From assembly GCF_020010925.1 (NCBI RefSeq), contig NZ_JAGJBZ010000001.1, positions 558,001 to 622,000 of the forward strand: a stretch of 64,000 nt of DNA. The letters run 5' to 3'. This document shows, piece by piece, positions 1 through 64,000 of this stretch; position 1 is the stretch's first letter; the number at the start of each line of letters is the position of its first letter. Under the pieces are notes generated by a model. It was given only the letters and a program-made list of their open reading frames with translations. It did no database searches and was not told the origin of the DNA. This stretch comes from Streptomyces griseiscabiei (lineage in GTDB: Bacteria; Actinomycetota; Actinomycetes; Streptomycetales; Streptomycetaceae). The position numbers were made by a program, and so were the translations under genes.

Positions 1-221
1 GAGCGGTTAATCAGGAGTGTCGTCAACTCACGCAGGGAATTCCGCCTGTTGAAGGCGAGCGGCTCCACTCATGGACGTCGTCGCCGACATCTGGGCCGAC
101 ACGCACTCGGAGTTGACCAGGCGTGCCCCAACTACGCCTGAATCAAGGCTAGTTGAGATGTACATCCCCAGCCCATTCACAGCCGCACATAAAGGATTTC
201 TTCAGATGCGTTCCTAGGTTC

Positions 222-1082
222 ATGGGCATGACGGAGAACACGAACAACCACCCCCAGCACATACAGCAGGACCCGACGCAGGAGGCCGGAGGGAAACACC
301 GGCGGGACAAGAGTGTGCGGCGGCGGAGGGTGCTCATCGGTGGGGCTTCGGTCGCGGCGGTGGGTGGGCTGGCCGCCGCCGGGCTCGCGGCGGCGAACAC
401 CACCACCGAGAGCACCACGGCGGAGAGCGGTACGGCGGAGAGCAGCGGGTCCGCCTCCACCAGCAGCGTCTGTGTGCTGAACGCCGAGGTCACCGAGGGG
501 CCGTACTCGCTCGACGGCGCCCTCGTCCGGGAGGACATCCGGGAGGACAAGGAAGGGTTCGAGGTTCGGTACACCTTCACCGTCGTCGATGTGGCCGATG
601 ACTGCGCGCCGCTCGCCGACGCGCTGCTGGAGATCTGGCACTGCGACCACCTCGGCGAGTACTCCGGGTTCGTCGGCGGGAACGGGCACACCTACGAGGA
701 CAACGGGACCTTCCTGCGCGGTGGGCAGATGACCGACGAGAACGGGCAGTGCAGCATCACGTCGATCTGGCCGGGGCACTACGTCTCCCGTGCCGTGCAC
801 GTCCATATGCGAGTGCACACGGATGTGACGCTCACCGACGACTCGTACACCGGCGGCGAGGTCATCCACACCGGGCAGCTCTTCTTCGACGAGGACATCA
901 ACGCGGAGATCCAGGCGACCTCGCCGTACTCCGACAACACGACACGGGAGACGACGCTGTCCGACGACGGCATCTACGACGACGGGGGCGCGTCCAGTGG
1001 GCTGCTGACCTTGACCGCGTTGGGGAGCGGTGTGTCCGACGGGTACAGGGCGACGATCACGGTCGGGGTCGACAGCGCCTGA
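222..1082 (+). CDS. Secreted intradiol ring-cleavage dioxygenase-like protein (Tat)
   Basis: 286 residues from the ATG at 222; an in-frame ATG at 228 is equally possible, and more upstream in-frame starts lack a ribosome site. The N-terminus is hydrophilic, then a twin-arginine run (RRRR, about residues 33-36) precedes an Ala/Gly-rich hydrophobic stretch, so export by the Tat route is likely. The mature part has the protocatechuate-dioxygenase beta-sandwich pattern: GPY near the start, IWHCDHLGEYSGF, and WPGHYVSRAVHVH, which supplies the Tyr and two His typical of the non-haem iron(III) site. The family opens catechol-type rings between the hydroxyls; secreted actinobacterial members are thought to act on lignin-derived or extracellular phenolics. 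The substrate cannot be told from sequence. It stands alone, convergent with the downstream permease gene. Confidence 0.85.
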   Translation: MGMTENTNNHPQHIQQDPTQEAGGKHRRDKSVRRRRVLIGGASVAAVGGLAAAGLAAANTTTESTTAESGTAESSGSASTSSVCVLNAEVTEGPYSLDGALVREDIREDKEGFEVRYTFTVVDVADDCAPLADALLEIWHCDHLGEYSGFVGGNGHTYEDNGTFLRGGQMTDENGQCSITSIWPGHYVSRAVHVHMRVHTDVTLTDDSYTGGEVIHTGQLFFDEDINAEIQATSPYSDNTTRETTLSDDGIYDDGGASSGLLTLTALGSGVSDGYRATITVGVDSA

Positions 1083-1159
1083 CGCGGGGGCCCGCCACGG
1101 CCCCGGGGGTCCTGGACCGTGAGGGATCCCCGGGCCCGTCGGCGATGCGTTCCGTGTCG

Positions 1160-2077
1160 CTACGCCCCTGCCGTCACGGTCTGCCGCTCCTCACCCGTCG
1201 GCTCCGCCGCCGCCCGCTCCCTCCGGTGGGCCCGGATCGAGTACGTCAGGGCCGCCGCCCACAGGGCGTACACCGCGACGTACACCACCGCGCTCACCGC
1301 GCCCGGCGCCGCGATCCAGTCGCTGTTCAGGAGTGTGCGGACGTTCGTCGCGATGATGACTCCGCCGACCGCCGAGCCGAGCACCCTCGGCGGGACCAGG
1401 CGCACCAGCCAGGCGGCGACGGGGGCGGCGATCAGGCCGCCGAGGAGGAAGGCGGCGACCCAGGCCCGGTCGAGGCCCTGGGAGCCGAGGGAGAAGAGGA
1501 AGCCGAGGCTCGCGGAGACGGCGACGAGGAACTCGCTCGTGTCGATGGAGCCGATGACCTTACGGGGTTCCATACGGCCGCTCGCGAGAAGAGCCGGTGT
1601 GCCCACCGGGCCCCAGCCGCCTCCGCCGGTCGCGTCCAGGAAGCCGGCGACCAGGCCCAGCGGGGACAGGAACCGCTTCCGCAGCGGCCGGCCGAGGCGT
1701 TCCTCGGGCAGGCCGCGCAGGGTGAAGCGGGAGAGGACGTAGAGACCGAGGCCGAGGAGGATCAGCGACATCAGCGGGCCCGCGATCTCCGTGGAGAGCG
1801 AGGACAGGACCGTCGCGCCGAGGAACGCGCCCACCGCGCCGGGTACGCCGATCCTGGCGACCACCTTCCAGTCCACGTTGCCGAACCGCCAGTGCGAGGC
1901 GCCCGACATCAGGGTCGTACCGATCTCGGCGAGGTGGACCGTGGCCGAGGCGGCGGCCGGGTTGGTGCCCATGGCCAGCAGCAGGGTCGTCGAGGTCACG
2001 CCGTAGGCCATGCCCAGGCTGCCGTCCACGAGCTGGGCGCCCAGGCCCGCCAGCGCGAGCAGTACCAGCGTCCGCAT
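1160..2077 (-). CDS. TSUP (TauE/SafE) family membrane permease
   Basis: 305 residues when started at the MRTLVLLALAG methionine (2077); an extension to 2146 would add a very basic, unlikely leader. About eight hydrophobic segments are visible in two halves, each carrying the family's Gly-rich motif (DGSLGMAYG near residue 20, DATGGGGWGPVG in the second half). TauE/SafE proteins export or import sulfite, sulfoacetate, taurine-derived or other small organic anions across the cytoplasmic membrane. It lies downstream of the Rrf2 regulator on the same strand with a 178-bp gap, so regulation by that protein and a role in sulfur metabolism are plausible but inferred. The substrate is unknown. Confidence 0.88.
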   Translation of the reverse strand: MRTLVLLALAGLGAQLVDGSLGMAYGVTSTTLLLAMGTNPAAASATVHLAEIGTTLMSGASHWRFGNVDWKVVARIGVPGAVGAFLGATVLSSLSTEIAGPLMSLILLGLGLYVLSRFTLRGLPEERLGRPLRKRFLSPLGLVAGFLDATGGGGWGPVGTPALLASGRMEPRKVIGSIDTSEFLVAVSASLGFLFSLGSQGLDRAWVAAFLLGGLIAAPVAAWLVRLVPPRVLGSAVGGVIIATNVRTLLNSDWIAAPGAVSAVVYVAVYALWAAALTYSIRAHRRERAAAEPTGEERQTVTAGA

Positions 2078-2255
2078 CTTCTTTCCTCGTCCCGTCCTCG
2101 TCGTCCTGGGTATCCGTCGGCGCGCTCCCTTCCCCGCCTTTCCCATGGGTTGGGTAGGGATGGAGCGAACGGCAACGGTAGGAGACCAAGCTGAGGAAAG
2201 GCTTAGGGCGAGGTAACGATGCTGTGGAGCCGGACCCCTCGGCCGGACGACGTGA

Positions 2256-2714
2256 CTACGGGTTCTCCCACGCCGTCGGCTCCGCCGCCAGGTCCTTCAC
2301 CGGGCCGGGGAGCGCGCCCGCCGCGATGTCGGCCACCGTGACGCCCTCCAGGATGCGGCGGACGTTGGCGCGCAGGGCGATCCACAGGGGCAGGAGCGGT
2401 TCGGCGGATCCCGTGTACGTCAGGCCGGTGGGGCGTTCGCCGCGCACCGACACGATCGGGCCGTCGACGGCCCGGATGACATCGGCGACGGTGATCGTGT
2501 CGGCGGCCCGGGCCAGCCGGTAGCCGCCGCTGCCGCCCCGCCGGCTGGTGACCAGGCCGCCGCGCCGCAGGTCCCCGAGGATGCCCTCCAGGAACTTGTG
2601 CGGGATCTCCTGCACGGTCGCGATGACTTCCGTCTTCACCGGGCCGCCGTCCTGCCGTACGGCCACTTCCAGTACCGCGCGTACGGCGTAGTCCGCCCGT
2701 GCCGAGATCCTCAT
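2256..2714 (-). CDS. Rrf2 family transcriptional regulator (cysteine-free)
   Basis: 152 residues from the MRISARADYAVRAV methionine, the classic start of the Rrf2 family. The N-terminal winged helix contains the family signature (IPHKFLEGILGDLRRGGLVTSRRGGSGGYRLAR, residues about 38-70). The protein has no cysteine at all, so it cannot carry the iron-sulfur cluster of IscR, NsrR or RsrR; it is closer in this respect to CymR-type sulfur regulators. A TSUP permease gene follows downstream on the same strand, which fits a regulator of sulfur-compound transport. The target sites were not identified. Confidence 0.88.
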   Translation of the reverse strand: MRISARADYAVRAVLEVAVRQDGGPVKTEVIATVQEIPHKFLEGILGDLRRGGLVTSRRGGSGGYRLARAADTITVADVIRAVDGPIVSVRGERPTGLTYTGSAEPLLPLWIALRANVRRILEGVTVADIAAGALPGPVKDLAAEPTAWENP

Positions 2715-2784
2715 GGCCAACATTGTCGGCCACGTGGACGGGCGGGCGCGCCCGTCCCGGCCGACCGCGGTCCCGGCGGGCTTC

Positions 2785-4299
2785 TCAGCCGAGCCGGATC
2801 ACGTTCCACGACAGCGGTTCGAGGACCGCGTTCAGTACGCCGCCTTCCAGCGACGCCCCCTCCCCCGCGTGCGGCGCGACCCGCTCCGGGTCCGCGAGCG
2901 TGTTGCGGGCGTCCGGGTCCGCGTCGGCCAGCACGCTGTGCTCGACGATCCGGGTCAGGTCCAGGCCGTTCAGGGCCACTTCGAGCGGCAGTGCCTCCGT
3001 ACGGCCGCGGTTGACCGCGAAGACGGTCACCGAGCCGTCCTCCGCGCGCACCGCCGTCGCGTGCAGCAGGTCGGCATCGCCGTACTTCTTCGTCCCGTAC
3101 GTCGGCGAGTCCACCCGTACGTCGAGGACCTCGCCCCGCCCGTACCGGGCGGCCTGGGCGAACGGGAAGAACGTCGTCTGGCGCCAGGCCGGGCCGCCGG
3201 GCTCGGTCATGATCGGGGCGATGACGTTGACCAGCTGGGCGAGGCAGGCGACGGTGACGCGGTCGGCGTGCCGGAGGAGGGCGATGAGGAGGGAGCCGAA
3301 GACGACCGCGTCGGTGACGCTGTAGTTGTCCTCCAGCAGGCGGGGGGCCTCCGCCCAGTCCCGGGCGCCGGAGTTCTCGATCTCGTGCCACTTCGAGATG
3401 TACCAGACGTTCCACTCGTCGAAGGAGAGGTTGATCTTCTTCTTCGACTTGAGGCGGGCGCCGACGTGGTCACAGGTCGCGACCACGTTGTCGATGAACG
3501 ACTCCATGTCCACGGCGGAGGCCAGGAAGGAGTCGATGTCTCCGTTCTCCGGCTGGTAGTAGGCGTGCAGGGAGATGTGGTCGACGAGGTCGTACGTCTC
3601 CGCCAGGACCGTCGCCTCCCACTCGGCGAAGGTCTCCATGGACTGGCTGGAGGAGCCGCAGGCGACGAGTTCGACGCCCGGGTCCATCTGGCGCATCGCG
3701 CGGGCCGTCTCGGCGGCGACCCGGCCGTACTCCGTCGCCGTCTTGTGGCCGGTCTGCCAGGGGCCGTCCATCTCGTTGCCCAGGCACCAGAGCCTGATGC
3801 CGAAGGGGTCCTTGTCGCCGTGGGCGGCACGGAGGTCGGAGAGGGCGGTGCCGGAGGGGTGGTTGGCGTACTCCTGGAGTTCCAGGGCCTCGGCGACGCC
3901 GCGGGTGCCGAGGTTGAGGGCCATCATGGGCTCGGCCTGCGGGCCGACCTTCTTCAGGAAGGCGATGTACTCGGAGAGGCCGAAGCGGTTGGTCTCGGTG
4001 GAGCGCCAGGCGAGGTCGAGGCGGCGGGGGCGGTCCTCGACGGGGCCGACGGAGTCCTCCCACTTGTAGCCGGAGACGAAGTTGCCGCCGGGGTAGCGGA
4101 TCGTGGTGACGCCCAGCTCCCGGACCAGTTCGAGGACGTCGGTGCGCAGGCCCGCCTCGTCGGCGGTGGGGTGGTCCGGTTCGTGGATGCCGGTGTAGAC
4201 GCAGCGGCCGAGGTGTTCGACGAACGAGCCGAAGAGTCGGGGGTTGACCTCGCCGACCTTGAAAGCGGGGTCGAGGGTGAAGCGGGCGGTGCGGGTCAT
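2785..4299 (-). CDS. Alpha-L-arabinofuranosidase, glycoside hydrolase family 51
   Basis: 504 residues, the normal length for bacterial GH51. It starts at MTRTARFTLDPAF and has no signal peptide, so it acts in the cytoplasm on imported arabino-oligosaccharides, releasing terminal alpha-L-arabinofuranose with retention. The (beta/alpha)8 barrel carries the acid/base glutamate in WCLGNEMDGPW (E176) and the nucleophile in SFDEWNVW (E295); SFVEHLGR near residue 25 and RYPGGNF near residue 68 are also family hallmarks. The C-terminal beta-sandwich runs from about residue 380. It is not clustered with sugar transport genes here, so it is probably a single-gene unit; no obvious operator was seen in its upstream region. 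Confidence 0.95.
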   Translation of the reverse strand: MTRTARFTLDPAFKVGEVNPRLFGSFVEHLGRCVYTGIHEPDHPTADEAGLRTDVLELVRELGVTTIRYPGGNFVSGYKWEDSVGPVEDRPRRLDLAWRSTETNRFGLSEYIAFLKKVGPQAEPMMALNLGTRGVAEALELQEYANHPSGTALSDLRAAHGDKDPFGIRLWCLGNEMDGPWQTGHKTATEYGRVAAETARAMRQMDPGVELVACGSSSQSMETFAEWEATVLAETYDLVDHISLHAYYQPENGDIDSFLASAVDMESFIDNVVATCDHVGARLKSKKKINLSFDEWNVWYISKWHEIENSGARDWAEAPRLLEDNYSVTDAVVFGSLLIALLRHADRVTVACLAQLVNVIAPIMTEPGGPAWRQTTFFPFAQAARYGRGEVLDVRVDSPTYGTKKYGDADLLHATAVRAEDGSVTVFAVNRGRTEALPLEVALNGLDLTRIVEHSVLADADPDARNTLADPERVAPHAGEGASLEGGVLNAVLEPLSWNVIRLG

Positions 4300-4632
4300 T
4301 GCTGGGCGGCCCTTCGGTACGGAGTGCTCGGCGTGCGCTGTTCGGTATTACGGATGATGCTCGTCGCGTCGAACGGGACGCTATGGTCGATGCCGGGGTC
4401 AGTCAATGGGGTCTCATTGGCTGGGTGGGCGTGCGCCCGCGCGTCTGCCGGGCGTGGTTGTCGGGCGAGTGCGGGTCGTTCGTGGTCGCTCGCGCCGTTC
4501 CCCGCTCCCCTTGGAGGGCGCTCCCGCCGGCCCCTTCCAGGTGGTTACCGGTAGCGCAACCATCGTTGGCCAGGATTCAACGATCGTTGGAATCTCGTGG
4601 TGCCGGCAGGCGGGGGCACGTAGGGTCGGCGC
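4300..4632. other. Intergenic region with a degenerate dispersed repeat and twin operator-like palindromes
   Basis: This 333-bp divergent gap separates the GH51 gene and the HTH gene. Around 4475-4530 it holds a decayed copy of the dispersed palindrome seen elsewhere in the window (gttccccgctccccttggag is recognisable against the cgcgcagttccccgcgcccc core). At 4557-4589 it holds the two dyads listed separately. I see no reading frame with coding character in it. Confidence 0.6.
4557..4590. promoter_or_regulatory. Two CAACNATCGTTGG operator-like sites, 21 bp apart
   Basis: The sequence shows CAACCATCGTTGG at 4557-4569 and CAACGATCGTTGG at 4578-4590; the second contains a perfect 12-bp palindrome (CAACGATCGTTG). 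Their start-to-start distance of 21 bp is two helical turns, so two protein dimers would bind the same DNA face. They end about 43 bp before the start of the HTH gene at 4633. Autoregulation of the HTH-metallopeptidase-membrane operon by its first product is the obvious inference. Confidence 0.55.
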
Positions 4633-5262
4633 GTGTCTGCGCTTCCCGATTCCCTTGCCGAGACCCTGACGCGACTGGACGCCCGTATCGCGGAGGCCGG
4701 TGCCGACCGGGGCCGGATTCTCGACGTACGGGCGCTGGCGGCCCGAACCGCGCTCGGCGAGGACGAGGTACGGGTCCTGCTCGGCGGGGACGCGCCGGTG
4801 GCGGACCGGGTCGACGACCGGGTGCGGGGGCGGGTGCGGGCGCTGCACGAGGCGTACGCCGCGCGGAGCGGCAAGCGGGGCGGGGTGGTCTGCCGGGAGG
4901 TCGCGGAGCGGCTGTCGATCAGTCCCGAGTGGGCCCGGCAGCTGCTGCTCGGCAAGAAGACGCCGAACGTGTCCGATCTGACCGAACTCGCCGGGTTCTT
5001 CGGGGTCGAGGAGGGCATCCGGTTCTTCACCGACCCGGCCGCGACCGTCCTCCGGCGGGAACTCGGTCGCGCCATCGCGGAGTTGGAGGGTGACGCGGAC
5101 TCCCGGCACCCGGACGGCGACGGGCCGCTGGTCGAGTTCGCCACCCGGCACGGGGTGGTCACGCTCGCACTGCGCGGACAGCGGCTGACCCGTCGCAAGC
5201 AGGAGGCCCTCGCTGTCATGCTCGAAGGGCTGCTCGGCGCCGACGACGAGGAGGCCCGGTGA
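4633..5262 (+). CDS. Helix-turn-helix regulator of a metallopeptidase/membrane-protein trio
   Basis: 209 residues from a GTG start. No strong Shine-Dalgarno is seen, so translation may be near-leaderless. A helix-turn-helix is visible around residues 75-115 (VCREVAERLSISPEWARQLLLGKKTPNVSDLTELAGFFGV), in the style of XRE proteins; the rest is alpha-helical and charged. Its TGA stop (5260-5262) overlaps the ATG of the next gene at 5262, so the two are translationally coupled. In actinobacteria such HTH proteins precede ImmA/IrrE-like peptidases and MAB_1171c-like membrane proteins; by analogy with the ImmR/ImmA and DdrO/IrrE pairs, it may be the substrate of the peptidase. The targets are unknown, though the dyads at 4557-4590 are candidates. 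Confidence 0.75.
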   Translation: MSALPDSLAETLTRLDARIAEAGADRGRILDVRALAARTALGEDEVRVLLGGDAPVADRVDDRVRGRVRALHEAYAARSGKRGGVVCREVAERLSISPEWARQLLLGKKTPNVSDLTELAGFFGVEEGIRFFTDPAATVLRRELGRAIAELEGDADSRHPDGDGPLVEFATRHGVVTLALRGQRLTRRKQEALAVMLEGLLGADDEEAR

Positions 5263-6005
5263 TGAGCCGTGGCGAACGCGCGGAGACCGGGCGGGACTTG
5301 GCGTTCCCCGGACAGGGCGTGCGCTTCCCCCGGCTGCGCGGGGCGGTGGGCCGGATACGGGCCGCGCTGCTGCCCTCCCGGTCCGCCGCCGAGATGCGGA
5401 AGTTGACCGCCGGGCTCAGCAAGGCGGTCCGCGGACGGCTCGAAGCACCGGTGGACGTAAGGGAGTTGGGCGCGGCGCTGTGTGCGGAGATGAGCGCGCG
5501 GCGGGGCGGGCGGCCGGTGAAGCTGCGGTTCGAGCGGTTCCCGGACGGGATCGGGGTGACCGGGCTGTGGATGGAGTTCCCCGACTTCGATCTGGTCATC
5601 GTCGAGGAGCGGGCGGAGACCGTGCAGCAACTGGTCATCCTGGGACATGAGTTGTGGCACATGCACGCCGGGCACTGCCATCACCATCTGCCGGGCACGC
5701 ACGCGTCCACACCCACGTCCACGTCCCCATCCGCGTCCCCGTCCTCATCCCCCTCCATGTCCGCGTCCGCGTCCGCGTTGCCGTCGCTCTCCCCCGAGTT
5801 GTCGGCCGCGCTCGGGCAAGGGGGGACCCCCATCGCGGCCCGCAACGGCTCGCACGCGTCGGACGAGCAGGAGGCCGAGGACTTCGGACACCGGCTCGCG
5901 ACCGCCTTCCGGTCCTGGGTGGACAACGGGTCGGCGGCTTCCGCCGACCCGGTCGGGCAGGCCATCCAGGCGTCCCTGGGTTATCGCGGACCACGCGGAC
6001 GATGA
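5262..6005 (+). CDS. ImmA/IrrE-like zinc metallopeptidase with a low-complexity insert
   Basis: 247 residues from the ATG at 5262; a GTG sits immediately in front at 5259. A zinc-binding HELWH motif lies at about residues 129-133, preceded by the hydrophobic strand FDLVIVEERAETVQQLVILG. A likely third ligand lies in EQEAEDFGHRLATAF (about residues 202-217), matching the E-x-A-x-x-F pattern of ImmA/IrrE enzymes. Between the two lies an unusual Ser/Ala/Pro/Thr-rich stretch (about residues 148-180), encoded by a 6-bp-periodic DNA repeat, that interrupts the region just after the active-site helix. Such enzymes cleave HTH repressors. It is coupled to both neighbours: the overlaps are TGATG upstream and ATGA downstream. 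Annotation pipelines often call this family a toxin component, which is not proven. Confidence 0.78.
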   Translation: MSRGERAETGRDLAFPGQGVRFPRLRGAVGRIRAALLPSRSAAEMRKLTAGLSKAVRGRLEAPVDVRELGAALCAEMSARRGGRPVKLRFERFPDGIGVTGLWMEFPDFDLVIVEERAETVQQLVILGHELWHMHAGHCHHHLPGTHASTPTSTSPSASPSSSPSMSASASALPSLSPELSAALGQGGTPIAARNGSHASDEQEAEDFGHRLATAFRSWVDNGSAASADPVGQAIQASLGYRGPRGR

Positions 6006-7306
6006 AGGGGACGGCCGTGCCCGCGACGACGACCGGGGCGACGACCGGGGCGCTCGGCTCCAGCGGCCCCGCCGACTTCTTCGGTGATCTGTACATCTCG
6101 TTCTGGATCCCCACGGCCGTGCTGACCGTCGCCCTGGTGATCAAACTGCCCAGCATCGTGAAGCTGTGGCGGGACTCGCTGCTGCGGGCGGTCGGCGGAC
6201 TGCTGCTGCTCGCCGCCTGCGTCTTCGTGTCCGCGGTGCCGTCGGTCATCGCGTGGACCAACCGGGTCGTGGGCGTGCCGAACGTCGCCGCGCCCTGGGT
6301 CTACTCCCTCATCACCGCGTTCTGCGCCTCCTGTCTGCTCCTGATAGTCGCCTGGCGCAACGGCCCCGCCGACCGCTCCCCGGCGACCCGGCGGCTCATG
6401 CGCTGGGTCCTCGGCGTGTACGTGGGGGTGATCGTCGTCCTGTGGGTGCTGTTCGCGCTGGCGGACGTCCCCCACGAGCGGCTGCGCGACCTCGACACGT
6501 ACTACGCCACCACGCCCTTCATGCGCGAGGAGATCCTGCTCTATCTCGTCGCGCACACGGCGGCCTGTCTGATCACCTACCGGCTGATACGGAACTGGGT
6601 CCGCGCGGACGGTCTCGACGGGTGGCTGCGCGGTGGGCTGACGGCGTTGAGCCTGGGCTGCGCGCTCAATCTGGTGTTCGACGCCGCCAAGCTCACGGCG
6701 GTCGTCGCCCGGTGGACGGGACACGATCTGGACTGGCTGAGCACCCATGTGGCGCCGCCGGTCGCCGCGCTGGCGGCCATCTTCATCGCGGTGGGCTTCA
6801 TCCTGCCGCACGGCGGCCAGTACCTTCAGGACCGCTGGCGGGTGCGGACGAGCCACCGGCGGCTGCGGCCCCTGTATCTGCTGGTGCGCACCGTCGACGG
6901 CTCGCGCGTCCCCTTCACGCCGCGCGCCGGCGCCGAACTGCGGCTCACCCGCCGCGAGACCTTCATCCGGGACGCCCTGCTCCGGCTGACCCGTCACCTC
7001 GACGAGGAGCTGCGGCGCCGCGCGTACGACGCCGCGCTGGACCTCGGGCACCAGCCGGGCCGGGCGAAGGCCCTCGCGGCGGCCGTCGCCGTCCAGGAGG
7101 CGGTGGCCGCGCGGAGGCGGTCACCGGACAGCGGGACGACGGGCGCGCGGACCTTCCCCGGGTTCACGGCCTCCTCCGGCCCCGCCGATCTGCTCCAGGA
7201 CATCGAGGCCCTGTCACGGGTGCTGCGTGAACCCGCCGAGATCGAGGCGGTACGGGCGCTCGCCGCCGCCTCCACGGCGGACAGCGGTGCGCACGTACGC
7301 GAGTGA
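6002..7306 (+). CDS. MAB_1171c-like multispanning membrane protein with cytoplasmic tail
   Basis: 434 residues from the ATG at 6002, which overlaps the peptidase stop (ATGA). Residues about 25-280 contain seven hydrophobic segments (for example WIPTAVLTVALVIKL, LLLLAACVFVSAVPSVIAW, VYVGVIVVLWVLFALA, PPVAALAAIFIAVGFILP). The C-terminal 150 residues are soluble, rich in Arg and Ala, and predicted helical. This matches a family annotated as MAB_1171c putative transporters; transport has not been shown and no transporter motif is visible. Its constant partnership with an HTH regulator and an ImmA-type peptidase makes a membrane sensor or effector equally likely. Confidence 0.75.
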   Translation: MKGTAVPATTTGATTGALGSSGPADFFGDLYISFWIPTAVLTVALVIKLPSIVKLWRDSLLRAVGGLLLLAACVFVSAVPSVIAWTNRVVGVPNVAAPWVYSLITAFCASCLLLIVAWRNGPADRSPATRRLMRWVLGVYVGVIVVLWVLFALADVPHERLRDLDTYYATTPFMREEILLYLVAHTAACLITYRLIRNWVRADGLDGWLRGGLTALSLGCALNLVFDAAKLTAVVARWTGHDLDWLSTHVAPPVAALAAIFIAVGFILPHGGQYLQDRWRVRTSHRRLRPLYLLVRTVDGSRVPFTPRAGAELRLTRRETFIRDALLRLTRHLDEELRRRAYDAALDLGHQPGRAKALAAAVAVQEAVAARRRSPDSGTTGARTFPGFTASSGPADLLQDIEALSRVLREPAEIEAVRALAAASTADSGAHVRE

Positions 7307-7335
7307 CGCCCGTGGAGGCGTGGCCGCCCCGGTGG

Positions 7336-8217
7336 TCAGCCCGCGAAGGCCGGCTGGGGCAGGCCCTTGCCCGCGCCCGGTACCACCAGGAGGGAGCCCG
7401 AGAGGGGGTGCGGGGTGTCCGTTCCCGTACGGGCCGTCGTGATGTACAGGTCGGTGAGGTCGGGGCCGGCGAAGGCACAGGCGGTGGGGCGGGGGGTGGG
7501 GAGGGCGATGGTGCGGTCGAGGGTGCCGGCGGGGGTGTAGCGGCGGACCGCGGCGCCTTCCCAGAGGGCGACCCAGACACCGCCCTCGGCGTCGACGGTG
7601 AGGCCGTCGGGGAAGCCCGCGCCGTCCTCGATGGTCACGAAGGGGCGGCGGCCGGCGGGGAGGCGTACGCCGTCCCCGGAGCCCGTGTCCGTCTCCGCGT
7701 AGTCGAAGACGTCGATGCGGCGGGTCGGGGAGTCGATGTAGTACATGAGCCGGCCGTCCGGGCTCCAGCCCGTGCCGTTGCTCACGGCCACGTCGTCGAG
7801 GACGGTCGAGGTCAGGCCCTCGGCGGTGAAGCGGGCCAGGGTGCCGCCGCCCGGGGCCTCGTCGTAGCGCATGGTGCCGGCGAAGAGGGAGCCGTCGGGG
7901 GCGACGGCGGCGTCGTTGGCGCGGCGGCCGGGCACCGGCTCGTGGTGCAGCCAGCGGAACGTGCCGTCGGGGTCGGTCAGGCCGACGCCGTCCCGGAGGT
8001 TCAGGACGAGGCCCCCGCCGGCGCGGGGCTTGACCGCGCCGACGTGCTGCTCGGTGACCAGGACCGTGCGGCGCCCGGTGGCCGGGTCGTAGGTGTGGAC
8101 CCGCGAGCCGAGGATGTCGATCCAGATCAGACGCTGGGCGGCGGCGTCCCAGGTGGGACCCTCGCCGAGGGCCGCGTACTCCCGTACGGCGACGTCGAAG
8201 GCGGCGTACCCGCTCAT
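7336..8217 (-). CDS. SMP-30/gluconolactonase/LRE family lactonase
   Basis: 293 residues, typical of the six-bladed SMP-30 beta-propeller. LGEGPTWD near residue 17 gives the metal-binding Glu, NDAAVAPDGSLFAG and SNGTGWSPDGRLMYYID give the Asn and Asp ligands expected of the calcium/zinc site, and FPDGLTVDAEGGVWVALW is the last conserved propeller motif. Members hydrolyse sugar lactones such as glucono-, galactono- or arabinonolactone in oxidative sugar pathways. The ATG overlaps the stop of the IclR gene by 4 bp, so the two form one operon, and the regulator probably senses the sugar acid or lactone. The exact lactone is not known. Confidence 0.9.
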   Translation of the reverse strand: MSGYAAFDVAVREYAALGEGPTWDAAAQRLIWIDILGSRVHTYDPATGRRTVLVTEQHVGAVKPRAGGGLVLNLRDGVGLTDPDGTFRWLHHEPVPGRRANDAAVAPDGSLFAGTMRYDEAPGGGTLARFTAEGLTSTVLDDVAVSNGTGWSPDGRLMYYIDSPTRRIDVFDYAETDTGSGDGVRLPAGRRPFVTIEDGAGFPDGLTVDAEGGVWVALWEGAAVRRYTPAGTLDRTIALPTPRPTACAFAGPDLTDLYITTARTGTDTPHPLSGSLLVVPGAGKGLPQPAFAG

Positions 8218-8987
8218 GCCACGCTCCGGTGGCCGAGGCGCTCCGACAGCTCCGCGGCGCCCTTGGCGGCGAGCTGCTCCAGCTCGATCCGGCGGTCGTC
8301 GCTCCAGCGGATCATCGGCACGGAGATGGAGAGCGCGGCGACGACCTTGCCGGTGCGGTCGCGGACCGGGGCGGCCACACAGGACACGTCCGGGTTGGAC
8401 TCGCGGTTCTCCACGGCGAGACCCCGCTCACGGATCCGGGCCAGGGTCTCGCGCAGAGCGGCCGGGTCGGTGATGCTGTTGGGGGTCATGGCGACCAGGT
8501 CGGCGTCGTCCGGGATACGGGCGTTCAGCTCGATATCGGGAAGGGAGGCGAGGAGCATCTTGCCCACGGAGGTGCAGTGCGCCGGCAGGCGGCGGCCCGC
8601 GGCGGAGACCATGCGGACGGCGTGCGTGGAGTCGACCTTGGCGATGTAGATGACGTCCGTGTACTCCAGGATCGCCACATGCACCGTCTCGTCGCAGGTC
8701 TCGGCGACGGATCTGGCCACCTGCTGGCCCTCGGCGGCGAGGTCCAGCTGCTCGGCGTAGCGGCTGCCGAGCTGGTACGGGCGGACACCCAGGCGGTAGC
8801 GGCCCGGCTGGCCCTGGACCTGGACGATGTACCCCCGGGCGGCGAGCGTGGTGACCAGCTCGTGCACGGTGGTGCGGGGCAGCTGGAGTCTGCGCACGAT
8901 GTCGGGGGCGGAGAGTGTGCCGTCCCCGTCCAGGAAGAGCTCCAATATGTCGAGCGCCCGGGTCACGGCAGGTACTAGGCGTCCCAC
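8214..8987 (-). CDS. IclR family transcriptional regulator
   Basis: 257 residues. An N-terminal winged helix (residues about 5-65: TRALDILELFLDGDGTLSAPDIVRRLQLPRTTVHELVTTLAARGYI) is followed by the IclR GAF-like effector domain, with HCTSVGKMLLAS near residue 145 and SCVAAPVRDRTGKVVAALSIS near residue 205. It is the first gene of a two-gene unit with the lactonase (ATGA overlap). The dyad at 9036-9074 is a good candidate for its own binding site. The effector is unknown; a sugar-derived lactone or acid is inferred from the partner gene. Confidence 0.93.
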   Translation of the reverse strand: MGRLVPAVTRALDILELFLDGDGTLSAPDIVRRLQLPRTTVHELVTTLAARGYIVQVQGQPGRYRLGVRPYQLGSRYAEQLDLAAEGQQVARSVAETCDETVHVAILEYTDVIYIAKVDSTHAVRMVSAAGRRLPAHCTSVGKMLLASLPDIELNARIPDDADLVAMTPNSITDPAALRETLARIRERGLAVENRESNPDVSCVAAPVRDRTGKVVAALSISVPMIRWSDDRRIELEQLAAKGAAELSERLGHRSVA

Positions 8988-9035
8988 GGTCGGCCCCCTC
9001 CCTCTGTTCTGTCCGCGTCGGTCTGACCGCGGCGA

Positions 9036-9074
9036 GTGTTCGAAATTTCAACTGTCGATCGGCATAACGAACAC
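9036..9074. promoter_or_regulatory. Candidate IclR operator upstream of the regulator-lactonase operon
   Basis: The upstream region of the IclR gene holds GTGTTCG at 9036-9042 and its exact inverse CGAACAC at 9068-9074. The left part also contains the imperfect 15-bp palindrome gttcgaaatttcaac (9038-9052), whose AT-rich AAATTT centre resembles sites bound by IclR proteins. The dyads lie 49-87 bp upstream of the start at 8987, which suits autoregulation. Binding itself is inferred. Confidence 0.5.
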
Positions 9075-9221
9075 AGGCTAGTCATAGTGCCCCTGACCGG
9101 GCAATGGCCGGGAACACCCTGGGTTCTCGCGGCCGGGAAGCGGCAGGCCGAGCGCAACCGTGGCTGGGGCAGCCGGGGCGGGGAGCGGCCGTCCGGGGCG
9201 TACGGGGGTGCGTTGTCGGGC

Positions 9222-9263
9222 GCGGGCCCGGTGGGGCTTCTCGCGCAGTTCCCCGCGCCCCTT
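9222..9263. repeat. Left half of a dispersed palindromic repeat, split by the IS element
   Basis: The sequence cgcgcagttccccgcgcccc, preceded by ggtggggcttct, is the left arm of the streptomycete intergenic palindrome also found at 24678 and 61071. Here it stops at ccctta and continues beyond the transposase at 10165 as cttaaaagcaggg. The element was therefore an intact REP-like palindrome before insertion. Confidence 0.75.
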
Positions 9264-10168
9264 AGGGGTGCTTTCAGAATGCCGGGTGCTTGCGGGCGAG
9301 GGTCATGCAGTGGGCGAGCTGGAGGAATGCGTCGTGCATGTCGTCTCTGGTTTCCCAGCGGGTCCGTAGGCGGCGGGGGCCGTGGAGCCAGGCGATGGCG
9401 GACTCGGCGACCCACCGGACCTTTCCCAGGCCCGAGCCGTGAGCCTGGCCGCGCCGGGCGATCTTCGGTGTGATGCCGCGCTCGCGCAGACGGCGGCGGT
9501 AGGCGTCGTAGTCGTAGCCGCGGTCGGCGTACAGCGTGCGGGGCTTGCGCCGGGGCCGGCCCCGCTTGCCCCGCACCGGCCCAAGGCTGTCGACCAGCGG
9601 CAGAAGCTGGGTGACATCGTGACGGTGGCCGCCGGTCAGCGACACCCGCAGCGGAGTGCCGCAGGCGTCGGTCAGCACGTGATGCTTCGAGCCCGGCCGT
9701 GCACGGTCAACCGGGCTCGGACCGACTTTTGGGCTGCTTCGCCCCCGCTTGGCCTGCACATGGGAGGCATCGATCGTGGCGCGGGAGAAGTCGAGACGGT
9801 CCGCCGCCCGTAACCGGTCCAGCAGCACCCGCTGGAGTTCCTCCCACACCCCCGCCCGCTGCCACTCGGCCAGCCGACGCCAGCAGGTAGGACCCGAACC
9901 GAACCCCAACTCCTGCGGCAGGAACTCCCACTGGACACCGGTGTAGAGGACGAACAGCACCCCCTGCAGCGTCTTGCGGTCATCGATCCGCTTGCGCCCC
10001 GGATGCCGGAACCGCCGTTCATGCTTCGGCAACAGCGGCTCGATCACCGCCCACAACTCGTCACTGACCTCCCACGGCTTCCGCCGCGCCATGCTCACAC
10101 CCCACAGAACACGGGATCACCTACACCTCCACCGTGCCACACCACGATCTTTCTGCAAGGACTCCTTA
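9261..10168 (-). mobile_element. IS5-type insertion sequence, complete
   Basis: A single transposase gene is bracketed by imperfect terminal inverted repeats: aggggtgctttcagaatg at 9264-9281 and, read inward from the other end, aggagtccttgcagaaag at 10166-10149 (14 of 18 positions agree). CTTA is present at both edges (9261-9264 and 10165-10168), consistent with a short target duplication, although its exact length (TA, TTA or CTTA) cannot be fixed because it overlaps the repeat ends. The target is a dispersed palindromic repeat, so no gene was broken. Confidence 0.82.
9274..10092 (-). CDS. IS5 family transposase
   Basis: 272 residues from the MARRKPWEVSDELW methionine; a GTG two codons upstream (10098) is also possible. 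The N-terminal domain (DELWAVIEPLLP, RFRHPGRKRIDDRKTLQGVLFVLYTGVQWEFLP) is typical of IS5/IS427-group transposases. The DDE catalytic residues are visible in TIDASHVQAKRG, YADRGYDYDAYRRRLRERGI and the final WVAESAIAWLHGPRRLRTRWE segment. Unlike many IS5 relatives that need a frameshift between two frames, this is a single intact frame, so the element may be active. Confidence 0.93.
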   Translation of the reverse strand: MARRKPWEVSDELWAVIEPLLPKHERRFRHPGRKRIDDRKTLQGVLFVLYTGVQWEFLPQELGFGSGPTCWRRLAEWQRAGVWEELQRVLLDRLRAADRLDFSRATIDASHVQAKRGRSSPKVGPSPVDRARPGSKHHVLTDACGTPLRVSLTGGHRHDVTQLLPLVDSLGPVRGKRGRPRRKPRTLYADRGYDYDAYRRRLRERGITPKIARRGQAHGSGLGKVRWVAESAIAWLHGPRRLRTRWETRDDMHDAFLQLAHCMTLARKHPAF

Positions 10169-10468
10169 AAAGCAGGGCCCCTGCGGGCCCTGAAAAGCGA
10201 CGGACCGCGGGTCCGGAAGGCGGCGGGCGGGTGGGTCCGGAAGGCGGCGGGCGGGTGGGTCCGGAAGGCGGCGGGCGGGTGGGTCCGGAAGGCGGCGGGC
10301 GGGTGGGTCCGGAAGGCGGCGGGCGGGTGGGTCCGGAAGGCGGCGGGCGGGTGGGGAAAGGCAAGGGGCGCAGCCCCTGCTTTTCAGGGGCGCGGGGAAC
10401 TGCGCGAGAAGCCCCACGCACCCGCACCCGCCGACGAGACCGCACCCCCACCCCCATAGGCGCCCCGG
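10165..10468. repeat. Right part of the split dispersed palindrome, flanking a 24-bp tandem array
   Basis: From the IS edge the sequence continues as aaaagcagggcccctgcggg, forming a hairpin (CAGGGCCC 10173-10180 with GGGCCCTG 10185-10192). After the tandem array at 10213-10356 it resumes with ggggcgcagcccctgctttt and the right arm ggggcgcggggaactgcgcg up to about 10412. The tandem array has therefore expanded inside the loop of an ordinary dispersed palindrome. No gene is supported between the transposase and the PucR gene. Confidence 0.7.
10213..10356. repeat. 24-bp minisatellite, six units
   Basis: Six head-to-tail copies of ccggaaggcggcgggcgggt plus ggt; the first five are identical and the sixth differs only in its last base. 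Because 24 is a multiple of three, all frames stay open and give repetitive peptides (for example PEGGGRVG or PPPSGPTR), which is an artefact rather than a gene. The G-rich strand (GGCGGGCGGGTGGG in each unit) has runs of three G that could form quadruplexes. Confidence 0.9.
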
Positions 10469-11710
10469 TCAACGCCGCCCGCGCGGACCCCCCAGCTCCC
10501 CCCGCAACCGCTGCGCCCGCAGCACCAGCTCCAGCTCGAACCGCCGGTCGGGGTCGTCGATCTCGTCACCCCACAGCTCCCGGATCTGCCGCAACCGATA
10601 GCGGACGGTTTGCGGGTGCACACCAAGGCGCGTGGCGATCTCGGGCGCCCCGCCCCGCGTCTCCAGCCACGCGAGAAGCGTCTCGGCGAGACGGCGGCCG
10701 TGGGTGGGGCCGCAGTGGGCGAGAGGGGCGAGACAGCGCAGGGCGAGGTCGTCGATGAGTTCCTCGGGCTGGAGGAGGACGAGCGCCTCGGTGTGTTCCG
10801 TGCAGTGCAGCACCTCACCCCCGGGCAGCAGCCGGCGCTCCATCAGCCGGACCGCCGCCTCCGCCCAGCGCAGCGACTTCGCCGCGTCGGTGAGCGGCAC
10901 CGGGGGGCCGATCGCGCCGGACCAGCCGGTCAGGGCGCGGTGGAGGAGTTCGGGGCGGCCGGCCGCGTCCGGTTCGGGGACGACCATCCGGGGCTGCTCG
11001 TACTCCATGTCGAGCAGCACGCCCTGGCCGACGGCGGGAGCCATGGCCTCACGGGCGGGACGTAACAGGACCCCGACCGCGACCTTCTCCGGCAGGGTCC
11101 AGCCGATCCGGGCGGCGCGTTCGGTGAGCGCGTCGGCCGGGTCGCCCCGGTGGTGCTCGGCCAACAGCAGCTCCATCAAACGGCGTTGCAGTCGCAGCCG
11201 TTCGCCCGCCTGTCTCGCCGCCGCCTCCGCGTAACCGCGCACCGACTGGTCCACCAGGCCGTCCAGGTACTCGTATCCGGCGTCGACGAGTTCGTACATC
11301 GCGGGCGGCGGGATCTCCACACGCTGGCCGATCTCCGCGAAGCGGCGCCAGGCGAGGCGGACGCCGAGGCGGTAGATCGCCTGGAGCGAGTCGAGGCTGC
11401 GGCCGTTGAGGCCCTCGCCGCGGCCGAACTCCTGGAAGACACCGGGAGGGACGCGCGGCCGGCCCTCGGCGGTCTCCAGGTGCTGGACGAAGACCTCGAT
11501 CGCGCGGCGGATGCCGATGAGGGCCATCGGCTCGCCGGAGTCGTCGAGGACGACGGGCAGTTGCGGGTACTCGCGGCGGATCTCGCCCAGGATCTCCTCG
11601 GCGAGGGCGGGGGCCTCGGCCATGGCGATCGCGGCGAACTCGCGCACCTGGAGCCGCGGTACGTCGTGCCAGGCGGAGCGGACGGTGACGGTTCCCGGGC
11701 CCGAGGTCAC
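10469..11710 (-). CDS. PucR family helix-turn-helix regulator
   Basis: 413 residues from a GTG start. The C-terminal 60 residues hold the PucR/CdaR type helix-turn-helix (ETLLAWLETRGGAPEIATRLGVHPQTVRYRLRQIRELWG). Before it lies a GGDEF-like CdaR domain (about residues 190-330), and the N-terminal part is alpha-helical and resembles the RsbT-antagonist-like sensor region of streptomycete homologues. Such regulators control purine, sugar-diacid or amino acid catabolism, but this gene has no catabolic neighbours. The gap to the upstream DUF2613 gene is only 3 bp, so the two are probably cotranscribed. The target is unknown. Confidence 0.88.
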   Translation of the reverse strand: MTSGPGTVTVRSAWHDVPRLQVREFAAIAMAEAPALAEEILGEIRREYPQLPVVLDDSGEPMALIGIRRAIEVFVQHLETAEGRPRVPPGVFQEFGRGEGLNGRSLDSLQAIYRLGVRLAWRRFAEIGQRVEIPPPAMYELVDAGYEYLDGLVDQSVRGYAEAAARQAGERLRLQRRLMELLLAEHHRGDPADALTERAARIGWTLPEKVAVGVLLRPAREAMAPAVGQGVLLDMEYEQPRMVVPEPDAAGRPELLHRALTGWSGAIGPPVPLTDAAKSLRWAEAAVRLMERRLLPGGEVLHCTEHTEALVLLQPEELIDDLALRCLAPLAHCGPTHGRRLAETLLAWLETRGGAPEIATRLGVHPQTVRYRLRQIRELWGDEIDDPDRRFELELVLRAQRLRGELGGPRGRR

Positions 11711-11713
11711 CCC

Positions 11714-11866
11714 TCAGCGCTCCTGGCCGGCGTTCTCGTACGTGATGAGCGGGGTGTTCGGCTGGTCGGGGGTCGCGTCCAGCGACGCGACGATGCCGAG
11801 CGCGGCGCCCACGGCGAGAGCGGCGGCGGCCACCATGGTCAGCGCGGCGGCGAGCAGTCGGGACAT
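11714..11866 (-). CDS. DUF2613 small membrane protein
   Basis: A 50-residue protein from the ATG at 11866, with a well-placed GGCTGCC upstream. An Ala-rich hydrophobic helix (residues about 4-29) is followed by a short polar tail (SLDATPDQPNTPLITYENAG). This is the actinobacterial DUF2613 signature. It is a single-pass membrane or membrane-anchored peptide of unknown role. Three bases separate it from the PucR start, and on the other side it is divergent from the DUF3068 gene, with shared promoter-region dyads at 12000-12043. It is easily missed in annotation because longer spurious frames cover it. Confidence 0.85.
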   Translation of the reverse strand: MSRLLAAALTMVAAAALAVGAALGIVASLDATPDQPNTPLITYENAGQER

Positions 11867-11999
11867 GGCAGGGCAGCCTCTCGGTCGACAGGTCGTCCCC
11901 ACCCAGGGCACCCCGCACGCGCACCGCACGCACACTTCGACGGGACCGGCGCGCGGTCCCTGGGCCGCCGGCTCGTCCAGGCCGTCGGCTCCGGCCCCA

Positions 12000-12043
12000 G
12001 TGTCAGCAATGCATTGACACTGCGTCAAGAGTCCGCCTACGGT
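12000..12043 (+). promoter_or_regulatory. Promoter with overlapping dyad, upstream of the DUF3068 gene
   Basis: TTGACA (12014-12019) and TACGGT (12038-12043) are separated by 18 bp, close to the streptomycete vegetative promoter consensus. The -35 box is overlapped by the inverted repeat GTGTCA (12000-12005) / TGACAC (12015-12020), around an AATGCATT core, which could be an operator. The start codon of the DUF3068 gene lies about 150 bp downstream, so the leader would be long. The divergent DUF2613 gene could share control. Confidence 0.45.
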
Positions 12044-12195
12044 TCCCGGCCCATACGCAACCCGTCGGTAGCCCGAAGCGCAGCCCGTGTTCCGCCCCCT
12101 GCCCCGCCCTCTCCGCACGCGCACGTTCCCCTGGGCGTCGCCTCTGCCGCGCGCCTGCCCGAGCCGCACCTCCCAACGCCCCCTGGAGTGCCCGG

Positions 12196-13173
12196 ATGCG
12201 CCGTACCACCTCACCTTTCTCCCTGGTCCTGCTGGGCCTCGGCACCTTTCTGCTGGTTCTCGCGCCGCTGCTCGCCTGGTACGTGGAGCCACGGGCCGCC
12301 GTCAATCCGATCGACATCGACACCACCGCCGTCTACACCGGCACGGGCAGCGTCTTCGACGTGGAGCAGGTGAAGACCGTGCCGGGCCAGGAGATCACCG
12401 TGACCCAGCGGGTGCGCGGCGACGTGGCCGAAAGCGAGCGCAGCGGGGCCGCGGTGTGGGATGTGATCACCTCGGTCGACACGAAGAAGTCGCTGCCGGC
12501 GGCCGACCCGCACGACGCGCTGGACTTCACCCCGCACCGCTGGGTCAGCGACCGGAAGACCAACCGGCCGGTGCACTGCTGCGACGAGAAGCCGTACATC
12601 GAGGGCGAGGCCTATCTGAAGTTCCCCTTCGACGTGCAGGAACGCTCCTACCGCTGGTGGGACAACACGCTCGGCGCGACGGTGACGCTCCACTACGAGG
12701 GCCGCAAGAAGGTCCGGGGCTACGAGGGGCTGCGTTTCACGGCGAAGGTCCCGGCCACCAGGACCGGCACCCGGCTGGTCCCCGGCGCCCTCGTCGACGC
12801 GCCGGAGCGGCCGCAGGTGCTGGCCGAGGAGTGGTACGCCAACCACGGTCTGGAACTGGTCGTCGACCAGAGCACAGGGCGGGTGCTGTACGCGCAGACC
12901 GGGCCGCGCCGGACCCTCAGGGCACCCGGCGGGGACGAGGACGCGGCGGTGCTGCTCGACAGCGAGAAGCTCGCGTTCACCCCGGCCACGCAGAAGTTCG
13001 CGGTGGACCAGGCGGAGAAGGACAGCGGACTGCTGCGGCTGGTGGGGCTGACGGTGCCGATCGGTGGTGCTGTGGCCGGGTTCGTCCTCGCCGCGGTGGG
13101 TGCCGTTTTGGTCGTACGCGGAAGGCGGCGCCCCGATACGTCCGAGTCCTCCCAGGAACCGATCACGATGTGA
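12196..13173 (+). CDS. DUF3068 family membrane-anchored protein
   Basis: 325 residues. An N-terminal hydrophobic segment (SLVLLGLGTFLLVLAPLLAWYV, residues 10-31) and a C-terminal one (LRLVGLTVPIGGAVAGFVLAAVGAVLVV, about 282-309) flank a large extracytoplasmic domain that contains YTGTGSVFDV, RFTAKVPATRTG and the ANHGLELVVDQSTGRVLYAQTGP strand-turn-strand region. This is the DUF3068 pattern common in actinobacteria and sometimes grouped with PorA-like surface proteins. Function is unknown; a cell-envelope role is likely. It precedes the surface-glycan cluster by 240 bp on the same strand, so a functional link is possible but unproved. Confidence 0.85.
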   Translation: MRRTTSPFSLVLLGLGTFLLVLAPLLAWYVEPRAAVNPIDIDTTAVYTGTGSVFDVEQVKTVPGQEITVTQRVRGDVAESERSGAAVWDVITSVDTKKSLPAADPHDALDFTPHRWVSDRKTNRPVHCCDEKPYIEGEAYLKFPFDVQERSYRWWDNTLGATVTLHYEGRKKVRGYEGLRFTAKVPATRTGTRLVPGALVDAPERPQVLAEEWYANHGLELVVDQSTGRVLYAQTGPRRTLRAPGGDEDAAVLLDSEKLAFTPATQKFAVDQAEKDSGLLRLVGLTVPIGGAVAGFVLAAVGAVLVVRGRRRPDTSESSQEPITM

Positions 13174-13412
13174 CAGGGCGTCAGTTCAATAAACCCCGGA
13201 AATTGTCACGCCGGTGAGTAGCAGTGTCGATCCGCTGGGCGAAAACTGTCCACCCCACCTGAGCACAGCCCACCCACACCCCGTCCACCGACGCCTACAA
13301 GGAACGAGAGTCCCGCTAGCCCCGTCCGGACCCCCCGCCCACCGGAACATCCCCCACAGCGAACGTCCTTCTCCCCGCTGAGTTCCGCACCCCGAGACGA
13401 GTTGGAGCACCC

Positions 13413-14564
13413 ATGCCCCAGCACGTGCCGTTCTCGCTGGTCGAGGTGTTTCCGCGCCTGGACCGGCATCGGCCGGCAGGCCCCCCACAGCCGCGCCGGA
13501 TCGTCTTTCTCGCCCGCCGTGACCTCGGCAATCCGGCGGCGGGGGGCTCCGAGCTCCTCGTCGACCGGCTCGCCGACGGCCTGACCCGGCTCGGCCACCA
13601 GGTCACCCTGCTGTGCGGTGGCCCGGCGGCCAACCGCGACTACCGGGTCGTGTCGGCCGGCGGCGACCTGAGCCACCATCTGCGCGCCAAGTCGGCCTTC
13701 GCCCGGCAGATCGGCGACTGCGACCTGCTCGTCGAGGTGTGCAACGGCATGCCCTATCTGGCCCCGCTCTGGCACCAGGGCCCGACGATGTGCCTGGTCA
13801 ACCATGTGCACACGGATCTGTGGCAGCTGCGGTTCGGCGGCGCGCTGGCGCCCGCCGCACGGCTCGGCCGCAGGCTCGAACACTGGTCGCTGACGGCCGC
13901 GCAGCGTCGCAACCTGATGGTCGCGGTCTCCTCCTCCACCGCCGGCGCGCTCCGCGCGATCGGGGTGGACCGGGAACGCATCCGCGTCGTGCACAACGGC
14001 GTCGAGGAACCCGGGCCGCGCGCCGAACGCTCCCCCGAGCCGCTGTTCGTGGCGGTGGGGCGGCTCGTCGAGTACAAGCGGATCGATCTGCTGCTGCGGC
14101 TGTGGGAGCGGGTCCGGCCGGTCACCGGCGGACGGCTCGTGATCATCGGTGACGGGCCCGAGCGAGCGCGGCTGGAGGCGATGGCCGGGGCGGGCGTGGA
14201 GTTCGCCGGGCATGTCACCGAGGAGGAGAAGCACCGGCTGCTGTGCGCGGCCTGGCTGCTGCTGCACCCCTCGGCCGTGGAGGGGTGGGGGCTGGTCGTC
14301 ACGGAGGCGGCCGTACGGGAGACGCCGTCGGTGGCCTTCGACGTACCCGGGCTGCGGGATTCCGTCGTGGACGGGGAGACCGGCGTGCTGGCGCGGGGGG
14401 AGTCGTCCTTCGCGGCGGCGTGGTGTGCGCTGGCGTTGTCGACCGATCGGCGGGTGCTGATGGGGAAGGCGGCGCGGGAGCGGGCCGCGCACTACCGGTG
14501 GGACCGGACCGTGCGGCAGTTCGGGGCGGTGGCTGCGGAGGCGGTGCGGGGGTTTGTCCGGTGA
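13413..14564 (+). CDS. Glycosyltransferase family 4 (GT-B)
   Basis: 383 residues with a GGAG ribosome site 7 bases before the ATG. The N-terminal Rossmann half opens with RRIVFLARRDLGNPAAGGSELLVDRLADGLTRLGHQVTLLCGG; the C-terminal half carries FVAVGRLVEYKRIDLLLRLWERV, VIIGDGPERARLE and the nucleotide-sugar glutamate motif LLHPSAVEGWGLVVTEAAVRETPSVAFDVPGLRDSV. This is a retaining GT4 enzyme of the cytoplasmic face. It opens a cluster of about nine genes that mostly overlap by 4 bp. The donor and acceptor cannot be deduced; a lipid-linked or surface glycan is likely given the membrane arabinosyltransferase homologue encoded downstream. Confidence 0.9.
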   Translation: MPQHVPFSLVEVFPRLDRHRPAGPPQPRRIVFLARRDLGNPAAGGSELLVDRLADGLTRLGHQVTLLCGGPAANRDYRVVSAGGDLSHHLRAKSAFARQIGDCDLLVEVCNGMPYLAPLWHQGPTMCLVNHVHTDLWQLRFGGALAPAARLGRRLEHWSLTAAQRRNLMVAVSSSTAGALRAIGVDRERIRVVHNGVEEPGPRAERSPEPLFVAVGRLVEYKRIDLLLRLWERVRPVTGGRLVIIGDGPERARLEAMAGAGVEFAGHVTEEEKHRLLCAAWLLLHPSAVEGWGLVVTEAAVRETPSVAFDVPGLRDSVVDGETGVLARGESSFAAAWCALALSTDRRVLMGKAARERAAHYRWDRTVRQFGAVAAEAVRGFVR

Positions 14565-15397
14565 GCGCGAAAGGGGGTGCCTCGTCCGTCCGTCGGCGGC
14601 TGCGGGTCGTTCGTGGCTGGTCGCGCAGTTCCTCGCGCCCCTTCAAGGGCGCTGTAGCCGGCCCGAGTCTCCAGGACCCCTCTTTTCGGCGCTCCCTCGC
14701 GCTCTTCCGGGCCTTCATGCGGGAGCAGGACGATCCCGAGTACTGCTATGCGCTGCTCGCGCGGGATGCCGTCGATCAGGTCGAGGCGTACGGGGGCGGG
14801 CCCGTCGACGGGCTGACCGTGGTCGATGTCGGGGGCGGGAGCGGGTACTTCACCGAGGAGTTCCGGCGGCGGGGGGCCAACGCCTACCTGTTCGAGCCGG
14901 ATCTGCGGGAGTTGGGGACGAAGCCGCCCGAAGGGGCGGTCGTCGCCGACGGGTATCTGCTGCCGCTGGCCGACGGGGTCGCGGACGTCACGTTCACCTC
15001 CAATGTGCTGGAGCACGTGGCCGATCCGCCGACGTTCATCAGCGAGCTGGTCCGGGTCACCCGGCCCGGCGGGCTGATCTATGTGTCGTTCACCAACTGG
15101 CTCTCCCCGTGGGGCGGGCACGAGTGGGCGCCCTGGCACTACCTGGGGGCGGAGCGGGCGCGGGCCCGCTATCGGCGCCGTACGGGCAAGGACGCCAAGC
15201 ACACGCTCGGCGAGAACCTCTTCGCCGTGCACATCGGAAGCACTTTGCGGCAGGTGCGCGGCCGGGACGACGTGACGGTCGTGTCGGCGCGCTCCCGCTA
15301 CTGGCCGTTTCTCGCGGAGACCGTCGTGAAGGCGCCGGGTCTGCGTGAGTTCGCCACCTGGAACCTTCTCCTCATCCTCCGGCGGTGTCCACCATGA
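14561..15397 (+). CDS. Class I SAM-dependent methyltransferase with a repeat-derived N-terminus
   Basis: 278 residues from the GTG at 14561, which overlaps the preceding stop (GTGA). The methyltransferase fold begins only at about residue 85 with VVDVGGGSGYFTEEFRRRGANAYLFEPD, followed by DVTFTSNVLEHVADPPTFISELVRVTRPGG. The DNA for residues about 13-31 (14600-14655) is a copy of the dispersed palindrome left arm, ctggtcgcgcagttcctcgc, translated as arginine- and serine-rich sequence (VVRGWSRSSSRPFKGAV). The start could therefore lie further in, for example near MREQDD at 14717, making part of the reading frame non-coding. It probably methylates a sugar or lipid intermediate of the cluster. Confidence 0.85.
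   Translation: MSAKGGASSVRRRLRVVRGWSRSSSRPFKGAVAGPSLQDPSFRRSLALFRAFMREQDDPEYCYALLARDAVDQVEAYGGGPVDGLTVVDVGGGSGYFTEEFRRRGANAYLFEPDLRELGTKPPEGAVVADGYLLPLADGVADVTFTSNVLEHVADPPTFISELVRVTRPGGLIYVSFTNWLSPWGGHEWAPWHYLGAERARARYRRRTGKDAKHTLGENLFAVHIGSTLRQVRGRDDVTVVSARSRYWPFLAETVVKAPGLREFATWNLLLILRRCPP
14600..14655 (+). repeat. Dispersed palindrome arm within a methyltransferase reading frame
   Basis: The stretch tgcgggtcgttcgtggctgg followed by tcgcgcagttcctcgcgccc and cttcaagggcgc matches the left arm of the repeats at 24678 and 61071 with few changes. It falls in the N-terminal coding region (or the misannotated 5' region) of the methyltransferase. Confidence 0.7.
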
Positions 15398-18300
15398 CGA
15401 GCACGGTCCAGGCTCCACCTCCCGCGCCGGTAAGACCGGCCACCACGACCGGAGGCCCCCCCGAGGGGCCTCGGTCGCGGCGCTGGCTGCTGGGGTTCTG
15501 GGCCGTGGTGTTCGTGCTGCTGGTCGCGGCGCAGCCGGGGCGGCAGACCTTCGACACCAAGCTCGGGGTCACCACCGATCCCTGGCAGTTCGTCTCCGAC
15601 CTCGGGCAACTGTGGCACGACCGGGGCGGGTTCGGCGGCATCGCGGACCAGTACGTCGGCTACCTGTGGCCGATGCTGCCGTACTACGGGCTGACCGATC
15701 TTCTCGCGCTGCCGGTGTGGCTGGCGGAGCGGCTGTGGCTGTCGCTGATCGTGTCGGTGGCGTTCTGGGGTGCGCTGCGGCTGGCCGAGCGGCTGGGGGT
15801 CGGGAGTTCCGCGTCGCGGCTGCTGGCCGCCGGCGCCTATGCGCTGTGGCCCGTGTTCACCACGGTCGTGGGGTCGACCTCGGCCGCCGCGCTGCCCGGC
15901 GCGTTCCTGCCGTGGGTGCTGCTGCCGCTGACGGACGAGCGGTACAGCGCGCGGGTCGCGGCGCTGCGGTCGGCGCTGGTCATCCCCTTCATGGGCGGGG
16001 TCAACGCGTCCGCCACGCTCGCCTCGCTGCTGCCCGTCGGGCTGTATCTGCTCACCCGGCCGCCGGGACCGCGTATGCGGAGGATGATCACCTGGTGGGT
16101 GCCGGGGGTGATCCTGGCGACCGCGTGGTGGGTGGTGCCGCTGCTGCTGCTCGGCTTCTACGGGGAGAACTTCCTTCCCTACGTGGAGAGTTCGCAGACG
16201 ACGACGGCCACCATGTCGGCCACCGAGGCGCTGCGGGGCGCCGGCAACTGGGTGGGGTATCTGCACTTCGGTGAGGCCTGGCTGCCCGCCGGGTGGTCCG
16301 TCGCCGCCTCCGTGATCGTGGTCCTGTCGTCGGCGCTGGCGGCCGGGCTGGGCCTCGCCGGGCTGGCGCGGCGGGACATGCCCGAGCGCCGGTGGCTGGT
16401 GCTGACCGTGCTGGTGGTCGCGCTGGTCACGCTCGCCGGGTACGGCGGTGCGCTCGGGGCGCCCTTCCACGGGGTGGTCCAGGACTGGCTGAACTCGGGG
16501 CTCGCGCCCTTCCGGAACATCTACAAGTTCCAGACCGGGCTGGCGCTCGCGCTCGTCCTCGGGCTGGCGCATCTGGTCGGGGTGGCCGCGCAGGCGCGTG
16601 GGGCCCGCCGGGTGCGGGGGCGGCGGTTCGCCCCGCTGATCGCGGCCGTGCTGGTACTCCCGGGGCTGATGTGGCCGTACCTCAACGGGGCGGTGCTGCA
16701 ACCCGGTTCGTTCCAGGAGCTGCCCAAGTACTGGCAGTCGACGGCCGACTGGCTGAAGAAGTACTCGCCGGACTCACGGGCGCTGGTGGTGCCCGCCACC
16801 GCGCACGGCATCTACACCTGGGGCACCACCGTCGACCAGCCGCTCGACGTGCTCGCCGAGTCCCGCTGGGCGCAGCGCGACTACGTCCCCTTCGGCACCC
16901 CCGGCAACCGGCGCGCCATGGACGCGGTCGAGCAGGCGCTGCTGACGGGCGCCGAAGTCCCGGGTCTGGCCGACTACTTGAGCCGGGCGGGGCTGTACTA
17001 CGTGGTCGTACGCAACGACCTGGACCCGGACCAGCTCGGCGCGGTGCCGACGACGACCGTGAAGCGGACCCTGGAGCAGTCCGGGTACGAGCGGGTCACC
17101 GGCCTCGGGCCGACGATGACCGGCGGACGGATCGCCGAGGGCACCCCGCTGCAGGTGGAGGGGTTGTACGCGCGGCAGCGGGCCGTGGAGATCTACCGGC
17201 CCGCCGCGGACGTACCGCGTCCCGGGCAGGCGGGGCTGAAGGCGATCGCGGACACGGCCGTCGTCTCCGGCGGGCCCGAGTCGCTGCTGCCGCTGGCCGC
17301 CGACCCGGAGCTGCGGGACCGGGCGACCGTACTGACCGGCGACAACCACCCCGGGCTCGGCACCCCGGCCGTACAGGTGGTCGGTGACGGGCTGCGGCGG
17401 GCGGACACCCGGTTCGGCCTGGTCAACGCCAACACGTCGTACACGTATACGGCGGACGAGCGGAACCCGAGCGGAAGCGTGCAGAACGCCGGTGAGCCGC
17501 CGAAGCAGATCCTGCCGGTGTCGGGGCTGGACCACCAGACGGTGGCCGAACTGCGCGGTGCCAAGTCGGTGACCGCGTCGACCAGCGGCAACTGGCTGTT
17601 CCATCTGCCGCAGTACGACCCGGTGAACGCCTTCGACGGCGACCTGGGCACCGCCTGGGCGGAGGGCGCGGCCGGGTCGGCGGACGGGCAGTGGCTGCGG
17701 ATCGACTTCGAGGAGGCCCGGGACATCCCGGAGACCTTCGAGGTCACCCCGCTGCCGCAGGACGGGGTGCGGTCGGCGCCGACCCGGATCAAGGTGGAGA
17801 CCGAGCGGGGCTCGCGCTCCACGAACCTCCAGGCCGACGGCTCCACCCAGACGGTCAACGCCCGTGCCGGTGAGACGAGTTGGCTGAAGATCACGATCCT
17901 GGACTCGGCGGAACGGCGCACCGGGCTGGTCGGCGCGGGCTTCGCCGAGGTCGACATCCCGGGCGTCAAGGTCACCCGGATGCTGCGGCTGCCGACCGAC
18001 GCGAAGGACGCCGACGCGTCCGCCGAGGTGATCTCGCTGCAGCGGGCCGCCGACCCGACTGGCCTCTCCCCCACGGGCACCGAGCCCGGTCTGCACCGGA
18101 CCTTCGCCACCACCACGGCGGGCACGTACGCGATGAAGGCGACGGCCGTGCCCGTGCCGGGCGACGCGCTGGACAAGCTGCTGTACGAGGTGGCCCCCGA
18201 CCAGCAGACCCGGATGACGGCGACCGCCGACTCCACGGCCGCCCTGGGCTCCGGGCTGTCGCCGCGCAACCTGACGGACGGCGATCTGACCACGGCGTGG

Positions 18301-19854
18301 ATCGCGGGCGACAAGCCCACGATCCATCTGAGCTGGAAGGACAAGTGGCCGGTGGGCTCGCTCGTCCTGGCCCCGGCGGGCGGGCTGTCGACCCGTGCGA
18401 CGCAGGTCGAGATCAGCTCCCCGGACGGCGCGGTCGTCGCCGGTGTCGACGAGAACGGCTGGGTGCGCTTCGACCCGATCACCACCGACCAGCTCGACAT
18501 CACCGTCACCGAGACGGCCCCGATGACCGTCCACAACCCGGTCGCCGACGACGACCTGCAGCTCCCGGTCGGCCTCACCGAGGCGTACATCCCGGCCCTC
18601 GACCAGTTCCGCACCCCGCAGCCCGCCCCGACCCGGGACTTCGAGCTGCCGTGCGGCAAGGGCCCGGCGGTCGAGGTCGACGGGACGCTGTACGAGACGA
18701 GCGCGACGGGGACCGTACGGGACCTGGTGGAGCGGCGGCCGATCGATCTGACGCTCTGCCAGAACGGCGAGACGAGCCAGGGGTTGGAGCTGGACGCGGC
18801 CGACCGGCACACCTTCGAGTCCGAGGACAGCGGCGCCCTGGCCGTCACCACGGTGACGCTCACCCGGGGATCGGTCACCGAACCCGCTGCCTCCGGACGG
18901 GAGTTGGGCATCCGGGACTGGCTCGGCGACCGGCGCGAGGTCACCGTCGGCGACGGCGCGGCCTCCTATCTGACGACGTACGAGAACTTCAACGACGGCT
19001 GGAAGGCCACGCTGGGCGGCCGTGAGCTGACCCCGGTCCGGCTCGACGGCTGGCAGCAGGGCTGGCGGATCCCGGGCGGCGCGGGCGGCACGGTCAAGCT
19101 GTCGTACGAACCGTCCGTGACGTACGAGGCCGGGCTGATCGGTGCGGGAGTGGGCCTCGCGGCCCTGATCGGGCTGGCCCTCTGGCGCCGCCGGGAGCCC
19201 AACCCCGACGCACCGCAGCCGACACCGCCGGGGCCCGGTCTCTGGCTCGGCGTGGTCGCCCTCACCCTCGTCGGCGTCGTCGTCGCGGGCTTCCTCGCCC
19301 TCCTCGTCCCGCTCCTGGCGCTCCTCGCCCTGAAGCGGCACACCCTGCTCGTGCCGATCGCGTTCCTCGCCCTGGCCGGCGCCGGCGTCGCCGCCGCCTT
19401 CGGGGCGGGCGAGCCGGTGGCGTCGGACACGGGCGCGTTCGGGCCGGTGGCCCAGCTCCTCGCCCTGATCGGGTTGTTCGCTGCCCTGGTGAGCGTGGGC
19501 GCGGATGCCGCGCCCGCACCCGAACGGCCGGGCTCCACAAGGGAGTTCGCGGTACCGCCGGGGGCGCACGCACCCACCGAGCCGCTGCCGCAGCGGCGGC
19601 GGATCGGCCGCAGGACGCTGAACGGCGAGCCGGGAAGGTCCGGCGGGGCCCAGGGGAACGCGGGAGGAGGCGACGGGGCCGTGGCCAGTCCGACGATCTC
19701 CGCGCGCGGGCCGGGTTCCCCGCAGGGCGATCCGGACGACCAGGACACCCCGACCCGGCGGATCCCGCTCACCAAGCCGAAGCCGGGGGCGGCACCGCCG
19801 GAGGACGGCGGGGCCGGCGGTACGGGCGGTACGGGGAGGGGGGAACCGGCATGA
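15394..19854 (+). CDS. Giant DUF3367 / AftD-like membrane arabinosyltransferase homologue
   Basis: 1486 residues from the ATG at 15394 (ATGA overlap with the preceding stop). About ten membrane helices in the first 430 residues form a GT-C fold, beginning with WLLGFWAVVFVLLVAAQPG and the luminal loop DTKLGVTTDPWQFVSDLGQLWHDRGGF, where the catalytic acid of GT-C enzymes normally lies. A very long extracytoplasmic part includes two discoidin-like carbohydrate-binding modules (about residues 730-850, NAFDGDLGTAWAEGA; about 940-1060, LTDGDLTTAWIAGD). Three or four more helices follow near 1250-1390, with a Pro/Gly-rich cytoplasmic tail. Mycobacterial AftD branches arabinogalactan using decaprenyl-phosphoarabinose; streptomycetes lack that wall polymer, so the acceptor here is unknown. 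Confidence 0.85.
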   Translation: MTSTVQAPPPAPVRPATTTGGPPEGPRSRRWLLGFWAVVFVLLVAAQPGRQTFDTKLGVTTDPWQFVSDLGQLWHDRGGFGGIADQYVGYLWPMLPYYGLTDLLALPVWLAERLWLSLIVSVAFWGALRLAERLGVGSSASRLLAAGAYALWPVFTTVVGSTSAAALPGAFLPWVLLPLTDERYSARVAALRSALVIPFMGGVNASATLASLLPVGLYLLTRPPGPRMRRMITWWVPGVILATAWWVVPLLLLGFYGENFLPYVESSQTTTATMSATEALRGAGNWVGYLHFGEAWLPAGWSVAASVIVVLSSALAAGLGLAGLARRDMPERRWLVLTVLVVALVTLAGYGGALGAPFHGVVQDWLNSGLAPFRNIYKFQTGLALALVLGLAHLVGVAAQARGARRVRGRRFAPLIAAVLVLPGLMWPYLNGAVLQPGSFQELPKYWQSTADWLKKYSPDSRALVVPATAHGIYTWGTTVDQPLDVLAESRWAQRDYVPFGTPGNRRAMDAVEQALLTGAEVPGLADYLSRAGLYYVVVRNDLDPDQLGAVPTTTVKRTLEQSGYERVTGLGPTMTGGRIAEGTPLQVEGLYARQRAVEIYRPAADVPRPGQAGLKAIADTAVVSGGPESLLPLAADPELRDRATVLTGDNHPGLGTPAVQVVGDGLRRADTRFGLVNANTSYTYTADERNPSGSVQNAGEPPKQILPVSGLDHQTVAELRGAKSVTASTSGNWLFHLPQYDPVNAFDGDLGTAWAEGAAGSADGQWLRIDFEEARDIPETFEVTPLPQDGVRSAPTRIKVETERGSRSTNLQADGSTQTVNARAGETSWLKITILDSAERRTGLVGAGFAEVDIPGVKVTRMLRLPTDAKDADASAEVISLQRAADPTGLSPTGTEPGLHRTFATTTAGTYAMKATAVPVPGDALDKLLYEVAPDQQTRMTATADSTAALGSGLSPRNLTDGDLTTAWIAGDKPTIHLSWKDKWPVGSLVLAPAGGLSTRATQVEISSPDGAVVAGVDENGWVRFDPITTDQLDITVTETAPMTVHNPVADDDLQLPVGLTEAYIPALDQFRTPQPAPTRDFELPCGKGPAVEVDGTLYETSATGTVRDLVERRPIDLTLCQNGETSQGLELDAADRHTFESEDSGALAVTTVTLTRGSVTEPAASGRELGIRDWLGDRREVTVGDGAASYLTTYENFNDGWKATLGGRELTPVRLDGWQQGWRIPGGAGGTVKLSYEPSVTYEAGLIGAGVGLAALIGLALWRRREPNPDAPQPTPPGPGLWLGVVALTLVGVVVAGFLALLVPLLALLALKRHTLLVPIAFLALAGAGVAAAFGAGEPVASDTGAFGPVAQLLALIGLFAALVSVGADAAPAPERPGSTREFAVPPGAHAPTEPLPQRRRIGRRTLNGEPGRSGGAQGNAGGGDGAVASPTISARGPGSPQGDPDDQDTPTRRIPLTKPKPGAAPPEDGGAGGTGGTGRGEPA

Positions 19855-21296
19855 CGACGCTGGACCACCCCGCGCGGGACGACGCGGCCCCCGGGCCCGT
19901 CCGGATCCCCTTCCCGGTGGTCGACGAGGTGTCCCGGCACTGTCTCCAGGAGGAGGAGCCCGAGACCGTCCACATCGAGGTCCACCTCCCCGGGCGCCTC
20001 GACCCCGACCGTCTGCGGACCGCGTTCACCGCCGCGCTCCGGCGCCACCCCCGCATCCTCATGCGGGAGGCGCCGGGCCGGTGGTACCGCCGCCGCTACG
20101 AGTGGGAGCTGACGGAGGAACCCGAGGTCGAGGTGGTGGCCTTCCTCCCGGCGGGCCCGCACGCCCTGCGGGACGCCCGCACCAGAGCCCTGATCGAGGC
20201 ACCCCCGCTGACCCTGTCTCCCCCGATCCGCCTGGAGGTGGTGGAGGGGGCGGGCCCGGCGGTGGGCAGCGAGGCGAGCGACGACGTGGGCCACGTGGTC
20301 AGGCGCCCGGGGCCGGGTGCGCCCGCAGGGACCTTCCGCGACCCGACGGTACGAGGTGCCGCCACGCCCACCGGAACAGGCACCGGCACCGTCCTCTTCC
20401 TCACCATCAACCACACCGCGCTGGACGGCCCCGCCTGCCTCCGTATCCTCGCCACCGCGGCGGAGCTGTACGGCGGCGAGGACAACGCCCCCACCGCCCC
20501 GCCCGTCCGCCCCGCCCGCACCCAGGACGAACCGGCCCCGGCCGGGACGGACACCCCCTCCACCTGGTCCCGCCCCGCCCGCGTGGCCCGGGGCGCCCCC
20601 GAACCCTCCCCCGGCAACGGCCTCCTCGTCACCGAGCTCCCCGTCCCCCGCCGCCCCAAATCCGCCCCCTACACCGTGAACGACCAGCTCATGGTCACCA
20701 CGGCCCTGATGCTCGCCCACTGGAACCGGGAACACGGCGCCCACCCCCGCCCGCTGCGCATCACGATGCCCGTGGACGACCGCCCGAGGGACACGGACAT
20801 GCCGATCGGCAACGGCACCCGCCTGGTCGAAGTCCCCTTCGCACCGGCGGAGTTGCACCAGGCCCACACCCCCCTCGCCACCCTGCTGCGGCGCACGGCG
20901 GACCGCACCCGCGCCCTGAAGTCCGCCCCGCGCCCCCAACTGGGCCACGGCGCCTCCCTGCTGACCGCCCCGGTGGTCCCCGTGTCCTGGCGGGCCGCCC
21001 TCACCCGGGGCCTGCGCCGGGCCGCCGCCCCCTGGACCTCGACCACCCTCCTCAGCAACATCGGCCGTATCCCCTACGCCCTGGACTTCGGCGAGGAGGC
21101 CGGACGCGCGCACGCCGTCTGGTTCTCGGCCCCCGCCCGCATGCCCCGCGGCCTCACCGTCACGACCGCCTCCACGGCGGGCCGCCTCCATGTGGCCCTG
21201 CGCTGGTCCCGCGCCCTGCTCAGCCATGGCGACGGCGCCCATCTCCGCGACCTCTTCGAGCACTATCTGCACGCGACGGAAGAGGACATCGAGTGA
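19851..21296 (+). CDS. Condensation-domain-like acyltransferase, standalone
   Basis: 481 residues (ATGA overlap with the preceding gene). The sequence is organised like a chloramphenicol-acetyltransferase/condensation fold: RIPFPVVDEVSRHC, a first strand pair, then FLTINHTALDGPACLRIL near residue 188, which is the HHxxxDG motif with the first His replaced by Asn (N-H-T-A-L-D-G). DRPRDTDMPIGNGTRLVEVPF matches the latch region. There is no carrier or adenylation domain. Relatives include wax-ester synthases and Pap-type acyltransferases that esterify trehalose or phthiocerol lipids, so O-acylation of a glycan or lipid is the likeliest role. That the motif retains its second His supports activity. 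Confidence 0.78.
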   Translation: MTTLDHPARDDAAPGPVRIPFPVVDEVSRHCLQEEEPETVHIEVHLPGRLDPDRLRTAFTAALRRHPRILMREAPGRWYRRRYEWELTEEPEVEVVAFLPAGPHALRDARTRALIEAPPLTLSPPIRLEVVEGAGPAVGSEASDDVGHVVRRPGPGAPAGTFRDPTVRGAATPTGTGTGTVLFLTINHTALDGPACLRILATAAELYGGEDNAPTAPPVRPARTQDEPAPAGTDTPSTWSRPARVARGAPEPSPGNGLLVTELPVPRRPKSAPYTVNDQLMVTTALMLAHWNREHGAHPRPLRITMPVDDRPRDTDMPIGNGTRLVEVPFAPAELHQAHTPLATLLRRTADRTRALKSAPRPQLGHGASLLTAPVVPVSWRAALTRGLRRAAAPWTSTTLLSNIGRIPYALDFGEEAGRAHAVWFSAPARMPRGLTVTTASTAGRLHVALRWSRALLSHGDGAHLRDLFEHYLHATEEDIE

Positions 21297-22063
21297 CTCC
21301 GACGCCGACCACCGCACCCACCGGCACCCCGGCGAACGGGCCGCGCGACGGGCTTCGGGACTTCTACGAGGACCCCTCCGTCCCCGTCGCCTCCGGCACC
21401 CCCCGCAGCCTCGCCCAGGCCCGCATGCTGGCGGCGGCCCTCGGCCCGGCGACCGGCGGCGACGGCCCCCGCACGATCCTCGACATCGGCTGCGGCGACG
21501 GCACGGCCGCCGCCACCGCCGCGCCCCTCCTCCCCGGCCACCGCATCATCGGCGTCGACTGGTCCCAGGACGCCCTGCGCCGCGCCCGCACCCGCGTGCC
21601 GTACGCGATCCGGGGCGAACTGGCGGACGGCGGGCTGCCGTTGCGGTCGGAGTCCGCGGACGCGGTGCTGTTCAGCGAGGTCATCGAGCATCTGGTGGAC
21701 CCGGACTCCGCGCTCGACGAGATCCGTCGCGTCCTGCGCCCCGGCGGCCATCTGATGCTGTCGACGCCCAACCTGGCCGCCTGGTACAACCGCGCCCTGC
21801 TCCTCGCGGGCGTCCAGCCGGTGTTCTCGGAGGTGAGTCTGCGGGGCATCCACGGCCGCCCGGGGAAGGAGGTCGTGGGCCATCTGCGGCTCTACACCGC
21901 CCGCGCGCTGCGGGAGTTCGTGGCCGCGTCCGGCTTCGAGGTCGTACGGCTGCGCGGGGCGCCCTTCCACGGCGTACCGCGCCCCCTGCGTCCGCTGGAC
22001 CGGCTGGCCTGTGCGGCTCCCTCGGCCGCGTCGATCCTGCTGCTGCACGCGCGGAGGACGTAG
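21293..22063 (+). CDS. Class I SAM-dependent methyltransferase
   Basis: 256 residues from a GTG overlapping the previous stop (GTGA). The SAM-binding motif is TILDIGCGDGTAAATAAPLLPGHRIIGVDWS (about residues 61-92), followed by ADAVLFSEVIEHLVDPDSALDEIRRVLRPGGHLMLSTPN. Together with two other methyltransferases in the cluster, it may decorate a glycan or polyprenyl-linked precursor. The Trm112-like protein encoded two genes downstream could be its activating partner, as Trm112 is for several methyltransferases elsewhere; this is inferred from proximity alone. Confidence 0.85.
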   Translation: MTPTPTTAPTGTPANGPRDGLRDFYEDPSVPVASGTPRSLAQARMLAAALGPATGGDGPRTILDIGCGDGTAAATAAPLLPGHRIIGVDWSQDALRRARTRVPYAIRGELADGGLPLRSESADAVLFSEVIEHLVDPDSALDEIRRVLRPGGHLMLSTPNLAAWYNRALLLAGVQPVFSEVSLRGIHGRPGKEVVGHLRLYTARALREFVAASGFEVVRLRGAPFHGVPRPLRPLDRLACAAPSAASILLLHARRT

Positions 22064-22066
22064 CCG

Positions 22067-22996
22067 ATGTGGTGGGGAGTGGCCGCGGCACTGCTGGCGA
22101 ACGCGCTGTACAGCACCGGGTTCGTCCTGGAGAAACGGGCCCTCACCGCGATGCCGCAGGTGTCGGTCCGCGAGCCGTTGAAGCTGCTGCGGCAGGTCGT
22201 CGGCAGCCCGCTGTGGATCGCGGGCTCGCTGTCGCTGGCCGCCGGGTTCGCCGCCCAGCTGGCGGTGTACCGGACGCTGCCGATCGCCGCCGCCCAGGGC
22301 ATCTTCGTCTCCGGGCTGGTCCTGCTCGTCCTGCTGTCCGCGCGGCTGCTCGGCGAGGAGACCACCGGCCGGGAGCGGTACGCGCTCGGGGCCATCCTCG
22401 CCGCGCTGCTGATGGTGGTGCTGTCGCTGGACGAGAACACCGACACGGTCAGCGGCGGGGCGCCGTACGCGCTGGTCCTGACGATCTGCCTGCCCGCGCT
22501 GGCGGCCGGGGTCGGGCTGTACCGGTCCGCCGAGCGGCGCGCCCGGCACCGGCACCGGCTGCCGACCACCGGGGTGGAGTACGGCGTGGCCGTGGGCCTG
22601 CTGTACGGCGTCAGCTCGCTCGCGATCAAGGGGGTGTCGAGCTATCTGACCACCAGTGGTTTCGGGGACGCGGTGGTCGGGCTGCTGCGCTCCCCGTACC
22701 CGTATCTCCTGCTGTTCACCGGCGCGTTCGGTCTGGTGATGTCGCAGGCGGCGCTGCAGCGCTGCCGGGCCTCACTGATCGTGCCGGTCTGTACGACGGT
22801 GACCTCCCTGTTCACGGCGGTACTCGGCACGCTGTCGTTCGGCGAGTCACTGCCCGACGATCCGCTGCGGCTGACGCTGCGGCTGTCGGGCACGGTGCTC
22901 GCGGTCGCCGTGCTGCTGAGCATGCCCAAGCACGACAGTCCCGCGCCGCCGGCCCCTCAATCTCCGTCCACGGCCAAGGAGTTGACTCCTCCATGA
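22067..22996 (+). CDS. DMT/EamA-like membrane transporter
   Basis: 309 residues, nine or ten hydrophobic helices beginning directly at the N-terminus (WWGVAAALLANALYSTGFVLEKRAL). Two homologous halves are recognisable: GIFVSGLVLLVLLSARLLGEE and CTTVTSLFTAVLGTLSFGESLPDD are the paired motifs of drug/metabolite superfamily members. It is placed between glycan-modifying enzymes, so flipping or export of a lipid- or nucleotide-linked intermediate is plausible; NIPA-type magnesium transport is another possibility. The gap to the preceding gene is only 3 bp and the stop overlaps the next start. Confidence 0.8.
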   Translation: MWWGVAAALLANALYSTGFVLEKRALTAMPQVSVREPLKLLRQVVGSPLWIAGSLSLAAGFAAQLAVYRTLPIAAAQGIFVSGLVLLVLLSARLLGEETTGRERYALGAILAALLMVVLSLDENTDTVSGGAPYALVLTICLPALAAGVGLYRSAERRARHRHRLPTTGVEYGVAVGLLYGVSSLAIKGVSSYLTTSGFGDAVVGLLRSPYPYLLLFTGAFGLVMSQAALQRCRASLIVPVCTTVTSLFTAVLGTLSFGESLPDDPLRLTLRLSGTVLAVAVLLSMPKHDSPAPPAPQSPSTAKELTPP

Positions 22997-23247
22997 ACCC
23001 CGATGACCCGTTGCTCCAGATCCTGGCGTGCCCGCTGGACAAGGGCCCGCTGCACCTGGTGGTGCATGAGGAGGAGCGCCCCGACACCACTGCCGACGCA
23101 ACGGCCCCCGCGCCGGAGTCGCTCTACAACCCCCGGCTGCACCGCCGTTACCCGATCGTCGACGGCATCCCGCAGCTGCTGCCGTCGTCGGGCGAGCAGG
23201 TGACGGAGGACGAACACGAGGCACTGCTCCGGAGGTTGGGCTCATGA
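22993..23247 (+). CDS. Trm112-like small protein
   Basis: 84 residues (ATGA overlap with the transporter). DPLLQILACPLDKGPL at the start and LYNPRLHRRYPIVDGIPQLLP near the end are the Trm112/YcaR hallmarks. The zinc-type CPxC pair is reduced to C-P-L-D, and an acidic/Pro-rich insert (about residues 24-44) replaces the usual short loop, so zinc binding is doubtful. Trm112 proteins serve as stabilising partners of SAM methyltransferases; three candidates lie in this operon. It overlaps the FkbM gene by 4 bp. Confidence 0.85.
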   Translation: MNPDDPLLQILACPLDKGPLHLVVHEEERPDTTADATAPAPESLYNPRLHRRYPIVDGIPQLLPSSGEQVTEDEHEALLRRLGS

Positions 23248-24083
23248 CCACACTCGCCGCCCGGCTCGCGCCGCTCCTGCCGGACCGGCTGGTCGCCGCG
23301 ACCGCCCGGTTCGTCTACCCGCGCTTCGAACCCGAGCTGACCCGCCTCGACGAGCTGTGCCCGCCGGGGTGCGGTACGGCCGTGGACGTCGGCGGCTGGT
23401 ACGGCCCCTGGACCCGGCGGCTGGCGAGACGGGCCGGGCGGGTGGTGACCGTGGAGCCGGTGCCCCGGCTGGCCCGGCTGCTCGCCTCCTCGGCCCCCGC
23501 CAACGTCCGGGTCGTCCAGGCCGCCGCCTCCGACCGGCCGGGCACGGCCCGCCTCTGGCTGCCGCCGGGCGACGACGGCGGACGGGGGCTGTCCTCCCTG
23601 GTCCGCCGCGACGTCCACGGCCGGGCGCTGGACGTCGACTGTGTCACCCTCGACGGCCTGGGCCTGACCGACGTCGGGTTCGTCAAGATCGACGTGGACG
23701 GCAACGAGCTGGCCGTGCTGCGGGGTGCGGCCGGCGTCCTGGCCCGAGACCGCCCGGCCCTCTTCGTCGAACTGGAGGCCCGTATCCAGCCGATCACCCC
23801 GGTCGTCGACCACCTGGCCGGCCTCGGCTACGCCGGCTGGGTCCTGCCCTCCGCGACCTGGCTGCCCCTCGTCCCGGCCGCCCTGGAGGCCCACCAGGCG
23901 CGTACGGCTCATCTGGCCTCCCAGGGGCTGCTGCGGCGCGTCCTGCCGTTCGGCGGGGCCCGGTACGTCAACTCGGTGCTGTTCCTGCCGGACGGGCGCC
24001 GCCCGGGTGAGCCGGCCCCCGCCTCCGGCGCCGTACGCGACGATGGACCGCATGTCCTCCGCGAAACGCCCGGGTCCCGATAG
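23244..24083 (+). CDS. FkbM family SAM-dependent methyltransferase
   Basis: 279 residues (ATGA overlap with the Trm112-like gene). The SAM motif AVDVGGWYGPWTRRLARRAGRVVTVEPVPRL (residues about 47-75) and the FkbM signature VGFVKIDVDGNELAVLRGAAGVLARDRPALFVELE (about 142-175) are both clear. FkbM enzymes O-methylate sugars or polyketides. Here the likely acceptor is a component of the surface glycan made by this cluster. The last 40 bases overlap the start of the following hypothetical gene. Confidence 0.9.
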   Translation: MTTLAARLAPLLPDRLVAATARFVYPRFEPELTRLDELCPPGCGTAVDVGGWYGPWTRRLARRAGRVVTVEPVPRLARLLASSAPANVRVVQAAASDRPGTARLWLPPGDDGGRGLSSLVRRDVHGRALDVDCVTLDGLGLTDVGFVKIDVDGNELAVLRGAAGVLARDRPALFVELEARIQPITPVVDHLAGLGYAGWVLPSATWLPLVPAALEAHQARTAHLASQGLLRRVLPFGGARYVNSVLFLPDGRRPGEPAPASGAVRDDGPHVLRETPGSR

Positions 24084-24648
24084 GCCCTCCGGTCCCTTCA
24101 CCCCGCTCGACTTCCAGCTCGTCCTGCTGCGCCGGATGGCCGACCACAATCCGGAGCTGGTCGAGGACGCCCGGCGTGAGCTGGGCGTCTCGATCGCGCA
24201 GATGCGGGAGGCGAACCGGCGGTGGCAGGCGATGGTGCGCTCGCCCCGGGGCCGGGGGTCGGCCTCCCGGTACCGGTCGGTCCTCGGGGCGCCGGAGTCG
24301 GTCACCACGCGGAGGATCGGCGACCTGGAGTGCGCGGCATGGCTGTGGCCGGTCCCGCTCTGGGCCGACCTCCGCTTCGAGGTGCTGCTCGCGCCGAACG
24401 GGGCCGTGTGGAACGAGTGGCTGGTGCGGACGCCGGGGGCGGCCGGTCCCGAGTTGCGTGCGCTGGAGGATCTGGTGCCGTGGTCCTGCACGGTGGACGA
24501 GGTGGCGCGGGCGTTCGCGCCGGCGCGGCCCTTGGAGGGGTCGGCGCCGACGCGGTGGGGGTTGCGGTTCGCCGCGGCGGACGGGGCGGGGGTGGTGCGG
24601 GAGTGTGTCGCCGAGTTCACGTGGGGGTTGTTGCAGAGGGTCGCCTAG
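24043..24648 (+). CDS. Hypothetical protein at the end of the glycan cluster
   Basis: About 201 residues, starting at ATG 24043 or 24052 inside the 3' end of the FkbM gene; neither has a clear ribosome site. No transmembrane segment or signal peptide is visible. An N-terminal helical region (FTPLDFQLVLLRRMADHNPELVEDARRELGVSIAQMREANRRWQAMVR) is followed by a more strand-rich part (ECAAWLWPVPLWADLRFEVLLAPNGAVWNEWLVRTPG). I do not recognise a family. Third-position G/C is high throughout, so the frame is probably real. Confidence 0.65.
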   Translation: MDRMSSAKRPGPDRPSGPFTPLDFQLVLLRRMADHNPELVEDARRELGVSIAQMREANRRWQAMVRSPRGRGSASRYRSVLGAPESVTTRRIGDLECAAWLWPVPLWADLRFEVLLAPNGAVWNEWLVRTPGAAGPELRALEDLVPWSCTVDEVARAFAPARPLEGSAPTRWGLRFAAADGAGVVRECVAEFTWGLLQRVA

Positions 24649-24983
24649 GAGCTCGGGTGTCCTGGGTGGGTGGGCGAGTGCGGGTCCGGTGGGGGCTTCT
24701 CGCGCAGTTCCCCGCGCCCCTCAAAAGCACGGGGTGACCCCGGGCTGCCAAAGGGGCGCGGGGAACTGCGCGACCAGCCCCCACCGGACCCGCGCATGGC
24801 TACAAAGCGGCATCCGGTCGCAGGCTGTCAGGTCCCGCACGCTATCGATCAGTCGATTCAGCATCCGCTCCTAAATGCCCTCCAAAGGCGCCCAAGTAGA
24901 AGATTGGCGATCATCCGGCCGTCCCGGACCCCGCTGGCCCTACTGTCCGTCCTGAGTCCTGATCCTCACGGGAAGGCAGTCCC
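24649..24983. other. Intergenic region with an intact dispersed palindrome
   Basis: 335 bp without a credible gene. About 24678-24800 is a complete two-armed dispersed palindrome, listed separately. The remaining 180 bp up to the MEDS gene is less GC-rich (for example gtagaagattggcgatcatc near 24896) and probably contains that gene's promoter, but I could not place boxes with confidence. Confidence 0.6.
24678..24800. repeat. Dispersed palindromic repeat, intact
   Basis: Left arm cgcgcagttccccgcgcccc (from about 24701) and right arm ggggcgcggggaactgcgcg (to about 24771) are exact inverses, separated by a short spacer with its own cacgggg/ccccggg pairing. Outer sequences gggtccggtggggg and cccccaccggaccc extend the stem, so the transcript could fold into a very long hairpin. 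Placed after the last gene of the glycan cluster, it may act as a terminator or an mRNA 3' stabiliser. Confidence 0.85.
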
Positions 24984-25904
24984 ATGACGACCCAGCACCG
25001 CGCGGAGCGAACCGTGCCCGTCGAGCGGCTGCGGCTGGGGGATCACGCGTGTATGGGGCCGGCGGACATCGAGGGCGCCGGGGAGTCGCCGTGGAAGGTG
25101 TTCACCGCGTACACCCGGACGAGTCTGGCGCGCGGGGAGAAGGTCCTGCTGGTCATGGACCCGGACGACCTGAGCGACGACGAGGTGGTCGCGCTGCTGG
25201 ACCGGGGCAGCGGGCAGGTCGTGGCGGCGCGGGCCGGCGGCCAGCTGTCGCTCAAGCGGAACACCGAGATCTACGCCCCCGACGGCCGCTTCGAGGAGCG
25301 GCGCACGATCGACACCTACGCCTCCGAGGTCGACCGGGCCTGCGACGAGGGCTGGGCGGGGCTGCGGGTCACCGCCGACATGAGCTGGGCGCCCCGGATG
25401 AACCTCGGCCACGACCGGCTGCTCGACTACGAGGCCTCGGTGGCACCGCTGTTCGCGGACCCGCTGTTCACCGCGATCTGCTGGTACGACCGTCAGCGGT
25501 TCGACGACGAGGTGACGGCCCGGGTCGGGAAGGTCCATCCGATGCGGGTCATGGAGCGCCTCGACTCGCTGGAGGTCACCGGGACCCCGGACGGCGGCCG
25601 GATCGCCGGTACGGCCGAGCTGAGCACCCGGACCGAGTTCGTCGAGGCGCTGCGCGAGGCGCTGGAGCGGCGGGGCGACTCCGGGCCCAGCCACTTCGTC
25701 CTCGACCTGCGTGACCTGTGCTTCATGGAGGCCCACTGCGCCTGGCAGCTCATCAGCCTCGCCGCGTCGCTCCCGGCCGGGAGCGAGGTCACCGTGCGCT
25801 GTGGCGAGCTGCTGGGGCTGGTGCTGGAGCAGTTGGGCGCGGGCGAGGTGCCGCAGCTGCTGGTCAGCGTGGAGGCCGAGGGGCACGGGGGCGAGGCCGG
25901 GTGA
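24984..25904 (+). CDS. MEDS-STAS signalling protein
   Basis: 306 residues. The first 175 residues match the MEDS (DcmR sensory) domain: LRLGDHACMG, then VLLVMDPDDLSDDEVVALLDRGSG, RRTIDTYASEVDRACDEGWAGLRVTADMSWA and FTAICWYDRQRFDDEV. The C-terminal part (about 205-300: GTAELSTRTEFVEALREAL through FVLDLRDLCFMEAHCAWQLISLAASLP) is a STAS domain like that of anti-sigma-factor antagonists. Its stop overlaps the start of an anti-sigma-type ATPase gene (GTGA), so the pair is probably a partner-switching module controlling a sigma factor not encoded nearby. Confidence 0.85.
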   Translation: MTTQHRAERTVPVERLRLGDHACMGPADIEGAGESPWKVFTAYTRTSLARGEKVLLVMDPDDLSDDEVVALLDRGSGQVVAARAGGQLSLKRNTEIYAPDGRFEERRTIDTYASEVDRACDEGWAGLRVTADMSWAPRMNLGHDRLLDYEASVAPLFADPLFTAICWYDRQRFDDEVTARVGKVHPMRVMERLDSLEVTGTPDGGRIAGTAELSTRTEFVEALREALERRGDSGPSHFVLDLRDLCFMEAHCAWQLISLAASLPAGSEVTVRCGELLGLVLEQLGAGEVPQLLVSVEAEGHGGEAG

Positions 25905-26341
25905 GCGAGGAGCTGCGGCTGCGGGCGGAGTTCGGCTGCGCCGAACTCCCCCTGGTGCGCGCGCTGGTCGAGGAGGCCGCGCTGCGGGCGGGTCTCACGA
26001 CCGCCGCCCGGGGTGCTTTCACTCAGGCCGCGTCGGAGATCGTCACCCACGCGGTGATCCACGGCAGCGGCTCGGGCGGCGTCGAACTCCGAGTACTGGA
26101 GGGCGAGTTGCGGTGCGAGGTGGCGTACGACGGGACGGTGCCCCCGGCGGGGCGCCACGACGGGCACGGGCTGCGGCTCGCCGAGTCGCTGATCGCCGGC
26201 CTCGGCATCCCCGGCCGTATCGGCGTCCACCGCACGCCCCGGGGCACCACGGTCACCCTGTCGGCCCCGCTGCCCCCGTCCCTGCGCACACTCCCGGCCC
26301 CGGCGATGCCCCTCCCCGCTACAGCCCAGCCCGCGCGCTGA
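25901..26341 (+). CDS. Anti-sigma factor-type ATP-binding protein (HATPase_c_2)
   Basis: 146 residues from a GTG. The GHKL-type ATP-binding pattern is visible: FTQAASEIVTHAVIHGSG (N box with Thr-His in place of the usual Asn), and HDGHGLRLAESLIAGLGI (G box). RsbW/SpoIIAB-like proteins of this kind phosphorylate STAS antagonists and sequester sigma factors; the classical N-box Asn appears replaced (EIVTHAVIH), so kinase activity is uncertain. It is coupled to the MEDS-STAS gene and its 3' end overlaps the convergent LuxR-type gene by 23 bp. Confidence 0.78.
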   Translation: MSEELRLRAEFGCAELPLVRALVEEAALRAGLTTAARGAFTQAASEIVTHAVIHGSGSGGVELRVLEGELRCEVAYDGTVPPAGRHDGHGLRLAESLIAGLGIPGRIGVHRTPRGTTVTLSAPLPPSLRTLPAPAMPLPATAQPAR

Positions 26342-28859
26342 ACCAGGCCGCCACCTGACTGCGATTGTGGAAACCCAGCTTCACGAGGATGCGTTCGACA
26401 TGGCCCTCGGCGGTGCGGCGGGCGATGACCAGATGGTCGGCGATCTGCTTGTTGGTGCGGCCCTGGGCGACGAGGGCGGCGACCTGGAGTTCCCGGCGGG
26501 TGAGCGGCACCGGGTCGACGACCGGGGCGGTGACGGGGGCCTGGTTCCGCACCGGGGCCGGGGCATGGGCCGCGCTGCCCGCCGGGAGGGAGCCGTCCGG
26601 GGCGCCCGGGGGGACGTGCCGGAAGTCCCTGGCCAGGGCGGCCCCTTCCGCCGCGCCGGTGGGCGAGCCGCCGCGCCGGCCCTCCGCCTCCTGCGCGGTG
26701 GCCGGGGCGGTACGCCGCCCGCCGGTACGCGGGGCCGGGGCCTCCCGCCGGCCGCCCGTCCGCACCCCGGAGGCCGTGCCCTCCCCCGGCTCGCCCAGCG
26801 CGTACGCGACCGCCTGCTCCGGGGTCAGCCGGCCGCCCCGGCGCTGGGCGAGGGCGTAGGCCTGGTCGCCGAGCGCACGCCGGGCGTGCTGATCGGCGGC
26901 GCGGGGGCTGCCCGGCCGGCGGTCGTCCATGGGGTTGCCGCCGATGTCGTGCCAGATACGGTCGACGGCGCCGCGCAGCACCCCGGCCCGCTCGGCGTCG
27001 CCCGCCAGCGCCTCGGCGGCGGCGAGCAGATCGAGGGTGCGGGCGAGGCTCTGGTGCTGGCGCACGGTGTACGGCAGCCGCAGACAGGCGCGGGCGTGCT
27101 CGGCGGCGCGGGCGGGACTCCCGGCCGACCAGTGGGCGAGGGCGAGGGTGCGCAGCGCCCAGGAGCGGGCCCACTGTTCGCCGTGGGCCTCGCAGAGGGC
27201 GACGGCCTCGGCGCAGAGCGGGATCGCCTCGGCGGCCCGGCCCCGGCTGACCAGGGTGCAGGCCAGCTCGACGCGGGTGAGGACGACGAAGGCGGTGGAG
27301 GCGCGGGCCCGGCCCGGGGCGAGGGCACCGGCGGGTACGGGCGGGGGCGCGGGCACCCGGAGTTCCGCGTCGGCGGCGGCGGCGGTCCGGACCGGGTCGA
27401 GGCCGGCCAGCACGGCGGCGGAGCGGCTGTGCACCAGGGAGGTCAGGGCGCCCGCCCACATGGCGCGGGTCAGTCCCGCGTCGGGGCGGGCCCCGGCCAG
27501 CAGGGCGCCGTCCATCCAGTGCCGGCCCTCGCCCCAGATACCGCCCGCGACCCAGTGGAACCACAGCCCGGCGGCCAGCCGCAGCCCGTGCTGGGCCTCG
27601 CCGGGGGTGGTGAGGCAGAAGTCGAGGGCGGCCCGGAAGTTGTCCTGGTCGATCCGGATGCGTTCGGTGATCTCCGCCTGGTCGGGGCCGAACCAGGCCT
27701 GCTCGTACTCGGCGCCGAGCCGGGCGAAGTGGTCGCGGTGGCGGCGCCGGGTCTCGGTGGCCCCGCCCAGGTCGTGCAGTTTCTCCAGGCCGTAGTCGCG
27801 CAGGGAGACCAGCAGCCGGTAGCGGACCTGGCCGGCGTGTTCCTCGCGGACCAGCACCGACTTGTCGACGAGCCCGGCGACGGCGTCCAGCACGGCGCAC
27901 GGGGCGATCCGTTCCCCGGTGCCGGTGTCCTCCCCGGCGCAGACGGCCTCGGCGGCGGCCAGGTCGAAGCCGCCGACGAACACGGACAGCCACGCCCACA
28001 CCAACTGCTCCTGCGGGGTGCACAGTTCATGGCTCCAGTCGACGGCGGAGCGCAGGGTGCGGTGGCGGGGCGCGGAGGTGGGGCTGCCGCAGGTGAGGAG
28101 CTGGTAGCGGTCGTCGAGGCGTTCGACGAGCTGGTCCACGCCGAGGGCGCGCACCCGGACCGCCGCGAGTTCGATGGCGAGCGGCAGCCCGTCGAGGCGG
28201 CGGCAGAGCCGGGCCACGGCCTGCTGGTTGGCCTCGCCGACGGTGAAGCCGGGGACCACGGCCGCCGCCCGGTCGGCGAACAGCCTGAGCGCGGGGAACG
28301 ACTCGACCGCCGACGCGCTCGTGGACGGGCTCAGCTCCTCCGGCGCGGGCGCGGGCAGCGGCGGCACCTCGAAGAGCTGTTCCCCGGCGAGCCCGAGCCG
28401 GTGTCTGCTGGTGGCGAGGATGCGGACGCCCTCGGTGGCCGCCAGCACGGCCTCGGCGAGGACCGCGCAACTGCGCGGCAGATGCTCGCAGTTGTCGAGG
28501 ACGATCAGTAACCGCCGCTCGCGCAGATGGTCGACGAGGATCTCCAGCGGGGGCCGTACGGTCTCGTTGCGGACGCCGAGCGCGTCGTTCACGGCGTGCG
28601 GGACGAACGCCTCGTCGCTCAGGGCGGCCAGCGGGACGAGCCACACGCCGTCCGGGAACGCCCGTGCGACCTGTCCCGCCACATGTCCGGCGAGCCGGGT
28701 CTTGCCCACCCCGCCGGGTCCCGTCAGCGTCAGCAGTCTGCCCGCCGACAACAACCGTCTGACATCGGCCGCCTCGTCCCGTCGCCCCACGAAGCTCGTC
28801 AGCTCCGCCGGGAAACCGGACGTGCGCCGCGACTCCGATCCGCACACGATCCTGGTCAC
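26319..28859 (-). CDS. Large ATPase transcriptional regulator with LuxR-type C-terminus
   Basis: 846 residues from the GTG at 28859; the frame stays open to 29093 and the true start is uncertain. An AAA/NB-ARC-like ATPase follows the start (FPAELTSFVGRRDEA, then LTLTGPGGVGKTRLAGH, LLIVLDNCEHL, GVRILATSRHRLGL, and WLSVFVGGFDLAAAEAV), then a middle helical TPR-like part of about 400 residues. The C-terminus is a LuxR helix-turn-helix (LTRRELQVAALVAQGRTNKQIADHLVIARRTAEGHVERILVKLGFHNR). This is the streptomycete family often called ATP-binding LuxR regulator, related to LAL/STAND proteins. A disordered Arg/Ala/Pro-rich linker (about residues 670-770) precedes the DNA-binding domain. No target is evident. 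Confidence 0.85.
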   Translation of the reverse strand: MTRIVCGSESRRTSGFPAELTSFVGRRDEAADVRRLLSAGRLLTLTGPGGVGKTRLAGHVAGQVARAFPDGVWLVPLAALSDEAFVPHAVNDALGVRNETVRPPLEILVDHLRERRLLIVLDNCEHLPRSCAVLAEAVLAATEGVRILATSRHRLGLAGEQLFEVPPLPAPAPEELSPSTSASAVESFPALRLFADRAAAVVPGFTVGEANQQAVARLCRRLDGLPLAIELAAVRVRALGVDQLVERLDDRYQLLTCGSPTSAPRHRTLRSAVDWSHELCTPQEQLVWAWLSVFVGGFDLAAAEAVCAGEDTGTGERIAPCAVLDAVAGLVDKSVLVREEHAGQVRYRLLVSLRDYGLEKLHDLGGATETRRRHRDHFARLGAEYEQAWFGPDQAEITERIRIDQDNFRAALDFCLTTPGEAQHGLRLAAGLWFHWVAGGIWGEGRHWMDGALLAGARPDAGLTRAMWAGALTSLVHSRSAAVLAGLDPVRTAAAADAELRVPAPPPVPAGALAPGRARASTAFVVLTRVELACTLVSRGRAAEAIPLCAEAVALCEAHGEQWARSWALRTLALAHWSAGSPARAAEHARACLRLPYTVRQHQSLARTLDLLAAAEALAGDAERAGVLRGAVDRIWHDIGGNPMDDRRPGSPRAADQHARRALGDQAYALAQRRGGRLTPEQAVAYALGEPGEGTASGVRTGGRREAPAPRTGGRRTAPATAQEAEGRRGGSPTGAAEGAALARDFRHVPPGAPDGSLPAGSAAHAPAPVRNQAPVTAPVVDPVPLTRRELQVAALVAQGRTNKQIADHLVIARRTAEGHVERILVKLGFHNRSQVAAWFSARAGL

Positions 28860-28987
28860 GCCCTCAGTTGTGGTTCCCGTACGCGCTGTTGTAACCCCGA
28901 AGGGTAGGCAGCGGGCACGGGCGGGACGCGCGCTTCGTGGATTTCCCGCCTCATCGGGTGAGGCGGGCTTGCGGGCGGGGGCGGCGG

Positions 28988-29896
28988 TCAGGGGGTGGCG
29001 GCGGCCAGGATCGCGTCGACGACATGGGGCAGCGAGTCCGGGTGGAGCCAGAGGAAGAGGTTGGGCTCGACGAGTTCCAGCTCCATCACGCACGGCTGTC
29101 CGTCGTCCCCGGTGACGAGGTCGACGCGTGCGTACAGCAGCTCGGGCCGGCCGGGTACGGCGGCCAACGCCCTTTCGGCGACGGAGAGTTCGGCCTCGGT
29201 CGGGGTCCAGGGCTCCAGGCCGGGGTGGGCGGTCTTGTCGGCGTCGTAGGCGGTGCCGGGCGCGAGCACGGCGCCCTTGCGGCTCGCGTGCAGCAGCCGG
29301 CCGCCGAAGAACTGCAGGGCCCGCTCGCCCTCGGTGTCGATGCTGGTCACGAACGGCTGCACCATCGCGGTGAACCCCTCGCCGTGCATCCGCTCGACAT
29401 GCCGTACGGCGGTCTCCCGCTGTCCGGGGGTGTACCGCGCGGCGAACCGGGCGCCCGCGCCGGAGGTGGGCTTGACGACGTACTCGTGCGCCTCGGGGAG
29501 CGTCACGGGGTCGCCCGGCGCGAGATAGCCGGTCGGCACGGCGGGCACCCCGGCCCGGGCCAGCTCCCCGAGGTAGCGCTTGTCGGTGTTCCAGCGCACC
29601 ACGTCGGCCGGGTTGGCGAGCCGGGTGACCGCGCCCACCTTCTCGGCCCAGGCCACGAACTCGGCCGCGCGCCAGCTGTAGTCCCAGGTGGAGCGGAGGA
29701 CGACGAGGTCGTACCCGGCCCAGTCGGCCGCCGGGTCGTCCCAGCGCACGGCCGCCGCGTCGGCCCCGGCGTCCCGCAGCGCCTCCACCAGCACCGGCAG
29801 ATCCCGGTCGCGGTGCGGCTCCGGCCCGGGGTCGTAGGTGGCGAGGGCTGTCCGCGGGGCGGCGGTGCGGGGGCGGGGGGCGGCTGTGAGGGCCAC
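28988..29896 (-). CDS. ATP-grasp family ligase-like enzyme
   Basis: 302 residues. VVLRSTWDYSWRAAEFVAWAEKV near residue 65 and YVVKPTSGAGARFAARY near 165 (the phosphate-binding Lys and Gly-rich loop) mark the ATP-grasp fold; LLYARVDLVTGDDGQPCVMELELVEPNLFLWL near 250-285 carries the metal-binding Glu/Asn residues. Relatives include the cycloserine ligase DcsG and peptide-forming ligases. The sequence shows no second domain. It lies downstream of the DUF3152 gene on the same strand (43-bp gap); no biosynthetic neighbours identify the carboxylate and amine substrates. Confidence 0.85.
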   Translation of the reverse strand: MALTAAPRPRTAAPRTALATYDPGPEPHRDRDLPVLVEALRDAGADAAAVRWDDPAADWAGYDLVVLRSTWDYSWRAAEFVAWAEKVGAVTRLANPADVVRWNTDKRYLGELARAGVPAVPTGYLAPGDPVTLPEAHEYVVKPTSGAGARFAARYTPGQRETAVRHVERMHGEGFTAMVQPFVTSIDTEGERALQFFGGRLLHASRKGAVLAPGTAYDADKTAHPGLEPWTPTEAELSVAERALAAVPGRPELLYARVDLVTGDDGQPCVMELELVEPNLFLWLHPDSLPHVVDAILAAATP

Positions 29897-29939
29897 GGGG
29901 GCGCTCCGATCTCGTAGGTCCGTTCCTGTGCCTGTCCCC

Positions 29940-30881
29940 TCAGGGTACGGACGGCCCCGTGATGCGGCGGCCCCGGTCGTCGTACGGCCAGACGTTGGGG
30001 ACGCAGCCCTTCATGCCCTTGATCTGCTGCATCATCGCCGGGGCCGGCTTGCCCGCGCCGGGGCAGGTGACATGGCCCTGGCCGAGGAAGTGGCCGACCT
30101 CGTGGTTGATGATCAGGGCGCGGTAGTCCTCGACGTCGTCGGCGTAGACGGGGGTCGCCAGTTCCCAGCGTTCGAGGTTGACCATGACGTCGTCGCCTGC
30201 CTGACAGTTGTACTCGCCGCGGGTGTTCAGCCCGACCCGGCCGCAGAATTCGTCGACCGTGCCGGGGGTCGCGAGCTTGACGACGAAGTCGGTGGCGCCG
30301 CCGGAGACCCGCTGGAAGGCCGACTTGCCGTCCGTGGTCCAGCCGCGGGGGTCGGCGAGGACCGCCTCCACCTCCTCGGCGACCTCGGCGGGCGACAGCG
30401 CCAGCCCCTTCTCGACCTCGACCCGGTAGCGCAGGGGCGTCGTGCCCTTGCCGACCTTGCCGCTGCCACCGGGGGCCGTGGTGAACGTGCCGGGCCCGGT
30501 GCGGGGGATGGTGACCGCCGACTCGCTGGGCGACGCGGACGCGGACGCCGATGCCGACTTGCCCGGTGACGACTTGCCCGGTGAGGAACCGGGCGAGGAG
30601 GACGGGCCGTCGCCGGAACCGCCCTCACCGGCGCCGGCGCTCGCGCTCGGTGAGCGCCGGGACCGCTCGGGCGAGGGCTCGGCGGACGCGCTGGCCCCCG
30701 CCTCACCGGCCGACTCGCCCGTGCCGCCGCCTATCCAGCCCACCGCGGCGAACCCGGCGACACCGACCACCGCCACGGCCCCGAGGCCGCCCAGCAGCGG
30801 CCCTCTGCCGCGTGACACGGGCGCCTTCCTCCTCCGGCGGCGGGAGCGGGTACGGGGTCGCGGTGCCTTGTGCGCGGTCAT
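29940..30881 (-). CDS. DUF3152 extracytoplasmic metallopeptidase-like protein
   Basis: 313 residues. A strongly basic N-terminus (RTRSRRRRRK) is followed by one membrane helix (LLGGLGAVAVVGVAGFAAVGWIGG) and a long Ser/Ala/Pro/Gly-rich disordered linker (about residues 55-125), placing the C-terminal domain outside the membrane. That domain contains NHEVGHFLGQGH, an HExxHxxGxxH metzincin-type zinc motif, followed by PAPAMMQQIKGM, which resembles the Met-turn, and a Cys pair (GHVTCP, KGCVP). The zinc motif is an unusually clear hint of proteolytic activity; the substrate is unknown. The gene is divergent from the MerR-PP2C gene. Confidence 0.85.
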   Translation of the reverse strand: MTAHKAPRPRTRSRRRRRKAPVSRGRGPLLGGLGAVAVVGVAGFAAVGWIGGGTGESAGEAGASASAEPSPERSRRSPSASAGAGEGGSGDGPSSSPGSSPGKSSPGKSASASASASPSESAVTIPRTGPGTFTTAPGGSGKVGKGTTPLRYRVEVEKGLALSPAEVAEEVEAVLADPRGWTTDGKSAFQRVSGGATDFVVKLATPGTVDEFCGRVGLNTRGEYNCQAGDDVMVNLERWELATPVYADDVEDYRALIINHEVGHFLGQGHVTCPGAGKPAPAMMQQIKGMKGCVPNVWPYDDRGRRITGPSVP

Positions 30882-30974
30882 GTTCCTTCAGAGTGTGATC
30901 GGTATGTGATCGGATGTGGCCGACTCGGTCACGAAACGATAACGGATGATCGACGCGGCAAGGACCGGATCGCT

Positions 30975-31005
30975 TGACCTTGCCCTTCGGTGAAGCCCCA
31001 GCATC
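30975..31005 (+). promoter_or_regulatory. MerR-type promoter of the MerR-PP2C gene
   Basis: TTGACC (30975-30980) and CAGCAT (31000-31005) are separated by 19 bp, the over-long spacer that MerR regulators correct. The spacer holds the imperfect dyad CTTGCCC-ttc-GGTGAAG (30980-30996). The -10 ends 23 bp before the start codon at 31028. Control of the gene by its own product is inferred. Confidence 0.55.
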
Positions 31006-31027
31006 GAGAGCGGCACGAGGGAGGGAC

Positions 31028-32134
31028 ATGAAGAGGGACATGAAAAGGAAGACGCTGACGATCGGCGCCTTCGCGAAGGCCAGCCGGCTGTCACCGAAGG
31101 CGCTGCGGCTCTACGACGAGCTGGATCTCCTGCGGCCCGCCCGGGTCGACCCGGACACCGGTTACCGCCACTACACCGCCGAGCAGTTGGAACAGGCCCG
31201 GCTGGTGGCCTGGCTGCGCCGGCTCGGCATGCCGCTCGCCCGTATCCGTACGGTGTGCGCGCTGGAACCGGGTCCGGCGGCCCGGGAGATCCGGGCGTAC
31301 TGGGCCGGCGTCGAGGCCGAGACGGCGGCCCGGCGCGACCTGGCGGCCTTCCTCGTGGACCACCTCACCCACACATCCGAGTCCAAGTCCGAGGAGGACA
31401 CCGACATGCTGGAACTCCGTTACGCCGCGCTCTCCGACACCGGCCTGGTCCGCACCGCCAACCAGGACACCGCCTACGCCGGCACCCGCGTCCTCGCGGT
31501 CGCCGACGGCTTCGGACCGGCCGGGGCACCCGCGAGCAGTGCCGCCGTGGAGGCGCTGAAGACCCTGGAGGAGCACGACACCCTCCCGGCGGGCAGTGTG
31601 CTGAACCTGCTGGAGGACGCGGTGCGGGGCGCGACCGCCGCCGTACGCGACGCCGTGGAGGGCGACGACGACGGCACCACGCTGACCGCGCTGCTCTGGA
31701 CCGGCTCCCGGCTCGCCCTCGTGCACATCGGCGACTCGCGCGCCTATCTGCTGCGCGACGGCGAGCTGTTCCGGATCACGCACGACCACACCGTCGTCCA
31801 GTCACTGATCGACGAGGGCCGGCTGACCCCCGAGGAGGCGACCGCACACCCCCAACCCGCCCTGCTCCTCAAGGCGTTGACCACGGACGAGTCCCTCGCC
31901 ACCCCCGATCTGCGGCTGCACGACGCCCACCCCGGCGATCGCTATCTCCTCTGCTCCGACGGCCTGTCCACGGTCGTCCCCGACCCGGCCGTCCAGCACA
32001 CCCTGTCCACCGCCCCGACGCCCGAGGCCGCCGTCCGCGCCCTGGTCGCCGAGGCGAACGCGGCGGGCGGCCCGGACAACGTCAGCTGTGTGGTGGCGGA
32101 GGTGGTGGGCAAGGAGGACGCACCCTCGCGGTAG
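31028..32134 (+). CDS. MerR-type DNA-binding domain fused to a PP2C protein phosphatase
   Basis: 368 residues from the ATG at 31028 (preceded by GAGGGAGGGAC); ATG 31040 is an alternative. Residues about 5-75 are a MerR winged helix (TIGAFAKASRLSPKALRLYDELDLLRPARVDPDTGYRHY), then a dimerisation helix. From residue about 125 a complete PP2C-type Ser/Thr phosphatase follows: LRYAALSDTGLVRTANQD, VADGFG, LVHIGDSRAYLLRDG, YLLCSDGLS and GGPDNVSCVV retain the metal-binding aspartates. The two parts share one reading frame with no frameshift. It may link phosphorylation state to transcription; the effector is unknown. The phosphatase takes the place normally held by the MerR ligand-binding domain. Confidence 0.9.
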   Translation: MKRDMKRKTLTIGAFAKASRLSPKALRLYDELDLLRPARVDPDTGYRHYTAEQLEQARLVAWLRRLGMPLARIRTVCALEPGPAAREIRAYWAGVEAETAARRDLAAFLVDHLTHTSESKSEEDTDMLELRYAALSDTGLVRTANQDTAYAGTRVLAVADGFGPAGAPASSAAVEALKTLEEHDTLPAGSVLNLLEDAVRGATAAVRDAVEGDDDGTTLTALLWTGSRLALVHIGDSRAYLLRDGELFRITHDHTVVQSLIDEGRLTPEEATAHPQPALLLKALTTDESLATPDLRLHDAHPGDRYLLCSDGLSTVVPDPAVQHTLSTAPTPEAAVRALVAEANAAGGPDNVSCVVAEVVGKEDAPSR

Positions 32135-32140
32135 GCGCCC

Positions 32141-33112
32141 TCACAGGAGTGCCAGGGCGCGCGCCAGACGCCTCAGCCACTCCTCGGCCGTGCCCCGCAC
32201 CCGGGGGTGTTCCGCGCGGAACTCCGCCCAGGCCTCCGGGGAGACGGCGAGCGTGTCCACGCTCAGGGGGTCGCCGGGGGCCGTGCCGCCCGGTTCGCCC
32301 CGGAACACGGCACGCAGCAGCCGCGGGGACAGCCGGGTGGCCCCGGCCTCCGCGAGGAGGACGGCGTCGTAGAGGTCCTTGGCCCGGGCACGGTCCTCGG
32401 CGGCGCTGTCCGCGTGCAGCCACAGGAGCTTCCAGGCGAGGGAGAGTCCGGGGCCCGGGGTGCGGACGACGGTCCGGCCGGAGCCGTCGGCGCGGGGGAT
32501 CGCCGTCCACACGGGGTTCTCCGGGAGCGGTTCGTCACGGGCGAAGTCCATCCGCGCCTCGCCGGGCGGGAGGCCTTGCGCCGACCAGGGGATGGTCAGC
32601 CGGACACCGGGCGTCTCGTACTCCGTGTAGGTCCAGGTGTCGTCGGGCCGCGCGGCGTCCGGGTCGAGCACCACACCGGGCGCCGCCACCGGGCGTTCCC
32701 GCACGAGGTCGAGCACCTCCTCGCGCGACGGCCACTCCTGCGGTTCCGCCTCGGTGATCCAGTGCAGCCCCTCGGGCGGCACCACCGGCCGCCGGCCCCC
32801 GGTGTCGAACTCCTCGAACCTCCAGATCTCGTACCGCCCGGCCCCGTCGGCCGCCTCCGGCCACTGCTGTACGGCCTCCAGGCCCTCCACGTACGGATAC
32901 GGGTGCCCGGCGTCCACGGGGACGAGCAGCGGCCGGGGCACGATCCAGTCGAGGTCGGCGGGCTCCCGTGCCCCGGCCCCCACCCAGGCCGGCATGACCA
33001 TGCTCCCGCGCAGCACCAGGTCGGCCCCCAGAGGGGAGTCGGCGACGAGGTGCAGCAGATGGTCGAGCACGGCCCGGTGGGCGACACGCCACGGCTCACC
33101 GGCCCGGGTCAC
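32141..33112 (-). CDS. AbiEii-type nucleotidyltransferase-like protein
   Basis: 323 residues from a GTG overlapping the upstream stop (GTGA). LVLRGSMVMPAWVGAGAREPADLDWIV carries the GS and DxD-like residues of the nucleotidyltransferase fold (AbiEii/AbiGii group), and LAWKLLWLHADSAAEDRARAKDLYDAVLLAEAG is the conserved Lys-plus-Asp second motif. AbiEii toxins act as GTP-binding nucleotidyltransferases in type IV toxin-antitoxin and phage-exclusion systems. There is no AbiEi antitoxin gene here; instead the gene is coupled to the duplicated-domain protein described next. Whether it is a toxin is not known. Confidence 0.78.
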   Translation of the reverse strand: MTRAGEPWRVAHRAVLDHLLHLVADSPLGADLVLRGSMVMPAWVGAGAREPADLDWIVPRPLLVPVDAGHPYPYVEGLEAVQQWPEAADGAGRYEIWRFEEFDTGGRRPVVPPEGLHWITEAEPQEWPSREEVLDLVRERPVAAPGVVLDPDAARPDDTWTYTEYETPGVRLTIPWSAQGLPPGEARMDFARDEPLPENPVWTAIPRADGSGRTVVRTPGPGLSLAWKLLWLHADSAAEDRARAKDLYDAVLLAEAGATRLSPRLLRAVFRGEPGGTAPGDPLSVDTLAVSPEAWAEFRAEHPRVRGTAEEWLRRLARALALL

Positions 33113-33801
33113 CGGACGTCCGTCCCCTCGTCGATCCACCCGTCGTCCAGGGCCGGGCGGTCGTCGTGCACGACGAACTCCTCCTCCACCTCGACGGCCT
33201 CGAACCCCGCCGCCGCGAGGGCGTCGAGGAGGGCGTCGAGACGGCGCCGGGCCTCGGGGCGGCCGACGTCCCGGCAGCGCTGGGTGACGAACCGTTCGTG
33301 GCCGCTCCCGCCCAGCGCACGGCGGGCGTTGCGCGACACATGGGCGCGGTGCCGCCCGGCGAGGGAGCGCACGGCGGCCACCTCGGCGTCGTCGGCGAGG
33401 GCGAGCTTGACGTGGTGCTCGAAGTAGCAGCCGGGAGGGAGGGCGCGGGCCTCGGCGGCGGTCCGGGGCACGTCCTCGTTCCAGGGGGCCGCCTCGATCT
33501 TCACCCGGGCGACCCGGAACCCCTCGCCGGCCAGCCGCGCGGCCCACTTCCGCGCCGCCGCCCGCCGCGCCGACAGGACACCCTCGCCGGGCACGGTCAG
33601 CATCGGCTGGTCGGGGGTCGTGCCCCGGTCGAGCACGATCCGCGTGTACTTCACCCCGTGGCGCCCGGCCCAGCGACGTATCCGGCCGTCGTCACCGGTC
33701 GCGGTGGCGTCCCCGGCCCCGGCCGTCGGCGCCACCGTGAGATGGATCTCGAACTCCCCCGCGAACTCCCGCACCGCCGCCCCGCATTCCCCCGTGCCCA
33801 C
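33109..33801 (-). CDS. Hypothetical protein with a tandem internal duplication
   Basis: About 230 residues; the start is uncertain (GTG at 33801). Two similar halves can be aligned by eye: FEIHLTVAP... with RIRRWAGRHGVKYTRIV and RKWAARLAGEGFRVARVKIEA in the first, FEHHVKLALA with VRSLAGRHRAHVSRNARR and RLDALLDALAAAGFEAVEVEEEFVVHD in the second. Each half reads strand-helix-strand-helix-strand. I do not recognise the family with certainty. It is translationally coupled to the nucleotidyltransferase gene (GTGA overlap), so the two products probably act together. Confidence 0.72.
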   Translation of the reverse strand: MGTGECGAAVREFAGEFEIHLTVAPTAGAGDATATGDDGRIRRWAGRHGVKYTRIVLDRGTTPDQPMLTVPGEGVLSARRAAARKWAARLAGEGFRVARVKIEAAPWNEDVPRTAAEARALPPGCYFEHHVKLALADDAEVAAVRSLAGRHRAHVSRNARRALGGSGHERFVTQRCRDVGRPEARRRLDALLDALAAAGFEAVEVEEEFVVHDDRPALDDGWIDEGTDVR

Positions 33802-33891
33802 CGGCCCGTCCGCCGGAGGCCGACTGTAGCGACCACCACTGACAACGGCGGCGGGGCGATCCGGTCGGACGGAGGGTCGGGCGGGCGCGGG

Positions 33892-34602
33892 TCAGGCGGG
33901 CGGGTCGCCCGGGTCCCAGTCCAGCAGGCGGACCTTGGCGACCGTACGGACATGGCGGCGCATCGCGGTGGCCGCCTGCCTGGGCTGTCCGGCGGCGATG
34001 GCGTCGAGGATCGCCTGATGCTGGGCGAGGGAACGGTCGGGCCGGCCCGGCTGGCGCAGCGACTCGGTGCGGCTCTCGGCGATCTGGTCGGCGATGGAGC
34101 GCATGAACTCGGCGAGCAGACTGCTGTGCGCGGCGGCCGTGACCGCCGCGTGGAACAGCCGGTCGCCCTCGATGCCGTGCCCGTCCCGCTCGATCTCCCC
34201 GGCCATGTGCGCGAGGGCGTCCCGCATCGCGGTGAGGTCGTCCTCCGTACGGCGCTCGGCGGCCAGTTCGGCGAGCTTCGTCTCCAACGCCTCGCGGGCC
34301 TCCAGCACATCGGGCAGCCGCCGGCGCCGTTCGACCATCTCCTCGACCGGTTCGGCGTCGAGGCTGTCCCGGACGAGATAGGTACCGCCGCCGTGCCGTG
34401 CCTCCACCAGGCCCTGGACCTCCAGCACCACGATGGCCTGCTTGACCGAGGCGCGGCTGACCCCCAGCCGCTGGGCCAGGTCCCGTTCGGGCGGCAGCCG
34501 GTCCCCGGCCTTCAGCCCGCCCTCGGTGACGTACTGCCGCAGCCGGTCGAGGACCTGCTCGTAGAGCCGCTGCTTGGCCATGGGGCGCAGGGCGTCGCTC
34601 AC
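33892..34602 (-). CDS. FadR-subfamily GntR regulator of malonate utilisation
   Basis: 236 residues from a GTG (ATG 34581 also possible). The GntR winged helix is LYEQVLDRLRQYVTEGGLKAGDRLPPERDLAQRLGVSRASVKQAIVVLEVQGLVEARHGGGTYL (residues about 13-77); the C-terminal all-helical FCD domain runs from VEEMVERRRRLPDVLEAREALE to the end, with DRLFHAAVTAAAHSSLL as the metal/effector region. It is divergent from the MatC-MatB-carboxyltransferase operon and the shared region holds a perfect 19-bp inverted repeat. Malonate or malonyl-CoA as the effector is inferred from the neighbours. Confidence 0.92.
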   Translation of the reverse strand: MSDALRPMAKQRLYEQVLDRLRQYVTEGGLKAGDRLPPERDLAQRLGVSRASVKQAIVVLEVQGLVEARHGGGTYLVRDSLDAEPVEEMVERRRRLPDVLEAREALETKLAELAAERRTEDDLTAMRDALAHMAGEIERDGHGIEGDRLFHAAVTAAAHSSLLAEFMRSIADQIAESRTESLRQPGRPDRSLAQHQAILDAIAAGQPRQAATAMRRHVRTVAKVRLLDWDPGDPPA

Positions 34603-34700
34603 GGTTCCCCCCTCACGTCCTGCCGTCCGGCTGCCACGTCGGTCCGGCGTCCGGCCCGCTCATCGGGAGCGTAACACCGGGACTCCCGCCGGTGGCCCGA

Positions 34701-34796
34701 TGGCCGAGTGGCTGAGCCAATTTCTGCGCGACCCCTTGACTCCACCGTCGTACGCCCCCACGCTGACCACCCGTAAGTGGCTCAGCCACTCGGCCA
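34701..34796. promoter_or_regulatory. Perfect 19-bp inverted repeat between the regulator and malonate genes
   Basis: tggccgagtggctgagcca at 34701-34719 recurs as its exact reverse complement at 34778-34796, separated by 58 bp. Each half carries TGGC/GCCA ends like a dyad of its own, as expected for a FadR-type operator. A TTGACT at 34735-34740, possibly a -35 box, lies between the copies. Two bound dimers could loop the DNA or block both divergent promoters. The site directly precedes the MatC gene by 72 bp. Confidence 0.65.
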
Positions 34797-34868
34797 CTCA
34801 CCCCGCCTCACTCCACCTCTCCCCGCCCTCCCCCTCAGCTGTTCCGGGACCCAACGACGGGAGCCCGT

Positions 34869-36164
34869 ATGTCCCCCGAACTCATCTCGATCCTCGTCCT
34901 CGCCGTGGTGTTCGTCATCGCCACGACCCGTTCCGTGAACATGGGCGCGCTCGCCTTCGCCGCCGCCTTCGGCGTGGGCGAACTCGTCGCCGACCTCGAC
35001 GCGGACGGCATCTTCGCCGGGTTCCCCGGCGATCTGTTCGTCGTCCTCGTCGGCGTCACCTACCTCTTCGCGATCGCCCGCGCCAACGGCACCACCGACT
35101 GGCTGGTGCACGCCTCGATCCGGCTCGTCCGGGGGCGGGTGGCGCTGATTCCCTGGGTGATGTTCTTCATCACCGGCGCGCTCACCGCGATCGGCGCGGT
35201 CAGCCCGGCCGCGGTCGCGATCGTCGCCCCCATCGCCCTCAGCTTCGCCGCGCGTTACGGCATCAGCCCGCTGCTGATGGGCGCGATGGTCGTCCACGGC
35301 GCCCAGGGCGGCGGTTTCTCCCCGATCAGCATCTACGGCACGATCGTCAACGGCATCGTCGAGCGCGAGAACCTCCCCGGCAACGAGGTTGCGCTCTTCC
35401 TGACCTCCCTCATCGCCAACCTCGTCATCGCGAGCGTGGTGTTCGTGCTGTTCGGCGGCCTGAAACTGTGGAGGCGGCCGACCGGGGACACGAGCGACAC
35501 GGCCGACCCCGGGACCGACGGCAGCGAGGCCGGCGGCAGTGAGACCGACCCCGCCCTCACCCCGGCCCTCACTCCGGCCCGTACGGCGACCCTCGTCGCC
35601 CTCGTCGCCCTGGTCGTCGCCGTGCTCGCCTTCGACCTGGACGCGGGCCTGACCGCGGTCACCCTCGCCGCTCTCCTCAGCGCCGTCTGGCCCGACGACA
35701 GCCGCAAGGCCGTCACCCAGATCGCCTGGTCCACGGTCCTCCTCATCTGCGGTGTCCTCACCTACGTGGGCGTACTCGACGAGATGGGCACCATCACCTG
35801 GGCCGGTGAGGGCGTCGGCGACATCGGTGTCCCCCTCCTCGCCGCCCTGCTCCTCTGCTACATCGGCGCGATCGTCTCCGCCTTCGCCTCCTCCGTCGGC
35901 ATCATGGGCGCCCTGATCCCCCTGGCCGTACCGTTCCTGGCGCAGGGCGAGATCGGCGCGGTCGGCATGATCGCCGCGCTCGCCGTCTCCGCGACGGTCG
36001 TCGACGTGAGCCCGTTCTCCACCAACGGCGCCCTGGTCCTGGCCGCCGCACCGGACGTGGACCGCGAACGCTTCTTCCGCCAGCTGATGATCTACGGAGG
36101 CATCGTGGTGGCGGTGGTCCCCGCGGCGGTGTGGCTGGTGCTGGTGGTCCCGGGCTTCGGGTAG
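34869..36164 (+). CDS. matC: MatC-like malonate/dicarboxylate carrier
   Basis: 431 residues with a GGGAG ribosome site. The first 160 residues match the MatC N-terminal domain (ELISILVLAVVFVIATTRSVNMGALAFAAAFGVGELVADL, then GALTAIGAVSPAAVAIVAPIALSFAARYGISPLLMGAMVVHGAQGGGFSPISIYG). About eleven transmembrane helices are visible, with a variable Asp/Gly/Ser-rich cytoplasmic loop at about 205-240. This family takes up malonate and related dicarboxylates. It is the first gene of an operon with MatB and the carboxyltransferase. The symbol rests on domain and context; transport of malonate itself is not shown. Confidence 0.85.
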   Translation: MSPELISILVLAVVFVIATTRSVNMGALAFAAAFGVGELVADLDADGIFAGFPGDLFVVLVGVTYLFAIARANGTTDWLVHASIRLVRGRVALIPWVMFFITGALTAIGAVSPAAVAIVAPIALSFAARYGISPLLMGAMVVHGAQGGGFSPISIYGTIVNGIVERENLPGNEVALFLTSLIANLVIASVVFVLFGGLKLWRRPTGDTSDTADPGTDGSEAGGSETDPALTPALTPARTATLVALVALVVAVLAFDLDAGLTAVTLAALLSAVWPDDSRKAVTQIAWSTVLLICGVLTYVGVLDEMGTITWAGEGVGDIGVPLLAALLLCYIGAIVSAFASSVGIMGALIPLAVPFLAQGEIGAVGMIAALAVSATVVDVSPFSTNGALVLAAAPDVDRERFFRQLMIYGGIVVAVVPAAVWLVLVVPGFG

Positions 36165-36181
36165 TCACCTGTGCGGAAGCG

Positions 36182-36195
36182 GTACACCGGTGTAC
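36182..36195. promoter_or_regulatory. 14-bp perfect palindrome between matC and matB
   Basis: GTACACCGGTGTAC is a perfect palindrome located 17 bp after the matC stop and 68 bp before the matB start. The left half recurs nearby as ggtacaccgg at about 36214-36223. It could be an internal operator or an mRNA processing hairpin. Confidence 0.35.
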
Positions 36196-36263
36196 GCCGG
36201 GCAGGACGGCAGCGGTACACCGGCAGCGGTATCCCGAACGGCGACAACCAAGGAGTACGAGAC

Positions 36264-37760
36264 GTGTCCCCTCTCTTCCCGGCCCTCACCGGCGAAGCCC
36301 GCACCCCCGACCGGCCCGCCCTGCGCTTCGGCGACCGTGCCCTGTCGTACGCGGAACTCGCGGCCGTCACCGGCACGCTGGCCGCGCGACTGAAGGGCGC
36401 CGACCGGGTGGCCGTCTGGGCGACCCCCACACCGGAGACCGCCGTGGCCGTGGTGGCGGCGCTCCGGGCCGGCGTCCCCGCGGTACCCCTGAACCCGAAG
36501 TCCGGGGAGAAGGAACTCGGGCACATCCTCTCCGACAGCGCACCGGCCCTGATCCTGGCCGCCCCGTCCGACGAACTCCCCGCCGCCCTGGCCGAGTCGG
36601 AGCGCGTCGATGTCCATCTCGATGTCGACGCCCACGACACCGCCACCGCCGCCACCACCGGCACCGGCGTCCCCCTCACCGACCGGCCGACCGCCGGCGA
36701 CGAGTCCCCCGCCCTGATCGTCTACACCTCCGGCACCACCGGCCCGCCCAAGGGCGCCGTCATCCCCCGCCGCGCCGTGGCGACCACCCTGGACGCGCTG
36801 GCCGACGCCTGGGAGTGGACCGCCGACGACGTACTGGTCCACGCCCTGCCCCTCTTCCATGTCCACGGCCTGATCCTGGGCATCATGGGCCCGCTGCGGC
36901 GCGGCGGCGCGGTCCGCCACCTCGGCAGGTTCGACACGACGGCGGTCGCCCGGGAGCTGTCGTCCGGCGCGACGATGCTGTTCGGCGTGCCGACGATGTA
37001 CCACCGCATCGCCGAGACCCTGCCCACCGACCCGGACCTCGCGAAGGCACTCGGCCGCGCCCGCCTCCTGGTCTCCGGCTCGGCCGCGCTGCCGGTGCAC
37101 GACCACGAACGGATCGCGGAGGCCACCGGCCGCCGGGTGATCGAGCGGTACGGCATGACCGAGACCCTGATGAACACCAGCGTCCGCGCCGACGGCGAAC
37201 CCCGGGCCGGCACGGTCGGAGTCCCGCTGCCGGGCGTGGAGTTGAGGCTGGTCGAGGACGACGGCACCCCCCTCACCGCGTACGACGGCGAGTCGGTCGG
37301 CGAGATCCAGGTGCGCGGCCCGAACCTGTTCACCGAGTACCTCAACCGCCCCGACGCGACCGCCGCCGCGTTCACCTCCGACGGCTGGTTCCGCACCGGC
37401 GACATGGCCGTCCGCGACCCCGACGGCTATGTCCGCATCGTCGGGCGCAAGGCCACCGACCTCATCAAGAGCGGCGGCTACAAGATCGGCGCGGGCGAGA
37501 TCGAGAACGCGCTCCTGGAACACCCGGGGGTACGGGAGGCCGCCGTCACCGGCGCACCCGACCCCGACCTCGGTGAACGCGTCGTCGCCTGGATCGTCCC
37601 GGCCGACCCCCAGTCCCCGCCCCCGGCGGCCGAGTTGGCGGACCACGTGGCCTCCCGCCTCTCCCCCCACAAGCGCCCCCGCACGGTCCACCACCTCTCG
37701 GCCCTCCCCCGCAACGACATGGGGAAGATCATGAAGCGCGCGCTGAAGCCCGAGGCCTGA
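36264..37760 (+). CDS. matB: Malonyl-CoA synthetase (MatB-type acyl-CoA ligase)
   Basis: 498 residues from the GTG at 36264, chosen for the AAGGAG 8 bases upstream; the frame is open to 36171 without such a site. The adenylate-forming enzyme motifs are all present: LIVYTSGTTGPPKGAVIP (P-loop-like A3, about residue 152), YGMTETLMNTSV, GWFRTGDMAVRDPDGYVRIVGR and KSGGYKIGAGEIE with the hinge and C-terminal catalytic Lys (NDMGKIMKRAL). MatB ligates malonate or methylmalonate to CoA in the cytosol, supplying malonyl-CoA. Streptomycete MatB is known to accept several malonate analogues. It lies between the carrier and the carboxyltransferase, one operon. Confidence 0.92.
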   Translation: MSPLFPALTGEARTPDRPALRFGDRALSYAELAAVTGTLAARLKGADRVAVWATPTPETAVAVVAALRAGVPAVPLNPKSGEKELGHILSDSAPALILAAPSDELPAALAESERVDVHLDVDAHDTATAATTGTGVPLTDRPTAGDESPALIVYTSGTTGPPKGAVIPRRAVATTLDALADAWEWTADDVLVHALPLFHVHGLILGIMGPLRRGGAVRHLGRFDTTAVARELSSGATMLFGVPTMYHRIAETLPTDPDLAKALGRARLLVSGSAALPVHDHERIAEATGRRVIERYGMTETLMNTSVRADGEPRAGTVGVPLPGVELRLVEDDGTPLTAYDGESVGEIQVRGPNLFTEYLNRPDATAAAFTSDGWFRTGDMAVRDPDGYVRIVGRKATDLIKSGGYKIGAGEIENALLEHPGVREAAVTGAPDPDLGERVVAWIVPADPQSPPPAAELADHVASRLSPHKRPRTVHHLSALPRNDMGKIMKRALKPEA

Positions 37761-37771
37761 AGGAGCATTCC

Positions 37772-39283
37772 GTGACGAGTGACCGGCGGGGCTCGGCCCG
37801 CGAGGCCATCGCCTCCCTGACGGACGACTTCACCGAACTCCCCACCCCACCAAGGGAGTACGCCCCCGACGGCCCCCTCGCCTGGCAGGGCTACGACGCC
37901 ACCCGCGCCCGCGCCGCCGAACGCACCGGCGAGGAGGAGTCGGTGGTGTGGGGCCGGGCGACGATCGGCACCTCGCCCGCCGTACCCGGCGTGTCCGCCG
38001 TACTGATCTCCTTCGAGTTCGGCTTCCTCGGCGGCTCGCTGGGCGAACGCACCGGCGACCGTCTGGAGGCGGCGCACACCTACGCCCGCGCCCACCGCCT
38101 GCCGGTCGTCTCCCTGGTGGCGACCGGCGGCAGCCGGATGCAGGAGGGCATGCGCGCCCTCGCCCAACTCCAGCGCGTGGCCCGCGAGTCGGCGCTGACG
38201 AGGGCGGCCGGGCTGCCCCAGATCGCCGTCCTGCGCGACCCGACGACCGGCGGCGGCTGGGCCACCCTCGGCGCCGGCGCGGACATCACCCTCGCCCTCC
38301 CCACGGCCCAGGTCGGCTTCGCCGGCTCCCGGGTCCGCCCCCCGGACGCGGACCCGACGGCGTACACGGCGGAGTCCCAGCTCGCGGCGGGTTCGATCGA
38401 CGCGGTGATCCCCCCGACGGCCCTACGCGACACCCTGACCCGCTACCTGACCCTCCTGACCGCCCCTTCCACGGCCCCGGCACCTCCACCGCACGCTTTC
38501 CCGCAGCCTGAGAAGCACGGGGCGCAGCCCCTGCTTCTCAGGGGCGCGGGGCTGTATTCATCTGCGGCTCCGCCGCGGGGCGCGGCCAGCCACGACGCAC
38601 CCGCAGCCGCCACCCCACAGAACCCCCCACCCCATGAGGCGCCCCTCCCCCTCACCGGCTGGGAAGCCGTACAACGCGCCCGCTCCCCCCAACGCCCCCA
38701 CGCCGAAACCTACTTGGACACCTACTTCACCCGCCGGGCCTCCCTGCAAGGGGACCGCGCCGGCGGCACCGACCCCGGCATGCTCTGCGGCTTCGGCGAA
38801 CACGAGGGCCGCGCCATCGCCTACGCGGCCCAGTGCGGCACCCCCACCCGCCCGGCGGGCTACCGCACCGCCGCCCGCCTCATCCGCCTCGCCGACCGCC
38901 TCGGCATCCCCGTACTGACCCTGATCGACACCCCCGGCGCCGCGAACGACGCCGAGGCCGAACGGCAGGGCGCGGGCCCCGCCATCGCCGACCTCTTCAC
39001 CGCCGTCGCCACCGCCCGCACCCCCCTCACCACCCTCCTCATCGGCGAGGGCGGCTCCGGCGGCGCCCTCGCCCTCGCCGCCCCCGGCAACACCTGGGCC
39101 ACCCCGGACAGCTACTTCTCGGTGATCGCCCCGGAACCGGCGGCGGCGATCCTCAAACGCCCCGCGCACCAGGCCCCCGCCACGGCGGACGAACTCCGGG
39201 TGCGCCCGCAGGACCTGGTGGAGCTGGGCGTCGTACGGGGAATCACCGAACCGGCGCCACCACTTCCCGATCCACCCGGCTGA
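37772..39283 (+). CDS. Fused beta/alpha carboxyltransferase (biotin-independent malonyl-CoA decarboxylase-like)
   Basis: 503 residues from a GTG after AAGGAG. The N-terminal half (to about 230) resembles AccD/MdcD: VSAVLISFEFGFLGGSLGERTGDRLEAAHTYA, VSLVATGGSRMQEGMRAL and DPTTGGGWATLGAGADITLALP. The C-terminal half (from about 290) resembles AccA/MdcE: TYLDTYFTRRASLQGDRAGGTDPGMLCGFGEHEGRAIAY, VLTLIDTPGAANDAEAERQGAGPAIADLF and LLIGEGGSGGALALAA. No biotinyl domain exists. Behind MatB it most likely decarboxylates malonyl-CoA to acetyl-CoA. The linker of about 55 residues is encoded by a dispersed palindrome (38509-38600) that has been carried in frame. Confidence 0.85.
   Translation: MTSDRRGSAREAIASLTDDFTELPTPPREYAPDGPLAWQGYDATRARAAERTGEEESVVWGRATIGTSPAVPGVSAVLISFEFGFLGGSLGERTGDRLEAAHTYARAHRLPVVSLVATGGSRMQEGMRALAQLQRVARESALTRAAGLPQIAVLRDPTTGGGWATLGAGADITLALPTAQVGFAGSRVRPPDADPTAYTAESQLAAGSIDAVIPPTALRDTLTRYLTLLTAPSTAPAPPPHAFPQPEKHGAQPLLLRGAGLYSSAAPPRGAASHDAPAAATPQNPPPHEAPLPLTGWEAVQRARSPQRPHAETYLDTYFTRRASLQGDRAGGTDPGMLCGFGEHEGRAIAYAAQCGTPTRPAGYRTAARLIRLADRLGIPVLTLIDTPGAANDAEAERQGAGPAIADLFTAVATARTPLTTLLIGEGGSGGALALAAPGNTWATPDSYFSVIAPEPAAAILKRPAHQAPATADELRVRPQDLVELGVVRGITEPAPPLPDPPG
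38509..38600 (+). repeat. Dispersed palindrome inside the carboxyltransferase coding sequence
   Basis: TGAGAAGCA (38509-38517) and TGCTTCTCA (38532-38540) flank the cggggcgcagcccc core, followed by ggggcgcgggg. Apart from A-to-G changes this equals the hairpin and right arm of the intergenic repeats at 10357 and 61112. The length keeps the frame, and the encoded linker (EKHGAQPLLLRGAGLYSSAAPP) joins two conserved domains. Confidence 0.85.
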
Positions 39284-39468
39284 CGCCCGCACCACCCCTG
39301 CGCCACACGCCACCCCGCCGCCCCGCCCCGAACCACCCGTCCGGACGCACCCCCACCCGGCCCACCCCAACAGGCACCCCGCACCCGCCCCCCGCACGAT
39401 GCAAAGGGAACCAGGGAACCGCCGACCGGCGGCGGTCCGTTCGGTCCGTGCTCTCGGGAGGATCCGCA

Positions 39469-40515
39469 ATGACCGCGATGACCGCCAGTCTGGAGCAGCT
39501 GCGCCGCTGCCACTTCGGCGTCGATCTGGGAGCCGCGCGGACCCGGGTGTTCGTGAAGGGCGCGGGCCTGGTCGTCGACCAGCCGAGCGTGGCCGCCGTG
39601 AACACCCGTACGGGCGCGCTGATCGCGGTCGGGGAGTTCGCGGAGAAGATGATGGGCCGTACGCCCGACTACATCCGGGTCGTGCGGCCCGTCTCCGGCG
39701 GCACCGTCGTCGACATCGAGATGGCCCAGCGGATGCTGCGTCAGCTCCTGGGCGACCGGGTCCGCCGCAATCTGCGCCGCAAGCCCGTGCTGCGCGCCGC
39801 CGCCTGCACCCCGCACGACGCGGACCCGCTCGCGCAGCGCGCCACGATCGAGACCCTGGTGGGTCTCGGGGCGCGCCGGGTGGAGATGGTGGACACGCTC
39901 ATCGCGGCGGCCGTCGGCTGCGGCCTGCCGGTCGAGCAGCCCGAAGCCACCATGATCATGGTCTGTGGCGCGGGCGCCACCGAGCTGGCCGTCCTCTCCC
40001 TCGGCGCGGTCGTCAGCGCGGTACGCATCCCCGTCGGCGGCGAGGCCATCGACCACGCGATCGTGCAGCATCTGCGGCTGCGGCACGAGCTGACGCTGCC
40101 GAGCCAGTCCGTACGGCCGCTGCAGCTCGCCCTGTCCGGCAACGGCCTCACCCCGCAGGGCCCCGAGTCCACCGAGATCCACGGCCTCGACGTGGCGACC
40201 GGGCTCGCCCGCTGCGTCCAGGTGGACACGGCGGCCGTGCGCGACGCCATCCAGACCCCGCTGACCGCCGTGGTCGACGGCATCGGCAAGGTGCTCCGCG
40301 ACTGCCCGCCCGACCTGGTGGCCGACCTCGCGGACCGGGGCATCATGATGGTCGGCGGCAGCGCCCTGCTCCCCGGTTTCGACCAGATGCTCCGCCACGC
40401 CACGGGCATGCCGGTCCACATCGCCGAACGCCCCGACGTCTGCGCCGCCCTGGGCATCGGCGCGATGCTGGAGGGCCGCATCGAACCCATCAGCCTGGAC
40501 CCGGTGGGCGACTGA
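39469..40515 (+). CDS. mbl: Mbl, MreB-like actin homologue
   Basis: 348 residues from the ATG at 39469, preceded by GGGAGGA; ATG 39478 is an alternative. The actin-fold motifs are visible: CHFGVDLGAARTRVFVKGAGLVVDQPSVAA (phosphate 1), GEFAEKMMGRTPDYIRVVRPVSGGTVVDIEMAQRMLRQLL, MIMVCGAGATELAVLSLGAVV (phosphate 2, in a diverged form) and LADRGIMMVGGSALLPGFDQML (adenosine region). The phosphate-2 loop reads G-A-G-A-T instead of the usual DIGGGTT, so ATP hydrolysis may be altered. Streptomycetes carry a second MreB-type protein, Mbl, involved in the spore wall. It stands alone here, downstream of the malonate operon. Confidence 0.85.
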   Translation: MTAMTASLEQLRRCHFGVDLGAARTRVFVKGAGLVVDQPSVAAVNTRTGALIAVGEFAEKMMGRTPDYIRVVRPVSGGTVVDIEMAQRMLRQLLGDRVRRNLRRKPVLRAAACTPHDADPLAQRATIETLVGLGARRVEMVDTLIAAAVGCGLPVEQPEATMIMVCGAGATELAVLSLGAVVSAVRIPVGGEAIDHAIVQHLRLRHELTLPSQSVRPLQLALSGNGLTPQGPESTEIHGLDVATGLARCVQVDTAAVRDAIQTPLTAVVDGIGKVLRDCPPDLVADLADRGIMMVGGSALLPGFDQMLRHATGMPVHIAERPDVCAALGIGAMLEGRIEPISLDPVGD

Positions 40516-40767
40516 CCGCCCTCACGCCCCCTCACTCCCCCACACCCTCCGAACGCTCCTCCGAACGTTCCTCCGGCCATGCCTCCGGGCCGTACCCGCC
40601 GGCGGCATCCGGAGCACGCGAGGGCGGCCGGCGCCACGGCACTCCGCCAGCAGTCGCCCCCGTGCCCCCGGCAACGCCCCGGCGAACGCCCGTACGCGTC
40701 GTTCTCGCCGAAGTCCCCCGACGCTAGGGTTACTTGGAGGAACGCGTCCACGGAGGTGAGCGCACGG

Positions 40768-41259
40768 ATGCCAGGGCCCGTGACCCGGATCGGTATCACC
40801 GGACACCGGGAGATCCCGGAAGCCGCCCTCTGGGCCGTCCGTTCCGGCATCCGGGCGGAGTTACGGGGCCGGGCCACCACCACCCGGGCCCTCAGCAGCC
40901 TCGCCGCGGGCGCCGACCAGCTCTTCGCGGAGACCGCCCTCGCAAGCGGCCTGCAGCTGACCGCCGTCATCCCCGGCATGGACTACGAGCCCCACCTCGG
41001 CGACGACGAGGTCCGGGCCGCGTACCGCAGGCTCCTCAAGTGCTGCGCCGAACGCGTGCAACTGCCGTACGAACGTACGCACGAGGAGGCGTACTACGCG
41101 GCCGGCCGCTACATCGTCGACCACGCCGACCGCATGATCGCCGTCTGGGACGGCGCCCCGTCCCGCGGTCTCGGCGGCACGGCCGACATCGTCGACTACG
41201 CCCACCTCACGGGCGTCCCGGTGACGGTCCTGTGGAGCCCGGGCGTGCGCCGCGCCTGA
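40768..41259 (+). CDS. SLOG-domain protein, predicted nucleotide-derived ligand sensor
   Basis: 163 residues from the ATG at 40768 (GGAGG 11 bases upstream; GTG 40756 is an alternative). A Rossmann-like SLOG/LOG pattern is complete: RIGITGHREIPEAALWAV, ALSSLAAGADQLFAETALASGLQLTAVIPG and, near the end, IVDHADRMIAVWDGAPSRGLGGTADIVDYAHLTGVPVTVLW. SLOG domains bind or process nucleotide ligands and are recurrent sensors in bacterial conflict systems. The gene faces a SLATT/DUF4231 membrane protein, its usual partner, 33 bp away and convergent. Ligand and activity are inferred. Confidence 0.82.
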   Translation: MPGPVTRIGITGHREIPEAALWAVRSGIRAELRGRATTTRALSSLAAGADQLFAETALASGLQLTAVIPGMDYEPHLGDDEVRAAYRRLLKCCAERVQLPYERTHEEAYYAAGRYIVDHADRMIAVWDGAPSRGLGGTADIVDYAHLTGVPVTVLWSPGVRRA

Positions 41260-41292
41260 CCGACCGGACCGTATCCCTCCGCCGCCGGGCCG

Positions 41293-42246
41293 TCAGGACC
41301 CGAACCGCACCAGCCAGTCCGTGTGCTGGGGCGAGACGACCCGCTCCGCCTCCGCGACGGCGTCGGCCCACCCGTCCTCCTTGACGGTGGTGCCCATGGC
41401 GACGCGCAGGGTGTTCAGGTCCTGTTCGACGAGCTTGTGCGCGTACGTGAGCGGCCGGTGCCGCCGTACCTCCTGCCAGGCGACTCCGGCCGCGGCGGCG
41501 GCACTCAGCACTCCGGTCGGATCCCAGCGGCCCTCGATCACGCCGAGCGCCCTGAGCACGGCGGCCAGCAGCGCGAGCAGCGTCAGGAAGGTCGTCATCC
41601 CCGACCAGCGCACGGACGCCCGGTGGGCCTGCCCGGCCTTGTTGCCGTACCAGGCGAGCTGCTCCGACACCCGGTCCCGCAGATAGATGTCCCGCCGCGC
41701 GGCGAACCCCTTGGCCCGCACCGCCCGCATCACGGGCGTGATCTGCCCGAGCCCACGCTCACGGGGACTCTCCCTCGGGTCCTCCCACCCCACCTTCCGC
41801 AACTCGCTGAGCCGCTCCTCCAGCCGCTCGGCGAACATCGCCTCGGGGTTGGCCAGCCGCGTCGGAAACGGCCCCCCGTGCACCATGAACTGCCACGCCA
41901 GCGACTTCACCACCTCGGCCGCCGCCCGATGCGCCTGCCACTGGACCCGGGCCCGGCGCCGTGACGCGTGGAGCCCGATCACGATCGTCAGCGCGTACAG
42001 CACCGCCGCCACCGCCGACGGCACCCGGCTCCCCACCCGCTCCGCCAGCGAGGCGGTCGCGGTCGCGAGCAGCAGCACGACCAGTTGCGTACGGACCACC
42101 TTGAACGACTCACCCTGACGGGCTACCGCCCGCTCGTCGCACACATGGAACAACGGGGGCAGATCTCGGTCACTCACCGTGGTACTGGGGCCGGGCATCG
42201 CAGCCATGCGCACCTCGTACGGATACGGAGTCGACGGAACGGTCAT
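41293..42246 (-). CDS. SLATT/DUF4231 membrane protein, predicted pore-type effector
   Basis: 317 residues from the MTVPSTPYPYEVRM methionine (42246); the open frame to 42372 lacks support. Two hydrophobic hairpins are present: VVRTQLVVLLLATATASLAE with SAVAAVLYALTIVIGLHAS (about residues 52-95), and WSGMTTFLTLLALLAAVLRALGV with VLSAAAAAGVAWQEV (about 215-262), each followed by helical cytoplasmic parts. This corresponds to two SLATT-type units in one chain. SLATT proteins (SMODS- and SLOG-associating 2TM effectors) are predicted to open pores on a nucleotide signal. The convergent SLOG gene supports the assignment; no experimental function is known to me for this family in streptomycetes. Confidence 0.8.
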   Translation of the reverse strand: MTVPSTPYPYEVRMAAMPGPSTTVSDRDLPPLFHVCDERAVARQGESFKVVRTQLVVLLLATATASLAERVGSRVPSAVAAVLYALTIVIGLHASRRRARVQWQAHRAAAEVVKSLAWQFMVHGGPFPTRLANPEAMFAERLEERLSELRKVGWEDPRESPRERGLGQITPVMRAVRAKGFAARRDIYLRDRVSEQLAWYGNKAGQAHRASVRWSGMTTFLTLLALLAAVLRALGVIEGRWDPTGVLSAAAAAGVAWQEVRRHRPLTYAHKLVEQDLNTLRVAMGTTVKEDGWADAVAEAERVVSPQHTDWLVRFGS

Positions 42247-42297
42247 GCTCTCGTCAATCTTGAGCCCGCGCCAGAGGGTCCCCGGAGGGGGGCACCC

Positions 42298-42326
42298 TTG
42301 ACATCCGGGCAGCGAACACCTAGCGG
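42298..42326 (+). promoter_or_regulatory. Predicted promoter of the fxs operon
   Basis: TTGACA (42298-42303) and TAGCGG (42321-42326) are separated by 17 bp, matching the streptomycete vegetative pattern TTGAC-N17-TAG. An AT-rich patch (tgataaaaacg) follows at 42331. The predicted start would lie about 115 bp upstream of the fxsA ATG. The -10 lacks the final T, so strength is uncertain. Confidence 0.5.
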
Positions 42327-42448
42327 CTCGTGATAAAAACGCGAAAGTCTGGACCCTGTCGTCCAAACCCATGTCCGAGCGTCAGCCGAAAAGGACCTCG
42401 TCGGCAAGGGGCCGATGACAGCAATCCCTTTCGAACTGGAGCGACGAG

Positions 42449-42628
42449 ATGAACCTTTCCTTTCCCATGACGACGCGTGGATCGGACACCGCCCGGTCGG
42501 CTCACACACGGCTCGCCCCGCTCGCGGCGGTCGCCGCGCACGGGCCCCGCGCGCAGCGCTCCACCGGACGGGTGACGGACGCCCGCGACCTGCGCGTCGC
42601 CCGGCCCGGGTTCACCTCCAGCATCTGA
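42449..42628 (+). CDS. fxsA: FxsA, FxSxx-COOH precursor peptide
   Basis: A 59-residue ribosomal peptide starting MNLSFPMTTRGSDTARS, with GGAG 8 bases before the ATG. It ends in GFTSSI: F-T-S-S-I is the invariant F-x-S-x-x C-terminus that defines the family. The body is rich in Ala, Arg, Thr and Ser (APLAAVAAHGPRAQRSTG) and has no cysteine. It directly precedes a radical SAM/SPASM gene, from which a long hairpin separates it. The peptide is the likely substrate of FxsB; the modification and the fate of the product are unknown. It is too short for standard gene callers. Confidence 0.88.
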   Translation: MNLSFPMTTRGSDTARSAHTRLAPLAAVAAHGPRAQRSTGRVTDARDLRVARPGFTSSI

Positions 42629-42636
42629 CACGCGCC

Positions 42637-42682
42637 GACGGGGCCTCAACCTCCTTGTTGATCAAGGAAGTTGGGCCCCGTC
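42637..42682 (+). terminator. Long hairpin between fxsA and fxsB (attenuator or partial terminator)
   Basis: gacggggcctcaacctccttg (42637-42657) pairs with caaggaagttgggccccgtc (42663-42682) around a TTGAT loop, with one mismatch and one bulge over 20 base pairs. It lies 8 bp after the fxsA stop and 42 bp before the fxsB start. No U-tract follows (gtcctgtc), so it may be partial, giving far more peptide mRNA than maturase mRNA. Confidence 0.8.
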
Positions 42683-42724
42683 GTCCTGTCATCCCGGTGT
42701 GACGCGAGGGCTTACACTGCCGAA

Positions 42725-44875
42725 GTGAGGGACCCCGCGATCCAGCAACTGGTGCTCAAGATCCACAGTCGGTGCGATCTGGCCTGCGACCACTGCTATG
42801 TGTACGAGGCATCCGACCAGTCGTGGCGCTCACGGCCCACCGTCATCGCCGAGGAAACCCTCGACCAGGTGTCCCGTCGCCTCACCGAGTACGTCCTTGC
42901 GAAAAGCCTGGATTCCGTCACCGTCATTCTGCACGGCGGCGAACCCCTCCTCGCCGGTCCTGCCCGACTGAGACGAATCTGCGCGGAACTCACCCGCGCT
43001 CTCGCCCCGGTCACCTCGCTCGATCTGCGTATTCACACCAACGCGGTGCGGCTGAACAGAGATCATCTGCGGGTCTTCGACGAATTCCGGGTGAAGGTCG
43101 GAATCTCGCTCGACGGCGACCGTGTCGCCAACGACCGCCACCGGCTCGACCGCCGGGGCCGCAGCAGCTACGACCGGGTCCTGCGCGCCGTCGAACTGCT
43201 CCGTCTCCCCGAGCACCGGCATCTGTACCAGGGGCTCCTGTGCACGGTGGACGTGGCCAACGACCCGGTCGCCGTGCACGACGCGCTGACCTCCCTCGAT
43301 CCGCCCCGGATCGACTATCTGCTCCCGCACTCCACCTGGGACACCCCGCCTCCGGGCCATGAACCCGGCGGCCCGGCGACACCGTACGCCGACTGGCTGC
43401 TGAAGGTCTTCGACCGGTGGGAGGAGCAGGGCCGCCCCATGCCGGTGCGCACCTTCGAGTCGGTGCTGAGCACCCTGCGCGGCGGCCCCAGCCTCACCGA
43501 GGCGCTGGGGCTCGCGCCCTCCGACCTGGCGGTGATCGAGACCGACGGCACCTTCGAGCAGGCCGACTCGCTCAAGACTGCGTACGAGGGCGCCCCCGCG
43601 ACCGGCTACGACGTCTTCCGGCACGGTTTCGCGGAGTTCGCCGAACACCCCGGTGTCCGGGCCCGCCAACTGGGTCTCGCCGGAGTCAGCGAGGCCTGCC
43701 GCCGCTGCCCGGTCGTGGAGTCCTGCGGCGGCGGCCTCTACGCCCACCGCTACAGCGCCGACAAGGGCTTCGACAACCCCTCGGTGTTCTGCGCCGACCT
43801 ACGGGGCCTGGTGGAGGGCATCGCCGAGCGGATCACCGACCGCACCCTGCACCCGGCCGTCAAAGACGCCGAGGAACTCCGCCTGTCCCAGCTGGAGTTG
43901 GACCGGACCCTGCTGGCCCGGGTCAACGCCGCGCTGACGGATCGCCCCGAATGGCAGGCGGCCTGGCGGGCGCTGGTCGCGCTCGACTCCGAGCCCTCCG
44001 GTGCCGCGCACCTCAACACCGTCCTCGCCCACCCGTATCTGCGGCCCCTGCTGCGCCGCTCCCTGGACACCCCCGACCTCCCCCACCTGATGGCCGCGGT
44101 CACGGCGGCCACGGTCCTCGCGCGGACGGACGCCACCCTCACCTGGCGGCAGCCCGGCCGGGACCTCCACCTCCCGACCCTCGGAACCCTGCGGCTCTCG
44201 GCACCCGGGCACGTCGAGTGCGCGGTCACGGAGAACGGCCTCCGGGTCACCGGAACCGGCGACGACGGCAGCGAACTCGGCGTCGGATGGCGGCCGTTGG
44301 AGACGACGGAACTCACCGACGGACCCACCCTGCTCCTCGACGACGCCGACCCGTACCGCGACTGCTTCGGAGCGCCCGCGACGGCCCCGCTCTCCCCGGA
44401 CGATCTGACGCTCTTCGGGAAGCGGCTGCGCGCGGCCCATGAGGCGCTGGACGCACGGGAGCCCGGCTGGCGCAAGGGAGCCGACGCGCTCGTCGTCACC
44501 ACGGTCACCCCCCTCGCCCCGGGCTCGGGGCTGCGGCTCGGCGCGCACGCCTTCGGCGCGCTAGGGGCGGCCGTCGACTTCGAGCCCGAGGACCTCGTCC
44601 GCGCACTGCCGCTGCTGGGGCGCAGATCCCGGCTCGCCTCGCTGCGGCAGATCACGGATCTCCATGTGCCGGGCAGTGACGTCGGACGCCTGCTCGACGA
44701 AGCGAGCGAGTGCGTGGGGGGCGTCGCCGCGATGGACGGCGGCAGCGACGCGCAGCGGCGACGGGCGCGGGCCGCGCTGGACGCCCTCGACTCCGCCCCG
44801 GCGGAGCAACTCACGGAGACCGGAGCCCACTTGGTGAACGAACTGCGTGCGGAACTGGCGGCGGCGCATGACTGA
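42725..44875 (+). CDS. fxsB: FxsB, radical SAM/SPASM maturase with inactivated metallohydrolase extension
   Basis: 716 residues from the GTG at 42725; an ATG at 42671 lies within the upstream hairpin and is unlikely. The radical SAM [4Fe-4S] motif is C17-x3-C21-x2-C24 (CDLACDHCYVYE), followed by VTVILHGGEPLLAG and ISLDGDRVANDRHR. SPASM-type cysteines follow near 326-362 (CRRCPVVESCGGGLYAH, FCADL). The C-terminal 330 residues are the metallohydrolase-like extension; no HExxH is present, as expected for the inactivated form. Such enzymes crosslink or epimerise peptides using SAM and iron-sulfur clusters. Its stop overlaps the AAC(3)-like gene by 8 bp. FxsA is the predicted substrate. Confidence 0.9.
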   Translation: MRDPAIQQLVLKIHSRCDLACDHCYVYEASDQSWRSRPTVIAEETLDQVSRRLTEYVLAKSLDSVTVILHGGEPLLAGPARLRRICAELTRALAPVTSLDLRIHTNAVRLNRDHLRVFDEFRVKVGISLDGDRVANDRHRLDRRGRSSYDRVLRAVELLRLPEHRHLYQGLLCTVDVANDPVAVHDALTSLDPPRIDYLLPHSTWDTPPPGHEPGGPATPYADWLLKVFDRWEEQGRPMPVRTFESVLSTLRGGPSLTEALGLAPSDLAVIETDGTFEQADSLKTAYEGAPATGYDVFRHGFAEFAEHPGVRARQLGLAGVSEACRRCPVVESCGGGLYAHRYSADKGFDNPSVFCADLRGLVEGIAERITDRTLHPAVKDAEELRLSQLELDRTLLARVNAALTDRPEWQAAWRALVALDSEPSGAAHLNTVLAHPYLRPLLRRSLDTPDLPHLMAAVTAATVLARTDATLTWRQPGRDLHLPTLGTLRLSAPGHVECAVTENGLRVTGTGDDGSELGVGWRPLETTELTDGPTLLLDDADPYRDCFGAPATAPLSPDDLTLFGKRLRAAHEALDAREPGWRKGADALVVTTVTPLAPGSGLRLGAHAFGALGAAVDFEPEDLVRALPLLGRRSRLASLRQITDLHVPGSDVGRLLDEASECVGGVAAMDGGSDAQRRRARAALDALDSAPAEQLTETGAHLVNELRAELAAAHD

Positions 44876-45641
44876 CGTCGCCCGGCTCACCGACGCGCTG
44901 GGCCGCCTGGGTGTCCGGCCGGGCGGTGTTCTGATGGTGCACTCCTCGCTGCGCGGCACCGGATGGAGCCCGCAGGACGTCCGCGACGCCCTCGTCGACG
45001 CGCTCGGCCCCGACGGCACGCTCGTCGTGCCCGCCTTCACCCCGGAGAACTCCGACACCTCTCCCGCCTACCACCGCCGTACCGAGGGGATGACCGAGCG
45101 GGAGAAGAGCGAGTTCCGCGCGTCCATGCCGCCCTTCGAACCGGACGCCACCCCCTGCACCACCATGGGCGCGCTCGCCGAGTGCGTGCGGACGACCCCC
45201 GGCGCGGTCCGCAGCGCGCATCCGCAGACCTCGTTCGCCGCGATCGGGCGGCGCGCCGAGGCGCTTCTCGCCGGTCACGATCCGCACTGCCACCTCGGTG
45301 AGCGGTCCCCGATGGCGACGCTGTACGAGGCCGACGCCCAGATCCTGCTGCTGCGGGTCGGCTTCGAGGTGTGCACCGCCTTCCATCTCGCCGAGTACCG
45401 GATGACCCCGCGGCCCGCGACCCGGACGTACCGCTGCGTGGTGGAGGACAAGGGCAATTGGATCGATTACGAGGATCTCTCGCTGTACGACGGCGACTTC
45501 GGTGAGATCGGCGCTCGCTTACCTCATGATTTGTTCGCGGAAAGGGAGTTCGCGGGAAAACCGACGTTTGTGTTCGGGATGCGCGATGCTGTCGACACGG
45601 CGCGGAAGCTGATGTCCGGATATCGCTCCGAAATGACGTGA
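44868..45641 (+). CDS. AAC(3)-like N-acetyltransferase within the fxs operon
   Basis: 257 residues from the ATG at 44868, overlapping the fxsB stop by 8 bp. Family signatures: GGVLMVHSSLRGTGW (residues 21-35), LVVPAFTPENSD, SAHPQTSFAAIGRRAEALL, and DKGNWIDYEDL near 200. AAC(3) enzymes transfer acetyl from acetyl-CoA to the 3-amino group of 2-deoxystreptamine aminoglycosides; many chromosomal members do not act on drugs. Its coupling to a peptide maturase suggests the natural acceptor may be the FxsA product or a sugar/amine linked to it, which is inference. It may nevertheless show up in resistance gene screens. Confidence 0.88.
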   Translation: MTDVARLTDALGRLGVRPGGVLMVHSSLRGTGWSPQDVRDALVDALGPDGTLVVPAFTPENSDTSPAYHRRTEGMTEREKSEFRASMPPFEPDATPCTTMGALAECVRTTPGAVRSAHPQTSFAAIGRRAEALLAGHDPHCHLGERSPMATLYEADAQILLLRVGFEVCTAFHLAEYRMTPRPATRTYRCVVEDKGNWIDYEDLSLYDGDFGEIGARLPHDLFAEREFAGKPTFVFGMRDAVDTARKLMSGYRSEMT

Positions 45642-45649
45642 AACGAGCC

Positions 45650-45677
45650 ATGTGCCAGGGGGGTTGATCGGGCACAT
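45650..45677 (+). promoter_or_regulatory. Inverted repeat before fxsC
   Basis: ATGTGCC (45650-45656) and GGCACAT (45671-45677) are perfect inverse arms around a 14-nt spacer rich in G. It begins 8 bp after the acetyltransferase stop and ends 60 bp before fxsC, so it could be an internal operator or a second attenuating hairpin that separates the peptide-modification genes from the signalling genes. Confidence 0.45.
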
Positions 45678-45737
45678 TGTTGGTTCCGGCTGGAGGGCGC
45701 CTGGGCGGGGGCACGAGGCATCGAAAGGCGGGGGCGT

Positions 45738-47069
45738 GTGGACACATCTGCGCGGGGGCGGGCTCCGGACAACCGGCCGTACTTCTTTCTCAGTTACGCG
45801 CACACTCCGCCCTCCGGACCCGACAGCGGCGACCCCGACCACTGGGTGCACACGCTGTACAAGGATCTGTGCGCGGACGTCCTGGCCCTCACCGCTCATC
45901 CGCGGGGGACGCCCGCGGGGTTCCTGGACCGGGAGATGCGGTCCGGGGAGGGCTGGCCGGACCGGCTCAGCGAGAACCTCGCGCACTGCCGGGTGTTCGT
46001 CCCGCTGTACTCGCCCCGCTATTTCTCCAGCGACAACTGCGGACGCGAGTGGTTCACCTTCGACGAACGCATCCGCGAGGCGCGCAACGCCGGCCTCGGC
46101 GACATCCCGGCCATCGTCCCGGTGCTGTGGACGGGCATGGACCTCGAAGGACTCCCCGAGTCCGTGCGGCAGATCCAGGTCGAGCGCAGCAAGTTCGGGG
46201 AGCGTTACTCGTCGTACGGGATCTACGGGTTGATCAAACTGAAGCGGCTGCGCGACGAGTACGAGGAGACCGTGTACGGGCTCGCCCAGCGGATCGTGCA
46301 CGTCGCCGAGAACACACCGCTGCCGTCGAGCCGGCCCCGGCCGTACGAGTCCACGCACAGCGCGTTCCGTCCGCACGGCGAGGGGCCGCGCCGTATCCAT
46401 CTCACCGTGGTGGCGCCCAACCGGAGTTCCGTGCCGGAGGGCAGGGACTCCGTCCCCTACGGCGAGGACGCGACGGAGTGGAATCCGTACCACGGCGAGT
46501 CGCGGCGCCCGCTGTCCGCGCTGGCGGAGGAGCTGATCCGGTCCCTCGACTACCGCATCACCGTGTCGGACTTCGACCTCCCGGACCCCGGCACCGACGG
46601 GCTCACCGCGGTCGCGTCCGAGGCCGACGGGACCGGGCAGCCGCCCGAACCGCACCCGGGAATCCTGCTGCTCGACCGGTGGGCGCTGCTCGACCGGGAC
46701 CGCCGACACCGGCTCAAGACGTTCGACTCGTCCGCGCACCCCTGGGTCGGCGCGATCGTCCCCTGGAACCGCCTCGACCTCCAGTGCCGCGGCGAACAGG
46801 GCGAGCGGCTGCGGGAGGACCTGGAGGACACCCTGCCGCTGATCCTGGAGCGGGGGCGCCGCGCCAAGTGCTGGGCCGCGGTCAACGGCGTACCCACCCT
46901 GAAGCAGTTCACCGACATCCTGCCGGTGGTGGTGGCCCAGGCGACCCGGCAGTTCCTGAAGCACGCCAAGGCCCATCCGCCGCCCGGTCCGGCCACCCCC
47001 CGGCCGCGGCTGAGCCTCGCCGACCCCAGCCACCTCGATGCGGATTCCGACCACGGAGGACAGGCATGA
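45738..47069 (+). CDS. fxsC: FxsC, TIR-like protein
   Basis: 443 residues from a GTG. The N-terminal 200 residues are TIR-like: RPYFFLSYAHTPPSG opens like a TIR first strand, DHWVHTLYKDLCADVLAL the first helix, PAGFLDREMRSGEGWPDRLSENLAHCRVFVPLYSPRYFSSDNCGREWFTF a box-2 region including the acidic residues, and AIVPVLWTG the next strand. The C-terminal half (about 215-420) carries a second domain with RRIHLTVVAPNRSS and HPWVGAIVPWNRLDLQC, not assigned. Some TIR domains hydrolyse NAD; a catalytic Glu is plausible in GREWF but unproved. Its stop overlaps the fxsT start. Confidence 0.9.
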   Translation: MDTSARGRAPDNRPYFFLSYAHTPPSGPDSGDPDHWVHTLYKDLCADVLALTAHPRGTPAGFLDREMRSGEGWPDRLSENLAHCRVFVPLYSPRYFSSDNCGREWFTFDERIREARNAGLGDIPAIVPVLWTGMDLEGLPESVRQIQVERSKFGERYSSYGIYGLIKLKRLRDEYEETVYGLAQRIVHVAENTPLPSSRPRPYESTHSAFRPHGEGPRRIHLTVVAPNRSSVPEGRDSVPYGEDATEWNPYHGESRRPLSALAEELIRSLDYRITVSDFDLPDPGTDGLTAVASEADGTGQPPEPHPGILLLDRWALLDRDRRHRLKTFDSSAHPWVGAIVPWNRLDLQCRGEQGERLREDLEDTLPLILERGRRAKCWAAVNGVPTLKQFTDILPVVVAQATRQFLKHAKAHPPPGPATPRPRLSLADPSHLDADSDHGGQA

Positions 47070-50000
47070 CGGCCCGCAAGGACGGACGCATCATCACCTT
47101 CTACTCGTACAAGGGGGGTACGGGCCGCACGATGGCCCTGGCCAACGCGGCCTGGATCCTGGCCGCCAACGGCAAGCGGGTCCTGGCCGTCGACTGGGAC
47201 CTGGAGGCCCCGGGCCTCGACCGTTTCTTCCAGCCCTTCCTCGATCCGAGCGTTCTCGCGTCCACCACCGGCGTCATCGACATGATCACCGAGTACTGCT
47301 GGGCGGCGACCACCGGCGGCCCGCGCAGCGGCCCCTGGCACCGGGACTACGCCCGCGTCGAGCCGCACGCGGTCTCCCTCGGCCCCGAGCGGCTCGGGCT
47401 GTCCTTCCCCGAGGGCGGCTCGCTCGACTTCCTGTCCGCCGGCCGCCGCAACCGGGAGTACTCGGCGGCCGTGTCGTCGTTCGAGTGGGACAACTTCTAC
47501 GAGCGGCTGGGCGGCGGGCAGTTCCTGGACGAGCTGCGGGCGGACATGAAGGCGTCGTACGACTACATCCTCATCGACAGCCGCACCGGCCTGTCGGACA
47601 GCGCGGACATCTGCACCATCCAGATGCCGGACGTCCTCGTCGACTGCTTCACGCTCAGCGGCCAGTCGCTGGACGGGGCCGCCGCGGTGGCCCGCAGCGT
47701 CGAAGGGGGCCAGCACAAGCGGCGGATCAGGGTGCTGCCGGTGCTGATGCGCATCGACGAGGGCGAGAAGCGCAAGGTCGACGCGGGACGGGCGCTGGCG
47801 CGGCTGCGGTTCGAGGGGCTGCCCCGCGGCATCGACGGCGAGGAGCTCGGCGCCGAACAGCAGGACGCCTACTGGGGTGCCATGGAAATCCCTTACGTAC
47901 CGTTCTACGCGTACGAGGAGACGCTGGCGACGGTCGGTGACAAGAGCAATATCGCCAACTCCCTGCTGTCCGCCTTCGAGCGGTTGACGAAGGTGATCTC
48001 CGACGGCGAGATCACCGCCCTGCCACCGGTCCCCGAGCCGGTGCGCCAGCGCTGTCTCGAGGCGTTCACCCGACGGCAGCCGATGACGGACATCGTCGTG
48101 GTGTACGCGGCGGAGAACCGGATGTGGGCGGACTGGGTGGAGGCCGTCCTCCGGCAGACCGGCTGCAACGTCACCCTGCACGACGTGTCCACCGGGCCGC
48201 CGGAGCGGCTGGACCCGGCGTCGCGGGCCCTGCTGCTGCTGTCCCACGCCCTGCAGAAGTCCCGGCACGCCCAGCCGGTGCTGCGCTCCCTGACCGACAC
48301 GGCCCTCGCGATCCCGCGCGCCACGACGGTGCCGCTGCGCGTCGACGAGGTCCGCTTCCCCGATGTGCTCGTGGACCAGGAGCCGGTGGACCTCTACCGC
48401 TTCGACGCCGACCAGTGCGTCGCCGCCCTGCTCGCGGCGCTGAAGCTGCCGGAGCGGCCCGACGACCTCGCCGCCGTGGAGCCCCGCTTCCCGGGCAGCG
48501 CCCCCACCGTGTGGAACGCGCCGCAGCGCAACACCACGTTCACCGGCCGCAGCGGAATCCTGGACGAGCTGCGTGAGCAGCTGCGCGGCGGGGCGTCGGC
48601 CGTGGGCACCCAGCCCAAGACCCTGTTCGGTCTCGGCGGCGTCGGCAAGACACAGGTCGCCCTGGAGTACGTGCACCGGTTCATGGCCGACTACGACCTG
48701 GTGTGGTGGATCTCCGCCGAGCACGGCGACGGCGTCACCTCCGCCCTCGCCGAACTCGGCGCCCGGATCGGCGCGTCCGGTGGCGACGACATGACCCTGG
48801 TCAGCCAGGAGACCGTCCGGATGCTCGCCGAGGGAACACCGACGAAGCGCTGGATCCTCGTCTTCGACAACGCCGACAACCCCGAGGAACTCACCCGGTT
48901 CTTCCCGCAGGGCGGCGGCGGGCACATCCTCGTCACCTCCCGCAACCAGACCTGGGAGCAGCGGGGCGCCTCACTGCCCGTCGACGTCTTCTCCCGGCAC
49001 GAGAGCGTCGAGCACCTCTCCCGGCGCGCCCCCGGGCTGAGCGCCGAGGAGGCGGACCGGGTCGCCGAGGCGGTCGGCGACCTGCCGCTGGCCGTGGTGC
49101 AGGCGGCGGCCTGGCTCGCCGAGACCGCCACCCCCATCGAGGAGTACCTGCGGCAGCTGAACGAGCAGACCGCCGGCGTACTGGACCTCAACCAGCCCGC
49201 CGACTACCCGCAGACGGTGGCGGCGACCTGGAACATCTCCATCTCCCGGCTGAGGGAACGCTCCCCCGCCTCGGTGCGGCTGCTGCAGCTGTGCGCGTTC
49301 ATGGCCCCCGAGCCGATCTCCTCGCACCTGCTGTACAGCCGGGAGATGCTCGACGAGCTGAAGAAGGTCGACCCGAGCCTGCAGGAGAGCCTGATGCTGG
49401 GCCGGGTCATCCGGGAGATCGGCCGCTTCGCCCTCGCCAAGGTCGACCAGGCCAGTACCAGCATCCAGGTCCACCGGCTGGTGCAGGCGGTGATCCGCTC
49501 CCGGCTCTCCGAGGAGGAGCAGCGGCAGGCCCGGCATGTCGTGCACACCATGCTCGTGGGAGCCCGGCCACCGGGCGACGAACCCATCGACGACGCCGAG
49601 ACCTGGCCCCGCTTCGCCATCATCTGGCCCCATCTGAACGCCTCCGAGCTGCGCGACTGCCATGAGGTCGAACCCCGCCGGCTGCTCATCGACCGGGTCC
49701 GCTACCTGTGGAAGCGCGGCGACTTCCCCGGCGCCCGGAATCTCGCCGAGGACCTGCTGGGGCACTGGAAGGAGACGCTCGGCGAGGACGACATGCAGTA
49801 CATGTACCTGCACGGGCAGCTCGCCAACGTGCTGCGCACCCAGGGGCGTTTCGTGGAGGCGTGCGCCATCGACGAGGAGGTGCGCGAGCGGCAGCTGCGG
49901 GTGCTGGGCCCCACCCATCCGCACACCTATGTCACCACCTCCAGTCTCGCCAGCGACCTCGCCGCCCTCGGCGAGTACACCAAGGCCGTGAAGCTGGCCC

Positions 50001-51016
50001 GCGAGGCCCACCAGGGATTCAGCCAGATCTTCCACGAGTCGCACGGCCGGACGCTCAACGCCGCGAACAACCTCGCGCTCGCGCTGCGCATGGTCGGCCA
50101 CTACGACGAGGCCCGCGACGTCGACCAGGACACCTACGCCCGCCGCCGGGAGGTGCTCGGCCCCGACCACCCCTACACCTTGGTCTCGGCCCAGGGCCTC
50201 GGCCGCGACCTGCGGGAGGTCGGCCGCTACACCGACTCGGTGGCGGTCCTGTCGGAGGCGTACGAGACCCACAAGCAGATCCTCGGCAAGGACTTCCCCG
50301 GCACGCTCAGCTGCGCGAAGTCGCTCGCCGTGTCACTGCGGCGGGCAGGCCAGTTCGTCGACGCGCGCCGCCTCACCCAGGCGACGCTCGCGCAGTACCG
50401 GACCCAGTACACCCGGGACAAGTATCCGGACCCGATCCCGGACTCACTCGCCTGTGAACTGAACCTGGCGGCCGACCTGTACGCCGCCGACGAGCCCGAC
50501 CGGGCGCGGGACACCGTCCGGGGTGTGCTGGAGCACTATGTGAAGGTCCCGGGCCGGGAGCACCCCTACACCCAGGCCGCGCTCAACAATCTCGGCATCT
50601 ATCTCTGGGCCTGCGGGGACGCCGAGGAGGCCGAGGAGGTGTTCCAGCAGGTGACCGGGCGGATGGCGGCGGGGCTCGGCGAGGAGCATCCGCACACGCT
50701 CTTCGCCCGCGCCAACCACGCCAACGTCCTGGCGGAGAAGGGCCGTCCGGAGGAGGCGTGGGCCCTGGAGGAACCGGCCCGCAACGTCCTCAGGTCCGTC
50801 CTCGGCCCGCAGCACCCGGAGACGCTGGCCGTCATCAGCAACTCGGCGCTGACGCTGCGCTCGCTGGGCCGCGAGGAGGAGGCCCAGCGGCTGCGCGAGG
50901 CGACCCTCGCCGAGCTGCGCCGGCTCGGGCAGAAGCTGGGCGAGGGCAACGGGATCACCCGGCTGGTGGGGCAGCGGCGGCGGGTGTACCGGGACCTGGA
51001 GCCGCTGGCGGTGTGA
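47066..51016 (+). CDS. fxsT: FxsT, ParA-like/TIR-like/NB-ARC/TPR signalling protein
   Basis: 1316 residues from the ATG at 47066 (ATGA overlap with fxsC). Order: a ParA/MinD-type ATPase (deviant Walker A YSYKGGTGRTMALANAAW, residues 13-30; DYILIDSRTGLSD) to about 320; a short TIR-like domain (MTDIVVVYAAENRMWADWVEAVLRQTG, about 340-470); an NB-ARC/STAND ATPase (FTGRSGILDELREQL, GLGGVGKTQVALEYV near 523, RWILVFDNADNPEEL, HILVTSRN) to about 780; and at least eight tetratricopeptide-like repeats to the end (for example HTYVTTSSLASDLAALGEYTKAVKLAREA). STAND proteins oligomerise on a trigger sensed by their repeats. No transmembrane segment is seen. It is probably the switch of the fxs system. Confidence 0.9.
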   Translation: MTARKDGRIITFYSYKGGTGRTMALANAAWILAANGKRVLAVDWDLEAPGLDRFFQPFLDPSVLASTTGVIDMITEYCWAATTGGPRSGPWHRDYARVEPHAVSLGPERLGLSFPEGGSLDFLSAGRRNREYSAAVSSFEWDNFYERLGGGQFLDELRADMKASYDYILIDSRTGLSDSADICTIQMPDVLVDCFTLSGQSLDGAAAVARSVEGGQHKRRIRVLPVLMRIDEGEKRKVDAGRALARLRFEGLPRGIDGEELGAEQQDAYWGAMEIPYVPFYAYEETLATVGDKSNIANSLLSAFERLTKVISDGEITALPPVPEPVRQRCLEAFTRRQPMTDIVVVYAAENRMWADWVEAVLRQTGCNVTLHDVSTGPPERLDPASRALLLLSHALQKSRHAQPVLRSLTDTALAIPRATTVPLRVDEVRFPDVLVDQEPVDLYRFDADQCVAALLAALKLPERPDDLAAVEPRFPGSAPTVWNAPQRNTTFTGRSGILDELREQLRGGASAVGTQPKTLFGLGGVGKTQVALEYVHRFMADYDLVWWISAEHGDGVTSALAELGARIGASGGDDMTLVSQETVRMLAEGTPTKRWILVFDNADNPEELTRFFPQGGGGHILVTSRNQTWEQRGASLPVDVFSRHESVEHLSRRAPGLSAEEADRVAEAVGDLPLAVVQAAAWLAETATPIEEYLRQLNEQTAGVLDLNQPADYPQTVAATWNISISRLRERSPASVRLLQLCAFMAPEPISSHLLYSREMLDELKKVDPSLQESLMLGRVIREIGRFALAKVDQASTSIQVHRLVQAVIRSRLSEEEQRQARHVVHTMLVGARPPGDEPIDDAETWPRFAIIWPHLNASELRDCHEVEPRRLLIDRVRYLWKRGDFPGARNLAEDLLGHWKETLGEDDMQYMYLHGQLANVLRTQGRFVEACAIDEEVRERQLRVLGPTHPHTYVTTSSLASDLAALGEYTKAVKLAREAHQGFSQIFHESHGRTLNAANNLALALRMVGHYDEARDVDQDTYARRREVLGPDHPYTLVSAQGLGRDLREVGRYTDSVAVLSEAYETHKQILGKDFPGTLSCAKSLAVSLRRAGQFVDARRLTQATLAQYRTQYTRDKYPDPIPDSLACELNLAADLYAADEPDRARDTVRGVLEHYVKVPGREHPYTQAALNNLGIYLWACGDAEEAEEVFQQVTGRMAAGLGEEHPHTLFARANHANVLAEKGRPEEAWALEEPARNVLRSVLGPQHPETLAVISNSALTLRSLGREEEAQRLREATLAELRRLGQKLGEGNGITRLVGQRRRVYRDLEPLAV

Positions 51017-51066
51017 GGGGGCGCGTCCTGAAGTCCCTGGGGCGCCCCCCTGTTTCCGCTTTCCGC

Positions 51067-51969
51067 TCAGGCCGCCGCGGGCGCCGTCGCTACCAGGAGC
51101 CAGCTCAGCACGTCGGGCAGGGCCCGGATCGCGGCGAAGTGCGCGGCGGCGGGTTCGTAGACGGTGACGGCGCCGGGGATGCGGTCGGCGAGCCAGGAGG
51201 AGTGGGCGGAGGGGGTGAAAACGTCCTTTCCGGCGTGCCAGAGCAGTACCGGGACCTTGATCTCGGTGGGGTCGAACCCCCAGGGGCCGGTCAGCGCGAG
51301 CGCGTCGTCGATCCAGCCGTACGGTGAGGTCCGCAGCGCCTCGTGGTAGTTGCGCAGCAGCATCGACCGGATGCCGTTGTCCGAGACGATCAACCGGTCC
51401 TCGTCCGTGAGGTCCCCGCGCAGTTCGTCGAGGAGCCGGGCGGGGTCGGACCGGATCGCGGCCGACCGTGGAATCAACCGGGCGACGAATCCCCGGGGAT
51501 CGGTGAGCACCGAACGGAACTCCCGGACGTTGTGCGGCGCCATCCCCGCGAACCAGTCGAGCCCCTCCGCGTCCTGCGGCGCGAGTGTCACGAGCGCGGC
51601 GGCCCTGGTCACCCGGTGGGGCAGCAGCGCGGCACAGGCCAGCGCGTGCGGGGCCCCGCCGGACCGGCCCACCACGGCGAAGCGGTCCAGCCTCAGCGCG
51701 TCCGCGACGACTTCGACGTCCTCCACGACATCCACGACCCGCCGCCCCGAACGCCGGTCCGAGCCTCCGTACCCGGGCCTGTCGTAGCTGATCAGCTGTG
51801 CGCCTCGGTGGTAGAGGAACATGGACCGGGGCCTCGGCCCCACCCTGCTCCCCGGCATCCCGTGCAGCAGGAACACCGGCCGTCCGTCCGGATCCCCCGC
51901 GCACTCGACCCGCAACCGGCGCCCGTCGGCCGTCCGGACATGGTCCGGCGTCCGTACGAGGTCATGCAC
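51067..51969 (-). CDS. Alpha/beta hydrolase
   Basis: 300 residues from the GTG at 51969, preceded by GGAGGGGGAG. PVFLLHGMPGSR (residues 31-42) forms the oxyanion region; the nucleophile is S103 in VVGRSGGAPHAL; LLWHAGKDVFTP gives the acid and EPAAAHFAAIRAL the catalytic His. It belongs to the broad esterase/epoxide-hydrolase-like group. It is convergent with fxsT and 50 bp away, so it is probably not part of that operon. The substrate is unknown. Confidence 0.88.
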   Translation of the reverse strand: MHDLVRTPDHVRTADGRRLRVECAGDPDGRPVFLLHGMPGSRVGPRPRSMFLYHRGAQLISYDRPGYGGSDRRSGRRVVDVVEDVEVVADALRLDRFAVVGRSGGAPHALACAALLPHRVTRAAALVTLAPQDAEGLDWFAGMAPHNVREFRSVLTDPRGFVARLIPRSAAIRSDPARLLDELRGDLTDEDRLIVSDNGIRSMLLRNYHEALRTSPYGWIDDALALTGPWGFDPTEIKVPVLLWHAGKDVFTPSAHSSWLADRIPGAVTVYEPAAAHFAAIRALPDVLSWLLVATAPAAA

Positions 51970-52225
51970 AGCGCTCCCCCTCCCTCGGTCCGCGGACCGG
52001 GACCACGCTGCCCGAAGATTTCCCGCGCGCCTACCCCGCGAAACGAATACGCAGGTCAAATAGGGCCTGCGCAAAGAGACCTGATTGAGCGTCAGTTATG
52101 GCTTGACTTCACCGGTTCCGCACGTCAGATTCGAGGCTCCGCACACCCCTGGGCGAAAGGGCGCCCCTCGCCGTCGCCGGGGAACAGCACGGCCACCGTC
52201 CCTTCGTGAGGCTGGAGCGTCCGGC

Positions 52226-54025
52226 ATGTCCAAGAGCGCGGAATCCGAGAGACGTACGGGTGCGGAGACGGGACCCAGTCGGCGGCGGGTGATCGGTACG
52301 GCCGCCGCGGCGGGTGTCGCGGTCGCGGCCGGCGGGGTCGCGGGGAGCCCGGCCGCGGCGGCCGCACCTCCCCTCCTCGGCACCTACGACGTCGTCGTCA
52401 TCGGCTCCGGCGCGGCCGGGATGACCGCCGCGCTGACGGCGGCGAAGCAGGGGCTGAGCTGTGTCGTCGTGGAGAAGGCGCCCACGTACGGGGGGTCGGC
52501 GGCGCGGTCGGGGGCCGGGATCTGGCTGCCGAACAACAGCGTGATCAAGGCGGCCGGGGTGCCGGACACCCCGGCCAAGGCGGCGCAGTACCTCGCGGCC
52601 GTGGTCGGGGACGAGGTGCCCGCCGACCGGCAGAAGGCGTTCCTCGACCACGGGCCCGCCATGCTGTCGTTCGTCATGGCCAACAGCCCACTGCGGTTCC
52701 GGTGGATGGAGGGGTACAGCGACTACTACCCGGAGCTGCCGGGCGGGTTGCCGAACGGGCGGTCCATCGAGCCGGACCAGTTCGACGGGAATCTGCTGGG
52801 GGACGAGCTGGCCCGGCTGAATCCCGCATATCTGGCCACACCGGCCGGGATGGTGGTCTTCAGCGCCGACTACAAGTGGCTCGCGCTGGCCACCGTGAGC
52901 GTGAAGGGGCTGGCCGTCGCCACGGAGTGCCTCGCCCGGGGCACCAAGGCCGCGCTGCTCGGACAGAAGCCGCTCACCATGGGGCAGGCACTGGCGGGCG
53001 GACTGCGCGCCGGGCTGCTCGGCGCGAACGTACCGGTGTGGCTCAACTGCCCCTTGACCGACCTGTACGTGGAGAACGGGACGGTGACGGGCGCGGTCGT
53101 CACCAGGAACGGCTCCGCCGGACTCGTCCGCGCCCGCCGGGGCGTGATCGTCGGTTCCGGCGGCTTCGAGCACAACGCGGCCATGCGGGCGCAGTACCAG
53201 GAGCAGCCCGTCGGCACCCAGTGGACGGTGGGGGCCAAGGAGAACACCGGGGACGGGATACGGGCGGGTCAGCGGGCGGGTGCCGATCTCGCGCTGATGG
53301 ACGACGCCTGGTGGGGCCCGGCCGTCGACACCCCGGGCCAGGCCTGGTTCTGTCTCGCCGAACGCACTCTGCCCGGGGGGCTGTTGGTCAACGGCTCCGG
53401 TGCGCGGTTCGTCAACGAGGCGGGGCCGTACAGCGATGTCGTCCACACGATGTACGAGAAGGACACGGCGTCCGCCGCGCACATCCCGGCCTGGCTGATC
53501 GTCGACCAGAACTACCGCAACCGGTACCTGTTCAAGGACATCCTGCCGACCTTCCCGTTCCCCGACGCGTGGTACGACGCCGGGGCCGTCCACAAGGCCT
53601 GGTCGATCGACGCGCTGGCCGGCGCGATCGGGGTGCCCGCCGCGGCCCTCCGCTCGACCGTCGACCGCTTCAACTCCCTTGCCCGAAAAGGGGACGACAC
53701 GGACTTCGGGCGCGGCGACAGCGCGTACGACCACTACTACACGGACCCGTCCGTCGCCCCCAACTCCTGCCTCGCGCCCCTGTGGCTGCCGCCCTACTAC
53801 GCCCTGCGGATCGTCCCGGGCGATCTGGGCACCAAGGGCGGCCTGCTCACCGACGCCCGCGCCCGCGTCCTGCGCCCGGACGGCTCGGTGATCCCGGGCC
53901 TGTACGCGGCCGGGAACGCCAGCGCCGCCGTGATGGGCCGCAGTTACGCGGGCGCCGGATCGACGATCGGTCCGGCGATGACCTTCGGCTACGTGGCGGC
54001 GCTGGACCTCGCCGGGAAGCTCTAG
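52226..54025 (+). CDS. Tat-exported FAD-dependent dehydrogenase (ketosteroid dehydrogenase/fumarate reductase-like)
   Basis: 599 residues from the ATG at 52226 (GCTGGAG upstream). SRRRVIGTAAAAGVAVAAGGVAGSPAAAAA is a Tat signal with cleavage expected near residue 50. The FAD motif DVVVIGSGAAGMTAALTAAKQGLSCVVVEKAPTYGGSAARSGAGIW follows, and LYAAGNASAAVMGRSYAGAGSTIGPAMTFGYVAALDLAGKL closes the FAD domain. This is the family of 3-ketosteroid delta-1-dehydrogenases and related flavoproteins, some of which act on tetrapyrroles or urocanate. Export with a bound FAD fits the Tat route. The gene ends in a shared CTAG with the convergent GNAT gene: the two TAG stops overlap. Confidence 0.88.
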   Translation: MSKSAESERRTGAETGPSRRRVIGTAAAAGVAVAAGGVAGSPAAAAAPPLLGTYDVVVIGSGAAGMTAALTAAKQGLSCVVVEKAPTYGGSAARSGAGIWLPNNSVIKAAGVPDTPAKAAQYLAAVVGDEVPADRQKAFLDHGPAMLSFVMANSPLRFRWMEGYSDYYPELPGGLPNGRSIEPDQFDGNLLGDELARLNPAYLATPAGMVVFSADYKWLALATVSVKGLAVATECLARGTKAALLGQKPLTMGQALAGGLRAGLLGANVPVWLNCPLTDLYVENGTVTGAVVTRNGSAGLVRARRGVIVGSGGFEHNAAMRAQYQEQPVGTQWTVGAKENTGDGIRAGQRAGADLALMDDAWWGPAVDTPGQAWFCLAERTLPGGLLVNGSGARFVNEAGPYSDVVHTMYEKDTASAAHIPAWLIVDQNYRNRYLFKDILPTFPFPDAWYDAGAVHKAWSIDALAGAIGVPAAALRSTVDRFNSLARKGDDTDFGRGDSAYDHYYTDPSVAPNSCLAPLWLPPYYALRIVPGDLGTKGGLLTDARARVLRPDGSVIPGLYAAGNASAAVMGRSYAGAGSTIGPAMTFGYVAALDLAGKL

Positions 54026-54498
54026 GCCGGGTCCGCGAGGCCTCCGGCCGCGTCGAGCCTCAGGTCGATCCACGGGATCGTGTCGCCGTCCAGCAGATAG
54101 CGCTCGACCTCCACGAAACCGTGGTCGAGCGCGAACCGCAGGCCGTCCCCGTTCGACTCCAGGACACAGGTCTCGATCACCCGGGCGCCCAGTTCCCGCG
54201 CCCGCCGCACCGCCCGCTCGTACAACTGCTCGCCGAACCCGCGCCGCCGGTGTTCGGCGAGCACACGGGCGATCACCGTGGCCGTGGCCGGCTCCCCCTC
54301 CGGCGGGCGCACCGTGGAGTTGCCGACGAGGACGCCGTCGGCGTACGCGAGTTCCAGATGGTTGCGCACGGCGCGTTCGCGGACGTCGTCGAGGGAGAGG
54401 AGGTGGGCCGGGACGATCGTGTTGTGGACGTGCCGCCAGGCTTCGAGTTCCTCGTCCCCGGCCGTGCCGTCCACGCGTCTGATCTCTAGGTCGCTCAC
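54022..54498 (-). CDS. GNAT family N-acetyltransferase
   Basis: 158 residues. The acetyl-CoA-binding motif reads ATVIARVLAEHRRRGFGEQLYERAVRRARELGARVIETCVLESNGDGLRFALDHGFVEVERY (residues about 73-135), with RRRGFG as the pyrophosphate loop. The N-terminal part is typical of small-molecule acetylating GNATs. Its stop overlaps that of the convergent flavoprotein gene (CTAG), so the two genes leave no room for a terminator. The acceptor is unknown. Confidence 0.9.
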   Translation of the reverse strand: MSDLEIRRVDGTAGDEELEAWRHVHNTIVPAHLLSLDDVRERAVRNHLELAYADGVLVGNSTVRPPEGEPATATVIARVLAEHRRRGFGEQLYERAVRRARELGARVIETCVLESNGDGLRFALDHGFVEVERYLLDGDTIPWIDLRLDAAGGLADPA

Positions 54499-54518
54499 CC
54501 CCGCAGCCTAGGCATCGT

Positions 54519-55199
54519 CTACGTGTCGAGCAGCGCGTACGCCCGTACCGGGAAGGTGCCCATGCCCTCGACGGCCGGCGGCGCGGCGTGGAAGCGGAAG
54601 CCCTCCGGGGGCAGTTGCTCCAGTCCCCGCAGGTGCTCCACGACGGGAATGCCGGCGCCGAGCAGGCCCGTGTGGGCGGGGCGGGTGCCGTCGTCGGTGT
54701 CGTCGATGTTGAGGGTGTCCATGCCGACGAGGACGGCACCCCGGTCCACCAGCCAGGCGACGGCGTCGGCGGTGAGGTAGGGGTGGCCGTGGCCGTACCG
54801 CTCGGTGCCCCAGTGCCGGGCCCAGCCGGTGTGGATCAGCACCGCCCGGCCGGTCACGTCGTACGGCAGCAGCGTCTCCCGGTCCACGGCCCGGCCGCGG
54901 TCGGCGATTCCCTCGACGCGCACGACGACCCCGTCGAGGTCGGTCAGCCGGTCGAGCGGCAGCCCGGAGAGGTCCTGGCCGTCGTCGAAGCGGTGGTGCG
55001 GGCTGTCGACGTAGGTGCCGGTGTTGGACACCATCGAGATACGGCCCATGGCGAACTCGGTGCCCGGCGCGTAGATCTCCCGGGACGCCTCCCGGGTGAG
55101 GTGTTCGCCGATCTCGGGCCCGGGGAGGCCGGGATAGGTGATCATCCCGTGCCGGATGGGGTGGCTGAGGTCGACGATCCGCCGTTGCTGGTTGCTCAT
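54519..55199 (-). CDS. Cyclase family (kynurenine-formamidase-like) hydrolase with altered metal motif
   Basis: 226 residues from the MSNQQRRIVDLSHPIRHGMITYPG methionine. The fold's metal signature HxGTHxDxPxH appears as N-T-G-T-Y-V-D-S-P-H-H (about residues 67-77), so two of the usual His ligands are replaced by Asn and Tyr; the Asp and final His remain. This substitution occurs in a subgroup of the family. Members hydrolyse amides, isatin or cyclic substrates in a metal-dependent way. It is divergent from a LysR regulator across 70 bp, making the pair a likely regulon. Confidence 0.85.
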   Translation of the reverse strand: MSNQQRRIVDLSHPIRHGMITYPGLPGPEIGEHLTREASREIYAPGTEFAMGRISMVSNTGTYVDSPHHRFDDGQDLSGLPLDRLTDLDGVVVRVEGIADRGRAVDRETLLPYDVTGRAVLIHTGWARHWGTERYGHGHPYLTADAVAWLVDRGAVLVGMDTLNIDDTDDGTRPAHTGLLGAGIPVVEHLRGLEQLPPEGFRFHAAPPAVEGMGTFPVRAYALLDT

Positions 55200-55221
55200 G
55201 CCCCGATCATTCCTACAGCTC

Positions 55222-55252
55222 CACTTCATCACAAGCAAGATTTACTGAAGTG
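55222..55252. promoter_or_regulatory. Inverted repeat between the cyclase-like gene and the LysR gene
   Basis: CACTTCA (55222-55228) and TGAAGTG (55246-55252) are perfect inverse arms, with 17 bp between. Its position in the 70-bp divergent gap, 18 bp from the LysR start and 23 bp from the cyclase-like gene, is where LysR regulators bind to control themselves and the neighbour. Confidence 0.55.
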
Positions 55253-55269
55253 TCGCTACAGTACGGCTT

Positions 55270-56193
55270 ATGGAACTGGACCCCCGCAGACTGCGCGTCC
55301 TGCACGCCGTGGCCCTGCGCGGGGGTGTGGTGGACGCGGCGAAGGTGCTGCATCTGACGCCGTCGGCCGTGTCGCAGCACCTAGCCCAACTGGAGCGGGA
55401 GGTGGGCCAGCCGCTGGTGGACCGTTCGCGGCGCCGGGCGGGGCTGACCCCGGCGGGCCGGCTGCTGGCGGCGCGGGCCGAGCGGATCGAACGGGAGCTG
55501 GCCGAGGCGCGCCGGGAACTCGCCGAGCTGACCGGCCGTTCGACGGGACCGGTGACGGTCGCCGCGTTCTCCTCCGCGGTCTGCCATCTGCTCGTCCCGG
55601 CCGTCGCCGCCCTCGCCCACGACCACCCCGGTCTGGAGCCGAGGGTGGTGGAGGCGGAGGGCCCGGAGGCCCTGCGCGAGCTGCGCACCGGCGGCCTGGA
55701 CCTGCTGGTCGTCGAGTACGACGGCGCCGACCCCGAGCCGCACGAGCAGGGGCGGGGCCTGGCGTCCGCGCCGGTCGCCGACGACGAGTACCGCGTGGTC
55801 ACCCCCGCCGACTGGTCGCCGACGCCCCGCTCGGTCCGCGATCTGGCCGACCGTCCCTGGGTCGCCGCCCCGCCCGACACGGCGTGCGGACGCGCCCTGG
55901 CCCGGATCTCCGCCCAGTACGGCTTCACCCCGCACCGCGCCCACACCGCCGTGGAGTTCCCGACCACGCTGGCCCTGGTCCGGGCGGGCCTCGGCGCGGC
56001 CGTCGTCCCCACCCTCGCCCTCACCGACGCCCCGCCCGAGACCGTGGCCCTCCCCACGGTCCGGGTGGCGGGCCACCGCCGTATCGCGGCGGTCTGGCCC
56101 GCCTCCCCGTCGGGCCCCCAGCCCCGCACCGCGGCCCTGGTCCAGGCCCTCCAGCAGTCCGCCCTGCACCTGGGCCTCACCCCCGCCCCCTGA
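55270..56193 (+). CDS. LysR family transcriptional regulator
   Basis: 307 residues. The LysR winged helix is at residues 2-62 (ELDPRRLRVLHAVALRGGVVDAAKVLHLTPSAVSQHLAQLEREVGQPLVDRSRRRAGLTPAGRLLAARA), followed by two periplasmic-binding-like effector lobes (VTVAAFSSAVCHLLVPAVAAL, GGLDLLVVEYD, VAAPPDTACGRALARISAQYGF). It is divergent from the cyclase-like hydrolase gene and probably regulates it. The last 26 bp are the left edge of the tandem duplication that follows. Confidence 0.92.
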   Translation: MELDPRRLRVLHAVALRGGVVDAAKVLHLTPSAVSQHLAQLEREVGQPLVDRSRRRAGLTPAGRLLAARAERIERELAEARRELAELTGRSTGPVTVAAFSSAVCHLLVPAVAALAHDHPGLEPRVVEAEGPEALRELRTGGLDLLVVEYDGADPEPHEQGRGLASAPVADDEYRVVTPADWSPTPRSVRDLADRPWVAAPPDTACGRALARISAQYGFTPHRAHTAVEFPTTLALVRAGLGAAVVPTLALTDAPPETVALPTVRVAGHRRIAAVWPASPSGPQPRTAALVQALQQSALHLGLTPAP

Positions 56194-56622
56194 AAAGGGT
56201 GTGGTCGCCGTCATGAGGCGATACCCCCCGGCACCGGGGCGAGGTGTCCGTCCGCACCGGGGCGGCGGGTGGCGCACAGCAGCGCGGCCCAGCCACCGGG
56301 GTCGGCGAAGTGGGCGCCACCCGCCGGGAGGACATCCAGGACGATCCGGTCGGGGCGCAACAGCACCGCGTCGGCCCGGCCGGCGCGCAGCGCGCCTTGG
56401 ACCTGGGCCTCACCCCCGCCCCTGAAAGGGGTGTGGTCGCCGTCATGAGGCGATACCCCCCGGCACCGGGGCGAGGTGTCCGTCCACGCCGGGGCGGCGG
56501 GTGGCGCACAGCAGCGCGGCCCAGCCACCGGGGTCGGCGAAGTGGACGCCACCCACCGGGAGGACATCCAGGACGATCCGGTCGGGGCGCAACAGCACCG
56601 CGTCGGCCCGGCCGGCGCGCAG
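56168..56622. repeat. Tandem duplication of about 222 bp at the LysR-MhpA convergence
   Basis: 56168-56390 is repeated at 56401-56622 (period 232-233, with a 10-bp junction cgcgccttgg at 56391-56400). For example, gtggtcgccgtcatgagg begins at 56201 and again at 56433. Each copy spans the 3' end of the LysR gene, the intergenic bases and the last 60 codons of the MhpA-like gene. The copies differ by one indel and about a dozen substitutions, so the event is not brand new. Confidence 0.92.
56211..56390 (-). pseudogene. C-terminal fragment of the MhpA-like hydroxylase, left by duplication
   Basis: The minus strand encodes ADAVLLRPDRIVLDVLPAGG and further residues ending APVPGGIAS, matching the last 60 residues of the intact gene at 56443-58089 with a few changes (VLPAGGAHF instead of VLPVGGVHF). 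It lacks the flavin-binding part and a start, and lies beyond the intact gene's stop, so it is a dead copy. Confidence 0.85.
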
Positions 56623-58089
56623 CCAGGCGGCGAGGGTGCCGTCGTCGTGCAGCGCCCGTACGTCGACGAGGCGGGCGCCGAGGCCGTCGGCGACGGCCCG
56701 CAGCGAGGGCGTGGGCGGTACGGCGGTCAGGACGGCGAAGGAGTCGCCGAGCACATCGTCCAGGCGGACCCGGCCGCCGTCCTCGGCGGCGACCCAGGGC
56801 TGCGGACAGTACGTGCCGCCCAGGGCGGGGCGGAGGCGGCCCCGGCGCGTCAACGGGCCGTCGCCCAGGGGGCGGCCGAGACCCCGGCCGAGCGCGGTCG
56901 TCACCGCCGGCACCCGGCAGGCCGCGCCCACCACGGTCCGGCGCAGCGCCGCCGCCCCGTCCTGGCCGCCGGTCATGGCCCAGCCGGTGGTGACCGCCAG
57001 CCGGATCATATGGCGGGCGTGCGGCTTGCGTTCGCGTTCATAGGTGTCCAACAGCCGTTCGTCGGCGCCCTGTCGGAGGACCCTGGCGAGCTTCCAGCTG
57101 AGGTTGCGGGCGTCCCTGATCCCCGCGCACAGCCCCTGGCCCACGAACGGCGGCGTGAGGTGGGCGGCGTCACCGAGCAGGAAGACCCCGCCCCGGCGCC
57201 ACCGGTCGGCGATCCGGGCCCGGAAGGTGTACGCGGACTGCCGTACGACCTCGAAGTCGGCCCCGGGGGACGGCATTCGGCGGAGATCGACCCAGGGCGC
57301 GACCAGTTCCCGCAGCCGCTCCCAGGCCGGCTCGTCCTCGTCGCCGAGCCGGAACTCCCAGCGGTAGCGGTCCTCGCCGATCCGCATGAAGGTGGCCGGC
57401 CGGTACGGGTCGCAGACCTGGTCGACGCCCTCCCAGCAGCGGACCGGAAGGGTGGTGCGGACATCGACGACGGTCCAGCGTTCCTCGAACCGCAGGTCCT
57501 CCCAGACGGATCCGATGGCCTGCCGCACCAGGCCGTCGGCGCCGTCGCAGCCGAGGACGTAGTCGCTCGACAGGCTGTGCCGCACACCGTTCTGACGGTA
57601 GGTCACCTGCACTGGACGACGGCCGGGTCCCTCGTCCCCCGGCGTCACCCCCTCGACCTCCACCCCGCCGCGCAGTTCGCACTCCGGGTGCCGGGCCAGG
57701 GCATCGCGGAGCAGCCGTTCCAACTCGGGCTGGTCGAACATGCTGGTCTCGGGGTGACCGTGGCGGCCGTGCGCGGAGCGCGGGAACTCGCCGATCCGGC
57801 GGTGGCGTCCGTCGAGCAGCCGCAGCCCGCGCCCTGGGCGGGCGATCGCGTCGAACGCGTCGGCGACACCGGCTGCCTGGAGGACGCGGCGCACCTCGTC
57901 GTCCATGGCGACGGCTCGCGGCAAGGGGTGGACGCCGTGGTGGCGTTCGAGGACGACGGTACGAACGCCCCGCCGGGCGAGCAGCAGGGCGGCGGTCACG
58001 CCCACGGGCCCGGCCCCGACGATGACGACGGGGACGCGCGCCGGTCCGGGCCCGGTCGCTCGCGGTCCGGTGATCTGGTCGGCGGTCAT
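56443..58089 (-). CDS. MhpA-like FAD-dependent aromatic hydroxylase
   Basis: 548 residues. The FAD-binding sequence VPVVIVGAGPVGVTAALLLARRGVRTVVLER (residues 18-49), the conserved GCDGADGLVR near 184 and the GD motif GVFLLGDAAHLTPPFVGQGLCAGIRDARNLSWKL near 297 are complete. The thioredoxin-like C-terminal domain typical of phenol hydroxylases extends from about 440. This is the 3-(3-hydroxyphenyl)propionate hydroxylase type, which adds an ortho hydroxyl using NADH and oxygen. It is the last gene of an operon with FAH and extradiol dioxygenase genes; a meta-cleavage pathway for an aromatic acid is inferred. The true substrate may differ from that of MhpA. Confidence 0.88.
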   Translation of the reverse strand: MTADQITGPRATGPGPARVPVVIVGAGPVGVTAALLLARRGVRTVVLERHHGVHPLPRAVAMDDEVRRVLQAAGVADAFDAIARPGRGLRLLDGRHRRIGEFPRSAHGRHGHPETSMFDQPELERLLRDALARHPECELRGGVEVEGVTPGDEGPGRRPVQVTYRQNGVRHSLSSDYVLGCDGADGLVRQAIGSVWEDLRFEERWTVVDVRTTLPVRCWEGVDQVCDPYRPATFMRIGEDRYRWEFRLGDEDEPAWERLRELVAPWVDLRRMPSPGADFEVVRQSAYTFRARIADRWRRGGVFLLGDAAHLTPPFVGQGLCAGIRDARNLSWKLARVLRQGADERLLDTYERERKPHARHMIRLAVTTGWAMTGGQDGAAALRRTVVGAACRVPAVTTALGRGLGRPLGDGPLTRRGRLRPALGGTYCPQPWVAAEDGGRVRLDDVLGDSFAVLTAVPPTPSLRAVADGLGARLVDVRALHDDGTLAAWLRAGRADAVLLRPDRIVLDVLPVGGVHFADPGGWAALLCATRRPGVDGHLAPVPGGIAS

Positions 58090-58110
58090 GTGCGGCTCAC
58101 TTCGCGGGTC

Positions 58111-59124
58111 TCAGGGCGCGTCGGTCGCGTCGGTCGTGCCGGTCGTGCCGGTCGCGTCGGTCGCGTCGGTCGCGTCGGTCGCGTCGACGACGGGGGTGTG
58201 CTGGGCCCCGAGGTCGATCCGGCCGTCCGCCGTGGCGATGGTCGCGGTGATCACATCGCCCTCGCGCAGATAACGGGGGTTGCGGGCCTGGCTCCTGAAG
58301 AACGCCTTCCACCTCACCGCGGGCGGCAGCAGCGCGCCGGCCTTCTCGACCACCTTGGGCGGCGCCTTCAGGGCCGTGCCGCCGGGGGTGCCGGTGAGCA
58401 GCAGGTCCCCGGGGGCGAGGGCCTGGAAGCGGGCCAGCAGCGTCAGGGCCCGCGCCGGGCGGACGATCATGTCGGCGAGGGTGCGGTCCTGCCGCAGGTC
58501 GCCGTTGACGGCCAACCGCAGCCGCAGGTCGAGGAGTCGGTCGAAGTCCTCCGGCTCCAGCAGGGTCAGATGGGGACCGGTCGGGGTGAAGGTCGGGTAG
58601 GACTTGCTCTCGTAGAACTGTGTCTTCGTCAGCTGGACGTCCCGTCCGCTGATGTCGTTCGTGATCACGAGCCCGGCGACGTACGAGGGCAGGTCCCGCT
58701 CCCCGACGACCGTGCCGACGGGCAGCGGTGCGCCCATGACCAGGCCGAGTTCGATCTCGTAGTCGAGGAACTCGATGTGCGCCGGGCGGACGACCGGCTC
58801 GCCGGGGCCGCTCACCGAGCCGGACGCCTTGCGGAAGAAGGCGGGCGGGATGTCACCGGTGAAGCCCGATTCGCGGGCGTGGCTGCGGTAGTTGACCATC
58901 TGGGCGACGACCCGGCAGGGGGTGGTGACCGGGGAGAGCGCGGTCAGCTCGGCGAGGTGCGTACCGGCCTCGCCGGAGTGCGCGGCCTCCCGTGCCGCCT
59001 CCCGTACGGCCTCCCGGTCCGCCAGGAGTTCGGCGGTGGTGACGGCCCCGGTGGCGACGGGGACGGCCCGCTCGCCGAGGGCGACCCACCAGCCTCCCTC
59101 GGTGCGCAGCACGTTGGTGCTCAT
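58111..59124 (-). CDS. Fumarylacetoacetate hydrolase family enzyme
   Basis: 337 residues. EFLDYEIELGLVMGAPLP near residue 128 holds the metal-binding glutamates, LVITNDISGRDVQ the conserved Asp, and QFYESKSYPTFTPTGPHL the Lys and following catalytic region; DLLLTGTPGGTA is a late signature. Members cleave C-C bonds of ring-fission products, or decarboxylate or isomerise them, after extradiol cleavage. The last 25 residues are a DATDAT...TDAP tail encoded by a 9-bp minisatellite, with no counterpart in the family. It overlaps the dioxygenase gene by 4 bp. Confidence 0.9.
   Translation of the reverse strand: MSTNVLRTEGGWWVALGERAVPVATGAVTTAELLADREAVREAAREAAHSGEAGTHLAELTALSPVTTPCRVVAQMVNYRSHARESGFTGDIPPAFFRKASGSVSGPGEPVVRPAHIEFLDYEIELGLVMGAPLPVGTVVGERDLPSYVAGLVITNDISGRDVQLTKTQFYESKSYPTFTPTGPHLTLLEPEDFDRLLDLRLRLAVNGDLRQDRTLADMIVRPARALTLLARFQALAPGDLLLTGTPGGTALKAPPKVVEKAGALLPPAVRWKAFFRSQARNPRYLREGDVITATIATADGRIDLGAQHTPVVDATDATDATDATGTTGTTDATDAP
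58118..58189. repeat. 9-bp minisatellite in the 3' end of the FAH gene
   Basis: Eight units of gcgtcggtc or gtgccggtc in phase, with the last unit ending in cgacg. Because nine is a multiple of three, unit gain or loss only changes the length of the DATDAT-type tail of the protein. Such tracts are prone to slippage. Confidence 0.85.
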
Positions 59125-60239
59125 GAGTTCACGGCTTTCAGCAGGCCCAGCAGTCGGGCGGGGTCGAGTTCGTTGTCACCGCGCAGGGCGTGCAGCACCT
59201 CGCGCAATCTGGCCGGGGACGGCGTGGCACCGAGGAAGTCGCGGGTGGCGGGCGGGCCCCACTGGGCCAGGCCGCTGGTCGACATGGGCGCCCAGCCGGG
59301 TTCGAGGTCGCGGGAGAAGAGGTCGCCGTCCGCGAAGTGCTCCAGCATGAGGTGGTCGGGGTCGCGCCAGTAGTCGAAGAGCTGGCTGCCCTGGATGTGC
59401 CGCCCGATGCCCCAGCTGCGCCGGTGGCCGCGCTCGGCCAGGTACTCGCCGCCGGCCGCGATCGAGTCCAGGTCGGTGACCTGGTAGGCCGAGTGGACAT
59501 AGCCGCTGCCCGGTCCCAGGTGCATCGCCAGGGTGTGGTGGTCGACGGCCAGTGAGCCCTGGTCGCAGCGCATGAACGCCATCGTCGGACCGCGGCCGCG
59601 CTGCCCGTCCAGGAACAGGAAGTCGGAGACGATCAGGCCGAGGGTGTCCAGGTACCAGTCGAGGGCGCGGGCGAACACCCGTGTCTCCAGGACCACATGG
59701 CCCAGCCGCTGGATCCGCGACGGCTCACGCGGTGGCCGCTGGGTGGCGTCGACCCGGCGGTGTTCGGTGCCGGAGTTCAGGGTGAGCGCCCGCTGTCCGG
59801 GCAGCTCGGGCAGGCTCTCGGCGCAGTGCACCACCCGTACCGGCAGGCCCGACGGGTCCAGCAGGTCGACGGCGCGCCCGCCTCCGGGTACGTCCGTGTC
59901 CCGTACGGCGGTGCCGGTGGCGCGGGCCAGCCGGTCCAGGTCCCCCCGCTCGGCCGCCCGGAACGCCGGGCCGACGAAACGGGACGTACGGCCGCGCCGG
60001 ACGACCACGCAGGGCGGGCCCCCGAAGGTGCCGCGCAGCCACAGCTCCTGCGCGCCGCGGACGGCGGTGCCGAATCCGAAGTCATGGGCGAAGACCTCCG
60101 CGCGGTCCAGGTCGGGCTTCTCGAACTCCAGCCAGGCCAGGTCCGCCACCTTGATCACGGGGTTTCTGGACCGGCCGGGATGCTCGCCGCGCAGGGCGCC
60201 CCGCTCACTGTGGAGGTCCTGGTGGGCTGTCTGGGACAT
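59121..60239 (-). CDS. Type I extradiol ring-cleavage dioxygenase (VOC fold)
   Basis: 372 residues. The N-terminal VOC unit (KVADLAWLEFEKPDLDRAEVFAHDFGFG) is degenerate; the C-terminal unit carries the iron(II) ligands: His in LGHVVLETRVFARALDWY, His in SGYVHSAYQVTDL and Glu in DHLMLEHFADGDLF. This resembles 2,3-dihydroxybiphenyl- and catechol-2,3-dioxygenase-type enzymes, which open the ring next to the diol. It is first in an operon with the FAH hydrolase and MhpA-like hydroxylase genes, and its promoter region is shared with the divergent TetR gene. Confidence 0.9.
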   Translation of the reverse strand: MSQTAHQDLHSERGALRGEHPGRSRNPVIKVADLAWLEFEKPDLDRAEVFAHDFGFGTAVRGAQELWLRGTFGGPPCVVVRRGRTSRFVGPAFRAAERGDLDRLARATGTAVRDTDVPGGGRAVDLLDPSGLPVRVVHCAESLPELPGQRALTLNSGTEHRRVDATQRPPREPSRIQRLGHVVLETRVFARALDWYLDTLGLIVSDFLFLDGQRGRGPTMAFMRCDQGSLAVDHHTLAMHLGPGSGYVHSAYQVTDLDSIAAGGEYLAERGHRRSWGIGRHIQGSQLFDYWRDPDHLMLEHFADGDLFSRDLEPGWAPMSTSGLAQWGPPATRDFLGATPSPARLREVLHALRGDNELDPARLLGLLKAVNS

Positions 60240-60260
60240 GGTGTCGTCCTCCGAGCAACA

Positions 60261-60357
60261 TGGTCGATTTCATCGGTCGAGTGATTGATTGATGAAATCA
60301 TCAAGTTTGATGCAGTGCTCGTCAAGGGGGCGACCAGGCCAAGTGATGGATTCATCA
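60261..60357. promoter_or_regulatory. Three related TGATGAAATCATCA-type operators between the dioxygenase and TetR genes
   Basis: The perfect dyad TTGATGA-AA-TCATCAA lies at 60289-60304. A similar element, read on the other strand, is at about 60261-60275 (CCGATGAAATCGACCA), and TGATGGATTCATCA lies at about 60343-60356. The spacing covers the whole divergent region, so the TetR protein probably represses both the catabolic operon and itself. Confidence 0.65.
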
Positions 60358-60397
60358 GAACTGCGACCGGCTTCGCCGCCGTGGCTAGACTCGGCGT

Positions 60398-61039
60398 ATG
60401 TCGACGTCAGCCCCGCCCAGCAACCGCTTCGAACGACGGCGCGCCGAGACCCGCCGGGCGCTGGTGCGCGCGGCACGGCGGATCCTCGCGGAGACCGGTG
60501 ACACCGGCGCCAGCATCCAGACGATCGCCGAGCGCGCGGATGTCGGTTTCGGCTCCTTCTACAACCACTTCTCGTCGAAGGCGGAGCTGTTCGACGCGGC
60601 GGTGGCGGACGCGCTGGAGGAGTTCGGCCGGACCTTCGACGAGTGGCTGACCGGTATCGACGATCCGGCGGAACTGATCGCGGCCGGCTTCCGGTTCAGC
60701 GTCCGGATGGTCGACTCGCACCCGGAGCTGATGCAGGTCCTGCGCCACCGGGGTCTCCAGCACATCCACTCCGACCAGGGACTGGCGCCCCGTGCGCTGC
60801 GCGACCTCCAGGTCGGCATCGCCTCCGGCCGCTTCCTGCCGTCCGACCCGGTCGTCACGCTCGCCGCGATGGGCGGCTCCCTGGTCGCCCTGGTCGAGCT
60901 GCGCTTCAACCGCCCTGACCTCGACCCCGACGAGGCCGCCGCCGACCTGGCCGAGCTGGTCCTGCGCATGCTGGGCGTCCCCCCGGACGAGGCCCGTGCC
61001 GTCGCCCGGCGCCCGTTGCCCGGGGGCGCGACCGGCTGA
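60398..61039 (+). CDS. TetR/AcrR family regulator of the aromatic operon
   Basis: 213 residues. The TetR helix-turn-helix is at about 10-60 (RRRAETRRALVRAARRILAETGDTGASIQTIAERADVGFGSFYNHFSSKAELFDAAV), and the rest is an all-helical ligand-binding domain. It is divergent from the dioxygenase-FAH-hydroxylase operon across 158 bp that contains the three operators above. The inducing ligand is likely an aromatic acid or a ring-cleavage product. Confidence 0.92.
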   Translation: MSTSAPPSNRFERRRAETRRALVRAARRILAETGDTGASIQTIAERADVGFGSFYNHFSSKAELFDAAVADALEEFGRTFDEWLTGIDDPAELIAAGFRFSVRMVDSHPELMQVLRHRGLQHIHSDQGLAPRALRDLQVGIASGRFLPSDPVVTLAAMGGSLVALVELRFNRPDLDPDEAAADLAELVLRMLGVPPDEARAVARRPLPGGATG

Positions 61040-61070
61040 AGGGGATCTGGGCCGAGGGTGCGTCGGCGGG

Positions 61071-61213
61071 TGCGGGTGGGTGGGGGCTGGTCGCGCAGTT
61101 CCCCGCGCCCCTGAAAAGCAGGGGCTGCGCCCCTGCTTTTCGCCATGAAAGGGCCGCAGGCCTCTTTCAGGGGCGCGGGGAACTGCGCGAGAAGCCCCCA
61201 CCCACCCGCACCC
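61071..61213. repeat. Dispersed palindromic repeat, two-armed and intact
   Basis: Left arm cgcgcagttccccgcgcccc (from about 61092) and right arm ggggcgcggggaactgcgcg (to about 61190) are inverse, with flanks gggtgcgggtgggt and acccacccgcaccc extending the stem. The interior holds a second hairpin (gaaaagcagggg/cccctgcttttc, 61112-61141). It sits between two convergent genes, so it is suited as a bidirectional terminator. Confidence 0.88.
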
Positions 61214-61226
61214 GAACCACCGCCCC

Positions 61227-62828
61227 TCACACCCCGGCTTCGACGCGCTCCGTCCCCTCCCCCACAGCCCCCTTCTTCCCGAAGCCCCACCGCCCCGGCA
61301 GCACCGCGAGGACGATCATCGTCCCGGCGGCCATGATGATCCCGCCGATCAGGCTGGTCTGGGCGACACCGTGCGCGAAGGCCTGGTGGACGGCGTCCAC
61401 GACCGCCTGCGCCTGCTGGGGACCGGCGGACGGGTCCTGGGCGACACGCTCGGCGACGGCCAGGCCCCCACCGACGGAGTCCTTGGCCGTGTCCATCGCC
61501 GCCGCCGGAAGCCGGTCGCCGACCAGGCCGGTCAGCTCGTCCCGGTAGGCCGTGCCCAGCAGCGAGCCCAGCACCGCGATACCCAGCGCGCCGCCGAGCT
61601 CCAGCGCGGTGTCGTTGGCACCGCCGCCGACGCCCAGCTCGGACTCGGGGAAGGAGTCCATGATCGTGTCGGTGGCCGGGGAGACGCTCAGCCCGATCGC
61701 GAAGCCCAGCATCATCATGGGCGCCAGGAAGTCGGCGTACGTCGAGCCCGTGTCGACCGCGGTGAGCAGGAACACGCCCGCCGTGCCGATGACCATGCCG
61801 GTCACGACCATCGCCTTCACGCCCAGCCTCGGCGTCAGCCTCCCGGTGACCACGGCCCCGAGGAACACCGCACCGGCCAGCGGCAGCAGCCGTACCCCGG
61901 TGTCCAGGGCGTCGTAGCCGAGGACGAACTGCAGGAACTGGGTGGAGTAGTAGATCGCGCCGAACGTACCGAAGAAGAAGAACAGCACCGCCAGCATCGA
62001 GCCGCTGAAGGGCCGCTGCGCGAACTTGCGGACGTCCAGCATCGGGTGCGGGTGCCGCAGCTCCCAGGCGACGAAGGCGAGCAGACCGGCACCGGCGACG
62101 ACGGCCGCGGCGACGGGACCGGCGCCCCAGCCGAAGTGCGGGCCCTCGATGGCCGCGTACACCAGCGATCCGACGGAGACGATCGACAGCAGACCGCCGA
62201 CGTAGTCGATCCGGCCCATCCCCTCCGCCTTCGACGGCGGCACCAGGACGAGCGCGCCGACGACGGCGACGAGCGCGATGGGCACATTGATCAGGAACGT
62301 CGATCCCCAGGCGTGGTCCTCCAGGAGCCGGCCGGCCACCAGCGGGCCCACGGCGATCGCCAGCCCCGAGGTCGCGGTCCAGGCGGTGATCGCCTTGACC
62401 CGCTCGCTCCGGGGGAAGGTCGCGACCAGCAGCGACAGCGTGGCGGGCATCACGACCGCCGCGCCGACCCCCATGATCGCGCGGGCCGCGATGACCAGTG
62501 AGGTCTCGTCGACCAGGCTGCCCATCACCGAACCGCCCGCGAAGATCACCAACCCGGTGACCAGCGCGCCGCGCCGGCTGTACTTGTCGCCGATCGAACC
62601 CAGCACCAGCATCAGCGCCGCGTACGGGACGGTGTAGCCGTCGACGACCCACTGCAGATCACTGCTGCTCAGCCCCAGATCGGTGGTCATGTCGGGGGCG
62701 GCGACGATCAGCGACGTGTTCGCCATCACCACGATCAGCAGGCTCAGGCACAGCACGAGCAGCGCCCACCAGCGCCGTGCGTACGGCCCGGTCATCTTCT
62801 CCACGGGGGTGTTCGCGAGGAAGGGCAT
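61227..62828 (-). CDS. MFS drug exporter, DHA2 (EmrB/QacA) type
   Basis: 533 residues with fourteen hydrophobic segments. VVDGYTVPYAALMLVLGSIGDKYSRRGALVTGLVIFAGG contains the MFS motif A loop (GDKYSRR), and IMGVGAAVVMPATLSLLVATFPRSERVKAITAWTATSGLAIAVGPLVAGRLL the motif C region typical of antiporters. Drug:proton antiporters of this group expel antibiotics, dyes or metabolites. It is divergent from a TetR gene with twin operator-like sites in the shared region, a common resistance arrangement. The substrate is unknown. Confidence 0.92.
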   Translation of the reverse strand: MPFLANTPVEKMTGPYARRWWALLVLCLSLLIVVMANTSLIVAAPDMTTDLGLSSSDLQWVVDGYTVPYAALMLVLGSIGDKYSRRGALVTGLVIFAGGSVMGSLVDETSLVIAARAIMGVGAAVVMPATLSLLVATFPRSERVKAITAWTATSGLAIAVGPLVAGRLLEDHAWGSTFLINVPIALVAVVGALVLVPPSKAEGMGRIDYVGGLLSIVSVGSLVYAAIEGPHFGWGAGPVAAAVVAGAGLLAFVAWELRHPHPMLDVRKFAQRPFSGSMLAVLFFFFGTFGAIYYSTQFLQFVLGYDALDTGVRLLPLAGAVFLGAVVTGRLTPRLGVKAMVVTGMVIGTAGVFLLTAVDTGSTYADFLAPMMMLGFAIGLSVSPATDTIMDSFPESELGVGGGANDTALELGGALGIAVLGSLLGTAYRDELTGLVGDRLPAAAMDTAKDSVGGGLAVAERVAQDPSAGPQQAQAVVDAVHQAFAHGVAQTSLIGGIIMAAGTMIVLAVLPGRWGFGKKGAVGEGTERVEAGV

Positions 62829-62871
62829 CGGAAGCTCCTAAAGGGACGGGGGGACGAGCGGCAGCACTTAA

Positions 62872-62916
62872 TTGCTCATCGATGTGCAGACTAGTTTATT
62901 GCCCATCGGTGTGCAA
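62872..62916. promoter_or_regulatory. Twin TetR operators between the MFS exporter and its regulator
   Basis: ttgctcatcgatgtgcag (62872-62889) and ttgcccatcggtgtgcaa (62899-62916) are direct repeats 27 bp apart, differing at three positions. Each is itself an imperfect palindrome of type TTGCnCATCGnTGnGCAA. The second continues into the promoter side of the regulator gene. Binding of the TetR protein to both is inferred from position. Confidence 0.65.
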
Positions 62917-62959
62917 CTATCGCGATATCTCTCCCTCCTCCCCCTCCCGAGGTGCCGAT

Positions 62960-63700
62960 GTGACCACCCGACCGGCACGGACACCGCCCCCGCCGCACCC
63001 GCCGCCGTACGCCCCACCACCCCCACCCGCGCCCCCACCCGCACCCCCACCCCTGCGCCGGGACGCCCGCGCCACCCGCGCCCGGATCCTGGAGGCGGCC
63101 CGGCGGGAGCTGACCCGCGACCCCGACAGCCGTCTGGAGGACATCGCCGGGGCCGCCGGTGTGGCCAGGCGCACGGTCTACGTCCACTTCGCCGGCCGGG
63201 CCGCGCTCGTCGAGGGCCTGGCCGCCGAGGCGGCGGAGGCGATCCGCCTCGCGGTCACGGGCGCCGCCGACGCGACCTCCGACGCCGCGACCTCCGACGC
63301 CGCGACCGACCTGGCGCGTCTGGTCCTCACCGTGTGGCCGGTCGGCGACCGCTTCCGCACCCTCATCCGGCTGGCCCGCCAGGACCTGGGCCCCGACCGC
63401 GTCAACGCCCTGCTGGCCCCGGCCCGCGATCTCGTCACCGGGGTCCTCGCCCGGGGCCAGCGGCAGGGCGCGTTCCAGACCACGGTCCCGCCCGACCCGC
63501 TCGGCCGCGCCATCGAGGCCCATCTGCTGGCCCTGCTCGACTGCGTCAACCGCGGCCTCTGGGCCGACGACGGCACCGGCGCCGCCACCGCGGCCCTGAT
63601 CGCCGCCGGGGTCGCCCCGGACACCGCCGCCACGAAGGTCGACGGCCTGCGGGGCCCCGCCTCCACCCGGGCGGCCACCACTGACACCCCGTTCCGCTGA
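62960..63700 (+). CDS. TetR family regulator of the MFS exporter
   Basis: 246 residues from the GTG at 62960 (AGGTG upstream); the true start may be further in. The first 30 residues are a poly-Pro/Ala tail (TPPPPHPPPYAPPPPPAPP). The helix-turn-helix is at about 33-80 (RRDARATRARILEAARRELTRDPDSRLEDIAGAAGVARRTVYVHFAGRAALVEGLA). The remaining part is an all-helical effector domain with a short Asp/Ala/Thr repeat (ADATSDAATSDAATDL, about 95-110) from a duplicated DNA motif. It is divergent from the exporter gene. Confidence 0.88.
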   Translation: MTTRPARTPPPPHPPPYAPPPPPAPPPAPPPLRRDARATRARILEAARRELTRDPDSRLEDIAGAAGVARRTVYVHFAGRAALVEGLAAEAAEAIRLAVTGAADATSDAATSDAATDLARLVLTVWPVGDRFRTLIRLARQDLGPDRVNALLAPARDLVTGVLARGQRQGAFQTTVPPDPLGRAIEAHLLALLDCVNRGLWADDGTGAATAALIAAGVAPDTAATKVDGLRGPASTRAATTDTPFR

Positions 63701-63711
63701 AGGGAAGACCC

Positions 63712-64000
63712 GTGTACCGATCCCGCCGCGACGCCGACTTGGGCTACGACTATGCGTACGAACCCGGCGACGGCCCGACGTACGACCCGCAGGACCCGCC
63801 ACCTCCCCGCGACCGGCGGGCGACCTGGGGCAGCGACTCCACTCCCCGCCCCCACCGTCGGCGCCGGCGCCCGCTCGCGATCGCCGCCGCCTCGCTGGCC
63901 GCCCTGGTCCTCGCCCCCGTCGCGGTCGACGGGGCCGTGGCCGCGCGGATCGAGTCACGTACGGCGGAGGCCTTCCAGAAGGGCATGGGCACGCCCGCCC
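63712..64000 (+). CDS. Partial gene: membrane-anchored protein, possibly DUF2993/LmeA-like
   Basis: The frame opens at a GTG (63712) after AAGGGAAG, 11 bp beyond the TetR stop, and runs off the window after 96 codons. The visible part is a Tyr/Asp/Pro-rich, negatively and then positively charged N-terminus (RRDADLGYDYAYEPGDGP, HRRRRRPLAIAAASLAALVLAPVAVDGAVAARIESRTAEAFQKGMG). A single hydrophobic segment followed by VAARIESRTAEAFQ is the usual beginning of DUF2993 proteins, which resemble the mycobacterial lipomannan elongation factor LmeA. The assignment is tentative because the conserved domain lies beyond the window. Confidence 0.55.
   Translation, partial: MYRSRRDADLGYDYAYEPGDGPTYDPQDPPPPRDRRATWGSDSTPRPHRRRRRPLAIAAASLAALVLAPVAVDGAVAARIESRTAEAFQKGMGTPA

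Follow-up and report, generated by a model that had tools for sequence, protein, structure and literature searches.

An FxSxx-COOH peptide locus in Streptomyces griseiscabiei is linked to genes for a SLOG-fold protein and a double-SLATT membrane protein

The window analysed here is the whole 64,000-nucleotide stretch of Streptomyces griseiscabiei DNA in which the first-pass annotation recognized five genes of an FxSxx-COOH (fxs) system. Our analysis confirmed all of their positions, the 8 bp overlap of fxsB with the acetyltransferase gene and the 4 bp overlap of fxsC with fxsT, and the domains assigned to all five products proved correct. All five genes are on the forward strand. The first, fxsA (42449..42628), encodes a 59 aa precursor peptide with the C-terminus FTSSI, the core of which is F55-T-S57-S-I. 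fxsB (42725..44875) encodes a radical SAM/SPASM maturase whose C-terminal extension begins at about 43841 and lacks HExxH. It is followed by a gene for an AAC(3)-like acetyltransferase with the Antibiotic_NAT fold (44868..45641; PF02522, 239 bits), by fxsC (45738..47069; 443 aa, with a TIR domain at the N-terminus and the FxsC domain at the C-terminus) and by fxsT (47066..51016), whose 1316 aa product includes ParA-like (KGGTGRT), TIR-like, NB-ARC/STAND, DUF7779 and TPR segments (NCBIfam and Pfam domains). Upstream of this set, a gene for a SLOG-fold (YpsA-like) protein is found at 40768..41259 on the forward strand, with an alternative GTG start at 40780. A gene for a double-SLATT (SLATT_3 plus SLATT_1) membrane protein, at 41293..42246 on the reverse strand, is transcribed towards the SLOG gene and away from fxsA. 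The interval 42298..51016, previously taken to hold the complete system, does contain the five genes, but the SLATT and SLOG genes lie outside it and the acetyltransferase gene is optional.

A strong hairpin, a candidate attenuator or RNA stabiliser, separates fxsA from fxsB (42636..42683, forward strand). The segment 42629-42700 folds at -38.2 kcal/mol (z -5.5), and none of 200 shuffled sequences was equally stable. Similar hairpins with other outer stems are present in loci L094, L098, L116, L117 and L118, but loci with a 30-100 bp spacer between fxsA and fxsB have none. As a possible TTG start at 42671 sits within the hairpin, GTG at 42725 is the likelier start of fxsB. A conserved regulatory motif was also sought between the SLATT gene and fxsA, where the strongest block proved to be the start region of the SLATT gene itself.

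When compared with the NCBIfam models, FxsB scored 590 bits against TIGR04269 (cut-off 370) and 356 bits against NF040587, the 'inactivated beta-hydroxylase extension form' (cut-off 225). FxsC scored 235 bits against NF040588 (cut-off 130) and 150 bits against TIGR04276 (cut-off 55), and FxsT scored 1020 bits against NF040586 (cut-off 300) and 140 bits against NF047398 (cut-off 90). With these three over their cut-offs and an F-x-S-x-x precursor adjoining the maturase gene, the locus belongs to the FxSxx-COOH family. FxsA itself scored 26.6 bits against TIGR04268, just below the cut-off of 28, and the family model alone is not decisive. To assess the precursor in relatives, we used loci with a class-1 fxsB, defined by a score above 540 bits. 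These were found in 50 of 150 genomes of the genus, and 55 of the 56 were examined, the one omitted (G033, L067) having an internal stop; two (L073 and L098) end at contig ends. In 50 of the 55, a regular expression detected an ORF with an F-x-[S/A]-x-x end in the 600 bp that precede the maturase domain. Inspection by eye revealed one extra Gly in two loci and the motif before a longer C-terminus in two. Place and C-terminal motif, both conserved in relatives, identify 42449-42628 as fxsA. In a single locus, L097, fxsB, fxsC and fxsT are all present and no F-x-S peptide was seen by eye within 700 bp, and in L128 fxsC and fxsT adjoin the SLOG and SLATT genes while fxsA, fxsB and the acetyltransferase gene are all missing. 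L097 comes close to the arrangement, an absent peptide beside fxsB, fxsC and fxsT, that the first-pass annotation had named as contradicting its proposal.

FxsC has a TIR fold in which C101, G102 and E104 are unchanged in 50/50 sequences, E104 being the candidate catalytic Glu. In FxsT, the Walker-A Lys of the NB-ARC domain is kept in 50/50 and the P-loop Arg of the ParA domain in 49/50. In its TIR-like part, which may be inactive, the Glu of C-x-x-E is absent in the window, and W-E is found one residue later in 5 of 10 relatives compared. The AAC(3)-like gene is present in 32/55 loci, and the His of HPQTS and the Glu of FHLAEY are conserved in all 32 of its products. Its nearest solved relative is FrbF (3sma, 174 bits), which we take to be an enzyme of antibiotic biosynthesis. 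Sequence searches of the PDB returned no useful match for FxsC, the SLOG protein or the SLATT protein. A further FxsC copy in the same genome (L039), which shares 87% DNA identity, forms a fusion with a vWA protein of the SAV_2336 type and lies beside MoxR and VMAP-M2 genes. FxsC is thus common to fxs and the VMAP (MoxR-vWA) ternary systems; the VMAP, MoxR and vWA proteins of L039 found no match in the 64-kb window (tblastn, E 1e-3).

The SLATT protein, scored on the longer ORF, has 160 bits against PF18184 and 134 bits against PF18181, where the cut-offs are 26.3, and contains two hydrophobic regions. The SLOG ORF encodes a single SLOG-like domain of about 160 aa that has no Pfam match. Its fold is YpsA-like, placing it in the SLOG superfamily, and the YpsA-like clade is said to include cADPR sensors. 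ThsA was rejected as a direct relative; it is in the list of similar folds, but after YpsA, DprA and LOG. Gene neighbourhoods that combine TIR and SLATT have been described from firmicute phages (PMC9503650).

The first-pass annotation had suggested a comparative search for genes that always co-occur with fxsA, fxsB, fxsC and fxsT. The SLOG and SLATT genes are tightly linked to each other and to fxs. SLOG relatives above 205 bits and SLATT relatives above 250 bits were found in the same 42 of the 150 genomes, with misses possible since 24 SLOG and 15 SLATT first-look candidates were scored per genome. fxsB is within 15 kb of 41 of the 42 SLOG copies, although the SLOG alignment derives from fxs loci and therefore gives SLOGs near fxs higher scores. 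In detail, 39 copies have a class-1 fxsB within 15 kb, one is near a class-2 fxsB, one shares a short contig with a fragment of fxsB and one is apart. None of 51 weaker SLOG matches (150-205 bits) is near any of the 143 fxsB over the cut-off; the matches listed reach down to 142 bits, and distances were determined for those of at least 150 bits. As the SLATT query was a single protein with no training on fxs loci, that search is free of the fxs bias. Hypergeometric values, which ignore kinship, were 3e-38 and 2e-24. Among 80 named loci found via the SLOG alignment, 14 of them shorter than 19 kb, SLATT is present in 78 and fxsB in 71.

SLOG and SLATT could instead form an independent module that adjoins an fxs system able to work without them. 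Orphan SLOG-SLATT pairs exist in L114, L132, L148 and L165, 17 of the 56 class-1 fxsB lack the pair, the pair forms a single clade in the genus, and an mreB neighbour is conserved too (31/80 loci). However, among the long loci that lack mreB as a neighbour, all 38 have SLATT and 37 have fxsB, which weakens the case for SLOG and SLATT as mere passengers of a chromosomal neighbourhood. In eight loci the pair is inverted and downstream of fxsT, having moved to the other side together with fxs. SLOG also recurs beside fxsA in a second family, where it adjoins 6 of 21 class-1 fxsB and is just upstream on the same strand in L061, L063 and L064. SLATT was not found at these six loci, all of which have, beside the SLOG gene, a gene for an RyR-domain membrane protein that is partly TrkA-like. 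We therefore consider an independent module unlikely.

About equally unlikely is a developmental or stress switch, in which the peptide informs FxsT of the state of the cell, leading to programmed mycelial arrest rather than phage defence. It would suit a chromosomal locus that is long inherited in many Streptomyces, that adjoins a gene for MreB/Mbl in 31/80 named loci and for which no plasmid record covers 80% of FxsB. However, class-1 fxsB is patchily present (50/150 genomes) and fxs has exchanged parts with VMAP conflict systems, both of which fit conflict better. The plasmid search likewise gave no indication of a mobile element, as the 36 plasmid records found to contain a SLOG relative were all below 60% identity.

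The nearest solved relative of FxsB is the ChlB radical SAM domain (9gm3, E 1.2e-80), and the triceptide maturases MscB and ChlB/ChlBH belong to the same radical SAM family. MscB, whose substrate is Phe-x-Ser, is reported to join Phe C4 to Ser C-beta in a cyclophane (PMC11002830), and NCBIfam labels the peptide 'cyclophane-containing RiPP'. The chemistry of the product, previously regarded as not established, thus has a published precedent. Unlike MscB and ChlB/ChlBH, FxsB of the window has a hydroxylase extension without the metal-binding motif. The alignment columns of HEFQH read LLGRR, there is no HExxH elsewhere in the protein, and HExxH is missing from FxsB in 49/55 loci, including that of the window.

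These observations bear on two roles for a released peptide. One is a secreted antibiotic or signalling peptide that the AAC(3)-like enzyme tailors or protects against, with the STAND and TIR genes as regulators. A genuine RiPP maturase and precursor and the relationship of the acetyltransferase to FrbF are in its favour, and a peptide toxin or signal was proposed by Kaur et al. (PMC7159879). However, the locus was not found to include any gene for a transporter or peptidase, HExxH is lost from most loci, and L128 keeps fxsC, fxsT, SLOG and SLATT without peptide, maturase or acetyltransferase, so this role is less probable still. The other, the published model in which the HExxH domain acts as a metallopeptidase that frees the peptide as toxin or signal, was put forward for HExxH-bearing systems (PMC7159879) and one HExxH enzyme is reported to be proteolytic without a leader peptide (PMC12636437), but with the site lost the release step has no intact enzyme in this lineage, and such fused HExxH domains are reported to be alpha-ketoglutarate-dependent hydroxylases, making the model highly improbable here.

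The fxs gene set itself is not new. Its wiring of peptide maturation to STAND and TIR proteins, considered uncommon in the first-pass annotation, was already described in 2020, in stand-alone FxSxx systems of Actinobacteria with an AP-ATPase that carries an inactive ParA domain, together with the toxin or signal proposal (PMC7159879). The window shares with them the FxSxx peptide, the radical SAM/SPASM protein, the AP-ATPase with TPRs and an inactive ParA-like domain, and TIR domains. It differs in the lost HExxH, the AAC(3)-like gene and the linked SLOG and SLATT genes; the main text of Kaur et al. mentions SLATT three times, each time for other systems. Among the publications listed in our literature search, which does not prove absence, none joined FxSxx with SLOG or SLATT. 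What is added here is the SLOG and SLATT linkage, the widespread loss of HExxH and the invariant candidate Glu of FxsC. No PADLOC defence-system model was matched, and the partial matches were FxsB to pVip (33 bits) and FxsT residues 7-76 to PDC-M28B (76 bits). Thoeris (ThsB with TIR, ThsA with SLOG) likewise co-encodes TIR and SLOG-fold proteins, but there the SLOG is fused to an effector (SIR2 or macro-domain), which is not the case here, and any likeness would be in working only.

The reading we prefer, tentatively, is a stand-alone fxs system with a SLOG and membrane-protein arm, in which FxsT (STAND) acts on FxsC (TIR), then SLOG, then the membrane protein, and the peptide regulates FxsT. 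Its observed basis is the gene content, the intact motifs, the HExxH loss, the SLOG and SLATT linkage and the replacement of SLATT by an RyR-domain membrane protein in the second family. Going by family chemistry, FxsB would crosslink Phe55 and Ser57 of FxsA. The crosslinked C-terminal peptide, probably uncleaved, would be bound by FxsT and hold or set the state of its STAND ATPase. The first-pass annotation had suggested that the modified peptide may be a signal or decoy read by the repeats of FxsT, and a signal or decoy role is a candidate here too. By the logic of NLRs and AP-ATPases, FxsT may assemble and activate the TIR domain of FxsC when the system is disturbed, most likely by a phage attack or because the peptide is lost. 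Given its invariant candidate catalytic Glu, FxsC could cleave NAD+ to an ADP-ribose derivative. The YpsA-like SLOG protein would detect or process this derivative and so govern the double-SLATT protein, which would permeabilise the membrane and halt the cell.

A more specific version is doubtful: that this is a RiPP-gated immune circuit in which the crosslinked peptide is the guard ligand of the NLR-like ATPase and, on its loss or change, TIR-made ADP-ribose signals pass through a dedicated SLOG to a membrane effector that can be exchanged (SLATT in Streptomyces, RyR/TrkA-type in the sister family). If true, this would amount to a pathway of the Thoeris kind in which sensor and channel are encoded by separate genes and a ribosomal peptide provides the control input, and loci that have lost the peptide arm (L128) or swapped the membrane part (second family) would be natural variants for its dissection. 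FxSxx peptides occur in many actinobacteria. With SLOG and a membrane protein tied to the TIR/STAND core, the 'peptide plus switch' becomes a pathway whose second messenger and end point can be measured, which, if true, would bring RiPP chemistry, NLR-like switching and TIR-SLOG signalling together at a single locus.

When the window was checked for the five fxs genes proposed in the first-pass annotation, namely the fxsA precursor peptide, the fxsB radical SAM/SPASM maturase, an AAC(3)-like gene, the TIR gene fxsC and fxsT, all coordinates and overlaps were borne out. Four of the five proteins exceeded the NCBIfam curated cut-offs; FxsA fell 1.4 bits below its own. FrbF was the closest solved structure to the AAC(3)-like protein. 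FxsT (47066-51016) includes Pfam ParA-like (KGGTGRT), TIR-like, NB-ARC, DUF7779 and TPR domains, and its residues 452-729 also matched the model of HaaT, a TPR protein of another cyclophane system, at 49 bits (cut-off 1125). A strongly folding hairpin (z -5.5) lies in the fxsA-fxsB spacer at 42636-42683. As it spans the TTG at 42671, FxsB translation more plausibly starts at 42725. The outer stems are altered in near relatives, and a sister group with short spacers lacks the hairpin.

The fxs system itself is already known. NCBIfam release 20.0 describes FxsA-type peptides as cyclophane-containing RiPPs and the FxsB form found here, which has lost the metal-binding HExxH site, as an 'inactivated beta-hydroxylase extension' form. 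HExxH domains fused to maturases of this type are described as alpha-ketoglutarate-dependent hydroxylases (PMC12636437), and a review gives the MscB bond as Phe C4 to Ser C-beta (PMC11002830). Kaur et al. 2020 (PMC7159879) reported AP-ATPase-linked FxSxx peptide-processing systems, some of which stand alone and carry a MinD/ParA-like domain that is inactive. They suggested that the peptide is a toxin or signal. The papers searched mention neither the SLOG and membrane-protein companions described below nor the replacement of SLATT by a RyR-domain protein.

In the window, fxsA is adjoined by a YpsA-like SLOG gene (40768-41259) and a double-SLATT membrane gene (41293-42246, complementary strand). 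Anatomy was surveyed in 55 loci out of 56 with class-1 fxsB (>540 bits). FxsC was present in 50/55, the FxsT NB-ARC in 52/55 and the AAC(3)-like gene in 32/55, and SLOG and SLATT were each found in 39/55, every locus having both or neither. With L114 and L115 included, the pair is convergent in 41/41 cases, 38 of which have 5-205 bp between the two stop codons. In L100 (G103), 10.7 kb separates the stops and SLATT still adjoins fxs. The pair is inverted and downstream of fxsT in eight loci. HExxH is retained in 6/55 loci, none of which has SLOG/SLATT. Seven loci (L047, L050, L054, L055, L057, L059 and L100) have an F-x-A rather than an F-x-S core, with endings FDAAL, FDASL, FNASL, FDAII, FDASI and FDAAI, and the family name therefore understates the motif. 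In L065 (G007), a class-2 fxsB without the extension is adjoined by SLOG, SLATT and AAC(3), as if the maturase had been swapped.

In a maturase-domain tree of the 55 loci and three others, the SLOG/SLATT loci form a single clade of 41 rows, supported at 90, within which the pair was lost twice. Thus, the pair was acquired once, not in 39 independent events, and has been retained through much divergence. A second sample of 80 named loci, retrieved with a SLOG alignment built from fxs loci, included SLATT in 78, fxsB in 71, FxsC in 68 and FxsT in 67; the nearest was from Streptomyces caniscabiei (93%). An F-x-[S/A]-x-x ORF was found in 65 of the 71 with fxsB, and in one more by eye. The conserved MreB/Mbl gene upstream of SLOG in the window (39463-40515) flanks 31/80 of these loci. 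Among long loci without this neighbour, fxsB (37/38) and SLATT (38/38) persist; shared synteny alone thus does not explain the association.

A second family, sampled in 14 genomes, has SLOG beside 6/21 class-1 fxsB genes. SLATT was searched for and not found in this family, and all six SLOGs are adjoined by a membrane protein, with a RyR domain in 4/4 and TrkA_N in 3/4 of those scanned; the remaining two are homologous by tblastn. In L061, L063 and L064 the membrane-protein gene, SLOG, fxsA and fxsB follow in that order on one strand. No further locus with a RyR-type membrane protein was found among those examined.

In three loci the peptide arm, or part of it, is missing or not visible. L128 (S. 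geranii; 10001-17180 of that locus) has SLOG, SLATT, FxsC and FxsT, and has naturally lost fxsA, fxsB and the AAC(3) gene between SLATT and fxsC. At L049, FxsC and FxsT have MoxR and a SAV_2336-like protein as neighbours and fxsB is absent, and L097 has fxsB, fxsC and fxsT with no visible peptide. The TIR/STAND core can therefore persist when the peptide arm is gone. This favours a regulatory role for the peptide and speaks against it as the end product. An MreB/Mbl gene also lies near the FxsC of L049.

The window's fxsC shares 87% DNA identity over 1.2 kb with L039 in the same genome (9599-13478 of that locus; contig C2, about 2.51 Mb), where the FxsC domain pair forms a fusion with a SAV_2336-type vWA protein and is adjoined by MoxR and VMAP-M2 genes. 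This identity suggests a recent exchange within one genome. No VMAP-M2, MoxR or SAV_2336-type vWA gene was found in the 64-kb window. FxsC thus behaves as an exchangeable effector. The genome has four fxsB above the cut-off and five FxsC, with sites at C4 76602 and C2 2260996, 2273742 and 2511140. The C4 copy has an intact HExxH and lacks SLOG/SLATT.

Gene content, linkage, motif conservation and HExxH loss are established here. YpsA-like SLOGs include cADPR sensors, SLATT is a predicted ADPr-regulated membrane effector, and phages have TIR-SLATT neighbourhoods, according to PMC9503650. We favour a chain from FxsT through FxsC and SLOG to SLATT, each functional step of which we infer: FxsT would be sensor and switch, its state set by the cross-linked peptide; FxsC would produce an ADP-ribose-type signal; SLOG would receive it; and SLATT would act on the membrane.
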